In this document: piece by piece, positions 1 through 64,000 of the stretch
Layout: every line of letters starts with the position of its first letter
Position numbering within the stretch: position 1 is the stretch's first letter
Assembly (NCBI RefSeq): GCF_009939225.1
Contig: NZ_JAACJR010000008.1
Location: forward strand, 1,113,107-1,177,106
DNA length: 64,000 nt
Source: Sediminibacterium soli
Lineage (GTDB): Bacteria > Bacteroidota > Bacteroidia > Chitinophagales > Chitinophagaceae
Direction: 5' to 3'
Translations under genes and position numbers: made by a program
Notes under the pieces: generated by a model
Told to the model about the DNA's origin: nothing
The model's input: only the letters and a program-made list of their open reading frames with translations
Database searches by the model: none

Positions 1-2135
1 TCTGTCTCCACATGCACATTTCTGAACAGGATATCCGTGCCTTCTATGCATTCGATGCCTTTCCTGGCTTTGATGACCATATTCTCCATGGTCAGGTTTT
101 TCACGTTCATCTCGGGTATACCGCGGATAAAGACGGCTTTGGCCGCTCCCCGGCAAACAATATCGCTGATATGAAAATCGCGGAATACCGGGGTAGCTTC
201 CGTAACCGGCAGCATTTCCACTTTGGGAAGCTCGCGTTTTTCGCCGGCCAGGGGCACCGGGTCCTTTGCCGCATAATACATATCGAACGAGATGGCTTCA
301 CCCGCGATATCCTTCATCTGTATATTGGAAGCATATATTTTTTCCACCACACCCCCGCGGCCGCGGACCGTTTTGAAACGGAGCCCAATATCCGTTCCGA
401 TAAAAGTGCAGTTGGATACGAACAGGTTCCGGGCGCCGCCGCTCATTTCACTGCCGATCACAAAACCGCCGTGTGCATGGTATACGGTTGTATTGATGGC
501 GATCACATTTTCCGTTGGCAGACCGCGTTTCCTTCCCTCTTCATCGCGACCCGATTTGATGCAGATGCCGTCGTCGCCGGTGTCAAAAGAACATCCGTCG
601 AGCAGTACATTGGCGCAGGACTCAAGATCAACGGCATCGGTATTCTGACCGTACCAGGGATTTTTTACGGTTACATTTTTCAGGGTAATATGCCGGCTTA
701 CTGTCAGGTGCATGGTCCATGCGGGCGAATTCTCGAAGGTAACACCCTCTATCAATACATTCCTGCAATTGGAAATACGCAGCATATTCGGGCGCAGGTA
801 ATCCCTGATCTCTTCAAAATCCTTTAATTCAAGACCGGGTGTGAGCTTGCCGATATTGTTGGTCAGCGACCCCTTCAGCGCGCCGGGCGAAGAATACCAG
901 CTTGTTTTTGCTTCGTTCAGAACGCCGCCGCTGGCCACTTTGTTTTTCCATTCGGAATCGGTCATCTTCACTTTCTGCTGCGGGCGCCAGGTATCGCCGG
1001 AGCCATGAAAAATACCTTTGCCCGTGATGGCGATATTCTCGAGGTCTTCTGCGGTGATCGGCGACTGGCACCTTGCCGCCACTACCCCTTCAAACGAAGA
1101 ACGTACAAGCGGGTACTGCAGGTGGTCGGGTGTAAACAATACCAGGGCGCCTTTTTTTGTATGCAGTTCCACATTATTCTTGAAAACGATCGGTCCTGTA
1201 AGCCATAATCCTTCGGGGATCAATACCACACCGCCGCCGCCTTTGTTACAGTCGGAGATCGCGCTGTTGATGGCATGGGTATTCAGTGTCAGCCCATCAC
1301 TGGCTGCCCCATATGTACGGATATCGAATGTATCTTTCCTGAAATGCGGCTGGTAGATCTTAGGCAGTTCGTAAGCCATTTTTCCCGGATGCGGAGACGG
1401 TTTGAGGTAGGCAGCCAGGGGTATGTTTTTTTCCTGCAGTTCGGCGCAGACAAGCGAGGCAACGGATGCGGCCCCGTATTCCGAGAAATGGGTATCGTCT
1501 TTTTTTCCGTCCATGGCCGCTTTGTAATGCCGGGGGTCTATCCAGAGAAAAAGATTCTTTGATCCTTCCACACCCTGCTGTTCTATCAATGCCTGGCTGG
1601 ATCTGTGCAGATCGATCAGCGGCAGGTTCATTTCTTTTGCCAGTGTACGAACCACATCGGGGTATTCTCCGTGTGAGTCTGCGAATGTTCCGTTCGCATC
1701 AAATTTCCGGCGCATAACAGGTGTTACCAGAACCGGATGGGCGCCTCTGCTCCTGGCATCTTTGATGAAACGGATCAGGTTATCGCGATAGGCGGTGCGC
1801 GGTGCTGCATAGCGGTTGGTATCTTCTATCTTGGCATCGTTGTGCCCGAACTGTATGATGACCCAGTCGTCTTTCTGCAGGTTCTTCATCACACTGTCCC
1901 AGCGGCCTTCCCTGATAAAACTCTTGGTGCTGCGACCGTTCACAGCGTAGTTGCGTATGCTTGCTTCTTCGGTAAAGAACTGCGGGAACAACTGCCCCCA
2001 GCCTCTTTCCGGGTTATCGTTCAGCGGCTTATCAGCCATGGTGGAATCGCCGATCAGGAATATCCTGGTATGCCTGGGTAATTTGAACGCCGTTGTTGCC
2101 AACGCCACTAAGATGATGATGCCGATCTTTTTCAT
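1..2135 (-). CDS. SGNH acetylesterase + GH28 polygalacturonase fusion, 3' end cut by window edge
   Basis: Predicted secreted pectin-degrading enzyme joining a rhamnogalacturonan-acetylesterase-like SGNH hydrolase to a GH28 pectin hydrolase; the first removes acetyl groups and the second cuts galacturonate linkages. The reading frame is open from the ATG at 2135 to the window edge (711 codons), and it begins with a hydrophobic export signal. SGNH blocks are visible: GDS (Ser31 nucleophile), GHND (Asn99) and DDTH (Asp213, His216). The GH28 half starts near residue 265 and shows NTDAVD (Asp500, Asp503), GDDG (Asp521, Asp522), a histidine in HGG (His555) and RFK (Arg586, Lys588), so the catalytic set looks complete. 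Usual GH28 enzymes have NTDG; here it is NTDA. The gene diverges from the LacI regulator at 2585, with an operator-like palindrome between them. The C-terminus lies outside the window. Confidence 0.9.
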   Translation of the reverse strand, partial: MKKIGIIILVALATTAFKLPRHTRIFLIGDSTMADKPLNDNPERGWGQLFPQFFTEEASIRNYAVNGRSTKSFIREGRWDSVMKNLQKDDWVIIQFGHNDAKIEDTNRYAAPRTAYRDNLIRFIKDARSRGAHPVLVTPVMRRKFDANGTFADSHGEYPDVVRTLAKEMNLPLIDLHRSSQALIEQQGVEGSKNLFLWIDPRHYKAAMDGKKDDTHFSEYGAASVASLVCAELQEKNIPLAAYLKPSPHPGKMAYELPKIYQPHFRKDTFDIRTYGAASDGLTLNTHAINSAISDCNKGGGGVVLIPEGLWLTGPIVFKNNVELHTKKGALVLFTPDHLQYPLVRSSFEGVVAARCQSPITAEDLENIAITGKGIFHGSGDTWRPQQKVKMTDSEWKNKVASGGVLNEAKTSWYSSPGALKGSLTNNIGKLTPGLELKDFEEIRDYLRPNMLRISNCRNVLIEGVTFENSPAWTMHLTVSRHITLKNVTVKNPWYGQNTDAVDLESCANVLLDGCSFDTGDDGICIKSGRDEEGRKRGLPTENVIAINTTVYHAHGGFVIGSEMSGGARNLFVSNCTFIGTDIGLRFKTVRGRGGVVEKIYASNIQMKDIAGEAISFDMYYAAKDPVPLAGEKRELPKVEMLPVTEATPVFRDFHISDIVCRGAAKAVFIRGIPEMNVKNLTMENMVIKARKGIECIEGTDILFRNVHVET

Positions 2136-2415
2136 TTCTGCAGTTTTCGGGTACTTGGTGATTGATACATGATGGAAGGTGAACATCCGTTGCCGGTCTG
2201 CAGACAAAGCAGCGGTATGGCTTCTGCAGGGATACACTTACCGGAAAAAGCAGGCCGCGGAACGGTCAGGTACCAGTGCCGTGCGTGGATATAAACAGGT
2301 AGATGATTCTTTTTCATTGCAAGCCCTCTGCAGACAGTGGCATGCTGCCACTGAAACCGGGTAACAAGTCTACTTTGTTTCAGGCCTAAAACAGGGGTGA
2401 TAAGGGTATTTTTTT

Positions 2416-2438
2416 ACGCAATCGTTCCCGGTAACGAT
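2416..2438. promoter_or_regulatory. Candidate LacI-family operator, copy 1
   Basis: The 450-bp gap between the esterase/GH28 gene (start 2135, minus) and the LacI gene (start 2585, plus) holds the near-palindrome ATCGTTCCCGGTAACGAT at 2421-2438; 16 of 18 positions are symmetric about a central CCGG. The 21 bases at 2416-2436 recur with one mismatch at 13010-13030, in the other divergent promoter region of this pectin locus. Its role as the binding site of the neighbouring regulator is inferred. Nothing else was recognised in the gap. Confidence 0.6.
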
Positions 2439-2584
2439 ATCGCGCAGCGCGTCTGGACAGGGTAGATTTTCTGCCTGTTTGCCGATTAATGCCGCCGGGG
2501 CGCCGTGGTTTAGGCAGCTACTGCCTTAAATACTGTATTTTTAATGCCGTTTGTGCAAAAAAGATTGCTTTACAGCAACCCGTC

Positions 2585-3613
2585 ATGAAATTTGAAGCCG
2601 TTACCATAAAGGACATTGCCAAAGCACTGGGATTATCCACTTCCACGGTTTCCCGTGCGCTGCGCGACAGCTACGAGATCAGTCCTGAAACAAAAAAACT
2701 GGTTCTTGAATACGCACAGAACAACAATTACCGGCCAAATCCCATTGCTTTAAGTCTCAAGGAAAAAAGAAGCCGTTCCATCGGCATCATCGTCTGCGAG
2801 ATCGCCAACAGTTTTTTTTCGCAGATCATCAACGGCATCGAATCCATTGCGTACGATAAGGGTTATAACGTAATCATTGCGCAAAGCCATGAGTCGTACG
2901 AACGCGAGGTGCTTAACGTGCAATACCTTGCCTCCCGGTCGATAGACGGATTGCTGGTATCGGTGTCGTCGGAAACAAACGACCTCGATCATCTCAAAAG
3001 CCTGCATGAGAGGGGGCTGCCGATCGTATTCTTTGACCGTATCGTTGATGAACTTGACACACATAAAGTGATCGTCGATAATTTCAAAGGCGCCTACGAT
3101 GCCACTACGCACCTGATCAAAAGCGGGTACAAACACATAGCCACCCTGGCAGGATCGGAATATTTATCGATCACCAAGGAACGCATGGATGGTTACCGCC
3201 AGGCGCTGGAAGACAATGGCCGGACTGCAGACCCGGCATACGTACAGCACTGCCTGCACGGCGGCATGCTCTACGAAGAAGTGGAATCCGCGCTTGAAAA
3301 AATGCTCCGGCTTCCCAATAAACCCGACGCATTGCTAGGCTGCGCCGACAAACTCACCACCAACTGCCTCCGGTATTTCCGGAAGAAAAAAATAAGGGTG
3401 CCCGATGATATCGCATTGGTTGGTTTTTCCAATCTCGATCTCACCGATCTGTTATCGCCTTCGCTTACGGTGGTAAGACAACCCGCGTTCGAGATGGGCC
3501 AGCTATCAACCGAGTTGCTTATTCAGCAGATAGAAAGCAAAAAGCCTGTGAAAGATTTTGCCAAAAAAATCCTGCCGCCGCAGTTGTTTACAAGGGAATC
3601 CACGGAGAAATAA
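2585..3613 (+). CDS. LacI-family transcriptional regulator
   Basis: DNA-binding regulator of sugar catabolism, 342 residues from the ATG at 2585. An in-frame ATG 96 bases upstream would add a low-complexity leader without homology, so the later start is preferred because it places the helix-turn-helix (VTIKDIAKALGLSTSTVSRAL) at residues 6-26, as is normal for the family. The hinge (RPNPIALSLK) follows near residue 50, and the rest is a periplasmic-binding-protein-like effector domain (IGIIVCEI onwards, with the VGFSNLDLTDLLSP segment near the end). It diverges from the esterase/GH28 gene. A near-identical operator-like sequence upstream of both that gene pair and the SusC/kinase pair suggests it controls the whole pectin locus, perhaps sensing a galacturonate-derived ligand; this is inference. 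Confidence 0.92.
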   Translation: MKFEAVTIKDIAKALGLSTSTVSRALRDSYEISPETKKLVLEYAQNNNYRPNPIALSLKEKRSRSIGIIVCEIANSFFSQIINGIESIAYDKGYNVIIAQSHESYEREVLNVQYLASRSIDGLLVSVSSETNDLDHLKSLHERGLPIVFFDRIVDELDTHKVIVDNFKGAYDATTHLIKSGYKHIATLAGSEYLSITKERMDGYRQALEDNGRTADPAYVQHCLHGGMLYEEVESALEKMLRLPNKPDALLGCADKLTTNCLRYFRKKKIRVPDDIALVGFSNLDLTDLLSPSLTVVRQPAFEMGQLSTELLIQQIESKKPVKDFAKKILPPQLFTRESTEK

Positions 3614-3681
3614 GTGATGCTGTCTAAAAAAGCTGCAGCCCGATTGCCGGCAGCCGGTCTTCACCAGTAGAATTCGGGGCG

Positions 3682-4110
3682 TTAGGTTGTTTTAACGGCC
3701 TGACGTGCCAGTAATTTCCAACTTCCTTTTTCTTTGTGCCAGACCAGCAATATTTTCAGCTTAACCGTGCCGGGAGTGTTGTTATCATTGGTGGCAGCAT
3801 TAAATACATGACGCACAATAGCCGTATTGCCTGCAACCGAAATGGTCTGTTCGGAAAGATCGATCGATACAAAATCGGATTTGCCGCTGGCGATATGTTC
3901 AACAAAGGCAGCTTTGTCTTCCACCAATCCGCTTGAATGACCATAACTCAGTTTTTCAGAGGCAATGTTCTCAAGCGCGGCCCGCTGCCCGTCGATCATC
4001 GCTTTTTTCAGTCGATCAACCGAAGCTGCCACTCCTTTCTCTTCTTTGGTCTGAGAGAAGGCGGCGACGGATACCATCATTACCAATGCTAACAGGTGCA
4101 GGCGTTTCAT
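3682..4110 (-). CDS. Secreted NTF2-like (DUF4440/SnoaL-type) protein
   Basis: Small exported protein of 142 residues. The ATG at 4110 is chosen because it opens a clean signal peptide (MKRLHLLALVMMVSVAAFSQ); the longer frame from 4167 adds 19 residues that look like upstream untranslated sequence. The mature part has the helix-then-strand pattern of DUF4440 proteins: an amphipathic helix (VDRLKKAMIDGQRAALENI), a YGHSSGLVEDKAAFVEHI turn and a C-terminal WKLLARQAV strand. These cone-shaped folds bind small ligands or act as enzymes; no catalytic set can be read here. It lies after the large terminator hairpin that follows the DUF1579 gene, so it probably has its own promoter. Confidence 0.75.
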   Translation of the reverse strand: MKRLHLLALVMMVSVAAFSQTKEEKGVAASVDRLKKAMIDGQRAALENIASEKLSYGHSSGLVEDKAAFVEHIASGKSDFVSIDLSEQTISVAGNTAIVRHVFNAATNDNNTPGTVKLKILLVWHKEKGSWKLLARQAVKTT

Positions 4111-4136
4111 ACAATTGTTTTTATGAAAATACGGAT

Positions 4137-4204
4137 AAAAAATGGCCGCGGACAATACCGGCCGCACAGTTTTGTTTTCTGTGGCACCGGCATCGTCCGC
4201 GGCG
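4137..4204 (-). terminator. Large hairpin terminator ending the pectin PUL operon
   Basis: The arms GCCGCGGAC (4145-4153) and GTCCGCGGC (4195-4203) pair perfectly. Inside them are a CCGG/CCGG pair and a CACAG/CTGTG stem. On the minus strand the hairpin is followed at once by CATTTTTTAT. It lies just after the DUF1579 gene and before the NTF2-like gene. Confidence 0.75.
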
Positions 4205-4219
4205 TTTTACCTGACGGAT

Positions 4220-4870
4220 CTATTTCTTCCTTGTAAGCTTTATCTCCATCATTTTGAACTGCTTTCCGGTTTTGGGATCGGGACCATACATCGTCAGCAT
4301 ATGGGTATTGTCGTCCACCACCGTATACACTTCGCGTACCGAGCAGGTCTTGCCGGGACGGCAAACATCCGGCATACTGCCTGTTGACGTCAGTGTTTTT
4401 GAAGCGGCATCCCAGTCGCCGGTTGTATTCATAATGCCCGTACCCATGTTGTCGATCCAGGAAGACGTGAATTTTTTAAGCGCATTATCATATCCCATAA
4501 TGCTCATACCCTCGAATGGCATGCCCATCATGTTACCGGTATGTCTGCTTACCTGGTACCTTCCATCCATCGCCATGCTGTTTGAGGCGGCGGTTTTGAC
4601 CATTTGCGGGGCGGCGCCTTCATAGTTCCACACCGTCATTTCTCCCTGCCAGTTACCTGACCAGGATGCCATCATTTTGTGCATGTCGCCGGGTGTGGCA
4701 TACTCCATCATTTTCGCCATCTGCGTGGCCGAATCGATGGGAACCCAGGCTTCTTCAGTCTTGGACGCAGCGGTTGCGCTGTCTTTGTTGCCGGTTTCGG
4801 TTTTGGTTCCTTCTTTACAGGCAACCATCGATATGGCTGCCATGCAGAAAACCAGGATCGTGTGTTTCAT
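4220..4870 (-). CDS. DUF1579 family lipoprotein
   Basis: Exported lipoprotein of 216 residues. The ATG at 4870 gives a lipoprotein signal (MKHTILVFCMAAISMVAC, cysteine 18); ten extra in-frame residues upstream are unlikely. A Thr/Glu/Lys-rich linker follows. The body matches DUF1579: MASWSGNWQGEMTVW early, a run of Met-rich segments (NMMGMPFEG, SIMGYDNALKKF) and a closing KQFKMMEIKLTRK strand. Function of the family is unknown; its beta-rich fold resembles lipocalin-like ligand binders. It is the last gene before the terminator at 4137-4204, 97 bp downstream of the GH43 gene, so it may share that transcript. Confidence 0.8.
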   Translation of the reverse strand: MKHTILVFCMAAISMVACKEGTKTETGNKDSATAASKTEEAWVPIDSATQMAKMMEYATPGDMHKMMASWSGNWQGEMTVWNYEGAAPQMVKTAASNSMAMDGRYQVSRHTGNMMGMPFEGMSIMGYDNALKKFTSSWIDNMGTGIMNTTGDWDAASKTLTSTGSMPDVCRPGKTCSVREVYTVVDDNTHMLTMYGPDPKTGKQFKMMEIKLTRKK

Positions 4871-4966
4871 AAGCAAGATTTTAGTGTGATAAGGTAGCAA
4901 GTTTCTTTTGCTTATGCAATACCCCTGTATGAATCACTTATTAATTCCGCCCCCCTGCATCCCGGG

Positions 4967-6598
4967 TTATTGTTTAACCGGTGTTACCCGGAACCAGTCG
5001 ATATCTGCAAAACCCGAATCATTGATCTGCGTGGTTCTTGAACAGAACAGTCCTGCTTTGGCACCTGTCCACCTGCCCGGTTCCGCCTGGAAAGTATCGG
5101 GTATCTCCGTAAACATTTGTCCGTCGGCACTGTAGGCAAACCGAACCTGCGCTCCTTTGGTAAGTGTTGCGCGCAGGTAAATATCCCCTCCTGCATACGC
5201 ACCGAGTATCTTTTCCGTTTCCTGTTTTCCTTTTATCGCGTCCTTGCAGTGTATATAGGCAAGAAAATTTTTACCATTCCTGAACACCAGCTGCAATCCC
5301 GCGTAACTGCCTCCCATCACCACCAGCCCGGCTCTTTCGTTTTCTATTTTGCCATTGGGTGTAAAGCGGAGCTTGGTGGTAAACACACAGGCTGTTGCCG
5401 GTATTTTTTGCAGGAACAGGTTACCGGCATCCCAAAGGTTTTTGGCGCTGTCGGGTAATTTATCTGAGAACAGCCGAAGTGTACCTGCGGCCGGGTTGGT
5501 GAATGCCCAGGTGCTTTTGGGGTTCGATTGCCATTGCCACTGCAGGCCGATCGTATTGGAATTGAATTCATCGGAAGTGGCGGGAACCGTCACGGGAATG
5601 CTTTTGGCCACAACCGGTTTCCGGTAGGTGGCTACCGGCTCGCCTTTGCCGTCTCCATCTTTATCGATACCGATCACCGGCCAGTCGTTCACCCATTTCA
5701 TCGGCTGCAGGTGCACTACCCTTCCGTAGGCGGCTTTGTCCTGGAAATGGAGAAACCAATCCTCTCCCGAAACCGTATTCACCCAGGCGCCCTGGTGCGG
5801 ACCGTTGACACTGCTGCTGCCCTGGTCCATCACCACTTTCCGCTCGTACGGTCCGTAAATATTTTTCGACCGCAATGCCAGCTGCCAGCCCGTACTTACG
5901 CCGCCGGCCGGCGCAAAAATGTAATAGTAGCCGTTGCGCTTATAAAGTTTAGGACCCTCCACCGTAGGGTCCTTGTCATGGCCGTCGTATACCATCACGC
6001 CTTCATCAAGTGTTGCCGTTCCGGCTGCATTCATTTTTCTGATAATGAGTAGGCTTTTGATACCGGCGCGGCTGCCGGCCCAGGCGTGAACCAGGTAAGC
6101 GTTGCCGTCGTCGTCCCAAAGCGGACAGGGGTCGATCAGTCCTTTGCCGGCAACCACCTTTACCGGGTCTGACCAGGGACCTGCGGGATTTTTTGTTTTT
6201 ACCATGTAAATACCAAAATCCGGATCGGGGTAATAGATATAGAATTCGTTTTTATGATAACGGATCGATGGCGCCCAGACGCCTTCACCATGCGTTGTGG
6301 TGGCAAAATGTTCAAGCGGAATTTGTTTCGGCAATGCATGTCCGATGATCGTCCAGTTCACCAGGTCTTTTGACCGGAGAACCGGCAGCGCCGGTGCGTG
6401 TTCAAAAGAAGATGATACGAGATAGAAATAATCGTCCACCCTGATCACATCGGGATCCGAATAATCCGCATTGATCACCGGGTTCGTATAGGTTCCGTTG
6501 CCGTTATCCGGAACCCATACAGTTCCTGTCTGTGCTTTTGCAACGGCAACCGCTGCCAGCATGCACACAATATAATTAACCAGTTTCTTCATCTGCAT
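4967..6598 (-). CDS. GH43 family glycosidase (arabinosidase/xylosidase type) with C-terminal beta-sandwich
   Basis: Predicted secreted exo-acting enzyme on arabinan or xylan side chains, 543 residues with a signal peptide (cleavage near AKAQ, residue 23). The five-bladed propeller carries the GH43 triad: base Asp48 in the NADYSDPD segment, Asp156 in LIDPCPLWDDDG, and acid Glu214 in TVEGPKLYK. From about residue 345 a second domain (ATSDEFNSNTIGLQWQW onwards) looks like the concanavalin-like C-terminal module found in GH43 beta-xylosidase-type proteins. An alternative start two codons later is equally possible. It follows the pectin methylesterase by 8 bp, and the pectin context suggests arabinan side chains of rhamnogalacturonan as substrate; that is inferred. 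Confidence 0.9.
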   Translation of the reverse strand: MQMKKLVNYIVCMLAAVAVAKAQTGTVWVPDNGNGTYTNPVINADYSDPDVIRVDDYFYLVSSSFEHAPALPVLRSKDLVNWTIIGHALPKQIPLEHFATTTHGEGVWAPSIRYHKNEFYIYYPDPDFGIYMVKTKNPAGPWSDPVKVVAGKGLIDPCPLWDDDGNAYLVHAWAGSRAGIKSLLIIRKMNAAGTATLDEGVMVYDGHDKDPTVEGPKLYKRNGYYYIFAPAGGVSTGWQLALRSKNIYGPYERKVVMDQGSSSVNGPHQGAWVNTVSGEDWFLHFQDKAAYGRVVHLQPMKWVNDWPVIGIDKDGDGKGEPVATYRKPVVAKSIPVTVPATSDEFNSNTIGLQWQWQSNPKSTWAFTNPAAGTLRLFSDKLPDSAKNLWDAGNLFLQKIPATACVFTTKLRFTPNGKIENERAGLVVMGGSYAGLQLVFRNGKNFLAYIHCKDAIKGKQETEKILGAYAGGDIYLRATLTKGAQVRFAYSADGQMFTEIPDTFQAEPGRWTGAKAGLFCSRTTQINDSGFADIDWFRVTPVKQ

Positions 6599-6606
6599 GG
6601 TTTGAA

Positions 6607-7599
6607 TTATTGAAACAAAGGCTGCCAGCCGGGAAAGATAACGGCCGGCGTGTACCGTCTGGCTTCATCATCTTGTAATTGTTTGCTCCAGTTTATCCGC
6701 GCATCTTTTGCAGCGCCGGGGCCGGTATTCCGGTACTCGTAAAACCTGGCGGTATTTTCATTGGCAGGGTTTTTCCAGTTATTCCATCCCGCGGGAAGAA
6801 TATGCGCACTGATTTCGCAATGAAGATAAGCTACAGCGGCATACGGCCGCCATGGTCTTCCGAGCGAAACATGGTGCAGGCTGCTGTCGCCCGTGAGCTG
6901 GCAGCGGAGGAAAACAAAACCGAAAGCTTTGTCGGCGGGAGTGGAGGCCGCGGTTACATGCGAATTCTTTTTACTGTGAATACGGCATTCCTCAAACACA
7001 GCCGTAGCCGGTCCGAAAATAAAATCGGTGGTTCCTTCTATGTAACAGTTTTTGTAATACTGGCGACTGCCCTCGCCGCTGCAGAACAATACATCCTGGA
7101 AACCGGTGAAACGGCAGTTCCGGAATGCAAGCTTATCGCCCTTGGCAAACACGGCAACGGCCTGCCCGGCATTGAATCCTGCATTGTTCTCGAAACAGAT
7201 ATTTTCGGCGGTAACATTATCGGCCAGCAGAAAAAAACTGGCAGAGGTATAAGTGTTTACCGTATCGCCGTTAGGTAGAATGGTTCCTGTATGGTTATCA
7301 TATGTCAACACCGTTGATGCAGGATCATCGCCGATAAGATGTACAAAATCTTTTCCTTTGGCCAGCTCCAGCCGCTCCCTGTACACTCCTTTCTTGATGC
7401 GTATACGGATAAAAGCTTTGTTACCGGCGGGCACCGCATCGAGCGCCTGCTGCACGGTTCTGCAGTCGCCGCTGCCATCCTGCGCAACAACAACTGTTCG
7501 CTGCTGCGCAAACAGGAACAGGGCTGTCAATAAAAAACAAACCAGTATTATAAACCGCTTCGGGAGATGAGCTGTATGTCTGCAGGAATGAGAAAACAT
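6607..7599 (-). CDS. Pectin methylesterase (CE8)
   Basis: Removes methyl esters from homogalacturonan, yielding demethylated pectin for GH28. The frame is open from 7713, but the ATG at 7599 is preferred because a signal-anchor (RFIILVCFLLTALFLFAQ) starts shortly after it; the longer form would overlap the SusD gene. From that start the protein has 330 residues. CE8 motifs in order: GQAVAV (Gln146), QDVLF (Gln168, Asp169 acid), DFIFG (Asp192 nucleophile), LGRPW (Arg248). The usual QDTL is QDVL here. It sits between SusD and GH43 in the minus-strand pectin operon. Confidence 0.93.
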   Translation of the reverse strand: MFSHSCRHTAHLPKRFIILVCFLLTALFLFAQQRTVVVAQDGSGDCRTVQQALDAVPAGNKAFIRIRIKKGVYRERLELAKGKDFVHLIGDDPASTVLTYDNHTGTILPNGDTVNTYTSASFFLLADNVTAENICFENNAGFNAGQAVAVFAKGDKLAFRNCRFTGFQDVLFCSGEGSRQYYKNCYIEGTTDFIFGPATAVFEECRIHSKKNSHVTAASTPADKAFGFVFLRCQLTGDSSLHHVSLGRPWRPYAAVAYLHCEISAHILPAGWNNWKNPANENTARFYEYRNTGPGAAKDARINWSKQLQDDEARRYTPAVIFPGWQPLFQ

Positions 7600-7690
7600 A
7601 AGATGAGCGCTATAGTGTAAACTTAAAAGATAAGGCCGCCTTATGCAAGCAGCCTTATCCGATTCAATTGGTTTGCCGAACGGAATGCGC

Positions 7691-9514
7691 TTAGTATCCC
7701 GGATTCTGCGCAAGGTTTACGTTTGCATCCCTTGCAGGCTGGGGTATCGGCATCAGTTCTGATTTACCGGTTACAAATCCTGTGGCATACCTTGCAACCG
7801 TTGTTGTATTGATGGCAGCGCTCAGCCAGGTAACTTTTGTGGTGCCTGCCGGTGTACTGGCAGGGGCCGCTTTGTAGAACGAGTTTGCCCACAGTGTACT
7901 GGCACCCCAGGTATTGTCATCGCTCGTTGAATTATTGCGAAAGTACATGGAAACAGGCAGGTTATTATAGGGCGCCGCCAGGGTGGACATAGCGGTAAGC
8001 GCTGTTTTGGTATCGGCGATGGTTTTTGCCAGCAGGTTCCAGCGGATCAGGTCGGATTTGCGTACGCCTTCCCCGCCGAGTTCGAGCGAGCGCTCTTTGG
8101 TGATGGCCGCAAAAAAAGTTGCCTTCGTAAGTCCTGCGGGAAGATCCGCTGTTACATCGGCGGTGCCGATGGGTTTGCCATATCCTCTCCTGCGCACCAT
8201 GTTCACCGCATTGTAGGCAGCGGCGGTTGGTCCGTTGAGTTCGTTCTCTGCTTCTGCAAACATCAGCAACACATCTGAATAACGGATGATCTGCCATTTC
8301 AATCCAAAATACTGTATGGCATTGGTTGGGGCATAGGCTGGATTGGTAACCCAGTCGCGGCGGTATTTACCGTCACAGATAGCCGTGATCGCCTGTCCTA
8401 CCTTGGTTGCACCATCCGAAGCCACATTATAAATGGCGCAGGTAACATCCCTTCTCAGGTCGGTTGAGTCAAACAGGTAAAAATAGGTAGGCAATACGTT
8501 AATGCTTTTGTTGCCGAAACCATTTACACTGGGACCGTTATAATATCCCAGTTTGGTATCTTCCGCCGCTACGCCTCCGATAGCGCTTGCCTGGAACATC
8601 AGCTCGCCCTGCGGATCGGTTACCGCATGTGCATTTACCTGGTCTTTCCACAGCGCTTTGAAGCTTGGGTTCAGGTTGTGCTGGTTTGATTTGATGATAT
8701 CTTCGCATGCATCCCTGGCGATCTGGTAAAAACTGAGGTAATCGGCGGCACGTTTCAGGCTTCCGTCCTGGCGCAGCGCATAACCGCCGCGGAACAGAGC
8801 CAGCCTGGCACGCAAAGCCTTCACCGTTCCTTTGGTGATCCGTTCATCGGGCTGGTCACCGATCGCAGCCAGGTCGTTACGCCAGGGAACCAGGTCTTCG
8901 GCAAGTTTCAGATCCGCGATCAGGCGGTTATAGAGCGTATCCCTGTCGGTACGCGAAGGGAAAGGATTGCTGCTCGCCAGCTGCGATGCGGGTGCAAAAT
9001 GCGCGGGCAGGTCGCCCCAGTGTTTGATCGCTTCAAAATAATACTGCGCGCGCAGCGTCAGCGCTTCGCCATACATACGCTGCAGTTTCTTTTTTTCCTG
9101 GTCGGTGCCATTCGTATACAATGCCATCCTGGGTATATTGGCGATGCATATATTGGAGAACTCGATGCCCTGGAACAGCTGGTTGAAAGGATTGGTGATC
9201 TGCGCATTGCCCGATGTGGCGGCATAACGCGCAATATCACGGCGGTCGTTGTCTGAATTACCTGTAGGCCCCTGCATTTCATCGGTGTCCACGGTGTAGT
9301 ATAGGCTAAGCCGTATACCGAAACCTGCATCGCCCACCATACGGCTGTACGCACCGGCCAGCGCTTTGTAAGCACCCGGCACATCTGCAAAAGCCACTTC
9401 TGCACTGACATCTGTGATGGGTTGCTGGTCGAGGAATTTTTTACAACCCGTCAACAGCAACATACAACCTGTTGCAGAAAGAGCGGCGAGTTTAAAAATA
9501 TGTCTCGTATTCAT
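7691..9514 (-). CDS. SusD/RagB-family outer-membrane lipoprotein (pectin PUL)
   Basis: Surface glycan-binding lipoprotein that works as the lid of the SusC transporter; 607 residues. The signal ends in a lipobox (LLLTGC, Cys24) followed by KKFLDQQP, typical of SusD. The TPR-like helical core (LRAQYYFEAIKHWGDLPA) and the C-terminal RagB part (ERSLELGGEGVRKSDLIRWN, ending AQNPGY) are all present. It starts 19 bp after the SusC gene ends, the normal susC-susD order, and is followed by the pectin methylesterase. The ligand is probably a pectic oligosaccharide, judged from the neighbours only. Confidence 0.95.
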   Translation of the reverse strand: MNTRHIFKLAALSATGCMLLLTGCKKFLDQQPITDVSAEVAFADVPGAYKALAGAYSRMVGDAGFGIRLSLYYTVDTDEMQGPTGNSDNDRRDIARYAATSGNAQITNPFNQLFQGIEFSNICIANIPRMALYTNGTDQEKKKLQRMYGEALTLRAQYYFEAIKHWGDLPAHFAPASQLASSNPFPSRTDRDTLYNRLIADLKLAEDLVPWRNDLAAIGDQPDERITKGTVKALRARLALFRGGYALRQDGSLKRAADYLSFYQIARDACEDIIKSNQHNLNPSFKALWKDQVNAHAVTDPQGELMFQASAIGGVAAEDTKLGYYNGPSVNGFGNKSINVLPTYFYLFDSTDLRRDVTCAIYNVASDGATKVGQAITAICDGKYRRDWVTNPAYAPTNAIQYFGLKWQIIRYSDVLLMFAEAENELNGPTAAAYNAVNMVRRRGYGKPIGTADVTADLPAGLTKATFFAAITKERSLELGGEGVRKSDLIRWNLLAKTIADTKTALTAMSTLAAPYNNLPVSMYFRNNSTSDDNTWGASTLWANSFYKAAPASTPAGTTKVTWLSAAINTTTVARYATGFVTGKSELMPIPQPARDANVNLAQNPGY

Positions 9515-9533
9515 AAGAAAGAGTTTATTGTTT

Positions 9534-12500
9534 TTAGAAAGTTGCGTTTATACCAAAAATGAAGCTGCGGCTTTTGGGATAAGCCGAATAATCCAGGCCG
9601 GGTGTCAGCGGACTGTTACGCACGCTTACTTCCGGGTCGTAGCCGGTATATCCTGTGAGCACCGCCAGGTTATTGGCGGTTACATAAAAACGAAGCTTGC
9701 TGATCTTCATCTTCGACAATGTTTTGGAAGGCACGGTATAACCAACCGTGATATTGTTCAAACGAATGAACGATCCGTCTTCCATAGCCCATGAGCTGGG
9801 ATAAAACGCGCCCGCACTTTTGATCGGCTGCCATATGCTGGCATTGGCATTCAGCGCAGACAGCTGGTCGGGCGCGATGCCCACAGACTGGCCGGTTGAA
9901 TTCACCCACTGTGCGGTCTGGCCGGTTGCCGTTACCACTTTCCATCTGCCGTTCATGATATCGAGCATATTGGAATTGGCGGTATACCCGTTGGTGAACT
10001 CGATCTTGTTGGCGTTATAAATGGTATTGCCATAAGAGAAGTTGAGGAACATGCTCATATCCCAGTTCTTATAAGTGAACTGCTGGTTCAGACCGCCGGT
10101 GAATTTGGGCGTAGGGTTACCGATGATGGTACGGTCTTTATCAAGATCGATCACACCATCTCCGTTCAGGTCTCTGAACTTCACAGAACCGGGCTGCACC
10201 GTACCGATGATACCTGCGTTGGTGACTACACCCGATTTCAACGTATACACCATCGTTGCGGGGTTATAGTCGAAATCGGACACTTTATAAAAACCGTCGT
10301 TAATCAGTCCGTACATGGCACCCACCGGATCGCCTACACGAATGATGTAATCGGTTGGCTGGCCCGATACACCCCAGCTGGCTCCGGGATAAAAGAATTT
10401 CTGGTTCTGCCCGAGCTGCTCAACACGGTTGGTGTTGAAGGACATATTATAACTGGCATTCCAGGTAAAATCTTTTTTACGCATGATCACGCCATTCAGC
10501 TGCAATTCCACGCCTTTGTTGCTGGTTTTACCCACATTCTGCAACTGCGTGGAATAACCGTAAGTGGAAGCGATCGGTACATTCAGCAGCAGGTCTTTTG
10601 AACTGTTGTTGTATATATCCACGCTGATGGTAAGCCTGTCTTTGAACAATCCCAGGTCAACACCAAAGTTGCGGTTAACGGTAGACTCCCATTTCAGGCC
10701 TTCGTTTACGAGACCCGCGGAATAGTATGCGATAACAGATTGGTTGTTGAGTCCGTAATAATAGCTGCCATCGTTGCGGAATGTTGTCAGGAACAGGTAA
10801 TCCGCAATACGGTTATTACCCACCGTACCGATACCGAACCTGAATTTCAGGTCGCTGATCACCTGCGAACGCTGCAGGAATGCCTCGTTCTTCACGCGCC
10901 ATGCCAAAGAGCCGGAGGGAAAATAGCCCCATTGCCTGCCAGGCGCAAATTTGGACGCGCCGTCTGCACGCAGGTTGAAGTTGAGGTAGTATTTGTTGTT
11001 ATAGGCATAGTTCATCTGGCCGAAGAACGAAAGACTGGTGTACCTGGTGGCGCTGTATTTCGGGTAACCGGTAAAAGAAGTGCCGATCGTAGCCGCCTTG
11101 CTGAAGGCATCGCCGGGTGATGTGTTCAAAGGCAGGTTACGGAAAAGCTGGGTATGGCTTTCGGTGCGGAGATCATAGGTTTCCTCGCCCACCAGCAGCG
11201 TAAAATCGTGCACACCTTTGAATTTGCTGACGGAATAGGTAAGCACATTCGAATTGGTGATGGTTTTCCGCGTAACGGAATCCAGCTGCACAATGGGTTT
11301 TCTTCCACCCTGTATCACCGCATACGGCGTGATTGAATCGCTGAACTGGCGATCGATCAGGTTATTGTAGTCGTACCCGAATGTTGATTTAAAAGTCAGG
11401 TTACGGGTTATGGTGTAGGTAAGGCTGGGAGAGATATTGAATACATCGGTTGATTTTTTCCGGTACTCGGCATTGGCCAGCGAAATCGGATTGATCAGGT
11501 TCAGGCCATTGCCCACATTCTGGTCTGCCAGCGGGTCGGCATCATCGATATCCTGCGTGGCAGAAAGGAACGGACGGTATTTTACCGCGTTACGCAAACG
11601 GCTGTAGGAAGATCCCTGCTCGGAAGAAACGCCGGACCCATACACATCGGTATGCGTATAACGCGCCGCAACAGCAAGTTTGATCTTATCGGTGATCCGG
11701 TAGTCTGCCTTCAGGTTTACCAGGTGCCTGCGGTAGTTTGAATTCAGAATAATGGCTTTATCGTTATTGTAGGTATACCCGAAATTGTAGGTAAAGCGGT
11801 TGTTACCGCCCATGGCATTTACGTTATGCGTGGTGGTAATGCCCGTTCTGCCCGCCACTTCATCCTGCCAGTCTACCACCGGAACATTCTTATACACGCT
11901 GAGCGTATCCCAGGCAGTGCCGAAGTTGCGGGTAAAAGTGGCGCTGTCTGTGCTGCTGCCCCTGGATCTTTCAGACTGGTAGACCACGTAATCGTAAGGA
12001 CTCATCACTTTCAGTTTTTTTGCGAGTGATTTTACACCCACAAAACCGTTATAGCTAAGCGTGAGTTTACCCGGGCGACCGGATTTGGTGGTGATCACCA
12101 CCACGCCATTGGCGCCGCGCGCACCGTAGATAGCGGTGGCCGCAGCATCTTTCAGTACATCGATAGACTGTATATTCTGCGGGGAAAGGGCAGACAGGCC
12201 GTTTTCGACCTGTACACCGTCTACGATGTATAAGGGTGAATTATCGCCGGTGATAGACATACCGCCGCGCACACGCACCCTCACTTCCGCATCGGGAGAA
12301 CCTTCGGCCGTAGTGGCGGTAACACCCGCTAACCGGCCGTTCAATGCTTCCGCAGCGGAGTTGATAGGGATATCTTTCAGGTCTTTGGCGCCCACGCTCG
12401 AAACAGAAGCCATCAGGTTCTTTTTCCGAACGGTCTGGTAACCGATCACCACCACTTCTTCAGATTCCCTGGCTTCTGCGGCAAGGGACACGTTGAGGGT

Positions 12501-12776
12501 TGTGCGGCTGCCCACCGTCTCCTCCCTGCCGGCGTAGCCAACAGAGGAAAATACCAGTACAGCCCTGTTATTGTCTACGCCGATGGTGTATTCGCCCCTG
12601 GCATTGGTGGCGGTGCCCTGTGTGGCACCTTTTACCCTTACACTAACGCCTTCGAGCGGGAGATTATCGGAGGAAACTTTACCTTTTACGGTAATCCTTG
12701 CCTGGGCAAATAACTGCGGGGATCCGGACAGCCATGCGGCTGCGATCAGGCATATGCACAGGCATACTTTGTTCAT
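9534..12776 (-). CDS. SusC/RagA-family TonB-dependent transporter (pectin PUL)
   Basis: TonB-dependent outer-membrane importer of glycan fragments, 1080 residues from the ATG at 12776. The frame is open from 12908, but the first 44 codons lack a signal; the chosen start opens one (MNKVCLCICLIAAAWLSG, cleavage after FAQ). Another ATG at 12782 is possible. Order of parts: carboxypeptidase-like regulatory domain (ITVKGKVSSDNLPLEGVSVRV), TonB-box region (EEVVVIGYQTV), plug (AAATAIYGARGANGVVVITTK), then a long beta-barrel ending in FGINATF. It heads the operon SusC-SusD-PME-GH43-DUF1579 and diverges from the sugar kinase, with an operator-like site between them. Confidence 0.95.
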   Translation of the reverse strand: MNKVCLCICLIAAAWLSGSPQLFAQARITVKGKVSSDNLPLEGVSVRVKGATQGTATNARGEYTIGVDNNRAVLVFSSVGYAGREETVGSRTTLNVSLAAEARESEEVVVIGYQTVRKKNLMASVSSVGAKDLKDIPINSAAEALNGRLAGVTATTAEGSPDAEVRVRVRGGMSITGDNSPLYIVDGVQVENGLSALSPQNIQSIDVLKDAAATAIYGARGANGVVVITTKSGRPGKLTLSYNGFVGVKSLAKKLKVMSPYDYVVYQSERSRGSSTDSATFTRNFGTAWDTLSVYKNVPVVDWQDEVAGRTGITTTHNVNAMGGNNRFTYNFGYTYNNDKAIILNSNYRRHLVNLKADYRITDKIKLAVAARYTHTDVYGSGVSSEQGSSYSRLRNAVKYRPFLSATQDIDDADPLADQNVGNGLNLINPISLANAEYRKKSTDVFNISPSLTYTITRNLTFKSTFGYDYNNLIDRQFSDSITPYAVIQGGRKPIVQLDSVTRKTITNSNVLTYSVSKFKGVHDFTLLVGEETYDLRTESHTQLFRNLPLNTSPGDAFSKAATIGTSFTGYPKYSATRYTSLSFFGQMNYAYNNKYYLNFNLRADGASKFAPGRQWGYFPSGSLAWRVKNEAFLQRSQVISDLKFRFGIGTVGNNRIADYLFLTTFRNDGSYYYGLNNQSVIAYYSAGLVNEGLKWESTVNRNFGVDLGLFKDRLTISVDIYNNSSKDLLLNVPIASTYGYSTQLQNVGKTSNKGVELQLNGVIMRKKDFTWNASYNMSFNTNRVEQLGQNQKFFYPGASWGVSGQPTDYIIRVGDPVGAMYGLINDGFYKVSDFDYNPATMVYTLKSGVVTNAGIIGTVQPGSVKFRDLNGDGVIDLDKDRTIIGNPTPKFTGGLNQQFTYKNWDMSMFLNFSYGNTIYNANKIEFTNGYTANSNMLDIMNGRWKVVTATGQTAQWVNSTGQSVGIAPDQLSALNANASIWQPIKSAGAFYPSSWAMEDGSFIRLNNITVGYTVPSKTLSKMKISKLRFYVTANNLAVLTGYTGYDPEVSVRNSPLTPGLDYSAYPKSRSFIFGINATF

Positions 12777-13009
12777 TCGCATACGAAACTGGTTTAAGCG
12801 ATCTATAATAGAGGGTTTTGGAAAACGCAGCAATAACGAAACAAACATTTGTTCGTTACTAACGGGAGACACCGTTACCACGGGAACAGGGTTTTTACGA
12901 AAAGGCATAGCAAGCAGTTTTACATCGTTGAACAGCGCCGGGGAAACGCATGTTGGCCCAATGCTACACCTATATAGACAACCGCGAAAAGGAAAACGCT
13001 ATTTTTTCT

Positions 13010-13032
13010 ACGCAATCGTTCCCGGCAACGTT
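13010..13032. promoter_or_regulatory. Candidate LacI-family operator, copy 2
   Basis: ATCGTTCCCGGCAACGTT at 13015-13032 is a hyphenated inverted repeat with central CCGG, and 13010-13030 matches 2416-2436 except for one base. Both copies are preceded by a T-rich run. It lies in the 437-bp gap between SusC (start 12776, minus) and the kinase (start 13214, plus), so it could govern both directions. Besides this site and the direct repeat at 13098-13146, nothing else was recognised in the gap. Confidence 0.6.
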
Positions 13033-13097
13033 ATCGGCTGAAGCTGAGTAAATTAGAGTCAAAACAACCGCGCAAAAGCAGTAATTGGCATTCAAAA

Positions 13098-13146
13098 AAA
13101 ACGGGCACCGGCACTTACAGCAGTTATTGTGAAAACGGGCACCGGC
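13098..13146. repeat. Short direct repeat upstream of the sugar kinase
   Basis: AAAACGGGCACCGGC occurs at 13098-13112 and again at 13132-13146, 34 bp apart (start to start), about 70-115 bp before the kinase start codon. It may be a pair of binding sites spaced by roughly three helical turns, or chance; no regulator is known for it. Confidence 0.4.
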
Positions 13147-13213
13147 CGCGTTTTCAGTATTGGCTGGCTGCTTTTTTCAGTTGCCGCTTTCTTACATTTA
13201 CCAAAACGGCCGT

Positions 13214-14143
13214 ATGAAAATCCTCTGTATCGGTGAAGCACTGATCGATATGATCTGTACCGACAAGGGCACCAGGCTTGCCGAGGGTACGCATTTTCTG
13301 TCCAAGACCGGCGGAGCGCCCACCAATGTTGCCGCAGCCATTGCAGCGCTGGGTGGTGATGTGGCGTTAAGCGCCAAAGTGGGCAACGATGCTTTTGGAG
13401 AAAAACTGCGTTCAGCCATGCAGGATTTTGGTGTGGATACACAATGGATGCTGACCGATGAAAACCGATTCACCACTTTTGCCTTCGTATCGCTGATGGA
13501 AGACGGCGAACGCGATTTTGTATTCAACCGCGGCGCCGATGCCGAATTAACGGTGGCCGATGTGGATGCGATCGATCTCGGCAATATCTCAATCATTCAT
13601 TTCGGTTCGGCCACTGCTTTCCTGCCCGCCCCTTTGCAGCAAGCCTATACACACCTGCTGCAGAAGGCCAAAAGCCAGGGCATCTTTATCAGCTTCGATC
13701 CTAATTACCGCCATTTATTGTATGGCAACAGGCAACCATCGTTCATTGAACAAAGCCGGCATTTCCTAAAGACCTGCGATTTTACCAAACTCAGTGATGA
13801 AGAGGCCCTGCTGATCACGGGAAAAAAAGAGATCACGGAAGCCGCTGATTATTTGCTCAATACCATCGATGCCGTATTTACCATCACGCTGGGGAAAAAA
13901 GGAGCACTGGTGGGCATCAACAAAACCTTGTTTACTGTGCCCTCGGTTCCGCTGCAGGCGGTAGACACCACCGGCGCCGGCGATGCATTTGTAGGATCGG
14001 TGCTGCAGCAGCTGGCCGGTAAGAAAAGCAAACAACTCACCGAAGAAAACTGGAAAGCGATCATCGCTAACGCCAACCTGGTTGCCGCCGAAACCTGCCG
14101 GTATATGGGAGCGATGGAGGCATTTAAGATGTTGAAAAGATAA
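13214..14143 (+). CDS. PfkB-family carbohydrate kinase (fructokinase-like)
   Basis: Cytoplasmic sugar kinase of 309 residues, using ATP to phosphorylate a sugar imported or released by the pectin locus. Start at 13214 fits the family's typical opening (MKILCIGEALIDMI); the frame extends 18 codons further upstream without homology. Substrate-side signature GGAPTNVAAAIAALGG lies near residues 36-51. The C-terminal PfkB signature DTTGAGDAFVGSVL is complete and includes the catalytic Asp in GAGD. The pattern is closest to fructokinases, but 2-keto-3-deoxygluconate kinases share it and would suit galacturonate catabolism; sequence alone does not decide. It diverges from SusC across the candidate operator at 13010-13032. 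Confidence 0.9.
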   Translation: MKILCIGEALIDMICTDKGTRLAEGTHFLSKTGGAPTNVAAAIAALGGDVALSAKVGNDAFGEKLRSAMQDFGVDTQWMLTDENRFTTFAFVSLMEDGERDFVFNRGADAELTVADVDAIDLGNISIIHFGSATAFLPAPLQQAYTHLLQKAKSQGIFISFDPNYRHLLYGNRQPSFIEQSRHFLKTCDFTKLSDEEALLITGKKEITEAADYLLNTIDAVFTITLGKKGALVGINKTLFTVPSVPLQAVDTTGAGDAFVGSVLQQLAGKKSKQLTEENWKAIIANANLVAAETCRYMGAMEAFKMLKR

Positions 14144-14265
14144 AATGTATTTTTTTGTTTCTCTGTTTTTTTAACTAAGTTAGAGTGGCAGCTCCCTCCT
14201 ACTGCCTGTTTTGCCGCAAATTCCCCCATGCTGCAAAACCAAAAATCTCGATATCCTACAAAAAA

Positions 14266-14350
14266 GAAAAAAGCGAGTTACCCCGCTTTGGATGTTTTCA
14301 CAACGGAATAATCCTTATTGTGATTTGCTTCAAATTGTTTACTAAAGATA
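14266..14350 (-). ncRNA. tracrRNA of the type II-C CRISPR system
   Basis: Lies upstream of cas9 and is read on the opposite strand. 14317-14338 is an anti-repeat: it matches the CRISPR repeat over 21 of 22 aligned bases with a single 1-base gap, and weaker similarity runs on to 14358. Downstream on the minus strand come AAGGATTATTCCG and TTGTGAAAACATCC, as in tracrRNAs of other Bacteroidota, then the terminator AAAGCGGG-GTAA-CTCGCTTT with a GNRA-type tetraloop and a TTTTTT run (14289-14267). A Bacteroidota-like -7 element (TATCTTTA, 14343-14350, consensus TAnnTTTG) would start transcription near 14337, giving about 70-75 nt. The exact 5' end is a guess; it could begin inside the first codons of cas9. 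Confidence 0.85.
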
Positions 14351-14367
14351 TACAAAACTGATTACGC

Positions 14368-17300
14368 ATGAAAAAAATTCTTGGACTGGATTTAGGTGTA
14401 ACATCGATAGGCTGGAGTGTTGTAACCGAAAAAGAGGATACAAAAGAAATATTGGGTATGGGCTCCCGGATTATTCCCTTGAGCACAGATGACAAAGACG
14501 AGTTTTCCTCGGGAAATAAAATTTCGAAAAATCAAAAGAACACAACCCGGAGAACTCAGAGAAAAGGGTACGATCGATACCAACTGAGAAGAAAGAGACT
14601 AACAGAAATTCTCATCAGCAAAAACATGTTTGATCCTGCTCTTTTCACTCTGACACCGTTGCAACTCTGGGGACTACGTGCGAAGGCTGCGGGAGATATG
14701 TCAAAGCCGCACAAAATACAAGACAACGCAAAAGTAACGTTACAGGAGTTCGGCCGGATACTTTATCATCTCAATCAAAAAAGAGGATATAAGAGCAGCA
14801 GATCTGATGCTAATCTTGACAAAAAAGAAACAGAATATGTAGCTGAGGTCAAGAACAGGCATCAGCAAATACGCGAACAAAACTTGACAATAGGTCAAAA
14901 TTTTCTACGTCTCTTAAATGAAAATGCAAATTATCGAATAAAACAGCAGGTATTTCCGAGAGAGGCATACATGGAAGAGTTTGATTCAATATGCCGGCAA
15001 CAACAAAAACATCACCCTGATCAGATTACCGACGATTTCATTGATCAGGTCAAAAATGAAATCATATATTATCAACGAAAACTAAAATCGCAAAAAGGTC
15101 TGGTAAGCATTTGCGACTTCGAAGGCTTTTGGATAAAAAATAAAATCACTGGAAAAGACATTTTTTCCGGCCCAAAAGTATGTCACAGAAGTTCTCCATT
15201 ATTCCAGGTATGCAAACTCTGGGAAACCATCAACACAATCACCCTCAAAAACAAAAAAGGGGAAATTCTTTCAATCCCGCTAGAAAAAAAACAGGACATA
15301 TTCAACTACCTGGATACGCATGAAAAAATGTCAGCGGCGCAGCTATTACAGATACTTGGCCTCAACAGAAATGAAGGATGGTATACCAACAAACAGATAG
15401 AACGTGGTTTACAGGGAAATGTAACAAATACGCAGTTACTGAAATACTTTTCGGATGGCGATCCACTGCTGAAATTTGATTTAACTGTCTCAGCGACGGG
15501 AAAGGATGCGTTTCTAGTCGATAAAAGAACGGGCGAAGTAATCGGTTCTGCTGCACACAGGCTAGTCGAGGATAGTTTGGAGCAGGAGCCGATGTACAGA
15601 TTATGGCACACCATTTATTCTATTCGGGATACGGATGAATGCAAACAGGCGCTCACTAAAAATTTCAATATTGACGAATCTGTTGCGGAAAAGCTTTCCC
15701 TGCTCGATTTTGCCAAATATTCTTTCGGAAATAAATCGGCAAAGGCAATACGAAAAATGCTTCCTTTTCTTCTGGAAGGCTATGTATACAGTGACGCATG
15801 CTCCTTTGCGGGATATAATCATTCCGATTCCTATACAAAAGAGGAGCAATTAAAGAAAAAACTGCTTGATCGCCTTCCATTGCTTGCGCCGAACAGCCTC
15901 CGTCAGCCCGTTGTAGAAAAAATACTCAATCAGATGATCAATTTGGTAAATGCGGTACTCGAAAAATACGGCCCGATTGATGAGATAAGGATTGAACTAG
16001 CAAGAGAACTAAAACAGAGTAAAGAGGAAAGAAACGACACTTTTGCCAATTTGAGCAAGCGTGAAAAAGAAAACATTCAAATACAAAAACGAATTGAGGG
16101 AGAATATGGACTTCGTTCCACCCGAAAAAATGTTATTAAATGGCGCCTTTTCCATGAAATAAAAAACGAAGAAACCAACATAAATGCTATCTGCCTTTAT
16201 TGTGGAAAGCCTTTCGGAATTACGGATAGTCTTCGTGGAAACAGCATTGATATAGAGCACATTATTCCCAAGTCGCTACTGTTTGATGACTCTCAAAGCA
16301 ACAAAACGCTAAGTCATAGATCCTGCAACGAGCTAAAGGGAAATAAGACAGCCTACGATTTCATGAAAAGCAAATCAGAAGAAGAATTTGCAGCCTATCT
16401 TGACTTAATTGACACGCTCTTTAAAAACAAGATCATTGGAAAAGCAAAGAGAGACAAACTACTGATGACAGAAGAAAAGATACCGAAGGATTTTATAGAA
16501 AGGCAACTTCGACAAACCCAATATATTGCCCGAAAAGCAAGGGAAATTCTGGAGCAGGTTTGCCATACGGTATGGAGTACCAGTGGCAGCATAACAGAGT
16601 ATCTGCGCCGAACATGGGGTTGGGACGATGCACTGATGAACCTACAACTTCCCAAATACAGGGAACTAGGTCTTACCGAGTGGAAAGAATGGGAAACAAA
16701 TGACGGACAAATTCATAAAAAAGAAATCATTAAAGACTGGTCAAAACGGGATGATCATCGGCATCACGCAATAGATGCCCTGGTGATTGCCTGTACCCAG
16801 CAAGCCTTTATACAACGCATTAACAATCTCAGCGCAAAAGGAAATCGAGAAGAAATGTATCGGGAAATTCCGGATGCGAAAAGTCGAAATATCTCCCTGC
16901 TAGAATGCTATATCGTATCAAAAAGACCGTTTACGACAAAAGAAGTGGCGGAAAAAGCATCAGAAATTCTAATATCCTTCAAATCCGGTAAAAAGGTGGC
17001 CACATTCGGAGTCCGGAAAATCAAGCAAGACGGCAAAACCAGGATTGTTCAAAAAAATATTATAGTTCCAAGAGGCCCGTTAAGTGAAGAAAGCGTTTAC
17101 GGAAAAATTAGAGCCATGGCGCGGGATACTAAGACGGGCCAAATGATCAAATATCCCGTAAAATTCCTGTTCGAGCATCCGGAAAAAATCGTCAAAAGCC
17201 GGATTCGGAAGCTGGTGGAAACACGATTAGCAAAATTTGAGAATGATCAGAAAAAAGCACTCGCTTCATTAAAAAAAGAGCCACTCTATCTGGATAGCAA

Positions 17301-18105
17301 CCATACAACAGTTTTAGAATATGCCACCTGCTATTCTGAGGAGTATGTGATAAAGTACCCTTTGGGAAGCATCAAGGCAAATGATGTTCCGTACATAGTC
17401 GACGGAAAAATACAATTGTTAATAAAGGACCGTCTTGAGAAACATAATAATAAAGAAAAGGAAGCTTTCAAGGAGCCATTGTTTTATGATGCTGAAAAAA
17501 AGATTCCCATCAGATCGGTACGAATGTTTACGGGCTTATCAAATGTGGAACCTGTAAAAAAAGATACAAATGGCAGGAATATTGGCTTTGTCAAGCCGGG
17601 AAATAATCATCACATTGCTTTCTACATCGATGAATCCGGAAAGGTTGTAGAGCATAGTTGTACTTTTTGGCATGCCGTGGAAAGGAAAAAGTATGGGATT
17701 CCGGTAATTATAAAAGAACCCGGGAAGATATGGGACAAATTATTAAACGGCAACTATCCGGAGGAATTCCTGAATAAACTACCGAAGGATCAATGGATCT
17801 ACCAGGAAAGCCTCCAACAAAACGAGATGTTCATTCTTGGATTCGGTACTGAAACATTAGAACAGCAAATAAACAATACTAATAAAATCACTTTAAGTCA
17901 AAACCTATATAGAGTTCAAAAGATGTCCATTAAAGGGAATGGCCAACTCGACATTACTTTTAGACATCATCTTGAGACACAACTCAATGACTCATCGACT
18001 GCCAAAGAATCAAAAAGGTTTTACAATATCCAGAGCATAGGCGCTTTTGAAAAGCTGAATCCTCAAAAAATACGGATTACAGGTCTGGGTGATATCCAGC
18101 TATAA
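14368..18105 (+). CDS. cas9: Cas9 endonuclease, type II-C
   Basis: RNA-guided DNA endonuclease, 1245 residues, within the range of the larger Bacteroidota II-C enzymes. All catalytic residues are visible: RuvC-I Asp8 (ILGLDLGVTSIGWS), an Arg-rich bridge helix (NTTRRTQRKGYDRYQLRRKR), RuvC-II Glu543 (RIELAREL), HNH with a CLYCG zinc-type Cys pair and His631 (DIEHIIPKS), and RuvC-III His800/Asp803 (RHHAIDALV). A PAM-interacting C-terminal region of about 400 residues follows. It is the first gene of cas9-cas1-cas2, with no csn2 or cas4, which fits subtype II-C. Codon and base use is visibly AT-richer than the flanking PUL genes, suggesting acquisition by transfer. It should be active as encoded. 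Confidence 0.97.
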   Translation: MKKILGLDLGVTSIGWSVVTEKEDTKEILGMGSRIIPLSTDDKDEFSSGNKISKNQKNTTRRTQRKGYDRYQLRRKRLTEILISKNMFDPALFTLTPLQLWGLRAKAAGDMSKPHKIQDNAKVTLQEFGRILYHLNQKRGYKSSRSDANLDKKETEYVAEVKNRHQQIREQNLTIGQNFLRLLNENANYRIKQQVFPREAYMEEFDSICRQQQKHHPDQITDDFIDQVKNEIIYYQRKLKSQKGLVSICDFEGFWIKNKITGKDIFSGPKVCHRSSPLFQVCKLWETINTITLKNKKGEILSIPLEKKQDIFNYLDTHEKMSAAQLLQILGLNRNEGWYTNKQIERGLQGNVTNTQLLKYFSDGDPLLKFDLTVSATGKDAFLVDKRTGEVIGSAAHRLVEDSLEQEPMYRLWHTIYSIRDTDECKQALTKNFNIDESVAEKLSLLDFAKYSFGNKSAKAIRKMLPFLLEGYVYSDACSFAGYNHSDSYTKEEQLKKKLLDRLPLLAPNSLRQPVVEKILNQMINLVNAVLEKYGPIDEIRIELARELKQSKEERNDTFANLSKREKENIQIQKRIEGEYGLRSTRKNVIKWRLFHEIKNEETNINAICLYCGKPFGITDSLRGNSIDIEHIIPKSLLFDDSQSNKTLSHRSCNELKGNKTAYDFMKSKSEEEFAAYLDLIDTLFKNKIIGKAKRDKLLMTEEKIPKDFIERQLRQTQYIARKAREILEQVCHTVWSTSGSITEYLRRTWGWDDALMNLQLPKYRELGLTEWKEWETNDGQIHKKEIIKDWSKRDDHRHHAIDALVIACTQQAFIQRINNLSAKGNREEMYREIPDAKSRNISLLECYIVSKRPFTTKEVAEKASEILISFKSGKKVATFGVRKIKQDGKTRIVQKNIIVPRGPLSEESVYGKIRAMARDTKTGQMIKYPVKFLFEHPEKIVKSRIRKLVETRLAKFENDQKKALASLKKEPLYLDSNHTTVLEYATCYSEEYVIKYPLGSIKANDVPYIVDGKIQLLIKDRLEKHNNKEKEAFKEPLFYDAEKKIPIRSVRMFTGLSNVEPVKKDTNGRNIGFVKPGNNHHIAFYIDESGKVVEHSCTFWHAVERKKYGIPVIIKEPGKIWDKLLNGNYPEEFLNKLPKDQWIYQESLQQNEMFILGFGTETLEQQINNTNKITLSQNLYRVQKMSIKGNGQLDITFRHHLETQLNDSSTAKESKRFYNIQSIGAFEKLNPQKIRITGLGDIQL

Positions 18106-18153
18106 AAACCAAACGATTTTGCCAAGCATTTTATCATAACGCAAAAATGATCC

Positions 18154-19068
18154 GTGATCAAACGAACATTATATTTTGGTAACCCGGCCTACCTCAAAAC
18201 ACAAAATGAACAATTGGTATACGAGGCTGTCGACAGCGGTGAAATAAAACAGATACCGGTTGAAGATATAGGCATCTTGATTCTTGATAATCAACAGATT
18301 ACCATTACCCAGGCATTGCTGGCGAAATTGATAGGAAATAATGTTGCGGTAATCTCCTGCGACTTTGCGCACCATCCCGCGGGGCTGTTCCTGAATCTGG
18401 ACGGCCATAGCCTGCAAAGTCAAAAATTCCAGGCTCAGATAGAGGCGTCCCAACCTCTTAAAAAGCAGCTTTGGCAGCAGACGATTGCCAGCAAGATCAC
18501 CAATCAGGCAGCTCTATTGGAATCCCATCGGCTACCTGCGACCTCGCTTAGGAACTGGGCATTGAAAGTAAAAAGCGGTGATCCGACGAATCTTGAAGCA
18601 ACTGCAGCAGTTTATTACTGGAAATACCTGTTCACGCATACTGCGGTTGGTCCGGATTTCCGACGAGAGCGTGAAGGAGCGCCACCTAATCACTTATTAA
18701 ATTATGGATACGCAGTTTTAAGAGCAGTTGTTGCACGAAACCTGGTGGCAAGCGGACTGCTGCCAACTTTAGGAATTTTCCACCGAAACCAGTATAACGC
18801 CTACTGTCTTGCTGACGATATCATGGAGCCATATCGTCCATTTGTAGACAAAATGGTCTGTGATATTGTACGAGGCAACGGGCTTTTTCTGGATATAGGC
18901 CCAGCCATCAAGAAAGCATTGCTGACTATACCATCGATGGATGTCAGAATTAAAGGTGAAAAAAGTCCGCTGATGGTTGCGGTTCAGAAAACCACCGCAA
19001 GTCTGGCCAAATGTTTTGAGGGAAAAGCTAGGAAAATAGACTATCCGGAGTTCGCCGGTTTTGCATGA
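18154..19068 (+). CDS. cas1: Cas1 integrase
   Basis: Metal-dependent integrase that inserts new spacers together with Cas2; 304 residues, the usual size for type II. The start is GTG at 18154: the peptide MIKRTLYFGNPAYL is the expected Cas1 opening, while the nearby ATG at 18147 is out of frame. Metal-binding residues are in place: Glu148 (GDPTNLEATAA), His210 (GIFHRNQYN) and Glu225 (DDIMEPYRP). It begins 48 bp after cas9 and overlaps cas2 by four bases, so translation is probably coupled. Confidence 0.96.
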   Translation: MIKRTLYFGNPAYLKTQNEQLVYEAVDSGEIKQIPVEDIGILILDNQQITITQALLAKLIGNNVAVISCDFAHHPAGLFLNLDGHSLQSQKFQAQIEASQPLKKQLWQQTIASKITNQAALLESHRLPATSLRNWALKVKSGDPTNLEATAAVYYWKYLFTHTAVGPDFRREREGAPPNHLLNYGYAVLRAVVARNLVASGLLPTLGIFHRNQYNAYCLADDIMEPYRPFVDKMVCDIVRGNGLFLDIGPAIKKALLTIPSMDVRIKGEKSPLMVAVQKTTASLAKCFEGKARKIDYPEFAGFA

Positions 19069-19412
19069 GCCGGCATTACAATACCCGATTAAACGCTTAT
19101 CGCATTATGTGGGTACTGGTTTTATTTGATCTCCCGACCGACACTAAAAAGGACAGAAAAGCCTATACAATTTTCCGAAAAAAATTGATGACAGACGGCT
19201 TCCAGATGTTCCAATTCAGTATTTATATGCGTCACTGCCCCAGCAGGGAAAATGCGGACGTGCATATAAAAAGAGTGAAAAGCTTCCTTCCGTCTAAGGG
19301 GCATGTGGGTATTTTTCAGTTTACTGACAAACAATTTGCTATGGTGGAGCTATTTATCGGAAAAGAGCCCCGGCAAACCCATAATCCCGTTCAACAACTG
19401 GAAATGTTCTAG
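19065..19412 (+). CDS. cas2: Cas2
   Basis: Structural partner of Cas1 in spacer acquisition, 115 residues. It has the ferredoxin-like opening strand with the conserved acid (VLVLFDLPTDTKKDR, Asp22), the FRKKLMTDGFQMFQFSIYMRHC segment and the late IFQFTDKQFAMVELFIG strand typical of type II Cas2. ATGA overlap with cas1. A strong bidirectional terminator and then the array follow. Confidence 0.95.
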   Translation: MSRHYNTRLNAYRIMWVLVLFDLPTDTKKDRKAYTIFRKKLMTDGFQMFQFSIYMRHCPSRENADVHIKRVKSFLPSKGHVGIFQFTDKQFAMVELFIGKEPRQTHNPVQQLEMF

Positions 19413-19430
19413 AAATCGGGACAAAATAAC

Positions 19431-19477
19431 AATAGGATGAAAAAAAAGCAGCCGGAACCGCATTTTTTCATCCTATT
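19431..19477. terminator. Bidirectional terminator between cas2 and the CRISPR array
   Basis: The arms AATAGGATGAAAAAA (19431-19445) and TTTTTTCATCCTATT (19463-19477) pair perfectly over 15 bp, with a 17-nt loop. The plus strand continues with a T-run (to 19481), and the A-run on the left arm gives a U-run when read on the minus strand. It can end the cas operon and an array transcript coming from the other side. Confidence 0.8.
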
Positions 19478-19520
19478 TTTTAGCTCAAATACAGCGCCAG
19501 CAAGGCTTTCAGCTGAATCA

Positions 19521-21333
19521 GTTGTATAAGAGCTAAGTTACATGACAATTTGAAAGCAAATCACAACTAAAGAAGCGGCCACCGCTTTATTAAAGGGTTG
19601 TATAAGAGCTAAGTTACATGACAATTTGAAAGCAAATCACAACGAATACTGCTATCTAAGACAGTATCGAGTAGTTGTATAAGAGCTAAGTTACATGACA
19701 ATTTGAAAGCAAATCACAACAATTGCCCTCTGTAAAATTGAAATGGCGGTGTTGTATAAGAGCTAAGTTACATGACAATTTGAAAGCAAATCACAACAGC
19801 GCCGGCAGAATGAAGAACGGATCGCGAGTTGTATAAGAGCTAAGTTACATGACAATTTGAAAGCAAATCACAACACCGCGATACCCGGCTCGTTCGCTGA
19901 CCTGTTGTATAAGAGCTAAGTTACATGACAATTTGAAAGCAAATCACAACCCGAACTGCCTTAAAGCTTCATAAGGATTGTTGTATAAGAGCTAAGTTAC
20001 ATGACAATTTGAAAGCAAATCACAACCCTTTGAAGACTTTCATGTAGGTAAACAGGTTGTATAAGAGCTAAGTTACATGACAATTTGAAAGCAAATCACA
20101 ACCTGTACAACGAGAATCAGGATGCCTACGGTGTTGTATAAGAGCTAAGTTACATGACAATTTGAAAGCAAATCACAACTGCAAATGTTGGCGCAGTTAG
20201 GTCACGATGGTTGTATAAGAGCTAAGTTACATGACAATTTGAAAGCAAATCACAACGTTCGATTCTTCGGGCCGCTACCCATTTTGGTTGTATAAGAGCT
20301 AAGTTACATGACAATTTGAAAGCAAATCACAACGGAATTCCTTCAACATAGATCAGTGTTCCCGTTGTATAAGAGCTAAGTTACATGACAATTTGAAAGC
20401 AAATCACAACGGCCACGCCGTATTGCCTCGTTAACTGCGTGTTGTATAAGAGCTAAGTTACATGACAATTTGAAAGCAAATCACAACAAAAGCGACTGCA
20501 TTGTATCGCGCTGATTGTTGTATAAGAGCTAAGTTACATGACAATTTGAAAGCAAATCACAACTTAGGAGGCACGACTGTCGGACAAAACTTTGTTGTAT
20601 AAGAGCTAAGTTACATGACAATTTGAAAGCAAATCACAACCCCGCGCTGTTGGTCGAATATCAAGGAATGGTTGTATAAGAGCTAAGTTACATGACAATT
20701 TGAAAGCAAATCACAACACGAATCCATCCGCAATCACCTTCCCGCGTGTTGTATAAGAGCTAAGTTACATGACAATTTGAAAGCAAATCACAACTGAAGA
20801 AGGTTAACGAACTGGAAGACGCGCGTTGTATAAGAGCTAAGTTACATGACAATTTGAAAGCAAATCACAACATAACTGGCGCCCGTGTATTCGCGTGGAA
20901 GGTTGTATAAGAGCTAAGTTACATGACAATTTGAAAGCAAATCACAACGGCAACAGGCGAACGCCTTTGACGCCGAAGGTTGTATAAGAGCTAAGTTACA
21001 TGACAATTTGAAAGCAAATCACAACGTCAGTTCGTGGGTCGTGGTCAGAAGGGTGGTTGTATAAGAGCTAAGTTACATGACAATTTGAAAGCAAATCACA
21101 ACTGTGATGAGGCTGATAAATGTTTGCGTTATGTTGTATAAGAGCTAAGTTACATGACAATTTGAAAGCAAATCACAACACAAAAACACAGATGCTTTCC
21201 GTATTACTGGTTGTATAAGAGCTAAGTTACATGACAATTTGAAAGCAAATCACAACGGAGGAGAGCTTCTCAAGATCCTCGATACTGTTGTATAAGAGCT
21301 AAGTTACATGACAATTTGAAAGCAAATCACAGC
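19521..21333 (-). CRISPR. Type II-C CRISPR array: 24 repeats of 47 nt, 23 spacers of 29-30 nt
   Basis: Repeats start at 19521, 19597, 19674, 19751, 19828, 19904, 19980, 20056, 20133, 20210, 20287, 20364, 20441, 20517, 20594, 20671, 20748, 20825, 20902, 20979, 21056, 21133, 21210 and 21287. On the plus strand each begins GTTGTATAAGAGCTAAG and ends GAAAGCAAATCACAAC. The first 23 are identical; the last (21287-21333) ends CACAGC. Five spacers have 29 nt (the 1st, 5th, 6th, 7th and 13th from the cas2 side) and eighteen have 30; all differ. The tracrRNA is on the minus strand and its anti-repeat resembles the plus-strand repeat, so the crRNA repeat must be the minus-strand form, beginning GTTGTGATTTGCTTTCAAA, and transcription runs towards cas2. 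Strand is inferred from this. No spacer was seen to match the rest of the window. Confidence 0.97.
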
Positions 21334-21365
21334 GCATCCTCATAAAAACGAAAGTATTGGCCCCC

Positions 21366-21470
21366 AAAATAAAAACCGCAGTCGAATCCCCCACTTAAGG
21401 TTATAGGCAAGGTCAAAGACCACCTTTTGACGGGACAGACTGCGGTGTACCTGCATAAGCGGTACATTCC
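21366..21470 (-). ncRNA. Candidate structured RNA or terminator between LacI gene and array
   Basis: Read on the minus strand: a -7-like TAATTTTG (21470-21477, matching TAnnTTTG), a small hairpin GTACC/GGTAC (21447-21465), then a perfect 9-bp closing stem ACCGCAGTC (21446-21438) with GACTGCGGT (21383-21375) enclosing 54 nt. The enclosed part can form TCCC/GGGA and GTCAAA/TTTGAC stems, and the closing stem is followed by TTTTATTTT. This resembles a ~100-nt RNA with its own terminator. It could instead be only the terminator of the LacI gene at 21577, or part of the CRISPR leader. No known RNA family was recognised. Confidence 0.4.
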
Positions 21471-21576
21471 AAAATTACAAAAAACAACAATGATCGGGCT
21501 GTCGGTATCAGGGAATACCTTTCTATCAGGTTTTCAAGGGAACTGCAAGCCTACGCGCTCACCGGCAGAGCACCAC

Positions 21577-22572
21577 TCAGATCGATCCGCCTTCTATCAG
21601 CTTCGATTCCACAAACACTTCTTCCACCTGGTCGTTGCCCTGCAGACAGGAATGCATTTGGGCAAAGGCAAGTTTGCCCAGTTTGTAGCCGTTGGTTTCT
21701 ATATGCGTGATCTTGGGATCGTACAGCGTAGGCAGCAAACCGTTGCTGATGCTCACGATCGCGATATCCTCGGGTACGCGTAACCGGCGTTCGTGAATGG
21801 CATACATCACACCGATCAGTATCATATCGCCCATGCAGAAGATCACATCTGGACGGTCGGCGCCGTCAAGCGCGGCAAGCGTATCCAGTCTTGACTGTGC
21901 AGATTGCTCGGGAAAAGAATAGGCAACCTGCGTATCCGGCGACAGGCGCGCCACGGTTTCCCTGAAAGAAGCCAGTCTTTTTTTGGTGATGTTCAGGTGG
22001 GGATGACCGAACAGCGCGAGCACCTTTTTTTTCTTTTTGGCAATGATGGTCTCAGCTGCAAGCCGGGCTGCATCCGCATCTGCCAGGCATACCTTGTTGC
22101 AGGCATCCGTATCGGGCACCCTGTCGAAAAAGATCACCGGCGTCTTCAGCTCATTCAGTTTCAGGAACGGTGCGGGATCATCTGTTTCTATCGAAATGGA
22201 AACGAATAGGCCTGCCACCATATTCTTACGGAACAGATTGAGACTGCTGTTCTCTATCTGCAGCTTATCCATCGACTGCATGATGAGCACCGAATAGCCA
22301 TGCAGCCTGGCTTCATCTTCCACCGCGGAAATAAAGGAATCGTAAAAGAAATTATTGATCGTAGGCAGTAAAATACCCAGTACATTGTTATTTTTTGTGC
22401 GAAGCTGCACCGCATAGCTGTTGGGCTCGTACTCCATGGCCTGCGCCAGCTCTTTTACCTTGATCTTTGTCTTCTCCGAAATATCCGGGTGGTCTTTCAA
22501 AGCGCGCGAAACAGTGGAAATACTGAGCCCCAGGACCTCGGATAATTGTTTCAGCGTGCTCTGTTGTATCAT
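21577..22572 (-). CDS. LacI-family transcriptional regulator
   Basis: DNA-binding regulator, 331 residues from the ATG at 22572; an upstream extension to 22629 has no family resemblance. The helix-turn-helix (STLKQLSEVLGLSISTVSRAL) comes right after the start, the hinge is EPNSYAVQLRTK, and an effector domain follows (LGILLPTINNFFYDSF; CMGDMILIGVMYAIHERRLRVPEDIAIVSISNG). The helix-turn-helix differs from that of the LacI protein at 2585, so a different operator is expected. It is the last minus-strand gene after the GH65/haloperoxidase cluster, separated from it by 180 bp and a terminator-like hairpin, and probably has its own promoter. Target genes unknown; the GH65 cluster is the nearest candidate. 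Confidence 0.9.
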   Translation of the reverse strand: MIQQSTLKQLSEVLGLSISTVSRALKDHPDISEKTKIKVKELAQAMEYEPNSYAVQLRTKNNNVLGILLPTINNFFYDSFISAVEDEARLHGYSVLIMQSMDKLQIENSSLNLFRKNMVAGLFVSISIETDDPAPFLKLNELKTPVIFFDRVPDTDACNKVCLADADAARLAAETIIAKKKKKVLALFGHPHLNITKKRLASFRETVARLSPDTQVAYSFPEQSAQSRLDTLAALDGADRPDVIFCMGDMILIGVMYAIHERRLRVPEDIAIVSISNGLLPTLYDPKITHIETNGYKLGKLAFAQMHSCLQGNDQVEEVFVESKLIEGGSI

Positions 22573-22643
22573 ATAACAGTCGATAGGATACCGTAAGATA
22601 CAATAATATACCAGTGAAAAATCAGGCATCGTTCGGCAATAAC

Positions 22644-22671
22644 AAGCCTCCCCCGTACCCGGAGGAGGCTT
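22644..22671 (-). terminator. Terminator-like hairpin after the outer-membrane barrel gene
   Basis: AAGCCTCC (22644-22651) pairs with GGAGGCTT (22664-22671) across a C/G-rich loop. On the minus strand it is followed by GTTATTG, a weak U-run. It lies between the barrel gene ending at 22752 and the LacI gene starting at 22572. Confidence 0.5.
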
Positions 22672-22751
22672 TCCCGTAAACTGCCATTTACGAAACCATC
22701 AATCAAAAAAAATCTGCAGACCAGCCCGTCGAAAACGGTCTGCCATCTCGT

Positions 22752-23846
22752 CTATAACTTGAGCGTGATGCCGATATTCACCGCGTAATCTGCGAAGGCG
22801 GCATCGCCCTGTGTGTATTTTCCTGTCAGATCCGTGGTGATCTTGTCGGCCATGCTTTGTGTACGGTTGCGCTCTATGGCCACGGGCACATAAGCGTACA
22901 GACTGAATGTATGAAATGAATACGTTATCCCGGGTTCCACCGATACCACATAACCCGGTCTGCGGTAACCGATGCTTCCGCCGATCAGATCGTGTACAGG
23001 CACGCATTCCTTGCGTACACCGGCTGAAAAAAGAAATCTGTTCAGGCTGTAGTTTACACCCGCGCGAAGCATGTACTGGTCGGGAACGGCCATCACATCG
23101 CTTCCATTGGCAACAGCGGTTGCAGAGGGTGTGCCACCGCGTGCAGAAGAAGTGCCATTGACCTCCTGCGGATTAATGAGGTAATAGAAGTTGCCGTATA
23201 CACCCAGCCGGCGCGCAATATTGTAATACGCATTGATTTCGGTTGTTACGCCGGTGCCGCCGTCGCCAAGCTGTATCGACTGGTCAACAGGCCCTGTTAC
23301 CGTTGTGCCGGTGGCGGTATAAAAACGGCCGGTATACCGGTAGTTACCGGTGGCAAGTTTCAATCCCAGTCCCAGTTGAATATTTGCCTTGCGGTGTTTG
23401 GCGGGGTCCAGCAGCCAGTAATTGGCCCACACACGGATATCGCCGATGCCGAAGGAAGAAGTGGTATGTCTTTCCTTTCCGCCGTGTTCATACAAAGAGG
23501 AACGGGTATTGGAAATAATCGGCAGGTCTGCGCTTACAGACCAGCGGGGGCTGAGCAGCCTGGTTACAGCAAGATCAAGTGTATAGGAATGGTTGATCAC
23601 CTGCGTACCGGCTTCCACGCGGTGTTTCTGCTCTTCGGTTCCGACAAAATGTTTGTAGGAATTGAAATAACGGCTGTTGGCGTTGAACAGCCATTTGGAT
23701 GCCGTGCCCGAGCCCGATTCACTGGCCATCTCGGCATGATCCATCACGCACATACCCCCCGTGCTCCTGATGGCTACACAACCCTGGGCATTTGCCTGAG
23801 CCATGCCACCGAAGATACATGCGGTAAAAAAAAGTATTGATTTCAT
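22752..23846 (-). CDS. Outer-membrane beta-barrel protein (transporter-like)
   Basis: Exported protein of 364 residues with a signal peptide (cleavage after ANAQ, residue 21). The rest is a run of alternating amphipathic strands (WSVSADLPIISNTRS, FGIGDIRVWANYWLL, KANIQLGLGLKLATGNYRY, PGYVVSVEPGITYSFHTF) ending in VNIGITLKL, a typical C-terminal barrel strand. The layout recalls the 'MetA-pathway of phenol degradation' barrel family, often annotated as a transporter. Two cysteines early in the mature part (GCVAIR, GMCVM) are unusual for such proteins. It begins 40 bp after the haloperoxidase-like gene ends and is probably co-transcribed with it. Confidence 0.7.
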   Translation of the reverse strand: MKSILFFTACIFGGMAQANAQGCVAIRSTGGMCVMDHAEMASESGSGTASKWLFNANSRYFNSYKHFVGTEEQKHRVEAGTQVINHSYTLDLAVTRLLSPRWSVSADLPIISNTRSSLYEHGGKERHTTSSFGIGDIRVWANYWLLDPAKHRKANIQLGLGLKLATGNYRYTGRFYTATGTTVTGPVDQSIQLGDGGTGVTTEINAYYNIARRLGVYGNFYYLINPQEVNGTSSARGGTPSATAVANGSDVMAVPDQYMLRAGVNYSLNRFLFSAGVRKECVPVHDLIGGSIGYRRPGYVVSVEPGITYSFHTFSLYAYVPVAIERNRTQSMADKITTDLTGKYTQGDAAFADYAVNIGITLKL

Positions 23847-23885
23847 GGTATAAGCAGTTAGTGTAATTAGGAATAGTGATTGATT

Positions 23886-25214
23886 TTATTTCTTTTTCAT
23901 AACGAGTTTGCTGACCACCTGTTCACCAACCTGTCTGCCCATTTCCGTGCTCACGATACAGGAGTTGTGAAAATGGATACCGCCATAGAACCGCGCCCAG
24001 TTGTTTTCCAGCGCTGCCGCCCTGAACGAGGTGAATGAACGGCTGGGGATCCCGAATTCTGTTTCCGTGGTATCGGTATAGGCGAAATTGTCTCCGAAAA
24101 CACTGGTAAGCGCTTCGGCTGCCGCCGAAGAAATGGTGGAATGCCCGCAGGTATATTCAGGAAAAGCAGGCGTTTGCAGGTAAGGCATCCAGTTGGGATC
24201 GATGTATTTGTTGATCACCGTTTCGGGCCTCACCGTGTTATACGTATACTTTGCCTGGAAGGTGTGAATAAATCCGTCGAACAAAGCGATCGATGTTTTT
24301 GCATAAGCATATACCGTTTCCGCAAAATCCAGCTTCGCTTTCCTGGCGGCGATACCCACCACGCTCATCCAGTGACCCGGCGGCGAGAATTTCTTACTGC
24401 CAAACATCATATGACCTGTCACATTCATCTTAAAGGGATTATCGTCCCAGAACATGGCTATGTGTTTTTGTTCGTCCGTAAGACTGTCACCGGCGTTTTT
24501 GATGGCCATGACCTCTTTGTAATAGACGCTGTTCTTATCCGTGATATTGAAATCAGGCGGTGCCGGCGGCGTAAACATCTGGGCGCTGTCGAGCACCATC
24601 GGCCGTATCTCCTTCCAGTGCGGCTCTGCAGCCGATGCATACATCGGCGGTGTGGGAACCCAGCGTCCCGGAATATCTTTCACCGTATATTTTTCGGCAC
24701 CGCGTGTCTGCAGGTAATGATCGTCCTTGCTCCAGCGTATGATGGAAGCCGCAACACTGTCTGCCAGCAGCCGCGAAGCTTTCTCCACGGTTGCGCTCAG
24801 GCCTTTGTTTCTGGCAATCACCAGTATGCTGTCCTGGTAAGCCTGCATACTTCCTTCGGGAAAAGTAACTGCCTCTCCCACCTTGGTATACGCAAACAAA
24901 GCCGCGAGTTCGATATCGGCATTCGGATCTGTTACCGGTTTGCTTACGGAAGCCAGTCCTTTTAACTGTCCCGACAGCGACTGGTACCGTTCCGGATACC
25001 CTGCAACGATCACTTCGTAGGCGGCAATGGCCGCATAACTGTAGTTACGTGAGGCTACCATGGGCGAAAAATTATTTCCCATGACAACGGTGTTCAATTC
25101 ATGTACGGTATAACTGAATAATTCCGGGTTGTGCAGGTAGGCTTTGTAGTCCGTGCTGTTTTTGCACGACGCGATACATGCCACCACACAAAGCCCTGTA
25201 AGGAGCTTTTTCAT
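23886..25214 (-). CDS. Vanadium-dependent haloperoxidase-like lipoprotein (PAP2 superfamily)
   Basis: 442 residues with a lipoprotein signal (VVACIASC, Cys17). The C-terminal half carries the vanadate/phosphate pocket: K-x6-RP (Lys322, Arg329-Pro330), a TCGHS segment (355-359, where haloperoxidases have PSGH) and R-x5-H (Arg408, His414) followed by FHNSC. In characterised haloperoxidases the last motif continues to an Asp three residues after the histidine; here Ser is found, so halide oxidation is doubtful and a phosphatase role is possible. Members of this secreted subgroup are common in Bacteroidota. It sits between a membrane-anchored protein and the barrel protein, probably in one operon. 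Confidence 0.85.
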   Translation of the reverse strand: MKKLLTGLCVVACIASCKNSTDYKAYLHNPELFSYTVHELNTVVMGNNFSPMVASRNYSYAAIAAYEVIVAGYPERYQSLSGQLKGLASVSKPVTDPNADIELAALFAYTKVGEAVTFPEGSMQAYQDSILVIARNKGLSATVEKASRLLADSVAASIIRWSKDDHYLQTRGAEKYTVKDIPGRWVPTPPMYASAAEPHWKEIRPMVLDSAQMFTPPAPPDFNITDKNSVYYKEVMAIKNAGDSLTDEQKHIAMFWDDNPFKMNVTGHMMFGSKKFSPPGHWMSVVGIAARKAKLDFAETVYAYAKTSIALFDGFIHTFQAKYTYNTVRPETVINKYIDPNWMPYLQTPAFPEYTCGHSTISSAAAEALTSVFGDNFAYTDTTETEFGIPSRSFTSFRAAALENNWARFYGGIHFHNSCIVSTEMGRQVGEQVVSKLVMKKK

Positions 25215-25262
25215 CTGGTTTCAAAAAATTTAGGAAAGAAAATAGAATGACTGATAACCCGA

Positions 25263-25841
25263 TCAGGCCTGAGGCGGTCTGTCGGGTCTTTGCAGCAGAA
25301 CCGATTTCAGTCCGGCAAAAACCTGTCTGCCAAAATCCACAGAAGATTCTTCGGTTTTAAACTGCCATAAAAAACCGTGATCATCCGTAAAATCCTGGAT
25401 CGAGAATTTTGCAGTAAAGGAAGGATGTCCTGCTTTACCGGAGGCGGTATTGTTACCGGCCAGGTCGTTGACCATACGGCCGTAGTTTTCTTTTGCTTTC
25501 TTCAGGCCGGTTTTCTCCATATTGGGAATACACAATAATTCAAGCGAATCATTGTACACGCGGCGTTTTACGTAGGTATAGGTGGTTCCCTTGATATTGA
25601 TCTCACCCTCTACCCTTTCGTATTCTGCGGAGTTATGGTAATAGGGAAGGCTGGTAGCCACTTTGATGCTGATAAGATCCGATTCGCTGTACTGGTTGCG
25701 GTCAATACTGGCGCTGAGCCGCGCGTCTGCCCTGTTCTCCAGGAAGCCGGTGAACAGGCGGTAACCTCCCCAACTGAACAGGAGCATACCCAGCAGCAGT
25801 ATGGCAGCAATACGTTTCAAGTTCATGTGAAAATAACACAT
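25263..25841 (-). CDS. Membrane-anchored protein of unknown function
   Basis: 192 residues, not recognised. The N-terminus is a signal-anchor (RIAAILLLGMLLFSWGGYRLF). The rest looks like a soluble periplasmic domain with alternating strands, for example KVATSLPYYHNSAEYERVEGEI and GTTYTYVKRRVYNDSLEL; the C-terminus is QRPDRPPQA. The start ATG at 25841 shares its A with the stop codon of the GH65 gene (TAATG), a sign of coupled translation; an ATG at 25826 is the alternative. The haloperoxidase-like gene follows after 48 bp. Confidence 0.7.
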   Translation of the reverse strand: MCYFHMNLKRIAAILLLGMLLFSWGGYRLFTGFLENRADARLSASIDRNQYSESDLISIKVATSLPYYHNSAEYERVEGEINIKGTTYTYVKRRVYNDSLELLCIPNMEKTGLKKAKENYGRMVNDLAGNNTASGKAGHPSFTAKFSIQDFTDDHGFLWQFKTEESSVDFGRQVFAGLKSVLLQRPDRPPQA

Positions 25842-27877
25842 TATCGCTTTACCGAAAACATTTTCTTTTCAGGCCCGATGCCCGTGATCGTAAGGCTTTT
25901 CCAGTGCCCGGGCAGCACGGATTTTACCTGCGAAATGCCTGCGGGTGTGATCTCCAGTCCGCCAAAACCCATCAGCACACTCTGCAATATTCCGCCTGCT
26001 CCCGTGGCGAAATATGGGTTGGTGCCGCCCTTGGTTTCGGCGATTACACGGAACGGCGGATTGAGGTTGGGTTTGTAGGCATCTTCAAAAAAACGGTAGG
26101 CTTTGTCTGCATCGCCCAGGCGTGCGTGGAGTAAGGTAAAAATGGCCTGTGTCATAGCGGGCGTTCCTTCATTGGGTACCCTTGTCTCGTAATATTCGAG
26201 GTCTTTTCTTACCTGGGCGGGGTCTGTAATTTCTTTCAGCGGGTAAGCGAGCAGGTTTACATCTGCCTGCTTGATGCCCTCTCCTTTATAGGCGGCATGT
26301 TCGCCTGTTACTCCGTTCTCCATTTTCAGGATGGGAATATTCTGTGCCACCTGCAGCCAGTCGGCGTCGGGCGTTATGTTCAGCAGTTTTGCCGCCTCTG
26401 TTGCGTATTGCAGTACGGCTTTGGCGGAGGCATTTGTCCAGGCATTGTTGTCTACATTCTCTGCCCACTCGTCTGCCGCCACCACATTTTTTATCTCGTA
26501 TTTACCGGGGCCGTTACGCTCAACCCTGCTGGCCCAGAAATCGGCGGTCTCTTTCAGCACAGGCCAGCCTTTTTCGCGCAGCCAGGCTTTGTCCTGTGTT
26601 ACGCAGTAATAATTCCATGCGGCAATACCCACGCAGGCGGTGATATGGTGTTCGAAAGGCCCGCTCAGCGCCCATACCGGTGTTTCTTCCACACCGCTGG
26701 CGGCACTTTCCCAGGGAAACATAGCGCCTTTGTAGCCATGGTTGAAGGCATTTTTTCTGGCAGCGGGTAATCGCTGGTAACGGTATTCCACCAGGCTTCT
26801 GGCCATTTCCGGATGCAGTACCAGAATGGCCGGGTACATCCACAGTTCGGTATCCCAGAACACATGCCCGTTGTACCCCAGGCCGCTCAGCCCCATCGGC
26901 GAAGGACTCATATCCGTTCCTTCGCGTACAAACGAATACAGGTGGTACATCATGCTGTGTATATCCTGCTGTGCCTGTGCATCGCCCTCGATCCTGATAT
27001 CGCTTTCCCAGAGTGCATCCCAGGCTTTGTTGTGAAAGCCAATGAGTCGGTCGCGCCCCTCGAGTTTGGCAAAAATGGTCATACGCTCGGCCTCGTTCAG
27101 CGGGTCGTCGTGATGCGCCGAGGTAATGGATGTGCCTGCGATGGAGAACCGGTAGGTTTCGCCCGCCCTGAGTTTGCGGCTGAATTTCATCAGGTGCATA
27201 TTGTTGTCCCACATCTCGTGTATCACCCTGGGTTCCTGTCCGTGCGGTTCGCTGAAGAGAAAAGTGTTGGATGCGCACATAAGCAATTTGCCTGTAGGGC
27301 TTTTTGCCGAAGAAGTAAGCAGGCTGATTACCACATGCGGTCTGTCGATCTCGTTGTAATAATTCTGCACATCCTTCAGCGCATCGGGCGCCTCCATTAC
27401 GCTGGCGCCGCCGAGTACGATGTCTTTTTTTGCCGTGATGCTGACATCCATCAATACGGTAAAAGGCAGCTGCCGCAGGGAGTAGTAGGTGTAACTGACC
27501 GTGGCTTTGTCTGTATAATCGAAAGAAACGGTAAAACTGGCATGCCGCATATCCAGTTGCTGGCGCATATTTTTCGCATCATTTGCCGAAACCCTTCTTC
27601 CGTCTATATCCATCTGCATATTGAGCAGATTGAAGCTGCGGAGAAAATTACTGACACGCCCGCGGCCGTACAGGTCGTACGCACCGGCTAGCACCACATC
27701 TTTTACCTTGAATGGTTCGGGCGAAGAAACAATGCCGATCATGCCGTTTGCCACCGTTGCACCATAATAGGCAGACGGGTTGATCTTATCGGCTGTGATC
27801 TTCCAGGGGTCGGGAGTTTGCGCGGCAAGGGCTATACCGGTCAGGGAAAAAAGGATACCGGACAGTAATTTTTTCAT
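25841..27877 (-). CDS. GH65 family enzyme, exported; probably a hydrolase
   Basis: 678 residues with a clean signal peptide (cleavage near LAAQ, residue 20). The (alpha/alpha)6 GH65 core is clear: LGYNGHVFWDTELWMYPAI (333-351), GYKGAMFPWESA (381-392), the DEWAENVDNNAW segment with the expected catalytic acid Glu473, and IKQAD at about 535-539. Most GH65 enzymes are cytoplasmic disaccharide phosphorylases, so export argues against a phosphate-using mechanism. Glu614 (IAETKGGTN) lies where GH65 hydrolases of the kojibiose-hydrolase kind carry a general base, as far as I recall. Likely substrate: an alpha-linked glucose disaccharide. First gene of the four-gene cluster running to 22752. Confidence 0.88.
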   Translation of the reverse strand: MKKLLSGILFSLTGIALAAQTPDPWKITADKINPSAYYGATVANGMIGIVSSPEPFKVKDVVLAGAYDLYGRGRVSNFLRSFNLLNMQMDIDGRRVSANDAKNMRQQLDMRHASFTVSFDYTDKATVSYTYYSLRQLPFTVLMDVSITAKKDIVLGGASVMEAPDALKDVQNYYNEIDRPHVVISLLTSSAKSPTGKLLMCASNTFLFSEPHGQEPRVIHEMWDNNMHLMKFSRKLRAGETYRFSIAGTSITSAHHDDPLNEAERMTIFAKLEGRDRLIGFHNKAWDALWESDIRIEGDAQAQQDIHSMMYHLYSFVREGTDMSPSPMGLSGLGYNGHVFWDTELWMYPAILVLHPEMARSLVEYRYQRLPAARKNAFNHGYKGAMFPWESAASGVEETPVWALSGPFEHHITACVGIAAWNYYCVTQDKAWLREKGWPVLKETADFWASRVERNGPGKYEIKNVVAADEWAENVDNNAWTNASAKAVLQYATEAAKLLNITPDADWLQVAQNIPILKMENGVTGEHAAYKGEGIKQADVNLLAYPLKEITDPAQVRKDLEYYETRVPNEGTPAMTQAIFTLLHARLGDADKAYRFFEDAYKPNLNPPFRVIAETKGGTNPYFATGAGGILQSVLMGFGGLEITPAGISQVKSVLPGHWKSLTITGIGPEKKMFSVKR

Positions 27878-27957
27878 ACAGGCAATTTATCAGGGAATGT
27901 ACCGGCTAATTTACTGTTTATTCCGAATGAAGGGAGCAGTTAAATTTCGGCGGGGAT

Positions 27958-27990
27958 TGCCACAGATTTCACAGATGAACGCAGATCAGT
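27958..27990. repeat. Possible dispersed intergenic repeat
   Basis: The segment containing CACAGATTTCACAGATG and AACGCAGATCAGTG lies in the 177-bp gap between the divergent GH65 and GyrI-like genes. Internally repeated CACAGAT units of this kind are scattered in many bacterial genomes. Only one copy was seen in this window, so the call rests on resemblance. Confidence 0.35.
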
Positions 27991-28054
27991 GCTGCTATGC
28001 CAGCCATGATCTTATCAATCATTCTTCTTATTTTGCGTTATCAGTCTGCTCTCT

Positions 28055-28993
28055 ATGAAAAAAATACTGGTTATCTGCCTCGCCGTGTTACTGGTTGCTG
28101 CTGCCTCTGTTTATTTACTGGTTCCATCCAGCCTGACTATGTCCAGCATTGCCTATATCCATTGCCCTGACAATGCTGCGGGAAGGTTTCTTTCGGATGA
28201 AAACAAATGGCAAAGCTGGTGGCCCGGCAGTAAATCCGGCAGTAAAAACGAACTTTCGTATACCTATGACAATATTGGCTTCAAACCGCTTGAAAAAGCA
28301 TTCAGCGGCACCAAACTGGCCACCACCATCAACGGCGTTACACTCAACGGAACCATGGTGCACGCCAAATCTTCCTACGATTCCATTGTGGTGGTATGGC
28401 AGTACGGACTGAAGACAAGCAATAACCCTTTTACCCGTGTGGGGCAATACCTTCAACTCAAAAAGCTGAAAGGCGCAACGGCGGCGATCCTTGCGCATCT
28501 GAAAGATTTTCTCGAGAACAGGGATAATGTATACGGCCTCGCCATCCGCGAGATCCGTGTTACCGATACGCTGCTGGTAAGCAGTTTTTTTGAATCGGCG
28601 CAACCGCCCGCCATGGAGGCTATTTACCATTCTATTGATCAGCTGAAGCAGCATATTGCAGGGAACGGGACGCAGGAAACGGGGTTCCCCATGCTGAATG
28701 TTTCGCGTATCGACAAAGACCATTACAAAACCAGGGTTGCCATCCCCGTCAGCAAGGCGGTGCCCGCCGGCGGCGGCATCGAGATCAAGAAAATGGTGCC
28801 GGGCCGCATCCTGGTGAGCGAGGTCAAGGGAGGGCCTGCCGCCATTGAAAAAGCCTACGCGCAATTCAGGGAGTACCTCCTGGATTACGACCTGGCATCG
28901 CCTGCAATACCTTTTGAATCGCTGGTCACCAAACGCATCCCCGTAAAGGATTCCGCCACCTGGATCACACGTATTTACTATCCCATATTGTAA
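28055..28993 (+). CDS. Membrane-anchored protein with C-terminal GyrI-like (effector-binding) domain
   Basis: 312 residues starting with an N-terminal hydrophobic anchor (ILVICLAVLLVAAASVYLLV). The first half after the anchor resembles polyketide-cyclase/SRPBCC-type proteins (PDNAAGRFLSDENKWQSWWPG). The second half, from about residue 160, resembles GyrI-like/AraC effector-binding domains (AIREIRVTDTLLVSSFFES; KKMVPGRILVSEVKGG), which usually bind small hydrophobic ligands in soluble regulators. No DNA-binding part is present, so direct transcription control is unlikely. The T9SS protein gene follows 55 bp downstream on the same strand. Confidence 0.7.
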   Translation: MKKILVICLAVLLVAAASVYLLVPSSLTMSSIAYIHCPDNAAGRFLSDENKWQSWWPGSKSGSKNELSYTYDNIGFKPLEKAFSGTKLATTINGVTLNGTMVHAKSSYDSIVVVWQYGLKTSNNPFTRVGQYLQLKKLKGATAAILAHLKDFLENRDNVYGLAIREIRVTDTLLVSSFFESAQPPAMEAIYHSIDQLKQHIAGNGTQETGFPMLNVSRIDKDHYKTRVAIPVSKAVPAGGGIEIKKMVPGRILVSEVKGGPAAIEKAYAQFREYLLDYDLASPAIPFESLVTKRIPVKDSATWITRIYYPIL

Positions 28994-29048
28994 GCCGGAT
29001 TGCGTAAATTGGTGCAGGATTCTTCGCAACCGCCCCGTTGTGATCGCT

Positions 29049-31163
29049 ATGGGTACCCGCCATCTTTTGCGTTATGTATTGCTTTACAGCGTTTGCTTTT
29101 GGGTAAGCGCCGCCTCTTCGCAGTCATGCCTGACCGGTAATTTTTCCATTGCCTATCGCGGTACGGAAAACCAAACGATGGTCAAAACAATTTTCACTGC
29201 GCGTAAGGAACTGTTCTGCGCAGGTAATCTTGGCTACACCAAAAACAACCTGGTACGATCCGACGGATGGCTGAGTCTTTTTACCGAGAGCGGCAACCTG
29301 GTATGGTCAAAAAGAATGCAGGTGCCCGGTTACGACCTGCTGACCTTCCGGGATATGACAGCGGCCACGGATTCCACTTTTCTTATCAGCGGTTTTATAC
29401 AAACCTACTGGGGCGCAACAGACCCGTTGAATCCTGTGCCCAACCCTAACTGGGGTGTATTGCTGCATGTGGATCGTTACGGCAACCTGTTATGGGCAAG
29501 AAAAATGGACAAATCCTTTCAGCCCGGAACGGAAAGCACGTTCATCGAGAATTTACTAAAGACCAGGGATGGCGATATTGTGATGAATACCGTGCTATGG
29601 AAGCGCCCGCCTTTCCAGACAAAAACAGTGATGCTGAAAATGGACCTGTCTGCCCGGATCAAATGGGCCACCGCCTATGCTTCGGATATTTTTGAATTCC
29701 GCTTCAACCTGTCTAACCGCCTGATACAACTGGCAAATGGCGCTATCGTAGCCGCCGGCATCATCGACCAGCGGATCGTTGGCAGGGATTCCATTCTGAA
29801 AGTGAACTATTACTGGTTATCGCTCGACGAAAAAAACGGCACCAAACGATGGGACCGCTGCTATTTGCTGAGGAATAAAGCCGCCAATGTATTCTTTCCT
29901 GAGAGCTCTGTACGCAACATTACAGAACTGCCCAATGGAGATATTTCCTTTGCCGCCTATGCAGACACCAATGCCATCACGGTTCCGCCGGCCTCCTCGA
30001 GGAGTGTGAATATGATCGCTGATGCGAATGGCATGCTGAAAAAAACAATCGCCTACCAAACCGCGCTTCCCGGGTCCTATACCGTTGACGGCAGCGGGCT
30101 GGCAGATGGCAGCCAGCTATTGCTTACCGAAAATGGCGGCAGCGCCAGTATTGCGGAGATCGATGTTGGTGGCCGGCCGGTAAGATGGAACACACTGCAA
30201 ACGACCAATGGCCGCGAGCGGGCGGCCGCTTTCTGCACGGGCGGCAACCAGTATTTTGTGTTCATGAATATCCCGGCCGATGCCAAACAAACACAGCTGG
30301 TCAGAACCGCCCCTGCCGCTGATGTTAACTGCCGTATTATTCCCGGCGATTTCACTGCCTATACTGCCGATTTTTTCTCAGGCGACAATGCACAGATGCA
30401 GTTTGGCAGCGATAGCGTTATGCAGGACCCGTTTTCTGTTTTGCAGGTAACGGCCAGTGAATACCCATTGCAAAGAACAGACGAATGCAATTACAGCTGC
30501 TGTGCTTCGGCAGCCGCCGCTACCATGAAAAAAGACACCATCTGCAGCGGCGGTTTTGTGCTGCCCGATAATACCCGCATACAATACTCCGGTGATTATT
30601 TTGTGCGCTTCAGCACGGCAAAAGGCTGCGACAGCATTGTATATTATTCTTTCGAGGTACGCAGGGAACCTTCTTCCCTCTCGCTGGGGAAAGATACCTG
30701 TATGGAGAACAAAGACTCGGTGGTGCTGTACGCAACGCCCGGTTATGGCCAGTATCGCTGGATGAACGAACCCGTATCCACCGCAGATCATTACACGGTG
30801 CGGCAGGCCGGTGTGTACTCGGTATCGGTGCAAAATATATGCGGCGCTAAAACAAGCCGGGTAACGGTACATGCTTTGTGTGATGCGCCGCTTTACATTC
30901 CCAATGCGTTTACGCCGAACGGCGATTACCTCAACGATGTGTTCCGGATACCGGCAACGGGTAAACACAAACTGATCAGTTTCCGAATCTACAACCGCTG
31001 GGGCAACCTGTTGTTCTCTTCCGACGACTTCAGCCGGGGATGGGATGGCAGTTACCGAAAAATCAAACAGCCATCGGGCACGTATGTTTACCAGGTAGAA
31101 GCAGAATCGTTACTGACCGGCAGAAAGATCAGCCTGGCAGGAAGCCTGCAATTGATCAGGTGA
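29049..31163 (+). CDS. Large secreted protein with T9SS C-terminal domain (gliding-motility-associated type)
   Basis: 704 residues from the ATG at 29049; a GTG three codons upstream is the alternative. A signal peptide (LLRYVLLYSVCFWVSAASSQ) is followed by a propeller-like region with repeated strand pairs (GWLSLFTESGNLVWSKRM; GVLLHVDRYGNLLWARKMD; LPNGDISFAAYAD). A cysteine-rich stretch (NYSCCASAAAATMKKDTICSGG) precedes an Ig-like segment (YGQYRWMNEP). The last ~85 residues are the CHU_C/type B sorting domain: YIPNAFTPNGDYLNDVFRI, FRIYNRWGNLLF, YVYQVEA. It should therefore leave the cell through the type 9 secretion system. It meets the minus-strand FG-GAP gene tail to tail with a 1-bp gap. 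Confidence 0.85.
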   Translation: MGTRHLLRYVLLYSVCFWVSAASSQSCLTGNFSIAYRGTENQTMVKTIFTARKELFCAGNLGYTKNNLVRSDGWLSLFTESGNLVWSKRMQVPGYDLLTFRDMTAATDSTFLISGFIQTYWGATDPLNPVPNPNWGVLLHVDRYGNLLWARKMDKSFQPGTESTFIENLLKTRDGDIVMNTVLWKRPPFQTKTVMLKMDLSARIKWATAYASDIFEFRFNLSNRLIQLANGAIVAAGIIDQRIVGRDSILKVNYYWLSLDEKNGTKRWDRCYLLRNKAANVFFPESSVRNITELPNGDISFAAYADTNAITVPPASSRSVNMIADANGMLKKTIAYQTALPGSYTVDGSGLADGSQLLLTENGGSASIAEIDVGGRPVRWNTLQTTNGRERAAAFCTGGNQYFVFMNIPADAKQTQLVRTAPAADVNCRIIPGDFTAYTADFFSGDNAQMQFGSDSVMQDPFSVLQVTASEYPLQRTDECNYSCCASAAAATMKKDTICSGGFVLPDNTRIQYSGDYFVRFSTAKGCDSIVYYSFEVRREPSSLSLGKDTCMENKDSVVLYATPGYGQYRWMNEPVSTADHYTVRQAGVYSVSVQNICGAKTSRVTVHALCDAPLYIPNAFTPNGDYLNDVFRIPATGKHKLISFRIYNRWGNLLFSSDDFSRGWDGSYRKIKQPSGTYVYQVEAESLLTGRKISLAGSLQLIR

Positions 31164-31164
31164 G

Positions 31165-34100
31165 CTATTTATCCGCAAAACGCAGCAATACGGCGGTATC
31201 GTTGTTACGCGCAAGTACCCAGGCCGCCTTTTTGCCAATCTTTATGGGACGTATTTTTCTTACCTGTCCTTTTACCGAAACCCCGTTGATCGTTTGCACG
31301 GCAAAACCGGCTTTGCCTTTGTTCACGAGCAGGGTTCCGTAATCTGCATCATACCTTCCCATCTGGATATTGTTGCCGTAGTAATTACCGCCGAGCAAAA
31401 TATCAGTCAGGCCGTCTCCATTGGCATCGATCGTTGCCGCATCGCGGAAAGAACTGAGCTGCGCTTCCCAGGGAAGAGCCTGTACGGTAAAAGAAAGATT
31501 GCCGTTATTGATGAGTATGGCATTGGAAAAATAATCGGCGCTGTACTGCTGCGCTTTACCAAGCTGGTCTCTGCTTAAGATATCCGTAAGACCGGCTTTT
31601 GCAAAATCTTCGGCATAGAGGTATTTTTTCTTCAGTACGGGCATTTGTTTTTCGAGTTCTGCTTTGTTGGCAAAGGGCAGTTCTTTTCCGTTAAGGTAGT
31701 AAGTAAGCACCTGCTCTTTTTTTCCGTTACCGTCAAAATCGTCGTAATACAGGCGAACAGGCTGTTGCGCCGATGCTTTCAGCCTGCTGTTCAGCCCCAG
31801 GTTTCCTGCAACAAGATCCAGGTCGCCGTCGTTATCAATATCCACCGGCAACAGAAAATTCCACCAGCCTTTTTTATCCGTAAGCACCTGTCTGCTGAAT
31901 GTGCCGCGGGTATTGATGAAGGCATCAATGCCACCCCATTCCCTGCACAGCAGCAGGTCGGGGTCTCCGTCTTTGTCGATATCCGTCCAGACCGAACCCG
32001 TTACCATGCCCGCATCTTTGATCGCTGGCGCATACAAAGCCGTTACATCCCTGAATTTTCCCGAACCATCGTTCTGCAACAGGCGGGATACCGGTGCCTG
32101 ACCGTAGGCAAAAGGCACGGCCCTGCTGCCTATGAACAGGTCAACATATCCGTCTCCGTTAAAATCGGTGGCGCTGATACACGAGGCTGTCATAAAAATA
32201 TCGTCAAAGGCATGCGCCAGTTTTACCAGGTTGCCTTTGCCATCATTCAGGTAGGCGCGTGGCTGCAGGTACTCTTCCCTACCGTAGTATTCGTTACCGC
32301 CGCTGGCCACCAGCAGATCGGGATAACCGTCTTTGTTGATATCTGCCCAGCAGGCATCCACATCTTCATACACACTGTCTTTCTCCAGCGCCGGCTGCCG
32401 CAGACTGGTGAACTTCCCCGAAGCCTGCTGTAACCAAACGCCTCGCCGGGTTTCTTTGGCGCCGCCGATAAAAACATCTTCCAGGCCGTCTTTATTAATG
32501 TCTCCCACCGCCAGCGCCGGTCCTTCGGTAGAAACCATATGCGGCAGCAGGGGCTCACGGTTAAATTCGTTGAACTCATTTTCGGTATGCCTGAACAGGA
32601 GCCCCGTCTGCGCGGCAATGTCTTCCATCCGGCGCGTGTTATTGGGTCTGAAAGAAACGATCCGGTTAAAATCGAAAAGCGGAAGACCTTTCCTGTAGGT
32701 AAAAGTGTATGCCGACTGTCCGGGCTTAAACCGGATAACCTCGTAGGTATTGTCGGGCCATACAAGAAACGAAGAATCGATCCTGGTTTGGTCAAGGCCA
32801 ATATGCAGTGATGTTTCCATGCTCGAAAGAAAACCCCTGACCGGTGTTTTCTCGTAGCTGCGTATACTGTCTGCCGTAAAAAGCAGCACTTTTGCACCCG
32901 TGGCGTTGATGTTCTTTGCATCGCCCTTCAGCCTGATCTCGGCGTATGCCTTGCTGCGGTCATCATTGCTTTTGTTTGCGTAAACCAGTACCGGCTCATC
33001 AATATTGTTTACCACGATATCCAGATCTCCGTCGTTATCGAGATCGGCATATACGGCGCCGTTGGAATAAGTGGGTATATCGCCGGCGATATGCGCTCCC
33101 ATATCGGTAAAGACCATATTGCCGCTGTTTCGGTAAAATTTGTTGGGGATCTTGATCTGGGGAAATTTATCGATCAATGCCATATCCGTCTGCGCAAGAC
33201 TGTTGGAGCGGATCTTGCTCTGTATCTCTCCATCCGAAACAAAATTGATGTAGTCGATATCGTTCATCCGCTTGGGTATGCCATTCGATATAAAAAGATC
33301 TTTACGGCCATCGTTATCGAAATCCATCCATAGACTTGCCCAGCTCCAGTCTGTTGCCGCCATACCCGAATACAACCCGGTTTCACTGAACATACCGTTG
33401 CGCCTGTTCAGCTGCAGGTTGTTGCGGGTATACTGGTAATGGTACCCGTAACTGATCTTCATGTTGAAGATATCATAGGCATCTTCTCCCTCCGATCTTT
33501 TCAGGATATAAGGGTCTGAAGGCAGCATATCCATCGAAGTGATATCGGGAAAGCCGTCGTTGTTCACATCCGCAATATCCACACCCATCGAAAACTGGCT
33601 GGTATGCATCAGCCTTTCTGTGCTCTCATCGCGGAATGTTCCGTTGCGCCGGTTGATATAGAGGTAATCGTTCTCGTGAAAATCATTGCCCACATAAATA
33701 TCGGGATAGCCGTCAAGGTTGATATCCGCCACCACCACGCCCAGTCCGTAGCTGATAGCGGAGCTGTTGATGGCAGATGCTTTGGTAACATCGGTAAAAT
33801 GCGCCCCATCGTTGCGATACAGCCTGTCGCCCGACAGCTCATTGTAGGTGCCGAGGAAATGACTTCTCTCTGCAAAAGACCCGTTCTGGTGCACGGAATG
33901 ATTCAGCAGGAACATATCCAGATCACCGTCCCTGTCGTAATCCAGAAAAGCGGCCTGGGTACTGAACCCTGCAAAATCGATCCCGTAGGCCTGCGATCTT
34001 TCCTCGTATTGCGGAACACCGTTTTTATTGATACCGGTGCACAGCAGCAGCAGGTTATGTCCTTTTAATGTCTCATATTTTCCCACACGGCATATATACA

Positions 34101-34509
34101 GGTCCAGCAACCCATCGTTGTTGATGTCCACCACCGATACGCCGGTAGACCAGGACCCGTCCTGCACCACCCGCGCTTCGGCGGTAACGTCTCTGAAATG
34201 CAGCGACCCAGTATTGAGGTACAATTTGTTTTCGCCCTGGTTGGATGCGAAGAAAAGATCTACCAGACCGTCGTTGTTAAAATCGCCTGCACCCACGCCG
34301 CTTCCGTTATAGAAATACATGTACTTGAACATGTTGAAATCCTGCGTGGGTGTCAGTTTGTTGTTGAAGGCAATACCGGTGCGGTCTTCTTTCAGCACCT
34401 CGAACAATACGGGCCCGCCGGGCGTTTGTTTGCATGATGAAAGCGTCACCAGTGCCCATCCGCCTAACAGGATCCATACAACCGATTTTATTCCCGTACA
34501 GTTCCGCAT
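31165..34509 (-). CDS. FG-GAP/VCBS repeat lipoprotein with ASPIC/UnbV domain, copy 2 of tandem pair
   Basis: 1114 residues from the ATG at 34509, which is preceded by AAAGGGGAAATAGT, a plausible ribosome-binding site; an upstream ATG at 34527 would overlap the preceding gene. The lipobox TLSSC is followed by KQ. At least a dozen calcium-loop motifs of the DxNxDGxxD kind are present (DFNNDGLVD, DINNDGLLD, DYDRDGDLD, DIDNDGDLD, DANGDGLTD), arranged as beta-propeller blades. An ASPIC/UnbV-type segment lies mid-protein (NATGAKVLLFTADS to SSFLVWPDN). Likely a surface calcium-dependent binding protein linked to the SusCD pair upstream; no catalytic motif was seen. It starts one base after the first copy stops. 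Confidence 0.88.
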   Translation of the reverse strand: MRNCTGIKSVVWILLGGWALVTLSSCKQTPGGPVLFEVLKEDRTGIAFNNKLTPTQDFNMFKYMYFYNGSGVGAGDFNNDGLVDLFFASNQGENKLYLNTGSLHFRDVTAEARVVQDGSWSTGVSVVDINNDGLLDLYICRVGKYETLKGHNLLLLCTGINKNGVPQYEERSQAYGIDFAGFSTQAAFLDYDRDGDLDMFLLNHSVHQNGSFAERSHFLGTYNELSGDRLYRNDGAHFTDVTKASAINSSAISYGLGVVVADINLDGYPDIYVGNDFHENDYLYINRRNGTFRDESTERLMHTSQFSMGVDIADVNNDGFPDITSMDMLPSDPYILKRSEGEDAYDIFNMKISYGYHYQYTRNNLQLNRRNGMFSETGLYSGMAATDWSWASLWMDFDNDGRKDLFISNGIPKRMNDIDYINFVSDGEIQSKIRSNSLAQTDMALIDKFPQIKIPNKFYRNSGNMVFTDMGAHIAGDIPTYSNGAVYADLDNDGDLDIVVNNIDEPVLVYANKSNDDRSKAYAEIRLKGDAKNINATGAKVLLFTADSIRSYEKTPVRGFLSSMETSLHIGLDQTRIDSSFLVWPDNTYEVIRFKPGQSAYTFTYRKGLPLFDFNRIVSFRPNNTRRMEDIAAQTGLLFRHTENEFNEFNREPLLPHMVSTEGPALAVGDINKDGLEDVFIGGAKETRRGVWLQQASGKFTSLRQPALEKDSVYEDVDACWADINKDGYPDLLVASGGNEYYGREEYLQPRAYLNDGKGNLVKLAHAFDDIFMTASCISATDFNGDGYVDLFIGSRAVPFAYGQAPVSRLLQNDGSGKFRDVTALYAPAIKDAGMVTGSVWTDIDKDGDPDLLLCREWGGIDAFINTRGTFSRQVLTDKKGWWNFLLPVDIDNDGDLDLVAGNLGLNSRLKASAQQPVRLYYDDFDGNGKKEQVLTYYLNGKELPFANKAELEKQMPVLKKKYLYAEDFAKAGLTDILSRDQLGKAQQYSADYFSNAILINNGNLSFTVQALPWEAQLSSFRDAATIDANGDGLTDILLGGNYYGNNIQMGRYDADYGTLLVNKGKAGFAVQTINGVSVKGQVRKIRPIKIGKKAAWVLARNNDTAVLLRFADK

Positions 34510-34510
34510 A

Positions 34511-37500
34511 CTATTTCCCCTTTCCATTCTTTTGAAGTTCCATCAAAACCGGCAGCTGGTTGTTCTGCAGGAACAGCAGGTACCGTTTGCCGGGTGTATT
34601 GATCAGCCCGATATCTTTCAGTTCGGCGCGGAGCTCGAGACCGGAAGCATTGGGTTCCATGGCCGTAAACCCGGCTTTGCCATCGTTCAGCAAAACGGCA
34701 CCATAGCCCGCATCCAGCCGTCCGAGCTGCGGCATAAAAGTGAATTTGTTTCCGCCAAGGACAAGATCGGTTCGGCCATCGTTGTTCACGTCCATACACC
34801 GGATGGCATTTACAGACGATAACTGCTGTATCAGCGGAAGTTTCTGCACGGTGAACTGTCCGTTCCGGTTATTGAGCGCCACACAGGAGGCAGAATAGGT
34901 AAAATCCTTTACCGAAGCTTTTTTCAGTTGTTCCTCCGTAAACAGTTCCTGCACCGGCTTGGTTGCAAACGTTTCGTGACGCAGGTTTTTCTTTTTTAAA
35001 GCGGGCACCTGTTCTTCCAGATCGCGTTTCAGGAATACAGGCATATCTTTCCCGTCAATGGCTCTGGTAAGTATTTTGTCGTTGATATTATTCTGGTCAA
35101 AATCGGATACCCATATCTTCACCGGGTTCTGCGCATCTGGCCGCAGGTAAAAATTTTCCCCAATATTACCCAGCACAAGATCTTCGTCTCCGTCTCCGTC
35201 CAGGTCGGCCGCCTGCAGTGTCTGCCACCAGCCATGCATGCTCGACAGATTGGTTTTTACCTCTGCAAATTTGCCGCCGCTGTAGGCAAATGCACGCACA
35301 CCCATCCACTGCCCCGCGATCACCAGTTCTTTTTCCCTGTCGCCCTGTATGTCTACCCAGGCCGCGCCTGTTACCATACCGATCTTTGCGATATCGGGGT
35401 TGCGTTCGGCGGCGATATCCGTAAAATGTCCTTTGCCGTCGTTTACATACAGGTAGCTGGAAGGGGTAACGCCGTATTCGCCGGGCACGCTTCTGCCGCC
35501 TACAAAAAGATCCAGATCGCCATCGCGGTCAAAATCGCTGGCAACGGCTACGCCGATGTTTACGCTGTTTGCCGGGAAGGCATTGTCGGCAACACGGAAG
35601 TTTCCTTTGCCATCGTTCAGCAGCAGGCGGTGTGCGAATATCCTGTCGCCAAAGGAAGCGTTGTTACCTCCGGCTCCTACAAACAGGTCAAGGTCTTTGT
35701 CGCCATCCGCATCAAAAAACAATACCGCCACATCTTCAAAATCCACGAACCGGTCAAATACGGGCTGCACTTTTTTTACAAAGGCGTTGCCTGCTGTCTG
35801 CAGGTATAATTGTCCCGGATGTTTAACGGTTCCGCCGATAAACACATCATCGAGCCCGTCGCCGTTCACATCGCCCACCGCGCAGCGTGGCCCCTCGCGC
35901 GAAAGCATTTCCGGTATGTTCCGCTCGGTATAAAAATCTATATAATCGTCTTCGGTATGTTTTTCAAAATTGCTTTTTACCGGCATCAGCAGGGGCTGCG
36001 CCGTGAAGGGTGCGGGCTCGCCGATCTTTTTTGCCTGCGCCGGCTGCTGCAGCACATGCAGCGTGTCAATGGCCGGATGATCGTATGTTGAATAGGTTCT
36101 GTTGGGCCAGATCACCACCAGCGAATCGATCTTTGTCTGTGCACCCAGACCGATCACGGTCTTATAATCCATTGAAGACTGAAAGCCCCTGCTTGGCATC
36201 AGCTCGCGGCTAAGCACCTCTTTACCGGTATACACTTTGATGCTGCTGCCTATGGCAAATGTATTGCCGGGCAATCCCTTCAGTGAAACGGACACATAAT
36301 GCTGCGGGGTTGTTTCGCGGCTGTTGTTGCGGTAGATGAATGCCGGCTGGTTTACATTGTTCACGACCATATCGAGATCTCCGTCGTTATCGAGATCACC
36401 ATAGGCGGCTCCGTTGGAGAACGAGGGTTGGGTGAATCCCCAGTTTTTGCCTTCGTCCGTAAAATGCAGGTTGCCGGTATTGCGGAACGCCTTGTTAAGC
36501 AGCGGAACGGAGGGCATTTTATTGATAACGCTGTCCACCTCACGCATTTTACCCGAGAGCGCGGTCTTCTGTACGATGTCGTTGGCAAAAAAATCGATAA
36601 AATCCTGGTTGGTCAGATCGTGTGTAATGCCGTTGCAGATATAGAGATCCGTTAATCCATCGTTATCGGCATCGAACATCAGTCCGCCCCAGCTCCAGTC
36701 TGAAGCCGCAACACCGCTGAAATAGGCGGCATCCATGAATTTGCCATGCCGGTTATTGATCTGTAAGGTATTCTGCTGGTACTGGTGGTAAAAGCCGGTG
36801 TTTTCTTTCAGTTTGTATACATCGATGTTATCGAATGCGGATGTTGTTTTCAGCCGGTAATCGTCATCGGCCAGCATATCGGTGGTGAATATATCCGGAT
36901 AGCCGTCGTTGTTCACATCGGCGATATCGGCGCCCATAGAGGCCAGGCTGGTATGCTGCATCCAGTTCTCCAGCTCATCTTTGAATGTGCCGTTCCTCTG
37001 GTTGATGTAGAGGTAATCGCGTTCAAAAAAATCGTTCGATACGTATACATCGGGATAATTGTCACCGTTCACATCGCCTACGGTAACACCCAGACCAAAG
37101 CTGATCAGGCTGCCATGTATACCCGCCTCGCTGCTTACCTCCTTGAACCTGCCGTTGTCATTGCGGTACAAATGATCACCGCCGCCGCGCAGGTAAGGCG
37201 CGATGGGCCATTGCGCTGCCGGCAGGTCGCGCTTGTTTGCATAGTTAAGCGTGTTGACCGGTATGGGACTGTTGTTAACGATAAAACAGTCCAGGTCCCC
37301 GTCCATATCATAATCGAAAAAAGAGGCCTGGGTAGAATAACCGCTGTCTGCCAGACCATATTCTTTCGCAGATTCCGTAAAGGTAAGATCGTGGTTATTG
37401 ATGTAAAGCTCGTTCTCCCTGCTGACACCATCGTTGATATGCGCCGAATTGCAGACATAGATATCCAGCCAGCCATCGTTGTTGATGTCTACCATTACCA

Positions 37501-37837
37501 CACCCGTACTCCATTTTTCCTTGGGGGTAAACCCTGCTTTCGCCGAGATGTCTTCAAATTTCCAGTTACCCTTGTTAAGAAACAGTTTGTTACTGCCCAT
37601 GTTGGCAGTGAAGAACACATCGGCCAGTCCGTCGTTGTTGATATCGCCGATGCCCGCACCGCCGCCGTTGTAAAAATTCCGGAAGGAAAAAATGTTCTGG
37701 TCCCGCGTGTTCTGCACTGTGTTGGTGAAAGATATCCCCGTATGCTCCATGAGCTCGAACAAACCGGCCGCTTTTTTTTGTTTACAGGAAAAAAGCAGGA
37801 GGAGCACAGGGATAAAAAACTTACCGTAAGATTTCAT
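34511..37837 (-). CDS. FG-GAP/VCBS repeat lipoprotein with ASPIC/UnbV domain, copy 1 of tandem pair
   Basis: 1108 residues from the ATG at 37837 (MKSYGKFFIPVLLLLFSC, lipobox Cys followed by KQKK); a start at 37852 is possible but adds residues before the signal. It is a paralogue of the next gene with the same architecture: about a dozen DxNxDGxxD calcium loops (DINNDGLAD, DVNNDGYPD, DLDNDGDLD, DLDGDGDED) and an ASPIC/UnbV segment (FAIGSSIKVYTGKEV to DSLVVIWPNRTYS). It follows the SusD gene but is separated from it by a hairpin with a U-run just 13 bp before its start codon, so it may be expressed less than SusCD. Probably a surface glycan- or protein-binding partner; function unknown. Confidence 0.88.
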   Translation of the reverse strand: MKSYGKFFIPVLLLLFSCKQKKAAGLFELMEHTGISFTNTVQNTRDQNIFSFRNFYNGGGAGIGDINNDGLADVFFTANMGSNKLFLNKGNWKFEDISAKAGFTPKEKWSTGVVMVDINNDGWLDIYVCNSAHINDGVSRENELYINNHDLTFTESAKEYGLADSGYSTQASFFDYDMDGDLDCFIVNNSPIPVNTLNYANKRDLPAAQWPIAPYLRGGGDHLYRNDNGRFKEVSSEAGIHGSLISFGLGVTVGDVNGDNYPDVYVSNDFFERDYLYINQRNGTFKDELENWMQHTSLASMGADIADVNNDGYPDIFTTDMLADDDYRLKTTSAFDNIDVYKLKENTGFYHQYQQNTLQINNRHGKFMDAAYFSGVAASDWSWGGLMFDADNDGLTDLYICNGITHDLTNQDFIDFFANDIVQKTALSGKMREVDSVINKMPSVPLLNKAFRNTGNLHFTDEGKNWGFTQPSFSNGAAYGDLDNDGDLDMVVNNVNQPAFIYRNNSRETTPQHYVSVSLKGLPGNTFAIGSSIKVYTGKEVLSRELMPSRGFQSSMDYKTVIGLGAQTKIDSLVVIWPNRTYSTYDHPAIDTLHVLQQPAQAKKIGEPAPFTAQPLLMPVKSNFEKHTEDDYIDFYTERNIPEMLSREGPRCAVGDVNGDGLDDVFIGGTVKHPGQLYLQTAGNAFVKKVQPVFDRFVDFEDVAVLFFDADGDKDLDLFVGAGGNNASFGDRIFAHRLLLNDGKGNFRVADNAFPANSVNIGVAVASDFDRDGDLDLFVGGRSVPGEYGVTPSSYLYVNDGKGHFTDIAAERNPDIAKIGMVTGAAWVDIQGDREKELVIAGQWMGVRAFAYSGGKFAEVKTNLSSMHGWWQTLQAADLDGDGDEDLVLGNIGENFYLRPDAQNPVKIWVSDFDQNNINDKILTRAIDGKDMPVFLKRDLEEQVPALKKKNLRHETFATKPVQELFTEEQLKKASVKDFTYSASCVALNNRNGQFTVQKLPLIQQLSSVNAIRCMDVNNDGRTDLVLGGNKFTFMPQLGRLDAGYGAVLLNDGKAGFTAMEPNASGLELRAELKDIGLINTPGKRYLLFLQNNQLPVLMELQKNGKGK

Positions 37838-37842
37838 ATCTA

Positions 37843-37879
37843 TAAAAAACAAAAGGTCATTAAAATTAATGACCTTTTG
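37843..37879 (-). terminator. Intrinsic terminator/attenuator between SusD and the FG-GAP genes
   Basis: On the minus strand CAAAAGGTCATTAA pairs perfectly with TTAATGACCTTTTG (14 bp; arms 37879-37866 and 37863-37850) and is followed by TTTTTTATA. The hairpin is AT-rich but exact. It ends about 6-13 bp before the FG-GAP start codon at 37837. Confidence 0.7.
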
Positions 37880-37902
37880 CGTCTGTATACGAATGTTATG
37901 AA

Positions 37903-39468
37903 TTAATAACCGGGATTCTGCTTCAGGTTAGGGTTAACCGCCAGCGCCGCACTTGGTATAGGGTACAGCAGGTATTTGGCAGCTGATGCAGCAGGCTTCA
38001 GCGTTCTTGCGTTCAGGAAGGTGCCGAAGCGGATCATATCCTGTCTTCTCCAGCCATCCCAGTAAAACTCTCTCTGCCTTTCATCAAGCAGGTCGCCTGC
38101 TGTGAGCGCGAGCAATGGCGTAGCGCCGCGCTTTAAACGAAGCTGGTTAACACCGATCAGCGCAGAAGCCGCGTTGTTCGACCGGAGCTGTGCTTCAGCC
38201 TTCATCAACAGTACGTCTGCGTAGCGGAAGAACACATAGTCGTTATCGCAGGAACCGTCGTTAGAGGTGGTGTAGTCGATGGGATAACGCAGCACGCGGA
38301 TACCGGTCATCTCGAGGTTATTACCCGACTCCTGGTTGGCAACGGTAGCCGTAAATGCCAGCGGAGCGCCTTTCCTGTCCTGTAACGGAGCATCTGTTTT
38401 CCAGTCGTACTGCTGACCCACCAGGAAACCGGCGTTAACGCGGTTACCGGGGTTAGGCAGGTTAGCGGCAGGACTTAAATCTTTGTAATTGGTACCCCTT
38501 CTTTCGTCGGTAGCTTCAAATTTATTATACACTTCCGCCAGTGTGGAGAAGCCGTTCCAGCCGCTCTTGTTCTGGTTGTAATGCAGGGTTTTGTACCAGG
38601 AAGAACGGATGTTACCGCCTTTTGAACCACCGATACTGAGGTTGGTAAAGATGTTCTCGTTGGAATTGGTGGTGTTGCTTGGCGCGTAGTTGTCAAACAC
38701 GCTGTTTGCCAGCGAGTAGCCTGTTATCTGGTCGGCAAGCGCGATCACTTTTGTCATATCGCCCGCGTCAAAAGCAGGTGCGGCACGGTTGATAAATGCG
38801 CCTTTGTTCAGGTAGCATTTCATCAGCAGTACGCGGCAGGCGTCTTTGTTGGCCTGGTAAGCTTTACCGCCCGCTGAAGGACCTGCCGGCAGGTCGTTCT
38901 GGATGGCTGTGAGCTCGGAGATGATGAAGTTCGCCGCGTCGGCACCGCTCAATACCTTGGGTGCGTTCAGCAGGTTCTCACCCGGATCGCGGTAAGGTAC
39001 CTGGCCATAGAGGTCGAGTACGGTAAACATGGCAAATGCACGGATATACCTGGCTTCAGCCGCCTGTTGCGCCGACGGTTTGAAGGTCAGCACGTTGGTG
39101 GTATTGAACACGATGCTCAGCAGCGAGTTGAAAGAACTGCCCACCTGCGCGTGGTCGGCATTCCAGTTATGCGTGTGGATTACCCTCCATACACCGTTAT
39201 CGTCCCAGTCGCCACCGCGTGTGGGCACCAGTGATTCATCAGAGCTGTTCTCCTCCAGAGAGGTAGGGCCATCCTGGTTACCAAATGTCTGCAGACCGTC
39301 GTAGCAGGCCTGCAGCAGTACCGACACATCTGTTTTGGCCAGCAGGATCGCCTGGGCCTGATCGGCGGTAAGAGAGGAATTCAACTTCTCATCAAGCTTG
39401 GTACAGGCGGCAAGACCCAGTCCCAGCGTGAGCGTCAGCGCGACCGTGGAAGTTTTTATATGTTTCAT
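37903..39468 (-). CDS. SusD/RagB-family lipoprotein (second SusCD pair)
   Basis: Surface glycan-binding lipoprotein, 521 residues, with the lipobox LGLAAC (Cys22). SusD features include the early helix (LLQACYDGLQTFGNQDGP), the TPR-like AEARYIRAFAMFTVLDLYGQVPY segment, the ADVLLMKAEAQLRSNN segment and the C-terminal ERQREFYWDGWRRQDMIRFG, ending LKQNPGY. It begins 54 bp after the SusC gene. Ligand unknown; no glycoside hydrolase is encoded in this unit. Confidence 0.95.
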   Translation of the reverse strand: MKHIKTSTVALTLTLGLGLAACTKLDEKLNSSLTADQAQAILLAKTDVSVLLQACYDGLQTFGNQDGPTSLEENSSDESLVPTRGGDWDDNGVWRVIHTHNWNADHAQVGSSFNSLLSIVFNTTNVLTFKPSAQQAAEARYIRAFAMFTVLDLYGQVPYRDPGENLLNAPKVLSGADAANFIISELTAIQNDLPAGPSAGGKAYQANKDACRVLLMKCYLNKGAFINRAAPAFDAGDMTKVIALADQITGYSLANSVFDNYAPSNTTNSNENIFTNLSIGGSKGGNIRSSWYKTLHYNQNKSGWNGFSTLAEVYNKFEATDERRGTNYKDLSPAANLPNPGNRVNAGFLVGQQYDWKTDAPLQDRKGAPLAFTATVANQESGNNLEMTGIRVLRYPIDYTTSNDGSCDNDYVFFRYADVLLMKAEAQLRSNNAASALIGVNQLRLKRGATPLLALTAGDLLDERQREFYWDGWRRQDMIRFGTFLNARTLKPAASAAKYLLYPIPSAALAVNPNLKQNPGY

Positions 39469-39522
39469 AAACGTTATTTTAAGTATTGTAGTTATATACG
39501 GTTAAAATGTCTTTTGTGTTGC

Positions 39523-42483
39523 TTACAGTCCAAAGTTTAAACCAAACAGGAAGGATTTGGAGGAAGGGTAAGGGATGTACTCGATACCCAGTGAAGGAAC
39601 ACCGCCGATGTTTTTGTCGGTATTCACCTCAGGATCAAATCCGGAATATTTGGTGATCACGAAAAGGTTTTGTGCTGTAAAGAACACATTCACATTTTTG
39701 ATGTTCTTGCCCATGTTACCTACGCGGTAGCTGAGTGAAAGGTTTGCCAGTTTCAGGTAATCGCCTTTTTCAAGATACCTTGAAGAGGTGGTGATCGGGT
39801 TGGCCAGGCTTTCTTTTACCGGACCACCGATCAGCGAGGCAGCAATATTCCTGGTTCCGAGGTTACCGATAGGCACGATCGCGTTCAGCGTGTTGTTATA
39901 GATCATATGACCCATAGCACCGTTGAGGTTGGCAACCAGTGTCCATTTCTTCCAGGTAACATCAGAGCTGATACCCAGCAGTGTTTTGGGGTTGGGGTTA
40001 CCGATATAATACAGGGTATTGCCATTATCGCCGTACACACTGTTACCGGAAGCATCCAGACCGTCAAATCTTTTCAGGTAGAATGCGTTCAGGGGCTGGC
40101 CGGAAGCCAAACGCTGGATGCTGGCACCCGAAAGACCCTGGCCGCTGATGGAACCGGTCAGCACGGCCGGACCTTTGTAGTTCTGCATTTCGTTCTTCAT
40201 GAAAGCGGCGTTAACAGACGCGTTCCATGTTACGGAGGTGTTTCTAACCAGCGCCGCGCCGAGGGTAACTTCAATACCCTTGTTGATTACGTTACCGGGC
40301 AGGTTGATCCAGTATTTGGTAGCCGGAGCAGGCTGTATCGCGTCAAAGTTGAACAGGATATCCGTGGTGTTCTTGTTGAAGTAATCAACCGTACCGAACA
40401 CCCTTCCGCCAAACAGTTCGAAATCGATACCGATATCGTATTGCTTGGTTGACTCCCATTTCAGATCGGGGTTGGCTACGTTGGCCAGTGCAATGGAACC
40501 CTGTCTGAAAGTATACTGCGCCTGTGCGGAACCCGCAGGGAAGGCCTGGTTACCCGTGATACCCCATGAAGCCCTCAGCTTCAGGTTGGAGAAAGTGTTG
40601 TTGCCTTTCAGGAAATCTTCGTTGCTGATGTTCCAGGCAGCGGCAACAGAGGGGAAATAGCCGTATTTATTGTTGGAACCGAACTTACTGGAACCATCGG
40701 CCCTGAATGTACCGGTTACGAGGTATTTATCGCGGTAGTTGAAAATGGCCCTGGCAAAATAAGACTGCAGGGAAGAAGAAGGATCTTCAAAACCGAATAC
40801 CTGGCGGCTTGTCTGGCTTGAGTTCTGCAGGATGCTGGTATAGGATACCTGGTCCGAAGTAAAGTCAAGCGCGGTGATGCCGTTGCCTTTGAAAGAGAAT
40901 TTCTGGTATTCGTAACCCGCCAGACCGGTAAAGCTGAGGCCGGAGCTAATCTGCTTGCTGTAGTTCAGCGTATGCTGCAGTACCATGGCAGTGAGCTCGT
41001 TGTTCAGATAACCTGCAAAGCCCCTGTTCTCGATACCGGTGAGCGTGATATAAGCAGCTTCAGTGGCCCTTCTCACACCTACCTGGTGGTTAAGGCTGAA
41101 ATTGAATTTATATTCCAGGTCGTCGGTGAGTTTGTACCCCACACCCACTGTACCGAATAAATTGGTCACATCGGCCTTATCATTATATCCCTGCTGCATG
41201 GCAAGCGGGTTTACCGTAGTGGAACCGGGAATGATGTTCAGGGAACCGTCTGCCTTACGCAGCGCCTGGGTGGGGTTCCACTGCAATGCCATACCTATGA
41301 TATTGGAAGTAAAACCGGCATCGTTACTGATCGGTCCGATATTTTCGGTGTTGTGTGCGGCAAGCACGTTGAAGTCAACTGACAGTTTCCTGCTCTCCAG
41401 GAATTTGTACTGTCCGTTCATATTAAAGGTGTATTTCTTCAGACCTGTTCTTTTCAGGATACCTTCCTGGTTCATATAACCGAAAGACATACGGTATTTA
41501 CCATTCTCCGAACCGCCGCTCATACCGAGGTTCACGTTGTGCGTGATGGCTGTCTGGAAAATCTGGTCCGTAGCGTCAACACTTGTTCCCAGATCACCGC
41601 CGGTAAGACCATAGCTTTTCAGCGCAGCACGGTACTGATCGCCCGAAAGCACATTGTATTTCTTGCGGATCTTGCTGAAACCAAGAGAATAGTTCAGATC
41701 GATCCTCGGAGCACCTGCCTGTCCTCTTTTGGTGGTGATCATGATCACACCGTTCGCGCCGCGTGAGCCGTAGATCGCTGTACCGGAGGCATCTTTCAGC
41801 ACATCCATCGAAGCGATGTCATTGGGGTTATAGAAATACAGCGGGTTCACATCAGGTGTGCTGCCCAGACCGGCAACGTTCAGACCCGGACGTGCATTTC
41901 TTCCGTCCAGCGGAATACCGTCGATCACAAACAGCGGAGAGTTACCCGAACGAACGGAGTTGTTACCCCTGATACGAACGGTGGTGGCGCCACCGGGCGC
42001 ACCGCTGTTGTTGATCACCTGCAGACCCGCAACCTTACCCTGGATCAACTGATCGGGGGCTGTGATCACACCGGTATTGAAGTCCTTGGCTTTTACAGAA
42101 GTCACCGCACCTGTAAGATCGCGCTTACGCGTGGTGCCGTAACCGATCACCACCACTTCCCCCAGCTGTTCGTTGGTGGCAGTAAGCGCAACATTGGCGG
42201 TGGTGCTGTTCTGTACATTCATCTCCTGTGTGCCAAAGCCCACGGAAGAAAACACAAGTGTGGTGGTTGCCGACGGAACCGACAGACGGAAAGAACCATC
42301 CGCACCTGTCTGCGTACCCGTTTTGGAACCTTTTGCCACAACGGATACACCTACCAGGGGGGAACCATCCTTCACGTCAGTTACTTTACCTGTGATCGTT
42401 TTGTTCTGCGCCTGCGAAAGAAGGGCGAATACGCAGGCGAATAAACCCACAAGCGTGGGCCTGACAAGCAACTTTAAATACAT
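39523..42483 (-). CDS. SusC/RagA-family TonB-dependent transporter (second pair)
   Basis: Outer-membrane importer, 986 residues. A signal peptide ends near LLSQAQ (residue 26). The carboxypeptidase-like domain (KTITGKVTDVKDGSPLVGVSV), the TonB-box region (GEVVVIGYGTTRKRDLTGAV), the plug (ASGTAIYGSRGANGVIMITTK) and a barrel ending in FLFGLNFGL follow in order. It is shorter than the SusC of the pectin locus. The promoter region carries two palindromes (42510-42524 and 42723-42746). It heads the unit SusC-SusD-FG-GAP-FG-GAP. Confidence 0.95.
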   Translation of the reverse strand: MYLKLLVRPTLVGLFACVFALLSQAQNKTITGKVTDVKDGSPLVGVSVVAKGSKTGTQTGADGSFRLSVPSATTTLVFSSVGFGTQEMNVQNSTTANVALTATNEQLGEVVVIGYGTTRKRDLTGAVTSVKAKDFNTGVITAPDQLIQGKVAGLQVINNSGAPGGATTVRIRGNNSVRSGNSPLFVIDGIPLDGRNARPGLNVAGLGSTPDVNPLYFYNPNDIASMDVLKDASGTAIYGSRGANGVIMITTKRGQAGAPRIDLNYSLGFSKIRKKYNVLSGDQYRAALKSYGLTGGDLGTSVDATDQIFQTAITHNVNLGMSGGSENGKYRMSFGYMNQEGILKRTGLKKYTFNMNGQYKFLESRKLSVDFNVLAAHNTENIGPISNDAGFTSNIIGMALQWNPTQALRKADGSLNIIPGSTTVNPLAMQQGYNDKADVTNLFGTVGVGYKLTDDLEYKFNFSLNHQVGVRRATEAAYITLTGIENRGFAGYLNNELTAMVLQHTLNYSKQISSGLSFTGLAGYEYQKFSFKGNGITALDFTSDQVSYTSILQNSSQTSRQVFGFEDPSSSLQSYFARAIFNYRDKYLVTGTFRADGSSKFGSNNKYGYFPSVAAAWNISNEDFLKGNNTFSNLKLRASWGITGNQAFPAGSAQAQYTFRQGSIALANVANPDLKWESTKQYDIGIDFELFGGRVFGTVDYFNKNTTDILFNFDAIQPAPATKYWINLPGNVINKGIEVTLGAALVRNTSVTWNASVNAAFMKNEMQNYKGPAVLTGSISGQGLSGASIQRLASGQPLNAFYLKRFDGLDASGNSVYGDNGNTLYYIGNPNPKTLLGISSDVTWKKWTLVANLNGAMGHMIYNNTLNAIVPIGNLGTRNIAASLIGGPVKESLANPITTSSRYLEKGDYLKLANLSLSYRVGNMGKNIKNVNVFFTAQNLFVITKYSGFDPEVNTDKNIGGVPSLGIEYIPYPSSKSFLFGLNFGL

Positions 42484-42509
42484 AAATGGCAGTTTATTGG
42501 TTATTAAGC

Positions 42510-42524
42510 GTGTACAAAGTACAC
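42510..42524. promoter_or_regulatory. 15-bp palindrome just upstream of SusC
   Basis: GTGTAC-AAA-GTACAC is an exact inverted repeat 27-41 bp before the SusC start codon. On the minus strand it contains ACTTTG, similar to the end of the Bacteroidota -7 element TAnnTTTG, so it may overlap the promoter and act as an operator. This is inference. Confidence 0.45.
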
Positions 42525-42722
42525 ATTTTATCGCGAAAAAAAATTTTTGTTAAATCTTTTTGGGATTTTTTTTACCTAAAACCTGCAATCGTTTCCTCAA
42601 AGACTTCCCCGACCTGAAAAACGATGCATCTTTTCGCAGAATTTTCTGCAATAGACGGCCCGTTTTCAGTTCCTAAATATATGCGGACAAGCGGGTTTAA
42701 AAGTTAGGGAAATCTGCTATCT

Positions 42723-42746
42723 GTTTTCGCAAACGTTTGCGAAAAC
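42723..42746. promoter_or_regulatory. Perfect 24-bp palindrome, LacI/CRE-like operator candidate
   Basis: Each half is GTTTTCGCAAAC and its exact complement, meeting at a central CG (AAACGTTT core), the pattern typical of LacI-family operators. It lies 240 bp upstream of SusC, in the 306-bp gap after the serine hydrolase gene (end 42790). No U-run follows on either side, so a terminator is less likely. The rest of the gap is AT-rich and includes TGCAATCGTTTCC (42586-42598), similar to part of the pectin-locus operator. Confidence 0.6.
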
Positions 42747-42789
42747 CTTTGTTGTGGAAATTTTTGTGGCCACCGGCGGCCCTGCCTGG

Positions 42790-43680
42790 TCAAAATTGGC
42801 CGCTTGCATAGCGGTATACCAGTTCCGACACAGCAGCCAGGGTTTCGACGGCCGCCTTCTCGTCTTCCAGGTTCTTTGACAGCAGCACCAGCACGTATTT
42901 TCTTCCGTCGGGCAGCAATACAATGCCCGAATCGTGCTGCACACCGGTGATGGATCCGGTTTTGTGCGCCACACGCACTTCTTTGGGAAGTTTTGCCGGG
43001 ATGATCTCGTTGAACTGCTGGTCAAGCAGGATACCGATCATTTCATCACAGGCTTTTGCATCGATGATCTCCGCCCTGGCCATTTTATCGTAAATGGTCA
43101 TCAGGTCTAGGGCGGTGGTGGTATTGTTCCATCCTTTCCGGTAGGCTTTGCTGTCTTCCACGCCACGCAGCACCTGTGTTTTTTCCGCTCCCAGCTGCCG
43201 CATGGTTTGGGTTACCTGCCTGGCATCTGCCAGTTCTATCAGCAGATTGGTGGCGAGGTTGCTGCTTTTAATGATCATCTGGTAAAGCAGGTCGCCGATG
43301 GTTTTCTTTGTGCCGATCTGCGTATACAGTTCCTGCTGGCCGTCGTCTGCGGCGTTAAGGCTGTAGCCGCTGCTGTCAACGATACTGCTGAATGAATTCC
43401 TGACCACCACACTGTCTGTCAGCCGTATCTTTTTCAGCCCGTCAAGCCTGAACAGCTCGATCATTACCGGAGTTTTCATCGTACTGGCGGCATGAAATGA
43501 TTCCTGCTCGTTGATCAGGATGGTTTCGCCTGTCTGGCTGTTCCGGAAAGCCATGGCAAAAACGCCCCGCTGACCCGCGAATAATCGTTTGATCTCTGCC
43601 GATACCGATACGGCAGAGGATTGCCCCCTACCTGATGTGACCATACCAACCATGAGCAGAATTATTAACCGGTAACGCAT
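42790..43680 (-). CDS. Class A beta-lactamase-related serine hydrolase
   Basis: Exported protein of 296 residues from the ATG at 43680 (signal MRYRLIILLMVGMVTSGRGQ); the frame extends 17 codons upstream without a signal. Penicillin-recognising fold motifs: S-x-x-K in ASTMKTPVM (nucleophile Ser), SSN in place of SDN (IKSSNLATN), and KTG (HKTGSITGV). A Glu lies in the omega-loop-like RGVEDSKAYRKGW segment, but the usual ExxLN order is absent. It belongs with Beta-lactamase2-type hydrolases; resistance activity cannot be assumed and a cell-wall or esterase role is possible. Its 3' end faces the SusC promoter region. Confidence 0.8.
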   Translation of the reverse strand: MRYRLIILLMVGMVTSGRGQSSAVSVSAEIKRLFAGQRGVFAMAFRNSQTGETILINEQESFHAASTMKTPVMIELFRLDGLKKIRLTDSVVVRNSFSSIVDSSGYSLNAADDGQQELYTQIGTKKTIGDLLYQMIIKSSNLATNLLIELADARQVTQTMRQLGAEKTQVLRGVEDSKAYRKGWNNTTTALDLMTIYDKMARAEIIDAKACDEMIGILLDQQFNEIIPAKLPKEVRVAHKTGSITGVQHDSGIVLLPDGRKYVLVLLSKNLEDEKAAVETLAAVSELVYRYASGQF

Positions 43681-43884
43681 ATTGCCGCTTCCATTACTGC
43701 TACAAAATACGGCCAGGGCCGGTAAAAACAAGCGGGATGATACCCCGAACGGGAATTAAGACCCTACAGCCGGGTAGACAGGGCGGATTGGGTGGATGCA
43801 TACCGGGCACAGGATTCCGCCGGCGTACAAGCATTGGTTTCTTTTCTGTCGCTGTGCCGGATGACAGGGTATCCGGCCGGTACT

Positions 43885-44214
43885 TCAGGCGCGCGAACGG
43901 GTGTATTGTTTGTCGATATTGCCCATATCCGGATAGCGCTCCTGGTAATTCCTGAGGTAGTTCTTCAGCAGCGTCTGGTTGCGTTTATACTCGTACATAC
44001 GCGCCTTGTCGTTCAGGTTCCGGTTGGTGTTGATACCGAATAAACGGTAAAAAGGACACCGACCGCGAAAACAGGTCAATACAAGAATGTATGCAAAAAT
44101 GAAGAACCCGATGGCCACCGGTCCTACGATCAGTTTGGTGAATACGATGATGGAAATAACAATTGCGACAAGCATCCTGATGATCTTATCCACAAAGCTC
44201 ATGTTGCTTCTCAT
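43885..44214 (-). CDS. DUF2892 inner-membrane protein
   Basis: 109 residues. The N-terminus (MSFVDKIIRMLVAIVISIIVF) and the second hydrophobic segment (VAIGFFIFAYILVLTCFRGRCPFY) form the two-helix DUF2892 module also found attached to rhodanese domains; the Cys-containing CFRGRCP end of that segment is typical. A charged C-terminal tail (LNDKARMYEYKRNQTLLKNYL) is extra. The start could also be four codons later (44202). Function unknown; it stands alone between a hydrolase and dps. Confidence 0.8.
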   Translation of the reverse strand: MRSNMSFVDKIIRMLVAIVISIIVFTKLIVGPVAIGFFIFAYILVLTCFRGRCPFYRLFGINTNRNLNDKARMYEYKRNQTLLKNYLRNYQERYPDMGNIDKQYTRSRA

Positions 44215-44374
44215 AAATATCAGATTTTAAGCGTACTGCAAATTACCGGTAAAGGTCCTACTATCCTTTTTCCGAAGCATTACAGAAAAATCAAAAATAG
44301 TTACATGATTCTCACTTTTGATTTTCTTCCTATATGACACGACCCTATCAGCCGCCGCTGCTTGTGCTTAAAAA

Positions 44375-44400
44375 ATAGGGCGATGAAAGTTCATCGCCCT
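44375..44400 (-). terminator. Intrinsic terminator of dps
   Basis: AGGGCGATGAA (44377-44387) pairs perfectly with TTCATCGCCCT (44390-44400). On the minus strand it is followed by ATTTTTTAAG. It lies 54 bp after the dps stop codon. Confidence 0.85.
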
Positions 44401-44453
44401 GAAATCAATATCCTTGTGTTCCGGTTAACAAATCGTCAATTCCCAACAGGTCC

Positions 44454-44927
44454 TCAGGCAAAGTACCTTCTCAGCACCCATGCGGTTGTTTCATGTTCTT
44501 CCATCAGTCCGGTGAGGAAATCTGCCGTGCCGGCATCCTTGTATTTTTCGCTGCAGTCGTCAACATAACCGCGCAGCGACTGTATCTGCATTTCGTGATC
44601 GCCGAGCAGTTCTTTGAGCATGTCTTTGGCGGAGGGATATTTACCCGGCGCTTCTTTCAGACTGGCTTCTTTCAGAAATTCTTCCATCGTGCCGATGGTT
44701 TTTGACCCGAGCTTATTGATGCGCTCGGCCACCGCATCGATCGATGCCGCGAGCTGGTCGTATTGTTTTTCGAAGAGTTTGTGCAGCTCCATAAAACTTT
44801 CCCCTGCTATATTCCAGTGAAATTTCCTGGTTTTGACGTACAGAACCATTTCATCTGCCAGTACCGCGGTAAGGGTGGCGGCGATGGCGGACAGGTTTTT
44901 CTCGGATATGCCGATATTCGGTTTCAT
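44454..44927 (-). CDS. dps: Dps family DNA-binding ferritin-like protein
   Basis: Iron-storing, DNA-protecting mini-ferritin, 157 residues, the usual length. It has the four-helix pattern with the shared-subunit ferroxidase residues: KFHWNIAGESFMELHKLFEKQYDQL (His in HWN, Asp and Glu in the following helix) and the DAVAERINKLGSK turn. The C-terminal helix carries GLMEEHETTAWVLRRYF. The N-terminal tail is short with few lysines (MKPNIGISEKN), so DNA binding may be weak. Single gene with its own terminator at 44375-44400; expected to respond to oxidative stress or starvation. Confidence 0.93.
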   Translation of the reverse strand: MKPNIGISEKNLSAIAATLTAVLADEMVLYVKTRKFHWNIAGESFMELHKLFEKQYDQLAASIDAVAERINKLGSKTIGTMEEFLKEASLKEAPGKYPSAKDMLKELLGDHEMQIQSLRGYVDDCSEKYKDAGTADFLTGLMEEHETTAWVLRRYFA

Positions 44928-45038
44928 ATGCCGTGTTTTAAAGGTGACGGATACAATACCTGTTTAAAATTTCATACCAGGCCTGAGCGCTGTACGCCAT
45001 GGCATACTTTTTGAATTCTTCGGTTATAATCCGTACAC

Positions 45039-45749
45039 ATGAAGAAAATCTTTACCTCCGTCTGTCTTACTGCCGCCTTCTTTTTCAGCGGCTGCAGCTC
45101 GTTAAAGAATATCGGCGACTATCTCTCCGAAGCCGATGCCGTCAATGCCATCCGGGAAGCACTGATTATCGGCAGTAATTTTGGCGTTAACTCGCTGGGA
45201 CAGCATGGTTCTTTCAGCAGGGATGTACTGCTGAATGCCGTACTGCCGCAGGAGGCACAGAAACTTGTTCAGACACTCGACCGCCTGGGTCTTGCCGCAG
45301 AACTGAACCGGTTTACCAACACGCTTGACAATGCTGCCGTGCAGGCAGTGACCCGTTCGGGTCCCATTTTTGTCGACGGTATCCGCAGGATGTCGATCAG
45401 GGATGCGATCAATATCGTCAAGAATGGCGGAACGGCCGCCACAGATTACCTGCGCAGAACGGTCGGTGATACGCTGCGCGGTACGGTTCGTCCCGTTATG
45501 CGCACAGCACTCGATGAATACGGTGTACAGCAGTCATGGGATAAGCTGGTGGCGCCTGCAAAAATCCTGCTGGGCAACAGGCTTGGCATGAACCTGGACC
45601 TGGACAATGTAATGGCCGTGATCGTAACCAATGCCATGTTCAGCAAAATAGAACAACAGGAAATCGAGATCCGCACCAACGCCCAGGCAAGAACCAGCGC
45701 CAGTCTGAGAAGGGTATTCGGAAGGGACTGGAACCTGGTAAGAAATTAG
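45039..45749 (+). CDS. DUF4197 lipoprotein
   Basis: Exported lipoprotein of 236 residues, lipobox FFSGC (Cys19). The family DUF4197 is recognised from EADAVNAIREALIIGSNFGVNSL near the start, VLLNAVLPQEAQKLVQTL, the SIRDAINIVKNGGTAATDYLRR segment and the C-terminal pattern ending in RRVFGRDW. Largely helical; function unknown. It converges with the minus-strand gene at 45901, the two sharing the terminator at 45801-45841. Confidence 0.85.
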   Translation: MKKIFTSVCLTAAFFFSGCSSLKNIGDYLSEADAVNAIREALIIGSNFGVNSLGQHGSFSRDVLLNAVLPQEAQKLVQTLDRLGLAAELNRFTNTLDNAAVQAVTRSGPIFVDGIRRMSIRDAINIVKNGGTAATDYLRRTVGDTLRGTVRPVMRTALDEYGVQQSWDKLVAPAKILLGNRLGMNLDLDNVMAVIVTNAMFSKIEQQEIEIRTNAQARTSASLRRVFGRDWNLVRN

Positions 45750-45800
45750 CGCGGCCAATGGCCGTTTGGGTTGCCGGTCGGAAACATACGATCCGGCATT

Positions 45801-45841
45801 GATCAAAAAAGAGAATTGCCGGGCAATTCTCTTTTTTGATC
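45801..45841. terminator. Bidirectional terminator, perfect 20-bp inverted repeat
   Basis: GATCAAAAAAGAGAATTGCC (45801-45820) and its exact complement (45822-45841) flank one central base. A- and T-runs on both arms let it stop transcription from the DUF4197 gene and from the convergent gene at 45901. Confidence 0.9.
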
Positions 45842-45900
45842 TTACTGACTTGTTTTACAATCTGTGCCCGGCGGAAATCCGCATCCGGCAATTGACCTGC

Positions 45901-46197
45901 CTAGTCGGCCACATCTGATTCCGAAGTGGTGGTTTTGGTAACGGTGCCGTCACCGCGCCTGTAAACGGTTGTCTTGCTCTGGGCGCGACGGCTGCTGCCA
46001 CCGCTGAATAACAACAGGATGATCAGCAATAATACCACACCGGCTACCCAAAGCCAGTTGCGGCTGAACCAACTGCCTACATCGTTACCGTTGATCTCCA
46101 CTTTTGCATCCTGTGCCCAGGAGATCACCTGGAAAAATACCACCACGAAAATGGTAAGAAAGGTCTTTACTGCAAATCGATGCGTTATCTGTTTCAT
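45901..46197 (-). CDS. Small membrane protein, function unknown
   Basis: 98 residues. A signal sequence (FLTIFVVVFFQVISWAQ) is followed by a short periplasmic piece, one transmembrane helix (WLWVAGVVLLLIILLLF) and a basic/Thr-rich cytoplasmic tail (SRRAQSKTTVYRRGDGTVTKTTTSES). Small proteins of this build are frequent in Bacteroidota; no function is assigned. A second small membrane protein gene lies directly upstream at 46252. Confidence 0.75.
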   Translation of the reverse strand: MKQITHRFAVKTFLTIFVVVFFQVISWAQDAKVEINGNDVGSWFSRNWLWVAGVVLLLIILLLFSGGSSRRAQSKTTVYRRGDGTVTKTTTSESDVAD

Positions 46198-46251
46198 GGT
46201 ATGATTTTAAAAATGAACAAATTCGTTTCCCATCAGGTTAAAAAACCATGC

Positions 46252-46425
46252 CTATCCTTTTTTCCCCATTTTTCCGATCAGGAAAACGATCAGTCCGATA
46301 ATGGCCGCCACCAGCAGGATGCCTGTCCATACCCCGGCCTTAAAAATATCGCCGATCAAACGGCAGCCCGACAGAAAAAAGAACATCAGCGACAATATGC
46401 CCGCGGATAACCATTTTATTTTCAT
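46252..46425 (-). CDS. Small lipoprotein-like membrane protein, 57 residues
   Basis: A short gene from ATG at 46425 to TAG at 46252. The peptide opens MKIKWLSAGILSLMFFFLSGC (lipobox-like SGC, Cys21), continues RLIGDIFKAGVWTG and ends with a transmembrane helix ILLVAAIIGLIVFLIGK and GKKG. Very similar small proteins are common in Bacteroidota and are often mislabelled as phosphatidate cytidylyltransferase. Function unknown. It precedes the 98-residue membrane protein by 54 bp on the same strand. Confidence 0.75.
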   Translation of the reverse strand: MKIKWLSAGILSLMFFFLSGCRLIGDIFKAGVWTGILLVAAIIGLIVFLIGKMGKKG

Positions 46426-46561
46426 ATACCTTATTTGTTATGATTACTGTACCTGCAAAATTCCGCTATATCATGCAGGCGGTCATTACAATCTCTTTGG
46501 ACGATCTTGTATGATTCCCACCCCATTGATGGCATAACTTTATTAACCTCTCTGCAGAGCT

Positions 46562-48289
46562 ATGCGCAAAACAGCGATCATACTGACGGTACTGTTGTTA
46601 CTGGCCACAGCGGCTTACCTGTTTTTGCGTTATTACCTGCTGCGTGCACCCGATTACCGGCCCGATCTGTCCAAAGCCAGGTCTGCACTGGATCTCAGGC
46701 CTGTATTGATTGCCAAATTGCAGCAGATCGTAAAAGACGGTTCCGGGGGATTGTACCGCCTGTCTGTGGACAGTCTCGAACCCCATCTGTCTGATGAAAC
46801 CCTTGTGCTGGTGAATGTGAAGATCCGGGCAGACAGTTCCGTGCTGAACGCGCTTGATTCGATGCGGCAGGCGCCGGATGATGTGTACGCGATTGCCTGC
46901 CGGAAGATTACCCTCGAGGGTCTCGGTATTGCCGACCTGGTGAACACCAGACATATCAACCTGCAATGCATCCGTATCAGTTACCCGGAATGGACGGTTT
47001 ACCGGAAACTGCGGTCTTATCATACCGCAGTAAAACCGTCGCCGGATACAATGGGTCTTTACCGGCGCATGGCAAAACACTTCGTGCATGCGGCTGTTGA
47101 TTCGATATTGGTGGACCACGGGATTTTTGTTGGCCGAAATCTATCGCAACCCGACAGGGACACCCGGTTTGATCACATATCCGTATCGCTGAAAAATATC
47201 CTGATCGATTCACTGGCGGCAGCTGATCAGAACCGGTTCCTGTTTTCGGAGAAAGCGGCTATCTCCTGTGGCCGGATGCAGAAAAGAACGGCAGACAGCC
47301 TCTACCTGTTTACCATCGACTCATTCCTGCTGGATACCAAAGCCCGCAAGCTCACTGCCCTGGGACTTTCCCTGCTGCCAAGAGGCAGCAGGGCTTTTTT
47401 TCGTAAAAACCGCCGGTACCGCGGCAACCGCTTCGAAATCAGGGCTCCCAGGCTTGTGTTGTCGAATATGCACTGGCGGCAGCTGCTCGATAACGGCGTG
47501 CTGCAATGCGCTGTGATGGATGTGTACGGCGGATACCTGAACGATTTTGTGGATGGATCGCTGCCGGCCAGACCGCGTATCCATACTGATAATTTTCCTT
47601 ACCAGGCTTTGCGAAAACTGTTTCTTCCGCTGAATATACCGAGGGTGAATATCCGGGGGTTCCGTGTTGCCTACAGCGAATACTATGCACCCAGCGACCG
47701 CAGCGGCACCCTGTATTTTGACGGCATCAACGGCCGCATCGACAACCTGATCAGTACACCCGGTGCCGCAGCACGCGGCAGGTGGTGTGCGCTGGATGCG
47801 CGCACCAGGTTCATGCACAGCATACCGGGCAGGATACGCATGCGTTTTGACATGAACCGGTACCGATCGGGTGTGTACGAAGTGGATATCCGGACAGGCG
47901 GTTTTGACGGAACACTGCTGAACCCCTTAACCGAGAACCTGGGTTTGTTCACCATTAAGCAGGGTATGGCAGACAGCTGCCGCATTGCCATCCGCGGCGA
48001 TAACGATCGTACCACCGCAACAGTGAACATGCAGTACCACGATCTGCACATCACCGCCCTGAAGAAAAAAGACGGGGAAGATGCGTTGAAGAAAAAACGA
48101 TTCACCAATTTCTTTATGAACCTGTTCGTCATCAAAAACAGCAACCCCGGCAAAAACGAACCGGTACGGGAACCGGTGTTTACGCTTGACAGGGATAACC
48201 GTATGAGCTTCTTCAATTTTTCCTGGCGGGTAATGCGGCATGGTATAATGTCTACGGTTGGCATACCCGAAAGACTTATACCGAAATAG
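46562..48289 (+). CDS. AsmA/DUF748-like membrane-anchored protein
   Basis: 575 residues with an N-terminal anchor (TAIILTVLLLLATAAYLFL) and a long periplasmic part made of repeated beta segments, as in AsmA-like or DUF748-type proteins that bridge the envelope (RLSVDSLEPHLSDETLVLVNVKI; RAPRLVLSNMHWRQLL; TLYFDGINGRIDNLISTPG). Family assignment rests on the general build and is tentative. It converges with the metallophosphoesterase gene, and the coding ends overlap by 14 bp. Confidence 0.65.
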   Translation: MRKTAIILTVLLLLATAAYLFLRYYLLRAPDYRPDLSKARSALDLRPVLIAKLQQIVKDGSGGLYRLSVDSLEPHLSDETLVLVNVKIRADSSVLNALDSMRQAPDDVYAIACRKITLEGLGIADLVNTRHINLQCIRISYPEWTVYRKLRSYHTAVKPSPDTMGLYRRMAKHFVHAAVDSILVDHGIFVGRNLSQPDRDTRFDHISVSLKNILIDSLAAADQNRFLFSEKAAISCGRMQKRTADSLYLFTIDSFLLDTKARKLTALGLSLLPRGSRAFFRKNRRYRGNRFEIRAPRLVLSNMHWRQLLDNGVLQCAVMDVYGGYLNDFVDGSLPARPRIHTDNFPYQALRKLFLPLNIPRVNIRGFRVAYSEYYAPSDRSGTLYFDGINGRIDNLISTPGAAARGRWCALDARTRFMHSIPGRIRMRFDMNRYRSGVYEVDIRTGGFDGTLLNPLTENLGLFTIKQGMADSCRIAIRGDNDRTTATVNMQYHDLHITALKKKDGEDALKKKRFTNFFMNLFVIKNSNPGKNEPVREPVFTLDRDNRMSFFNFSWRVMRHGIMSTVGIPERLIPK

Positions 48290-49382
48290 CGGGTGTCATC
48301 AATTGTGCCAGCTGCTGTTCTTCCAGGATGGTGCGGACCGGCCGGCCGTCAGTTAATTCCCATTTTACCAGCCTGATAAAGGTTTCTTCGATCTCGATAC
48401 CGGTAATGTCTCCATCACTATAACAGCAGCAACCCGAATTAAAATAGGTAGGAAGTATTTTATCGTACAGGTTGCCTGCCACCGGCAGCTCCACTTTCCG
48501 TTTGCGGATCTCTTCCCCCAGGGATCTGATCTTGTCCTCATCGCCCAGCGCCCTGGCGGTATCGAGCTGCCTGACAAGATTTTCCAGCAAGGTAAGCGAC
48601 CGGAAAACGGGCTGGTGGGTGTGGCCTGTTACCAGCAATAAATTCCGCTGCCGGGCACTCCACTCGTACATCAGCGTGTTATGCCAGGTTTTTAACTGGC
48701 TGTTATACGCGGGTGTGTTCGGATTGATGCGCAGGTAGGCCTGCAGCGGGCCCCATACCCGGGCCACAAAGAATTTGCTGAACCAGTTGCCATCGCTCTG
48801 GCGGTCTCCCTGGTGACCATGGGTAAGCAATATGCGCAGGTTTTGTTCACCGATGACGGTTTCAATAACGGCGCCCTCGTAAATCTTTATTTCCTGTTCG
48901 TAGAGGTTTTTAAGCTGCAGCGATGCAAACGGGTCCTGGTCCCAGAACAGATCGTGGTTGCCGAATATTTTGGTGAACCCGCCTTTTGCAGCAAACCTCT
49001 TTTCGAGTTCAAAACAGGCGGGGTAAGCTGCTTTTACCTGTGTAAGCGTGTTCTCCCATAGCTCTTCGCAATCGCCGAGACCGATGTAATGGTATTGCTG
49101 TTCCAGGTAATAGGCCAGTGCCGCGGTATAGGCGGGCTCACAAACCATAAAATCGTCTGCGCCATTGCCCCCGCCTTTGTGGTGATCGGAGAAGACGATG
49201 AATTTTGTATGCCCCGGTATATGCGGCAGCACCATCCCCTTGGCTGGTTTTTCCGAACGTATACTGCGATACAGCAGATCGAGGGAAGAGAACACAGTGT
49301 CCCTGTCGGGACGCGAGGAATACCTGTTGGCGATCTGTATGATCGGCCCGGTCAGTATCTTCTGCAGCAGTTTTCTCATCAT
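48276..49382 (-). CDS. Calcineurin-like metallophosphoesterase
   Basis: Cytoplasmic phosphoesterase, 368 residues from the ATG at 49382 (49394 and 49379 are alternatives). The metal-binding blocks are in order: FSDHHKGG, GLGDCEELWEN, GNHDLFWD, LTHGHQGD and TGHTHQP, so the binuclear centre looks complete. The first block has DHH where DxH is usual, which still provides Asp and His. A SGCCCYSDGDITGIEI segment near the end is unusual for its three adjacent cysteines. Substrate unknown. Tail-to-tail overlap with the AsmA-like gene. Confidence 0.87.
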   Translation of the reverse strand: MMRKLLQKILTGPIIQIANRYSSRPDRDTVFSSLDLLYRSIRSEKPAKGMVLPHIPGHTKFIVFSDHHKGGGNGADDFMVCEPAYTAALAYYLEQQYHYIGLGDCEELWENTLTQVKAAYPACFELEKRFAAKGGFTKIFGNHDLFWDQDPFASLQLKNLYEQEIKIYEGAVIETVIGEQNLRILLTHGHQGDRQSDGNWFSKFFVARVWGPLQAYLRINPNTPAYNSQLKTWHNTLMYEWSARQRNLLLVTGHTHQPVFRSLTLLENLVRQLDTARALGDEDKIRSLGEEIRKRKVELPVAGNLYDKILPTYFNSGCCCYSDGDITGIEIEETFIRLVKWELTDGRPVRTILEEQQLAQLMTPAISV

Positions 49383-49635
49383 GCTTCCATGCAATTTGAA
49401 CCGATGTTAAAACCGGTTTTCCTTTTTAACAAAAGAATAATCGTTTTTCTTCCAACCCGTGGTCCGTGTTTATCGGTTATTTCAAGGGTTGAATGCGCAA
49501 TTTCCTTACCTGAATGGTATGGTTAAATTACGTTAACGTTGTTAATGATCAATTAACAGCCGCAAGTGTATATCTGCTTTCGCTGCATGCGGTAAGGTTC
49601 TAAGTTAGCGGTATCAAATCATTAAAATCACAACC

Positions 49636-50067
49636 ATGAAAACGCTAACATTTATTGTGTGCCTGCTGACAGCCTCACTGGGCGCCTCCGCCAACGAAGT
49701 AAACGAACAGGTGCTGAAAGCTTTTGCAGCTTCTTTTCCCGAAGCCAAAAATGTGGCCTGGGAAGAACTGAAAGAGGGCTACAAAGTATTTTTTGTAAAG
49801 AACGAGGTAAGCTACCGCCTGCGTTACGATGAGGAAGGCAATGTGGTGCTGGCATTGAAATATTACCGCGAAGACAACCTGCCTCCGCTGATCGCAAACA
49901 AAGTGAAAAAATCCTACAGGGATTATAAAATTCACAGCGTAGTGGAAGAGTCTTCCGAGACTTCGCTGATGTACCATATCATCCTTGAAAACGACAAAAA
50001 GATCATCAACCTGAAATCCGACCCGGTTGGTTCTCTCGAGGTGGAATCTAAATACAATAAAAGTTAG
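49636..50067 (+). CDS. Periplasmic PepSY-like (DUF2874-type) protein
   Basis: 143 residues with a signal peptide (MKTLTFIVCLLTASLGASA). The mature part shows the recurring pattern of these small proteins: VLKAFAASFPEAKNVAWEELKEGYKVFFVKN, then RLRYDEEGNVVLALKYY, then LPPLIANKVKKSY. They are thought to bind other periplasmic proteins or act as inhibitors; the role here is unknown. The 242-bp region upstream is AT-rich, with TTACGTTAACGTTG at 49528, perhaps part of its promoter. It ends at its own terminator. Confidence 0.8.
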   Translation: MKTLTFIVCLLTASLGASANEVNEQVLKAFAASFPEAKNVAWEELKEGYKVFFVKNEVSYRLRYDEEGNVVLALKYYREDNLPPLIANKVKKSYRDYKIHSVVEESSETSLMYHIILENDKKIINLKSDPVGSLEVESKYNKS

Positions 50068-50090
50068 CCCCTGTACCCATAGCACAGATG

Positions 50091-50125
50091 ACTGCCGCGA
50101 TGCCCTGCAAAGCGGCAGTTTTTTA
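50091..50125 (+). terminator. Intrinsic terminator after the PepSY-like gene
   Basis: ACTGCCGC (50091-50098) pairs with GCGGCAGT (50112-50119), followed by TTTTTTATTT on the plus strand. Confidence 0.9.
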
Positions 50126-50131
50126 TTTGGC

Positions 50132-50953
50132 TCAGTACCCTTTCCGGTAGGTTCGCCCCTCCTGCAGGAATGCCGAAGTGGTGCCCCTGCCGGTACGGAA
50201 ACGGGTAGCCAGTGTTCGTTTGCTTTCGATACCGGGCAGGTAACAGTCAAAATGCAGGTGGGGGCCGCGGGTATAGCCGGTATTGCCACTTATGGCGATC
50301 AGCTGGCCTTTTACCACGGAATCGCCGATCATAACCCGGGCGCCATTGTATTGCAGGTGACTGTAATCCGCGATGGTGCCGTCTGAATGGTACACCAGTA
50401 CATAGTTGGCCATCGATTTACAGGCGTCGCTCCAACAGTTTCCGTTGAAGCGCTGCACCACGGCGATCACGCGGCCGCTCCGGGCGGCGCGCACTTCGGT
50501 GCCTTCCCGCATATTGAAATCGAGGGAGTTCTCTCCCTGGTGCGAAAAACTGCCGCGGTAGCCCTGTTCAACCCGGTACTGCCTGCCCCTGGCAAAAGGA
50601 AGATCGTACAGGTAATTACGGTCGTAGCCGGTTTGCCGTACATCGCCGAACACGGCCATATAATTGTATGCATACCGGGTTCTCTTCCTGTTGGCTCGGC
50701 CAAGCGTAACCAGCCGGAACCTGTTTGTGCTGGCCGGCACCAGGTAGGTTTTATCCGGCGCCTCATCCATCGCATTGAGGTTATCAAGTGAAAGCGTAAG
50801 GTATACGGAGATCATGCACACTTCCATATTATCGGCATACAATACGGTGTTGTCGCCCTCCTTCTCCGCAAAAATGCGAAGGTTGCTTTGCGGGAAAGCG
50901 CCGATGCCAACCGATAATAGAAATGTCAGTATAAAGATTCTTGTTCCCAACAC
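50132..50953 (-). CDS. M23 family metallopeptidase (LytM-like)
   Basis: Secreted peptidoglycan peptidase of 273 residues. The start is GTG at 50953; a signal peptide follows (RIFILTFLLSVGIGAFPQ). The C-terminal M23 domain has the zinc ligands: HxxxD-type pattern in FSHQGENSLDF, then YSHL and GPHLHFD, with the Gly-rich ISGNTGYTRGPHLH context. All residues needed for catalysis seem present. It converges with the PepSY-like gene. The terminator of the glycine-zipper gene lies just upstream. Confidence 0.87.
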   Translation of the reverse strand: MLGTRIFILTFLLSVGIGAFPQSNLRIFAEKEGDNTVLYADNMEVCMISVYLTLSLDNLNAMDEAPDKTYLVPASTNRFRLVTLGRANRKRTRYAYNYMAVFGDVRQTGYDRNYLYDLPFARGRQYRVEQGYRGSFSHQGENSLDFNMREGTEVRAARSGRVIAVVQRFNGNCWSDACKSMANYVLVYHSDGTIADYSHLQYNGARVMIGDSVVKGQLIAISGNTGYTRGPHLHFDCYLPGIESKRTLATRFRTGRGTTSAFLQEGRTYRKGY

Positions 50954-50975
50954 CTGCCTGGAATTCTTACAAAAT

Positions 50976-51003
50976 GAAAGCGTAGCATAAGCGCTACGCT
51001 TTC
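50976..51003 (-). terminator. Terminator after the glycine-zipper lipoprotein gene
   Basis: GAAAGCGTAGC (50976-50986) pairs perfectly with GCTACGCTTTC (50993-51003). On the minus strand it is followed by ATTTTG. It lies between the gene ending at 51043 and the M23 gene start. Confidence 0.75.
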
Positions 51004-51042
51004 TTGTCTTAAACCTGTCTTATATAAACTCAAAAACGTTTC

Positions 51043-51492
51043 TTACTGGTTAGGAAGACGTCCTGCCTTTTTATCTTTTGCACGGCCGATCACATAACCG
51101 GTACCTGCACCCACCACGCCACCGATAATGGCGCCTTTGGCATTTTTACCGATCAGACCACCGGCGATGGCACCGGCACCTGCGCCGATCAATGCGCCCT
51201 TGGTTCTGGAACTCATACCCCTGCGCTGTTCAACAGCGGTACCGGAACCGGAGCTGACAGGATTGGCGCTGCTGCCCACGGGCGGGTTAACATACACCAC
51301 TCGCGGACTTGCCGCCCTTCTTCTGGCAGCTTCGTCTTCTTTTTCCTGTTTTTCTGCCTTAACCCGAGCCTGCTCTTCAGCTACGGCTTTCTGTTTCAAA
51401 GCAGTGGTGTCAACGGATGCAACACCTGCCTGCTTGCCTCCGCATGCTGCGAGGATCGCCGCAGTACTGAGGGCTACTATTACTCGTTTCAT
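51043..51492 (-). CDS. Glycine-zipper lipoprotein (YMGG-like)
   Basis: 149 residues with a lipoprotein signal (STAAILAAC, Cys17). A charged, probably coiled stretch (LKQKAVAEEQARVKAEKQEKEDEAARRR) and a low-complexity linker come first. The C-terminal part is a glycine zipper: GALIGAGAGAIAGGLIG, then GAIIGGVVGAGTGYVIGRA, the pattern of outer-membrane YMGG/SlyB-like proteins that insert as paired helices. Function in this organism unknown. Ends at the hairpin at 50976-51003. Confidence 0.85.
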   Translation of the reverse strand: MKRVIVALSTAAILAACGGKQAGVASVDTTALKQKAVAEEQARVKAEKQEKEDEAARRRAASPRVVYVNPPVGSSANPVSSGSGTAVEQRRGMSSRTKGALIGAGAGAIAGGLIGKNAKGAIIGGVVGAGTGYVIGRAKDKKAGRLPNQ

Positions 51493-51780
51493 TAGTTTGT
51501 TGTTTAGTTTCGATAATTTCTTTGCCTGTACTGGTTAAAAAAGCATGCCAAAACCGTCCGCTCACTGTTTTTTGTTCCTGAAAAATTCCCCATTCCACAT
51601 TTTTTTACATGATTCCTGCTTCCGGCCGCTCAAAAATCCACAATTTGTTAAAGAATACATAAGGAACCCGGGCATTTTGGCCGCTTTCATCACAGCTGAG
51701 ACACCGCATACCCGCAACCGCACAGGTTGCTGTATTGCACCCATGTGCAGGGCTGCAGGTGTAAGCCGGGTCCGGGATCT

Positions 51781-51936
51781 TTACAGCACCGGTTTGTCCA
51801 TCCGGGTTTTCCGGTAGTTGCGGTAGGTATTATGTCCGATGGATTTCTCCTGGTGACCATGTCGTTTAACGAGAAAAAAAACAAGGGCAAATGCCGGAAT
51901 AAGGTAAACGGCCACACCCCAAAAATTTGGTTCCAT
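51781..51936 (-). CDS. Small single-span membrane protein, 51 residues
   Basis: An uninterrupted frame from ATG at 51936 to TAA at 51781. The peptide starts MEPNFWGVAVYLIPAFALVFF, one transmembrane helix, followed by a basic tail (LVKRHGHQEKSIGHNTYRNY, ending DKPVL). The amphipathic layout and the stop right after a compact tail make it look real. No family recognised. It lies 51 bp after the GDPD gene on the same strand. The remaining 288 bp up to the glycine-zipper gene show nothing else convincing. Confidence 0.5.
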   Translation of the reverse strand: MEPNFWGVAVYLIPAFALVFFLVKRHGHQEKSIGHNTYRNYRKTRMDKPVL

Positions 51937-51987
51937 ATACCATGGTGTTTCCGGGGAAAGCGAAAAAACTGTGCCAGCGCGGGGGCC

Positions 51988-52785
51988 TTATTTCCTGCTT
52001 TTTACGATATCGGCCAGCAGCTCGGGCTCATTGGTTGTGATCAGGTCAAACCCGTTATCCAGCAGCCAGTTCATATCTGCCGCTTCGTTAACCGTCCAGG
52101 CATTGAGCACGATGCCCAGTTTGCGGGCTTCGGTGATCCAGTCGGGGTTTTTCCTGAAAACGGAAAAATGGTAATCGGCGCCTTTGATGCCGTCTGCCTT
52201 CAGTTCCGCAGGTGTTTTATTACCATCGAGGAACTGGGTGATGACTTTGGGATTGAGCTCGAGTAATTTTTTGAGGATATCATAATCGAAGCTGATATAC
52301 ACAACCCGCCCGGTTGCCTTCAGCTCCGTAACCAGCCTGTACACCCTTTCGGCGATGAGCTTTGCCCGCTCCTTGCTGATGGTGGATGGTTTTATTTCGC
52401 ATACCAGCGTGGTGCCGGGATTGTTCTGCAGACCTGCCAGCAGGTACGCCCTGAGCGTAGGAAATTTCTCGCCGTTGGAAAGGGTAAACGCAGTAAGTTC
52501 TTTGTACGTGGTTTTCTCGATCGGCAGTTTATGGAACTCGGGATCGTGGTTGATCACCAGTGAATCGTCTGCCGTCATGCGCACATCAAATTCCGAACCC
52601 CTGCAACCCAGCCGGATCGCTTCCTGCAGCGATGCCAGGGAATTTTCGGGAAATGCGTTTTTCTTGAATGCGCCCCTGTGCGCCACCACCGGGTTGAATC
52701 CTGAAGACATGCTGCCGGTATTGTTTTTTGCCGTTGAGCAGGAAATAAAAAGTATAATAACCAGTGAATACAGGATTTTTTTCAT
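51988..52785 (-). CDS. Glycerophosphodiester phosphodiesterase family lipoprotein
   Basis: Hydrolyses glycerophosphodiesters to glycerol-3-phosphate and an alcohol; 265 residues with a lipobox (ILFISC, Cys16), so it acts in the periplasm or at the outer membrane. GDPD signatures: VVAHRGAFKKNAFPENSLASL (HRG and PEN), GCRGSEFDVRMTADDSLVINHD (the E-x-D and H-D catalytic set), VCEIKP (Glu and Lys). The C-terminal LNAWTVNE and ITTNEPELL segments are also typical. Confidence 0.92.
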   Translation of the reverse strand: MKKILYSLVIILFISCSTAKNNTGSMSSGFNPVVAHRGAFKKNAFPENSLASLQEAIRLGCRGSEFDVRMTADDSLVINHDPEFHKLPIEKTTYKELTAFTLSNGEKFPTLRAYLLAGLQNNPGTTLVCEIKPSTISKERAKLIAERVYRLVTELKATGRVVYISFDYDILKKLLELNPKVITQFLDGNKTPAELKADGIKGADYHFSVFRKNPDWITEARKLGIVLNAWTVNEAADMNWLLDNGFDLITTNEPELLADIVKSRK

Positions 52786-52857
52786 GCAGGAAAGATAGAA
52801 TTATTTCCTCTTCAACACTGCTGAAAAAGCTTCTGCAGCCGGTCCCTTATCAATCCA

Positions 52858-54126
52858 TCAGGGCAAGTACCTGCCATATATCGCGTCCCTGAAACGTTTG
52901 TGCAGTTTCACCCGGTCAAACGGCATCAGCTGCGTGAACAATACGGCGGTAAGTTCATTTTGCGGATCAACCCAGAATACGGTGCTGGCCGCGCCGTCCC
53001 AGAAGAATTCGCCCACCGCGCCATTGTTCTCTTCCGCGCTGGCGGGCGGCTGTGTGCGCACGGCAAAATCGATCCCGAAACCAACACGCCCTTTGCTGGG
53101 CAGCCACATGCGCCGGGAAATGGTATCCGACAAATGGCTTGTTGCCATCAGTTTTACCGTTTCGGGTTTGAGAACGGATACACGGCCCAGACTGCCATGG
53201 TTGACCAGCATCTGCGCAAATTTCATGTAATCGTCCAGGGTAGAAGTAAGTCCGTAGCCACCGGGTTTCAGCGGCCAGTCTTTTGTGTTGAAGGTATTGG
53301 CCTGTGCATCCGGGGCGCGTGTGAGGGTTCCGTCATCGCTGCGGTTGTATAAGGCCGCAAAATATTTCCGGTTATCGTCCGGCACCAGATAGCGCGTATG
53401 GTTCATCTGCAAGGGATCCAGCACGGCTTCTCTTACATACCTGTCGAACGGTTTGCCCGACAGCACTTCCACCAGGCGGGCCTGTACATCCACCGAATTG
53501 CCATAGGCCCACTGGTCTCCGGGGTGAAACTGCAGGGGAAGCGAGGCCAGTTTCCTTGACATTTCGGCCAGTGTATTGCCGGTATTCATTGCATCCGTTC
53601 TGCGCACCAGTTCGGCCAGAGCAGGCACATCGGGACCTGCAAAGCCCGCGGTATGACGCGTGATATCCCTGATGGTGATGGGTCGTTTTGCCGGTTCGAG
53701 CATCAATTGCCCGTTGGCATCAACAGCTTTGAGCACCTGCATATGTGCATATTCGGGAAGGTATTTTGAGAGCGGGTCATCAAGCTGAAACAGGCCCTTA
53801 TCATACAGGCTCATCAACGCAACACCCGTTACCGGTTTGGTCATGGAAAAAATACGTACAACCGTATTGCGGTCCATCGGCATTTTTGCTTCTCGATCGG
53901 CATAACCGAAGGCGCCGAAATAAACTTCTTTGCCTTTTTCGAAAACCAGCGCGGAAACGCCCGCTATCTTACCGGAATCGATAAAATTTTTCAACGTGGC
54001 ATCGATGCGCTGCTTCACATTGCTCGTAACAATATTAGCCGGCGTTGTTTTGTCAGCAGGCGATAGTAACTGAAAAGCGCTGGCAAGCAACACCAGCGGC
54101 ACCAGGACAAGGATCGTTTTTTTCAT
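52858..54126 (-). CDS. Class C beta-lactamase-family serine hydrolase
   Basis: 422 residues with a signal peptide (ILVLVPLVLLASAFQLL). Penicillin-recognising fold: S-x-x-K in FSMTKPVTGVALM (Ser nucleophile), Y-x-N in WAYGNSVDVQ, and a Gly-rich third segment (PGGYGLTSTLDDY and HLSDTISR region) without an obvious KTG. This set fits EstB-like esterases or D-aminopeptidase-like enzymes rather than a true beta-lactamase. It stands between GDPD and the YqgE gene and may be transcribed alone. Confidence 0.87.
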   Translation of the reverse strand: MKKTILVLVPLVLLASAFQLLSPADKTTPANIVTSNVKQRIDATLKNFIDSGKIAGVSALVFEKGKEVYFGAFGYADREAKMPMDRNTVVRIFSMTKPVTGVALMSLYDKGLFQLDDPLSKYLPEYAHMQVLKAVDANGQLMLEPAKRPITIRDITRHTAGFAGPDVPALAELVRRTDAMNTGNTLAEMSRKLASLPLQFHPGDQWAYGNSVDVQARLVEVLSGKPFDRYVREAVLDPLQMNHTRYLVPDDNRKYFAALYNRSDDGTLTRAPDAQANTFNTKDWPLKPGGYGLTSTLDDYMKFAQMLVNHGSLGRVSVLKPETVKLMATSHLSDTISRRMWLPSKGRVGFGIDFAVRTQPPASAEENNGAVGEFFWDGAASTVFWVDPQNELTAVLFTQLMPFDRVKLHKRFRDAIYGRYLP

Positions 54127-54177
54127 GGCTTGGGTTTGTACGGCTGTCTGAAATATACAGCTTTTACGGCAGCCCTG

Positions 54178-54642
54178 CTACCTGTTTCCGGCAAAGAAAT
54201 CCGGATCCCTGTTTTCGATAACCCGCCAGCTGCCCTCGCCGATCTCGGCCTCCAAAGCATCTTTGTCCCAGCCGCAATAGCCGATGCAGACACGGATATC
54301 ACCGGTCCCGATAAGTCCTTTATTGAGCAGCGCGATCGCCTTGCTGAAGTTGCCTCCCCACCAGGTATTGCCCGCCACCTGTCTGCCTCCCGGAACCAGT
54401 TCGGGCCTGTTATGCAGGAAGAACAGGTGTTCCCTGTCTACAGGACCTCCGTCGTAAAGGGTAACGGGTTGGCTGCCTGCAAACTCCGCAAGTTCATTCA
54501 GCTTCCTGGGGAAGATACGGTTGGTGATAAACCCCACGCAACCGGTTTCGTCCGACTGGTGGATATATACCACCGCCTGTGCAAAAAAATCCTGGTCGAG
54601 CAGGGAACTGGCCTGCAAAAATATACCTGGGGTTACCTGCAT
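54178..54642 (-). CDS. yqgE: YqgE/AlgH family protein (DUF179)
   Basis: 154 residues, cytoplasmic. Family features: an opening GIFLQASSLLDQDFFAQAVVYI, ETGCVGFITNR, the LYDGGPVDREHLFFLH segment, and the CIGYCGWDKDALEAEIGEGSWRV block near the end, which is the most recognisable part. It is slightly shorter than usual members. Role unclear even in well-studied bacteria. No operon partner is evident. Confidence 0.9.
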   Translation of the reverse strand: MQVTPGIFLQASSLLDQDFFAQAVVYIHQSDETGCVGFITNRIFPRKLNELAEFAGSQPVTLYDGGPVDREHLFFLHNRPELVPGGRQVAGNTWWGGNFSKAIALLNKGLIGTGDIRVCIGYCGWDKDALEAEIGEGSWRVIENRDPDFFAGNR

Positions 54643-54762
54643 AGCTTACCGGTTGGTGGCTATGCAAAGATACATGAGTGCGGGATTGCAGGGTTCTTAA
54701 TACTGTTTTCGGGATAGTCCGGGGCAAGAACCACAGGTACGGAACATGCGTTGCACCGGCCT

Positions 54763-55872
54763 TTATTTCAATAGGGCCGCTGCGCACCAGAGTACGGGTG
54801 CCTGTCCGTGCTGGTCGCCTATATTCCGTTTCCTGTCTAAATAGTACTGTCTGTCGTTTTTCTTATTGGTTCCTTCGCAAACCTCGTGGGTGTCGGCATT
54901 ACCGTCTATTTGTGATACCAGCGCCAGCCAGCCCTTGCGTGCGGCAGTACCATAGCGTTTTTTATCTAACCATCCCTCTTTCACGCCGGTTATCAGGGCA
55001 AAAGTGAACATGCCTGTTGCCGAGGTCTCGGGCCATGATGCCGCATCATCGATCAGCTGGCGCCACATGCCGTTCGCCGCCTGGTAGGTAAGCAGGGAGG
55101 CCATCATCAGCAAATATCCTTTCATGATGCGTGGCCTGTCGGGATCATCGCCGGGCAGCGAACGCAGCAGCTCGCTCATGCCTACGGCCATCCAGCCATC
55201 GCCTCTTCCCCAATAGAACGGTACATCGGGTGCGTGGTAAAACAATCCGTTGGGCTTTTGCAGAGAATCCAGGTATACCACCATTTCCTTTGCCGCCCGC
55301 CTGATGTATTTTTTATCGCCGGTGGCCCGGTATGCCTGCGCCTGCACCGCGGTTATCATAAACATATCATCTATCCACATCCGGGTCTGCCAGGTCAAGC
55401 CCCTGGCATAAAAATCGTGCGACTCCGGTTTTACCCGCGGCCCTTCGGGCGGCCCCCATTGTTTGTCGGCAATGCTTTTCCCGAGATCGAGGTACCGCTG
55501 TTCCCTGGTTTGTGTATATAACTCCAGGGGCACCGAACCGAATACCGAATAGTCCACATGATCGGGAACGGGTATCATCGTTTTCTTCTCTCCGAAAAAT
55601 CCTTCAAAACGATTCTTCAGCGAATCGAGCAATGCCCTGTCTTTTGTAACCCCCGCAAATTTCAGCGCACCGTACCAGGTGCATGTTTCGGGGTAAGTGA
55701 TCACTTTTGGCGGGGTTGGCCTGCCAAAGTTGGTATGCGGCGTAGCCACAAAATGGTAGGCCACGCGTTTACCGATCTCCTCCGGCGAAGCGCCTTTGGG
55801 CCATTTACCGAACTGCGCGGCCAATGTAGTTACATACATCCATCCGCAAACGATACACAGGTACTTTTTCAT
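54763..55872 (-). CDS. GH105-type unsaturated uronyl hydrolase
   Basis: Removes the unsaturated uronic acid that lyases leave at the non-reducing end; 369 residues with a signal peptide (cleavage near LAAQ). The (alpha/alpha)6 fold is recognised from WIDDMFMITAVQAQAY (catalytic Asp168/169), FYWGRGDGWMAVGMSE and ASWPETSATGMFTFAL, close to the YesR/rhamnogalacturonyl-hydrolase type. It is the last gene of the minus-strand PUL GH31-GH29-PL6-GH29-GH105, 35 bp after the fucosidase, and pairs logically with the PL6 lyase. Confidence 0.9.
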   Translation of the reverse strand: MKKYLCIVCGWMYVTTLAAQFGKWPKGASPEEIGKRVAYHFVATPHTNFGRPTPPKVITYPETCTWYGALKFAGVTKDRALLDSLKNRFEGFFGEKKTMIPVPDHVDYSVFGSVPLELYTQTREQRYLDLGKSIADKQWGPPEGPRVKPESHDFYARGLTWQTRMWIDDMFMITAVQAQAYRATGDKKYIRRAAKEMVVYLDSLQKPNGLFYHAPDVPFYWGRGDGWMAVGMSELLRSLPGDDPDRPRIMKGYLLMMASLLTYQAANGMWRQLIDDAASWPETSATGMFTFALITGVKEGWLDKKRYGTAARKGWLALVSQIDGNADTHEVCEGTNKKNDRQYYLDRKRNIGDQHGQAPVLWCAAALLK

Positions 55873-55907
55873 GGTAACCGATTGATTGGTTTTGCCGCTA
55901 AAAATCT

Positions 55908-57338
55908 TTAATGCGCATCTATCGAGCCCGATTTCATATCGGTTTGTTTTGGCGGGAACCAGGTGCTCATATTCCCCTTCACCTGCAGCCTGATAACCGT
56001 TGCAATGGCATTTGCCGGTTTCGGCGGCAGCTGCAACGCAAGACCCTGTGCCTGCTGCTCAAATGCCAGCGGCCGCCCGCCCTCGAGCAATACGGCGGTG
56101 CTTACCGCATTCGAAAGACCGGGTACAAGCAACCGGCCATCAACTGGCCAGTCGAACACGGACAGATAGATGGTGGTACCATCGGCCTGGTCTTTTCTGG
56201 TTGCCCTGCCCCAGGTGAGTGGCGGTAAGGGACTTGCTTTTGTTGCGTAAATCGCTTCGCCGTTTTTCTTCATCCAGCTGCCCACCTCCTTTAATCGTTC
56301 TATGCTTGCTTCAGGAAAAGTTCCGTCGGCTTTGGGGCCTATATTCAGCAGGTAATTGCCTCCCTTGGATGCGATATCGATCAGGTTGCGGACCAGTGTT
56401 TCCGTGGATTTCCATTTGGTATCCGATGTTCTGAAGCCCCAGGTGCCGTTCATGGTCATACAGGTTTCCCAGTCCTGACCGTCGAGTTCTTCCACCTTCG
56501 GTATTTTTTGTTCAGGTGTTTTTGTGTCGCCGGGAAAATTCGGTCGCTTTAATCTATCGTTGGTAATGATATTGGGCTGCAGTTTGAGCAATGTCTGCAG
56601 TTTCTTTGCTGCTTCATCGGTCATATTGGTAGGTGTATCCCACCACAATACGGAAATATCGCCGTAGTTGGAGAGTATCTCTTTCACCTGCGGAACAGCC
56701 ACCTGGTCTATGTACTGGCTGAAGCTGCTGGTTTCCTGTGCCGGATCCCAGTGGCCGTTGTGTTCCTTTGTATAGGCATCGATCTTTGCCGAATCGGGAT
56801 TAAGCCAGCCTTCCGATGCCGCTTTGCGTGAAGCCGCGCCGCCCGGGTTGTTCCAGTCCTGCGCATGCGAATAGTAAAACCCCAGCCTGATGCCGTATTT
56901 CTTACAGGCAGCCGCCAGCGGTGCCAAAAGATCTTTTCCGTAAGCTGTTGCATCCACCACATTCCACTTGCTGGCCGCGGATTTAAACAATGCAAAACCA
57001 TCGTGGTGTTTGGAAGTGATGACAATGTATTTCATGCCGGCATCTTTTGCCATTCGCACCCATGCGTCGGGGTCGTAGCTCCGGGGATTGAATTCCTTTG
57101 CTTTTGCCTGGTATTCCGCCACGGGTATTTTAGAACGGTTCATGATCCATTCGGCGCCGCCACGCAACTGTTCGTGACCGTTGTATACACCGGCCCACTG
57201 GGCATACACACCCCAGTGAATAAACATACCGAAACGCGCTTCGCGCCACCATTTCATTCTTTCGTCTTTGGAAAGCTCCTGTGCGCAGAGCGACTGGATA
57301 ACCAGTAATGAGCACAAACAGACAAGGCATTTTTTCAT
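55908..57338 (-). CDS. GH29 alpha-L-fucosidase
   Basis: Retaining exo-fucosidase of 476 residues from the ATG at 57338; a start four codons earlier lacks a signal (the chosen one opens MKKCLVCLCSLLVIQSLCAQ). GH29 features: RFGMFIHWGVY, VITSKHHDGFALF, LGFYYSHAQDW and the nucleophile Asp234 in VLWWDTP. The C-terminal part is a beta-sandwich. The acid/base, which varies in GH29, could not be fixed. It is the second fucosidase of the locus, so the substrate probably carries fucose in more than one linkage. Confidence 0.92.
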   Translation of the reverse strand: MKKCLVCLCSLLVIQSLCAQELSKDERMKWWREARFGMFIHWGVYAQWAGVYNGHEQLRGGAEWIMNRSKIPVAEYQAKAKEFNPRSYDPDAWVRMAKDAGMKYIVITSKHHDGFALFKSAASKWNVVDATAYGKDLLAPLAAACKKYGIRLGFYYSHAQDWNNPGGAASRKAASEGWLNPDSAKIDAYTKEHNGHWDPAQETSSFSQYIDQVAVPQVKEILSNYGDISVLWWDTPTNMTDEAAKKLQTLLKLQPNIITNDRLKRPNFPGDTKTPEQKIPKVEELDGQDWETCMTMNGTWGFRTSDTKWKSTETLVRNLIDIASKGGNYLLNIGPKADGTFPEASIERLKEVGSWMKKNGEAIYATKASPLPPLTWGRATRKDQADGTTIYLSVFDWPVDGRLLVPGLSNAVSTAVLLEGGRPLAFEQQAQGLALQLPPKPANAIATVIRLQVKGNMSTWFPPKQTDMKSGSIDAH

Positions 57339-57417
57339 ATCGGCAGACAATTAGTATTATACGCAATTAAGCATGTAAAGAACGTATGGCATAGACGGGT
57401 ATTTACCAATCATTCAG

Positions 57418-58800
57418 TCATTTTGACAACTTCGCTGCGGCCGCCGGTCCCACATCTGCGGTTTGGAGTATACATATCGTCTTGGCATCGGTTGAATACT
57501 GGTCCGCACCTATATCCAGTTTCTTTGTGCGCTTCTGCCCATCGATATCCGAATCTATGCTATAGTCTGCAGAAATGGCGCCGATCGCCGGACTACCCTT
57601 CTGCAGGTGAAAAATACCCCGATCGTCTTTTACCAGTTTCGGATCTGCCAGCCGTGATCCTTCCGCCGGCAGATCGCCGAGCCCGTTGGTGTTGAAGAGG
57701 AGATTATCCTTCCAGACAGCATTTTTATTCGGTCCTGAAATCGTGGCAGCAGGTCCGCCGCCCTGTACCAGGTTGGCGATAACGGAAATATAGGTTGAAC
57801 CCAGTCCGTCTTTTCTTGGTGTCTGAACAATATTGGTCTTGTTATCGACAAGCGTGTTGAAGGCGATCAATACCCTGTCGGGCCGGTCGTGTGATGTCAG
57901 GGGTGCACCATCCGCCACTTCAGCGCCGCCATTGCCGATGGTGATGGCGGGATGACAGCCCTCGAAATAATTGTTATATACCAGGTGGTCATCTCCGAAT
58001 ATGCGCAGACCCGGTGTGTTGATAAAATAATTGCCATACACTTTGCACCTGTTACCATGCCGCAGCGTAAACTGGGCCGGGCAATTGCGGATGGTATTAT
58101 ACCGGAGCGTAACAGCCGACGCTTTTACAGAGATGAGTTCGTTTTCACCTGCGCAGTCTTCAAACAGGTTGTATTCAACGATGCTGTTGCTGGATGACAG
58201 GCTGAAACCACTTAATCCGAACTGGAAAGCTTCGGCGCCATTGGGGCCACCCTGGTCTTTATGCGATTTGAAATAGTTATGGTGTATCCATAATCGCTCA
58301 GCTATCTGACTGCCGGTTCCGCGGATGGCAAGAAACCGGCCCATGGCGTTCTTGTTCTGAAAAGAATTGTAGTCTACCTGGTGATCGGTGCCTGCGATGG
58401 TAAGGTTTTCTCCGTTGCCCGGTGTTTCAAAGATGTTCTGCGTGAAGCGGCAGAAACGGGTTCCCGATCCTGTTTTTGCTTTTGATGCCTGGTGGGTGAA
58501 CCTGAATCCCCGTATCGTTACATAGGCCGCAGGTGCGGAGAGACTGAACCCGGATTTACCGCCAATTTCCGCCATACCGGTATGCGCCGCTGCAATGATT
58601 ATTGGCTTCTCCGCAGTGCCTATTGCTTTTACGGCAATATCCGTATCTGTCATATACATGCCATCGGCAACAAGGATCAGCTCACCGGGTTTTGCCTCGC
58701 TGATCGCGTTTTGCAGGGCCGCTATACTGTTAACGGTAATTTCTTTTGAAAACGCATTTATGCAAAACAGCACAAGTACGATCAGGAATGCTTTCTTCAT
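57418..58800 (-). CDS. PL6 family polysaccharide lyase
   Basis: Right-handed beta-helix lyase, 460 residues with a signal peptide (cleavage near NAFS). PL6 members cut alginate or chondroitin (dermatan) by beta-elimination. Visible features: ITVNSIAALQNAISEAKPGELILVADG opening, AGENELISVKAS (calcium-binding Glu residues and base Lys226), FTLRHGNRCKVYGNYF (Arg247 as acid), and IFGDDHLVYNNYFEG. Alginate use is not obvious given two fucosidases and a GH105 in the same operon; another uronate-containing glycan is possible. Confidence 0.9.
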   Translation of the reverse strand: MKKAFLIVLVLFCINAFSKEITVNSIAALQNAISEAKPGELILVADGMYMTDTDIAVKAIGTAEKPIIIAAAHTGMAEIGGKSGFSLSAPAAYVTIRGFRFTHQASKAKTGSGTRFCRFTQNIFETPGNGENLTIAGTDHQVDYNSFQNKNAMGRFLAIRGTGSQIAERLWIHHNYFKSHKDQGGPNGAEAFQFGLSGFSLSSSNSIVEYNLFEDCAGENELISVKASAVTLRYNTIRNCPAQFTLRHGNRCKVYGNYFINTPGLRIFGDDHLVYNNYFEGCHPAITIGNGGAEVADGAPLTSHDRPDRVLIAFNTLVDNKTNIVQTPRKDGLGSTYISVIANLVQGGGPAATISGPNKNAVWKDNLLFNTNGLGDLPAEGSRLADPKLVKDDRGIFHLQKGSPAIGAISADYSIDSDIDGQKRTKKLDIGADQYSTDAKTICILQTADVGPAAAAKLSK

Positions 58801-58816
58801 GTTCGGCTTATTAAAA

Positions 58817-60724
58817 TTAATCCGGTGATTTGTCGAGGTCGATCTCCAGTATTTTCATCAGTTCTGTTTTGGAAATGGAAACTGCAGCCAGGGTAAGGGT
58901 ATGTATACCCGGTTTCAGCCTGATAATTCCCAGGTCATTTGTGGTAACACCGGCTTTTTTATCTCCCATGACCGTTCCTTCTTTCCGGAAACCGCTATCC
59001 GAGGTCAGCAGGAATGCGCCTCCGTCATTCTCCGCTGCGATATATTTCATATGGATACGGAAAGATGCTTCCGCGGTGGTTCTGAATGTCCAGCTGAGCG
59101 ACTGGTCCTTCGACTTCCAGTTCTCCACATAATACCTGTCTGTTTTTCCATCACCAAATGAAAACCCATTGCCGGTCTGTGTTGCATCGAAAGCCAGCAA
59201 ACGGGTTTGGGAAATATTCGGAGAAAGATAACGGATGCTATCGGTCAAGATTTTTTCTTTTATTTCCAGTACGATCACCGTATTCACGGTATCGATGGCC
59301 CTGGCGCCAACCTGCAACACATAATCCGTTGGCGATACCCGGGAAAACCCGATTTTTTGCTGAGGCGCCGTTACATAACGGGCAGAAACGATACCCGATC
59401 GTAACCCACCCACATGCAGTTTTCCATCTGCCGGAAAATGGAATACATGCAGGTACAGTTTGTTTCCTTTCATTGTTGAAACACCCCAGTTCTGTAATGG
59501 CAAGGGAGAAGCAACCGTACCATATATGCTTTCACCGTTCCGCTGCATCCAGTCACCAATACCATCCAGGATAGCAAGATCTTTTGTATCGAAAGCGCCA
59601 TCCCCTTTCGGCCCGATATTCATCAGCAGGTTTCCGCCTCTTGATGCGGCGCTGGCCAACAACTGAATAAAATGTGCCACCGGTTTATGTGAGTTATCGT
59701 ATGTATGGTAACCATAACTTTCGTTCGTGGTGGGTATTGCCTCCCAATCGCCTGTAACGGGAAAAAACTCTGCTGGACGATCGGCAGTATTTTTATAATC
59801 GCCGAAATTGGCCTCCGCGCTCCTCACCAGTCTTCCGTTAACCACAACATTGCCATCCGTTTCACGTATAGCCTGCAGTATCCGGATGTTCTCAGACAGG
59901 GGTAGTTTATGTGGTGTATCGAACCAGAGGATATCCGGATGATAGTTGTTCAGCAGTTCCCTGATCTGCGGGATGGCTTTTTCATCCACATATTTTTTGG
60001 CCTTCTCCAATAAGTCGGGATGCAGGTCATACCAGTCCCTGCCACCATGTAAATTCAGATCGCCTCCCGGGTTTTTATATTCCCAATCATTCCCCGGCGC
60101 CTGCGGATGTTCCCAGTCGAAAGCATGTGAGTAATAAAATCCAAACCGGATGCCCTGCTTTTTGCAGGCCTCCCGCAGCTCTTTCATCGGATCGCGTTTG
60201 AAAGGGGTCTGCTTTATGATCGTGAAATCGGACAGCTTTGAATCGTACATGGCAAAACCGTCGTGGTGCTTGGCTGTGATGACCAGGTATTTCATGCCGG
60301 CGCGTTTTGCATGCGCCGCCCATTCGTCCGCATTGAATTTTACGGGACTGAAAATATGCGCCAGGTCAAGGTACTCGGCCCGCGAGATTTTTTCTTTGCG
60401 CATCAGGTGCTCTGCATAGCCGCTCACTTTCTTCCCCTTCCATTCGCCACCGGGTCCGGAATAGATACCCCAGTGAATAAACATCCCGAATTTTGCCTCA
60501 CGCCACCAGGCAATGCGCCGGTCGCGGTTTTTCATCGAAGCAGTCCACCAGCCCTTCACCGCCTTATCTGTCTCCTGCCGGTCTCTTGCCTTACCACGGT
60601 TAAACATCTCCTTGTCTTCATCGCCGTTGACCTGTGCATACACCCGGGTACTGCATAGGATGCTTACCGCGCAAATCAATAGCCAACCTAATTTCTGTGA
60701 ACCGTTCTTCATGCGTTTACTCAT
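58817..60724 (-). CDS. GH29 alpha-L-fucosidase with C-terminal beta-sandwich domain
   Basis: 635 residues from the ATG at 60724, chosen because it overlaps the GH31 stop by four bases (ATGA), a coupling arrangement; 60712 would also give a signal peptide (LGWLLICAVSILCSTRVYAQ). GH29 core: KFGMFIHWGIYSG, VITAKHHDGFAMYDS, FGFYYSHAFDWEHP and the nucleophile Asp269 in DILWFDTP. From about residue 500 an extra beta-rich domain (FDATQTGNGFSFG to LMKILEIDL) resembles a carbohydrate-binding module. It differs clearly from the other GH29 of this operon, so different linkages are probably served. Confidence 0.92.
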   Translation of the reverse strand: MSKRMKNGSQKLGWLLICAVSILCSTRVYAQVNGDEDKEMFNRGKARDRQETDKAVKGWWTASMKNRDRRIAWWREAKFGMFIHWGIYSGPGGEWKGKKVSGYAEHLMRKEKISRAEYLDLAHIFSPVKFNADEWAAHAKRAGMKYLVITAKHHDGFAMYDSKLSDFTIIKQTPFKRDPMKELREACKKQGIRFGFYYSHAFDWEHPQAPGNDWEYKNPGGDLNLHGGRDWYDLHPDLLEKAKKYVDEKAIPQIRELLNNYHPDILWFDTPHKLPLSENIRILQAIRETDGNVVVNGRLVRSAEANFGDYKNTADRPAEFFPVTGDWEAIPTTNESYGYHTYDNSHKPVAHFIQLLASAASRGGNLLMNIGPKGDGAFDTKDLAILDGIGDWMQRNGESIYGTVASPLPLQNWGVSTMKGNKLYLHVFHFPADGKLHVGGLRSGIVSARYVTAPQQKIGFSRVSPTDYVLQVGARAIDTVNTVIVLEIKEKILTDSIRYLSPNISQTRLLAFDATQTGNGFSFGDGKTDRYYVENWKSKDQSLSWTFRTTAEASFRIHMKYIAAENDGGAFLLTSDSGFRKEGTVMGDKKAGVTTNDLGIIRLKPGIHTLTLAAVSISKTELMKILEIDLDKSPD

Positions 60725-62868
60725 TTGGTATTGGTCATCTTTTTCCATACCAGGTTCCCGATGTTATCAGGTTTTCCTTTTGCAGGCGCCGACAGGGTTC
60801 CCCGCAGTATGCCATCAATGAGCGTTGTTTTTATTTCTCTCCAGCTGTATTCGCCTTTTTCGTAGTTGAATGTTTCTCCGTCATCATCGTACAGCTTATA
60901 GCTTCCGGGTCTGGAACCGTAATAACGTATTTCCAGGTCGTACTTCTCTCCTGCCCCGGGTGCATGCAGGCGTACGGGCATCATCGGTATAATACCTCCG
61001 TCTTTTACATAAACAGGAATTTTATCCAGCCCCGGTGTTACCGTAATGATCTCTCCATCGCCTGCATAGTCGCCGGTGTAGAAATCATACCATTTGCCTT
61101 TGGGCAGTATGATCTTTCTTGTTTTTTGCCCGGTAAACAAAGGTGCCACCAGTAAATATTCTCCCGCCATATACTGGTCTTTCACCTCTTTGGAAACAGC
61201 TTCTGCATAAGGATTCTCCTCCAGGTTTTCATTTACCGCCTGTTTCCTTGCGTCCTGTTTGAATCCTTCTTCCAGACTCATTCCCCTGAATGGCGGAATA
61301 CCTTTGAAATGATACTTGGCGAATTCACTGTACCAGTAAGGCATCATCTGCATACGCAGTTCGGCCATCTGTTTTACCTGGCCGGCAACTTCGGGGTAAG
61401 ACCAGGGTTTGGTTCCGCTTGACCATGCATTGATCATGGCCATGGGTGAGAACACAACGGTCTGCATTCTTCTCAGCCATTCTTCCGCTGTTTTGGATGC
61501 GCGTGCTTCGGGTGTCCACAATACGCCTGCATACCCGCTGTTGATCAGGGCCGTGATAAAATCCTCGTGGTTATAGTAATCGTTGTAGATCACATAGGGC
61601 ATCGATACCCCGCCGGCATTGCTTGCCCGCACCAGGCCGTAGGTGCGTTTGTTTATCCGGCGGTACATATCGAAAGAATACCGCTGCAGCAGCAACCCGT
61701 AGGTCTGGCGCATCTGTTCGGCGCTGTGTCCCGAAGGAAACCGGGCTACATCCGGCCACAGGTAATGGTCGTAGCCATCCACTTCATCGATCTTGTATCC
61801 GCTGACACCGATCGAAACCTGGTCTTTCTTCAACTGGTCAAAAAAAACGGATCTCGCTTCTTTCATCGAGAAGTCGGGAACAGCGCCAACCCAAACGGTA
61901 TGCGATCCAACATAAGGCTTGATCTGTTTGTAGAACGAAGCATCCGGCGATACATAAGGATTGATCCATAAGTTGAGCCGTATATTCTTTGCCATCATAT
62001 CGCTCACAAATTTCTTTGGATCAGGAAAACGTTTTTTATCCCATTCAAAAGTTCCGGGGTAGGATTTGCTTTGCCATCCGGGTTCCAGCCCGATAAAATC
62101 CAGCGGGAATCCTTTTTCTTCAAAAGCTTTTGCTTCATTCATTACATCATCCGCATTGTATAAACGCTGTACACGCTGTGTAAATCCCAATCCCCAGCGC
62201 GGCGGCAATACGCCGCCGCCGTTGAACAGGTTAAAACGGCGAACGGCTTCCATCGGGGTTGGCCCCGCAAAAAGATATACTTCCACACCTGCGGCCGGCA
62301 CCAGCATCTCAACATTATCGGAATACGGACGTGCACTCCAGGTTTTGTCTGTGTTCCTGTCTTTGGCAACGGGCGGGTGTTCGCTGTCAAGCCTTACACC
62401 TGTTCCGGCATATACTTTCAGGTAGCGTGCCGTGTTGATGAATACACCATACCCATTGGAGGAAACATAAAAGGGCACCGGCGCATGCGTACGGCCATTG
62501 TCTTTTCCCCCGTAATGATCCATATGCAGTTCCAGTATCCTGCCCCGCTGGTGCACGGTCTGGAAGTTCAGACCAAACCCGTATAACTGTTCGTTGCGGT
62601 TCAGGGGAAATGTCAGGAAGGTCTTTCCATCCGAAAGCGCACCGGTTATCTGCGCTGGGTTCAGCGGAAACACCGCCTCGCCTATTTCAGCGATCGCGGC
62701 GGTATTGGGTACAGCCCCGGAAGCTTTTACCAGATCGTATGGTTCCGGCGAACCGATGACTCCTTTCCATATGCCGGGTGCCAGTTTTGTCCAGCTGATC
62801 TTTTGGGCAAACAGACCGATACAGCATAGAAAGAAAAACAGAGTGCAGGTAATTTGTTTCAGGATCAT
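60721..62868 (-). CDS. GH31 family alpha-glycosidase
   Basis: Retaining exo-alpha-glycosidase, 715 residues with a signal peptide (FFFLCCIGLFAQ). GH31 features: N-terminal beta-sandwich with LYGFGLNFQT, the barrel segments PPRWGLGFTQR and PLDFIGLEPGW, the catalytic Asp361 in GYKIDEVDGYDHY, and a C-terminal GKWYDFYTGD region. Alpha-xylosidase or alpha-glucosidase/galactosidase activity cannot be told apart here; the neighbours suggest a side-chain-trimming role. It precedes the GH29 gene with a four-base overlap. A 152-bp gap without a clear terminator separates it from the FAS1 gene, so co-transcription with SusD is likely. Confidence 0.9.
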   Translation of the reverse strand: MILKQITCTLFFFLCCIGLFAQKISWTKLAPGIWKGVIGSPEPYDLVKASGAVPNTAAIAEIGEAVFPLNPAQITGALSDGKTFLTFPLNRNEQLYGFGLNFQTVHQRGRILELHMDHYGGKDNGRTHAPVPFYVSSNGYGVFINTARYLKVYAGTGVRLDSEHPPVAKDRNTDKTWSARPYSDNVEMLVPAAGVEVYLFAGPTPMEAVRRFNLFNGGGVLPPRWGLGFTQRVQRLYNADDVMNEAKAFEEKGFPLDFIGLEPGWQSKSYPGTFEWDKKRFPDPKKFVSDMMAKNIRLNLWINPYVSPDASFYKQIKPYVGSHTVWVGAVPDFSMKEARSVFFDQLKKDQVSIGVSGYKIDEVDGYDHYLWPDVARFPSGHSAEQMRQTYGLLLQRYSFDMYRRINKRTYGLVRASNAGGVSMPYVIYNDYYNHEDFITALINSGYAGVLWTPEARASKTAEEWLRRMQTVVFSPMAMINAWSSGTKPWSYPEVAGQVKQMAELRMQMMPYWYSEFAKYHFKGIPPFRGMSLEEGFKQDARKQAVNENLEENPYAEAVSKEVKDQYMAGEYLLVAPLFTGQKTRKIILPKGKWYDFYTGDYAGDGEIITVTPGLDKIPVYVKDGGIIPMMPVRLHAPGAGEKYDLEIRYYGSRPGSYKLYDDDGETFNYEKGEYSWREIKTTLIDGILRGTLSAPAKGKPDNIGNLVWKKMTNTK

Positions 62869-63020
62869 AGCGCTGCTGAATATTATGCAAATAAGTTAAT
62901 CAGGTTTTCGCGTACGTGCAAATATTGGTCTGTCATTCCGTTATCTGGTGAAACAAAAAGAAACCAGCCGAAGCCGATTTCCTTTTTTACCAACTCGTAT
63001 AGAAAACCCCGAAAAGCCAA

Positions 63021-63746
63021 TTACGGATTTACGGTTGTTACAAACCTGTCTACTGCATGAATGGTTCCATTGGTGGCCAGTATACTGCTGGTTCTGACGT
63101 TCCTGCTCTCATTGATCACAATCGGATAGTCTGAGGTATTGGAAGGCGATGAATTCAGCACTTTCAATTTCATTTTCGAATCGTTGTTCGGATAAAAAGG
63201 ATAGGATGAATTGTACGTCAGTCCTGCGGGCAGGCTGCTGAACGATCCCGCCGGCGCAAGCGTTTTTACTTCCAGCGGGTTAGCCGGAGGTAAGGTATAG
63301 TGATTGTATACGCCGTCGATGATCAGGTAGGAAAGATAGTTCTTCAGGAAGGCTTTGGGATAATCGGTCAGCTTTGTGCCATTCTTTCCGTTCACCTGTA
63401 TGGCGGCGTATATGCCTACATCGGCCAGGTTATTGTTGGTTCGGGTGATGGCTTCCGTATTCAGGAAAATATAGGTTCTGTTCGGTTTGGTATACTCGAG
63501 TGTGTCTATTTCGCTGTAAAGGATCGCATCATAAAATGTCTTCCATATCTGGTCACTGGATACCGTTCCCAGGGCGCGTTTTTTCAGGTAGTCCCAGGCG
63601 CTCATATTCACATGCGCGTCTACGGTATCCATCACCCGGCTATAATCTTTTTGCAGGGCGAGTTTTTTACAGCCCGTCAGCGAAGACAGTGCCGCGGCGC
63701 AGACTGCCGTTAACATCGTTGCGGTAAGTAGGTTTCTGAATTTCAT
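63021..63746 (-). CDS. Fasciclin (FAS1) domain lipoprotein
   Basis: 241 residues with a lipobox (LSSLTGC, Cys26) followed by KKLAL. The single FAS1 domain is recognised from YTKPNRTYIFLNTEAITR, AFLKNYLSYLIIDGVYNHYTL and the hallmark C-terminal ILATNGTIHAVDRFV. FAS1 domains mediate adhesion or protein-protein contacts. Placed right after SusD (15 bp), it is probably a surface accessory binder of this PUL. Confidence 0.9.
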   Translation of the reverse strand: MKFRNLLTATMLTAVCAAALSSLTGCKKLALQKDYSRVMDTVDAHVNMSAWDYLKKRALGTVSSDQIWKTFYDAILYSEIDTLEYTKPNRTYIFLNTEAITRTNNNLADVGIYAAIQVNGKNGTKLTDYPKAFLKNYLSYLIIDGVYNHYTLPPANPLEVKTLAPAGSFSSLPAGLTYNSSYPFYPNNDSKMKLKVLNSSPSNTSDYPIVINESRNVRTSSILATNGTIHAVDRFVTTVNP

Positions 63747-63760
63747 ATGCAGCAGTTGAA

Positions 63761-64000
63761 TTAGTTATAGGATGGGTTCTGTACCAGTTTTTTATTGTCT
63801 TCCAGCACCGTTCTGTAGATAGGCCAGAGTATTTTATTCATATCCGTGCCGAAACCGGTCTGCGGTGTGCCCAGTCTTGCCTGCCGTTGTTTCAGTACCG
63901 GATCCATCACGGTTGTTACCGTGCCGGTCCTTACCAGGTCAAACCAGCGTTTCCCTTCCCCATACAGTTCCCAGCGGCGTTCGGTGAGTATGGTGTTCTC
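63761..64000 (-). CDS. SusD/RagB-family protein, C-terminal part only (cut by window edge)
   Basis: The last 79 codons are in the window. They contain ILTERRWELYGEGKRWFDLVRTG, the typical C-terminal helix region of SusD proteins, and end in LVQNPSYN. The SusC partner should lie just outside on the right. It heads the visible part of the PUL that ends with GH105 at 54763. Confidence 0.88.
   Translation of the reverse strand, partial: ENTILTERRWELYGEGKRWFDLVRTGTVTTVMDPVLKQRQARLGTPQTGFGTDMNKILWPIYRTVLEDNKKLVQNPSYN

Follow-up and report, generated by a model that had tools for sequence, protein, structure and literature searches.

What is the role of giant calcium-loop lipoproteins encoded behind a SusC/SusD pair, and what does such a pair take up? 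The question is raised by a stretch of 64,000 nucleotides from Sediminibacterium soli, referred to here in its full length as the window, in which a preliminary description recognized SusC, SusD and two paralogous lipoproteins of about 1,110 residues. We know of no function assigned to giant lipoproteins of this CRTAC1-like kind. The reading that we favor, to which we give a probability of roughly one half (0.52), is that they are accessory proteins of a SusCD sugar importer, that the sugar is here probably an alpha-glucoside, and that the importer is tied to haloperoxidase chemistry.

The SusC-SusD-Giant Unit

The order and coordinates of the four genes agree with the preliminary description, and a hairpin lies between the second and the third.

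39523..42483, minus strand: SusC-type TonB-dependent transporter, 986 aa (TIGR04056 701 bits, cut-off 368)
37903..39468, minus strand: SusD-type lipoprotein, 521 aa (PF07980 92.5 bits)
37849..37880, minus strand: terminator-like hairpin between SusD and B, with a 14-bp stem and a T tail
34511..37852, minus strand: FG-GAP/ASPIC lipoprotein B, 1113 aa from a TTG (Pfam, structure model)
31165..34527, minus strand: FG-GAP/ASPIC lipoprotein A, 1120 aa, paralogue of B (Pfam, identity to B)

TIGR04056, TIGR04057 and PF07980 all score above cut-off, and the SusC and SusD genes lie 54 bp apart on the same strand; the pair would act as a TonB-powered ligand importer. Among solved structures SusC is best matched by chain A of 8aa4 (E 2e-104), a dextran utilisome entry from B. 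thetaiotaomicron, and SusD by 3ck7 (E 3e-21), which we take to be the starch protein SusD. The two giants are 43% identical to each other, and the start of A overlaps the end of B by 17 bp. Because the TTG start of B (37852) falls within the hairpin, the ATG at 37837 is its likelier start. Behind SusD, 41 of 45 other two-giant runs have the order B then A (three are AB, one is BB), and three-giant runs are ABA in ten cases and BBA in three; A and B look like old paralogues whose order is fixed.

Pfam finds in each giant nine FG-GAP_3 stretches, FG-GAP repeats and one UnbV_ASPIC domain, and with PF13517, PF01839 and PF07593 above cut-off both belong to the CRTAC1 / ASPIC-UnbV family. The earlier count of about a dozen calcium-type loops and an ASPIC/UnbV segment per giant is borne out, with 14 Dx[DN]x[DN]G loops in A and ten in B; 1000 shuffles of the same residues gave a mean of 0.2–0.3 and a maximum of 3–4. 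Both proteins presumably bind calcium. A structure model of B built from 63 sequences (pLDDT 91.5, pTM 0.91) superposes over residues 30–605 on CRTAC1 (cartilage acidic protein 1; 9etn) with Z 39.9, rmsd 2.4 and 456 aligned residues, so that the FG-GAP propeller and the ASPIC/UnbV domain are common to the two, at 22% identity; in contrast to CRTAC1, the bacterial giant adds a second beta-propeller (residues 618–1107 in the model of B) and, by its sequence, a lipid anchor. Each giant is thus predicted to consist of a CRTAC1-like propeller, an ASPIC/UnbV domain and a second propeller, as modeled for B and assumed for its paralogue A. Structure comparisons also returned many unrelated propellers, and they are informative as to "propeller" alone.

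Across 136 sequences the invariant residues of the giants are mostly the Asp, Asn and Gly of the loops, and Trp386-Ser-Trp388, Met306, Gln357, His632 and Glu634 are conserved as well. The structural matches to the second half of B include the propeller of aldos-2-ulose dehydratase (4a7k, Z 28). A recognizable catalytic site, which the preliminary description had named as speaking against its own reading, was looked for in the conservation of the 136 sequences and in the model of B, and neither an evident site nor a motif was found. Given the conserved non-loop residues and the dehydratase match, a catalytic role is unsupported yet conceivable. A binding or platform role is plausible.

The translations of both giants have a hydrophobic start and a lipobox Cys, and a simple pattern finds a lipobox in 162 of 196 FG-GAP (FG) proteins of at least 900 residues. 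Both giants are lipoproteins encoded after SusD, as SusE/F-like surface glycan-binding proteins are. In Bacteroidota, acidic residues after the lipid-anchored Cys favor surface export. Over the five positions after the Cys (simple lipobox pattern) their mean number is 0.77 in FG proteins, 0.92 in the vanadium haloperoxidases (VHPOs) described below and 1.49 in SusD; with counts lower than those of SusD, the giants may face either side of the membrane.

A Downstream Set with a Kojibiose Hydrolase and a Haloperoxidase Homologue

The preliminary description had stated that no glycosidase or other enzyme is encoded with these proteins. This is correct for the four genes and fails for their neighborhood, which recurs in relatives and extends down to about 21577, with a GH65 gene and a VHPO gene 3–8 kb downstream of the giants.

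29040-31163, strand opposite to A: CHU_C protein, convergent to A and abutting its end
28055..28993, plus strand: weakly GyrI-like protein (25.8 bits, just below the cut-off of 26)
25841..27877, minus strand: GH65 kojibiose hydrolase (alpha-1,2-glucosidase; NF053734 1216 bits, cut-off 800)
25263..25841, minus strand: small protein of 192 aa between GH65 and VHPO, no family match
23886..25214, minus strand: VIPO-type VHPO lipoprotein, Cys variant (4cit/4usz homology)
22752..23846, minus strand: 364-residue protein behind VHPO, no family match
21577..22629, minus strand: LacI-family regulator (PF00356, Peripla_BP_3)

The GH65 protein matches 7fe3 with E 3e-284 and retains the catalytic acid (Glu472), the catalytic base (Glu616) and the Trp-Glu pair for kojibiose (Trp391-Glu392), the motifs ADEWAEN, FRVIAETKGG and FPWES aligning with 7fe3. 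Where the F. johnsoniae enzyme has Thr407, the window protein has Ser (a position counted by hand), and its N-terminus has a hydrophobic, signal-peptide-like segment. With SusCD, GH65 and the LacI regulator all within 21 kb, the set qualifies as a polysaccharide utilization locus (PUL). Among 43 other loci with enough sequence, 21 have a divergent LacI homologue immediately ahead of SusC. Neither an endo-glucanase nor a sugar oxidase was recognized in the window's set. A GH31 gene is present elsewhere in the window.

These genes and the nearest solved structures bear on the ligand. The preliminary description had suggested something other than a polysaccharide; we do not favor this, because GH65, the LacI regulator, the SusC match (8aa4) and the SusD match (3ck7) point to an alpha-glucoside, probably one with alpha-1,2 (kojibiose) links.

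Among the less familiar members of the set, the weakly GyrI-like gene has homologues in 35 other loci (among the best 80 of 453), in each case oriented against the FG genes; the homologue in locus L039 has no GyrI-like match. Neither Pfam (E 0.01) nor NCBIfam (E 0.001) gives a match for the 192-aa protein, which precedes VHPO in 15 places, the window included, with a median gap of 58 bp. An assignment of its function from its fold was dropped, as the model is poor (pLDDT 62). The 364-residue protein likewise lacks a match in Pfam (E 0.1) and NCBIfam (E 0.001); homologues occur in eight other loci (among the best 80 of 453), mostly directly behind VHPO, and our guess is that it is possibly an outer-membrane barrel.

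The VHPO matches the solved Zobellia galactanivorans iodoperoxidase (4cit/4usz) with E 4e-114 over residues 1–439, nearly its full length. The vanadate-binding set of such enzymes is Lys, Arg, Ser, Gly, His, Arg and His. The window protein keeps six of the seven (K322, R329, G357, H358, R408, H414), with C356 (codon TGC, 24147-24149) in place of Ser. Among 64 aligned VHPOs, all have Lys, Arg and the first His, 63 retain the second Arg and His (one unread) and 61 the Gly; Cys replaces Ser in the window protein and 13 others. In a tree of 72 VHPOs the window protein falls in a branch of 14 sequences (SH-aLRT 97) that all have Cys, while the others have Ser and, in one case, Ala. The replaced Ser is position 358 of the Zobellia enzyme, as counted on the alignment. 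Ser 358 of that enzyme bears on halide choice. Judged by homology, the window protein is a candidate iodide- or halide-oxidizing enzyme.

The residues of the vanadate site are also those of the PAP2 site, and some teichoic acids contain kojibiose. The VHPO-like protein might on these grounds be a PAP2-type phosphatase that removes phosphate groups from a polymer containing kojibiose, for instance a teichoic acid, ahead of its uptake, and it does have a PAP2 match (E 2e-7). We consider this very unlikely: the match to the solved iodoperoxidase (E 4e-114) is far stronger than that to the general PAP2 model, and iodoperoxidase is also the activity of the Zobellia protein closest to the FG-linked one.

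Recurrence among Close Relatives

The closest relatives were sampled as the best 80 of 453 confirmed loci, a biased sample in which many loci are cut by contig ends. Of its 57 loci with at least 3 kb upstream, 53 have SusD upstream on the same strand, one has SusC alone, and L040, L048 and L087 have neither SusC nor SusD; the giants do recur with SusCD, as had been proposed. VHPO occurs in 31 of the 80 loci: 30 loci extend at least 6 kb past the last FG gene, and 14 of these have it, as do 17 further loci with less than 6 kb. Beyond the GyrI-like gene, 21 loci of this sample have at least 5 kb, and these contain VHPO in 13, the small protein in 13 and GH65 in eight. In many relatives the VHPO gene comes immediately after the FG-GAP genes and in their orientation, the usual order in marine Flavobacteriaceae being SusC, SusD, sometimes other genes, FG, FG, FG, VHPO and the GyrI-like gene. 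Median same-strand gaps, with this sample and the survey described below pooled, are 19 bp for SusC-SusD (67 cases), 112 bp for SusD-FG (58), 2 bp for FG-FG (102) and 3 bp for FG-VHPO (34). Within the stretches read, some SusCD-FG loci have GH65 without VHPO (L078, L079, L143) and L110 has GH65 and VHPO without FG, so the parts can separate.

These comparisons bear on the proposal of the preliminary description that the unit stands alone, free of enzymes, and captures a non-glycan ligand or serves as a passive platform. The four genes themselves include no enzyme, convergent and opposite-strand genes separate them from GH65 and VHPO, and a hairpin lies behind SusD. However, the SusCD-FG and GH65-VHPO sets recur together in many loci, and glycosidases are found in other FG loci. 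We judge the proposal quite unlikely. On the neighborhood comparison we reject the view of the unit as free of enzymes.

The hairpin has a distribution of its own. In its strict form it is found in 33 of 54 SusD-to-FG spacers of 30–400 bp, the window included, where mononucleotide shuffles give an expectation of 0.15. The corresponding numbers are 1/16 for FG-FG, 0/12 for SusC-SusD and 0/7 for FG-VHPO spacers, and 27/178, 4/12 and 4/15 for spacers that lead from one unlabeled gene to another, to FG and to SusC, respectively. It is also present in six of six spacers between SusD and an unlabeled gene, and so may belong to SusD ends generally rather than to FG. It may cause partial termination, in which case more SusCD than FG would be made. 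The preliminary description had named expression independent of SusCD as speaking against its reading; with a hairpin in 33 of the 54 spacers, that of the window included, the giants may be expressed out of step with SusCD. The GH65-VHPO genes of the window, lying beyond two opposite-strand genes, probably belong to a transcript separate from that of SusCD-FG.

A Survey of the Phylum

We surveyed 118 genomes drawn evenly from the Bacteroidota, reading 32 regions together with two loci of the window's own genome. VHPO genes number 34, in 22 of the 118 genomes; 27 are strong (>240 bits) and seven weak. ASPIC genes are present in at least 53 genomes, including all 22 that have VHPO. Of the 27 strong VHPO genes, 20 have a long FG gene within ~10 kb (counting L129, where the FG gene is cut by the contig end, and L124, where it is on the other strand), as does one of the seven weak ones; the strong VHPO genes without one are those of L108, L110, L112, L117, L120, L125 and L127. 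Linkage to ASPIC was counted on 151 entries, made up of the ASPIC matches listed and one entry from the own genome. Among the ASPIC matches listed, at least 19 of the 27 strong VHPO genes have ASPIC within 12 kb, compared with 0.52 expected at random, and none of the seven weak ones does; further ASPIC entries could raise both this count and its expectation, and could enlarge the denominators on the FG side. The linkage spans seven family codes of the phylum (f1, f3, f5, f8, f16, f21, f22).

Could the adjacency of FG-GAP and VHPO genes be due to chance, or be purely regional? Among the ASPIC matches listed most long FG clusters are without VHPO, and the hits are not independent, since the genomes share ancestry. 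Such an origin is nevertheless scarcely credible in view of the excess over the random expectation, the seven family codes and intergenic distances of a few bases.

Counted by FG cluster, and among the ASPIC matches listed, 19 of 71 long FG clusters have VHPO within 12 kb and 52 do not; the 43 short or other ASPIC clusters all lack it. VHPO as a universal partner of the giants is rejected by these 52 clusters. We read 18 of the 52: SusC and SusD are both present in 13 regions, SusC only in L145, L152 and L154, and neither in L148 and L150. FG is separated from SusD by two plus-strand genes in L142 and lies upstream of SusC in L155. Proteins picked from some of these regions are GH30, a PF10091 glycoamylase, GH3 and an SMP-30 protein; taken together, the FG loci other than the window's yielded GH30, PF10091 glycoamylase, GH3, GH13, GH26-like and GH20 proteins, among others. 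With 19 of 71 clusters linked, and 13 of the 18 unlinked regions carrying SusCD, the giants look like general SusCD accessories, for which VHPO is a frequent but non-obligatory partner. GH65 is near only four of the 27 strong VHPO genes (those of the window, L109, L110 and L115), so that only a minority show the kojibiose link, and we reject kojibiose hydrolase as an enzyme common to FG-VHPO loci.

The window's own genome has three ASPIC and two VHPO genes, all within the same two neighborhoods, the second of which reads SusC, SusD, FG, DUF1573, a protein with a CxxCH motif and FG-GAP, VHPO and GH20. In Zobellia uliginosa the order SusC, SusD, one opposite-strand gene and three giants leads directly to the VHPO that matches 4cit (E 3e-273); a second strong VHPO is directly behind SusC-SusD-FG-FG, and the stretch around a third, weak one contains no FG gene. 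The annotation of a Hymenobacter plasmid record names a TonB receptor, SusD, a VCBS protein, two hypothetical proteins and a "vanadium-dependent haloperoxidase" of 519 bp, and GH127 and GH3 are near this short gene.

An alternative view is that the giants are primarily partners of the haloperoxidase and that the locus is a system for halogen (iodine) oxidation and uptake: iodide would be oxidized at the surface with peroxide derived from sugar oxidation, and the product would enter through SusCD. In its favor, VHPO starts a median of 3 bp behind a directly preceding FG gene (34 cases), and the stretches read around the FG-VHPO pairs of L128, L131 and L132 show no SusCD. Arenibacter C-21 reportedly depends on glucose, oxygen and calcium to take up iodine; a glucose oxidase and a haloperoxidase have been proposed for this, and its genome encodes at least five homologues of the Zobellia enzyme (PMC5064120). 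As a parallel to the window locus this is suggestive only. In another study the Zobellia enzyme, used as a control, showed iodoperoxidase activity only (PMC10427571). Against a primary iodine function are the 52 of 71 long FG clusters without VHPO (among the ASPIC matches listed), the nearest relatives of SusC and SusD, which are from dextran and starch systems, the recurrence of glycosidases, and the lack of a recognized sugar oxidase in the window's set. We regard it as unlikely.

A Model and Its Implications

Under the favored reading, an importer would have SusCD and the giants as its outer-membrane components, the giants presumably sitting at the cell surface and contributing to binding. 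SusCD would import an oligosaccharide, the GH65 hydrolase would split it to glucose, and the LacI regulator would control the gene set jointly. The lipid-anchored VIPO-type VHPO would oxidize halide with peroxide at the envelope, perhaps as part of the same process. We put forward only tentatively, as a possible but doubtful generalization, that VIPO-type VHPOs of Bacteroidota are generally partners of the giants and SusCD, with halide oxidation coupled to TonB-dependent uptake, and that the Cys branch is a subtype with altered halide use. If the coupling is true, halide oxidation might condition the glycan, protect the import site or acquire halogen. The natural role of bacterial iodoperoxidases becomes testable, since VHPO adjoins the giants in many relatives. 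The shared loci give both protein families one concrete hypothesis, that of an import complex that carries a halide-oxidizing enzyme.

Comparison with Known Systems

Among the open-licence papers listed, we found no description of a link between FG-GAP giants and VHPO. The closest single counterpart to the enzyme is the Zobellia galactanivorans vanadium iodoperoxidase (4CIT/4USZ), with which the window VHPO shares full-length homology, a lipoprotein-like start and the K, R, G, H, R and H of the metal site, and from which it differs by the Cys before Gly-His and by further clade-specific residues. In an expression study, the iodoperoxidase vIPO3 of the same species was upregulated with Ascophyllum, apparently relative to alginate (PMC9296495).

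Among glycan systems, FjDexUL of F. johnsoniae is described as a SusC-SusD-SusE locus for branched dextran with a GH65 kojibiose hydrolase, and thus has SusC, SusD and the GH65 enzyme in common with the window (PMC10316084). FjDexUL has its own SusE/F, GH66, GH31, GH97 and SusR-type regulator, and the eight genes listed there include neither FG-GAP nor VHPO (PMC10316084). The window, in contrast, has FG-GAP, VHPO and LacI, and no GH66, GH31 or GH97 was recognized between 21577 and 42483. The levan and dextran utilisomes of B. thetaiotaomicron likewise have SusC, SusD and further outer-membrane lipoproteins encoded together, and the SusC of the window has its nearest PDB relative in that of the dextran system. 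They differ in that no surface endo-hydrolase was recognized in the window, and that the accessories in the window, where the system is known from its genes, are double-propeller CRTAC1-like giants. These giants hold the same operon place that surface glycan-binding proteins hold in other loci.

Surroundings of the SusCD unit

Several features lie within or directly beside the unit formed by SusC, SusD and the two giant FG-GAP/ASPIC lipoproteins:

37849-37880, terminator-like hairpin, 3' of SusD and ahead of the first giant
29040-31163, CHU_C (type IX secretion domain) protein, 707 residues, convergent with FG gene A (31165-34527)
42790-43731, same strand as SusC and upstream of it, Beta-lactamase2-family protein (PF13354, 176 bits)

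The hairpin recurs in its strict form in 33 of the 54 SusD-to-FG spacers, a count that includes the window. Only 1 bp separates the CHU_C gene from FG gene A, and homologues of its product occur at four other loci, at three of which an FG gene adjoins.

Elsewhere in the window, a second SusCD locus (4967-12908, minus strand) carries a pectinesterase and a GH43, and a row of GH31 and alpha-L-fucosidase genes (58817-62868) has a further SusD nearby, at the right end. A separate locus is of CRISPR-Cas type:

14368-21333, Type II CRISPR-Cas: Cas9-like protein, Cas1, small Cas2-like protein, repeat array

The Cas9-like protein has both RuvC_III and HNH, the small protein is Cas2-like judging from its size and place, and the array holds 24 repeats at 76-77 bp spacing.

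A CxxCH protein near the haloperoxidase

In the compared locus L024, one further gene accompanies the vanadium haloperoxidase (VHPO):

L024 7578-9167, short FG-GAP protein, CxxCH (haem-type motif), its gene flanked by VHPO and the DUF1573 gene adjoining the giant

A homologue in a second compared locus, L121, is placed after VHPO, not before. The motif may hint at electron transfer close to the haloperoxidase.
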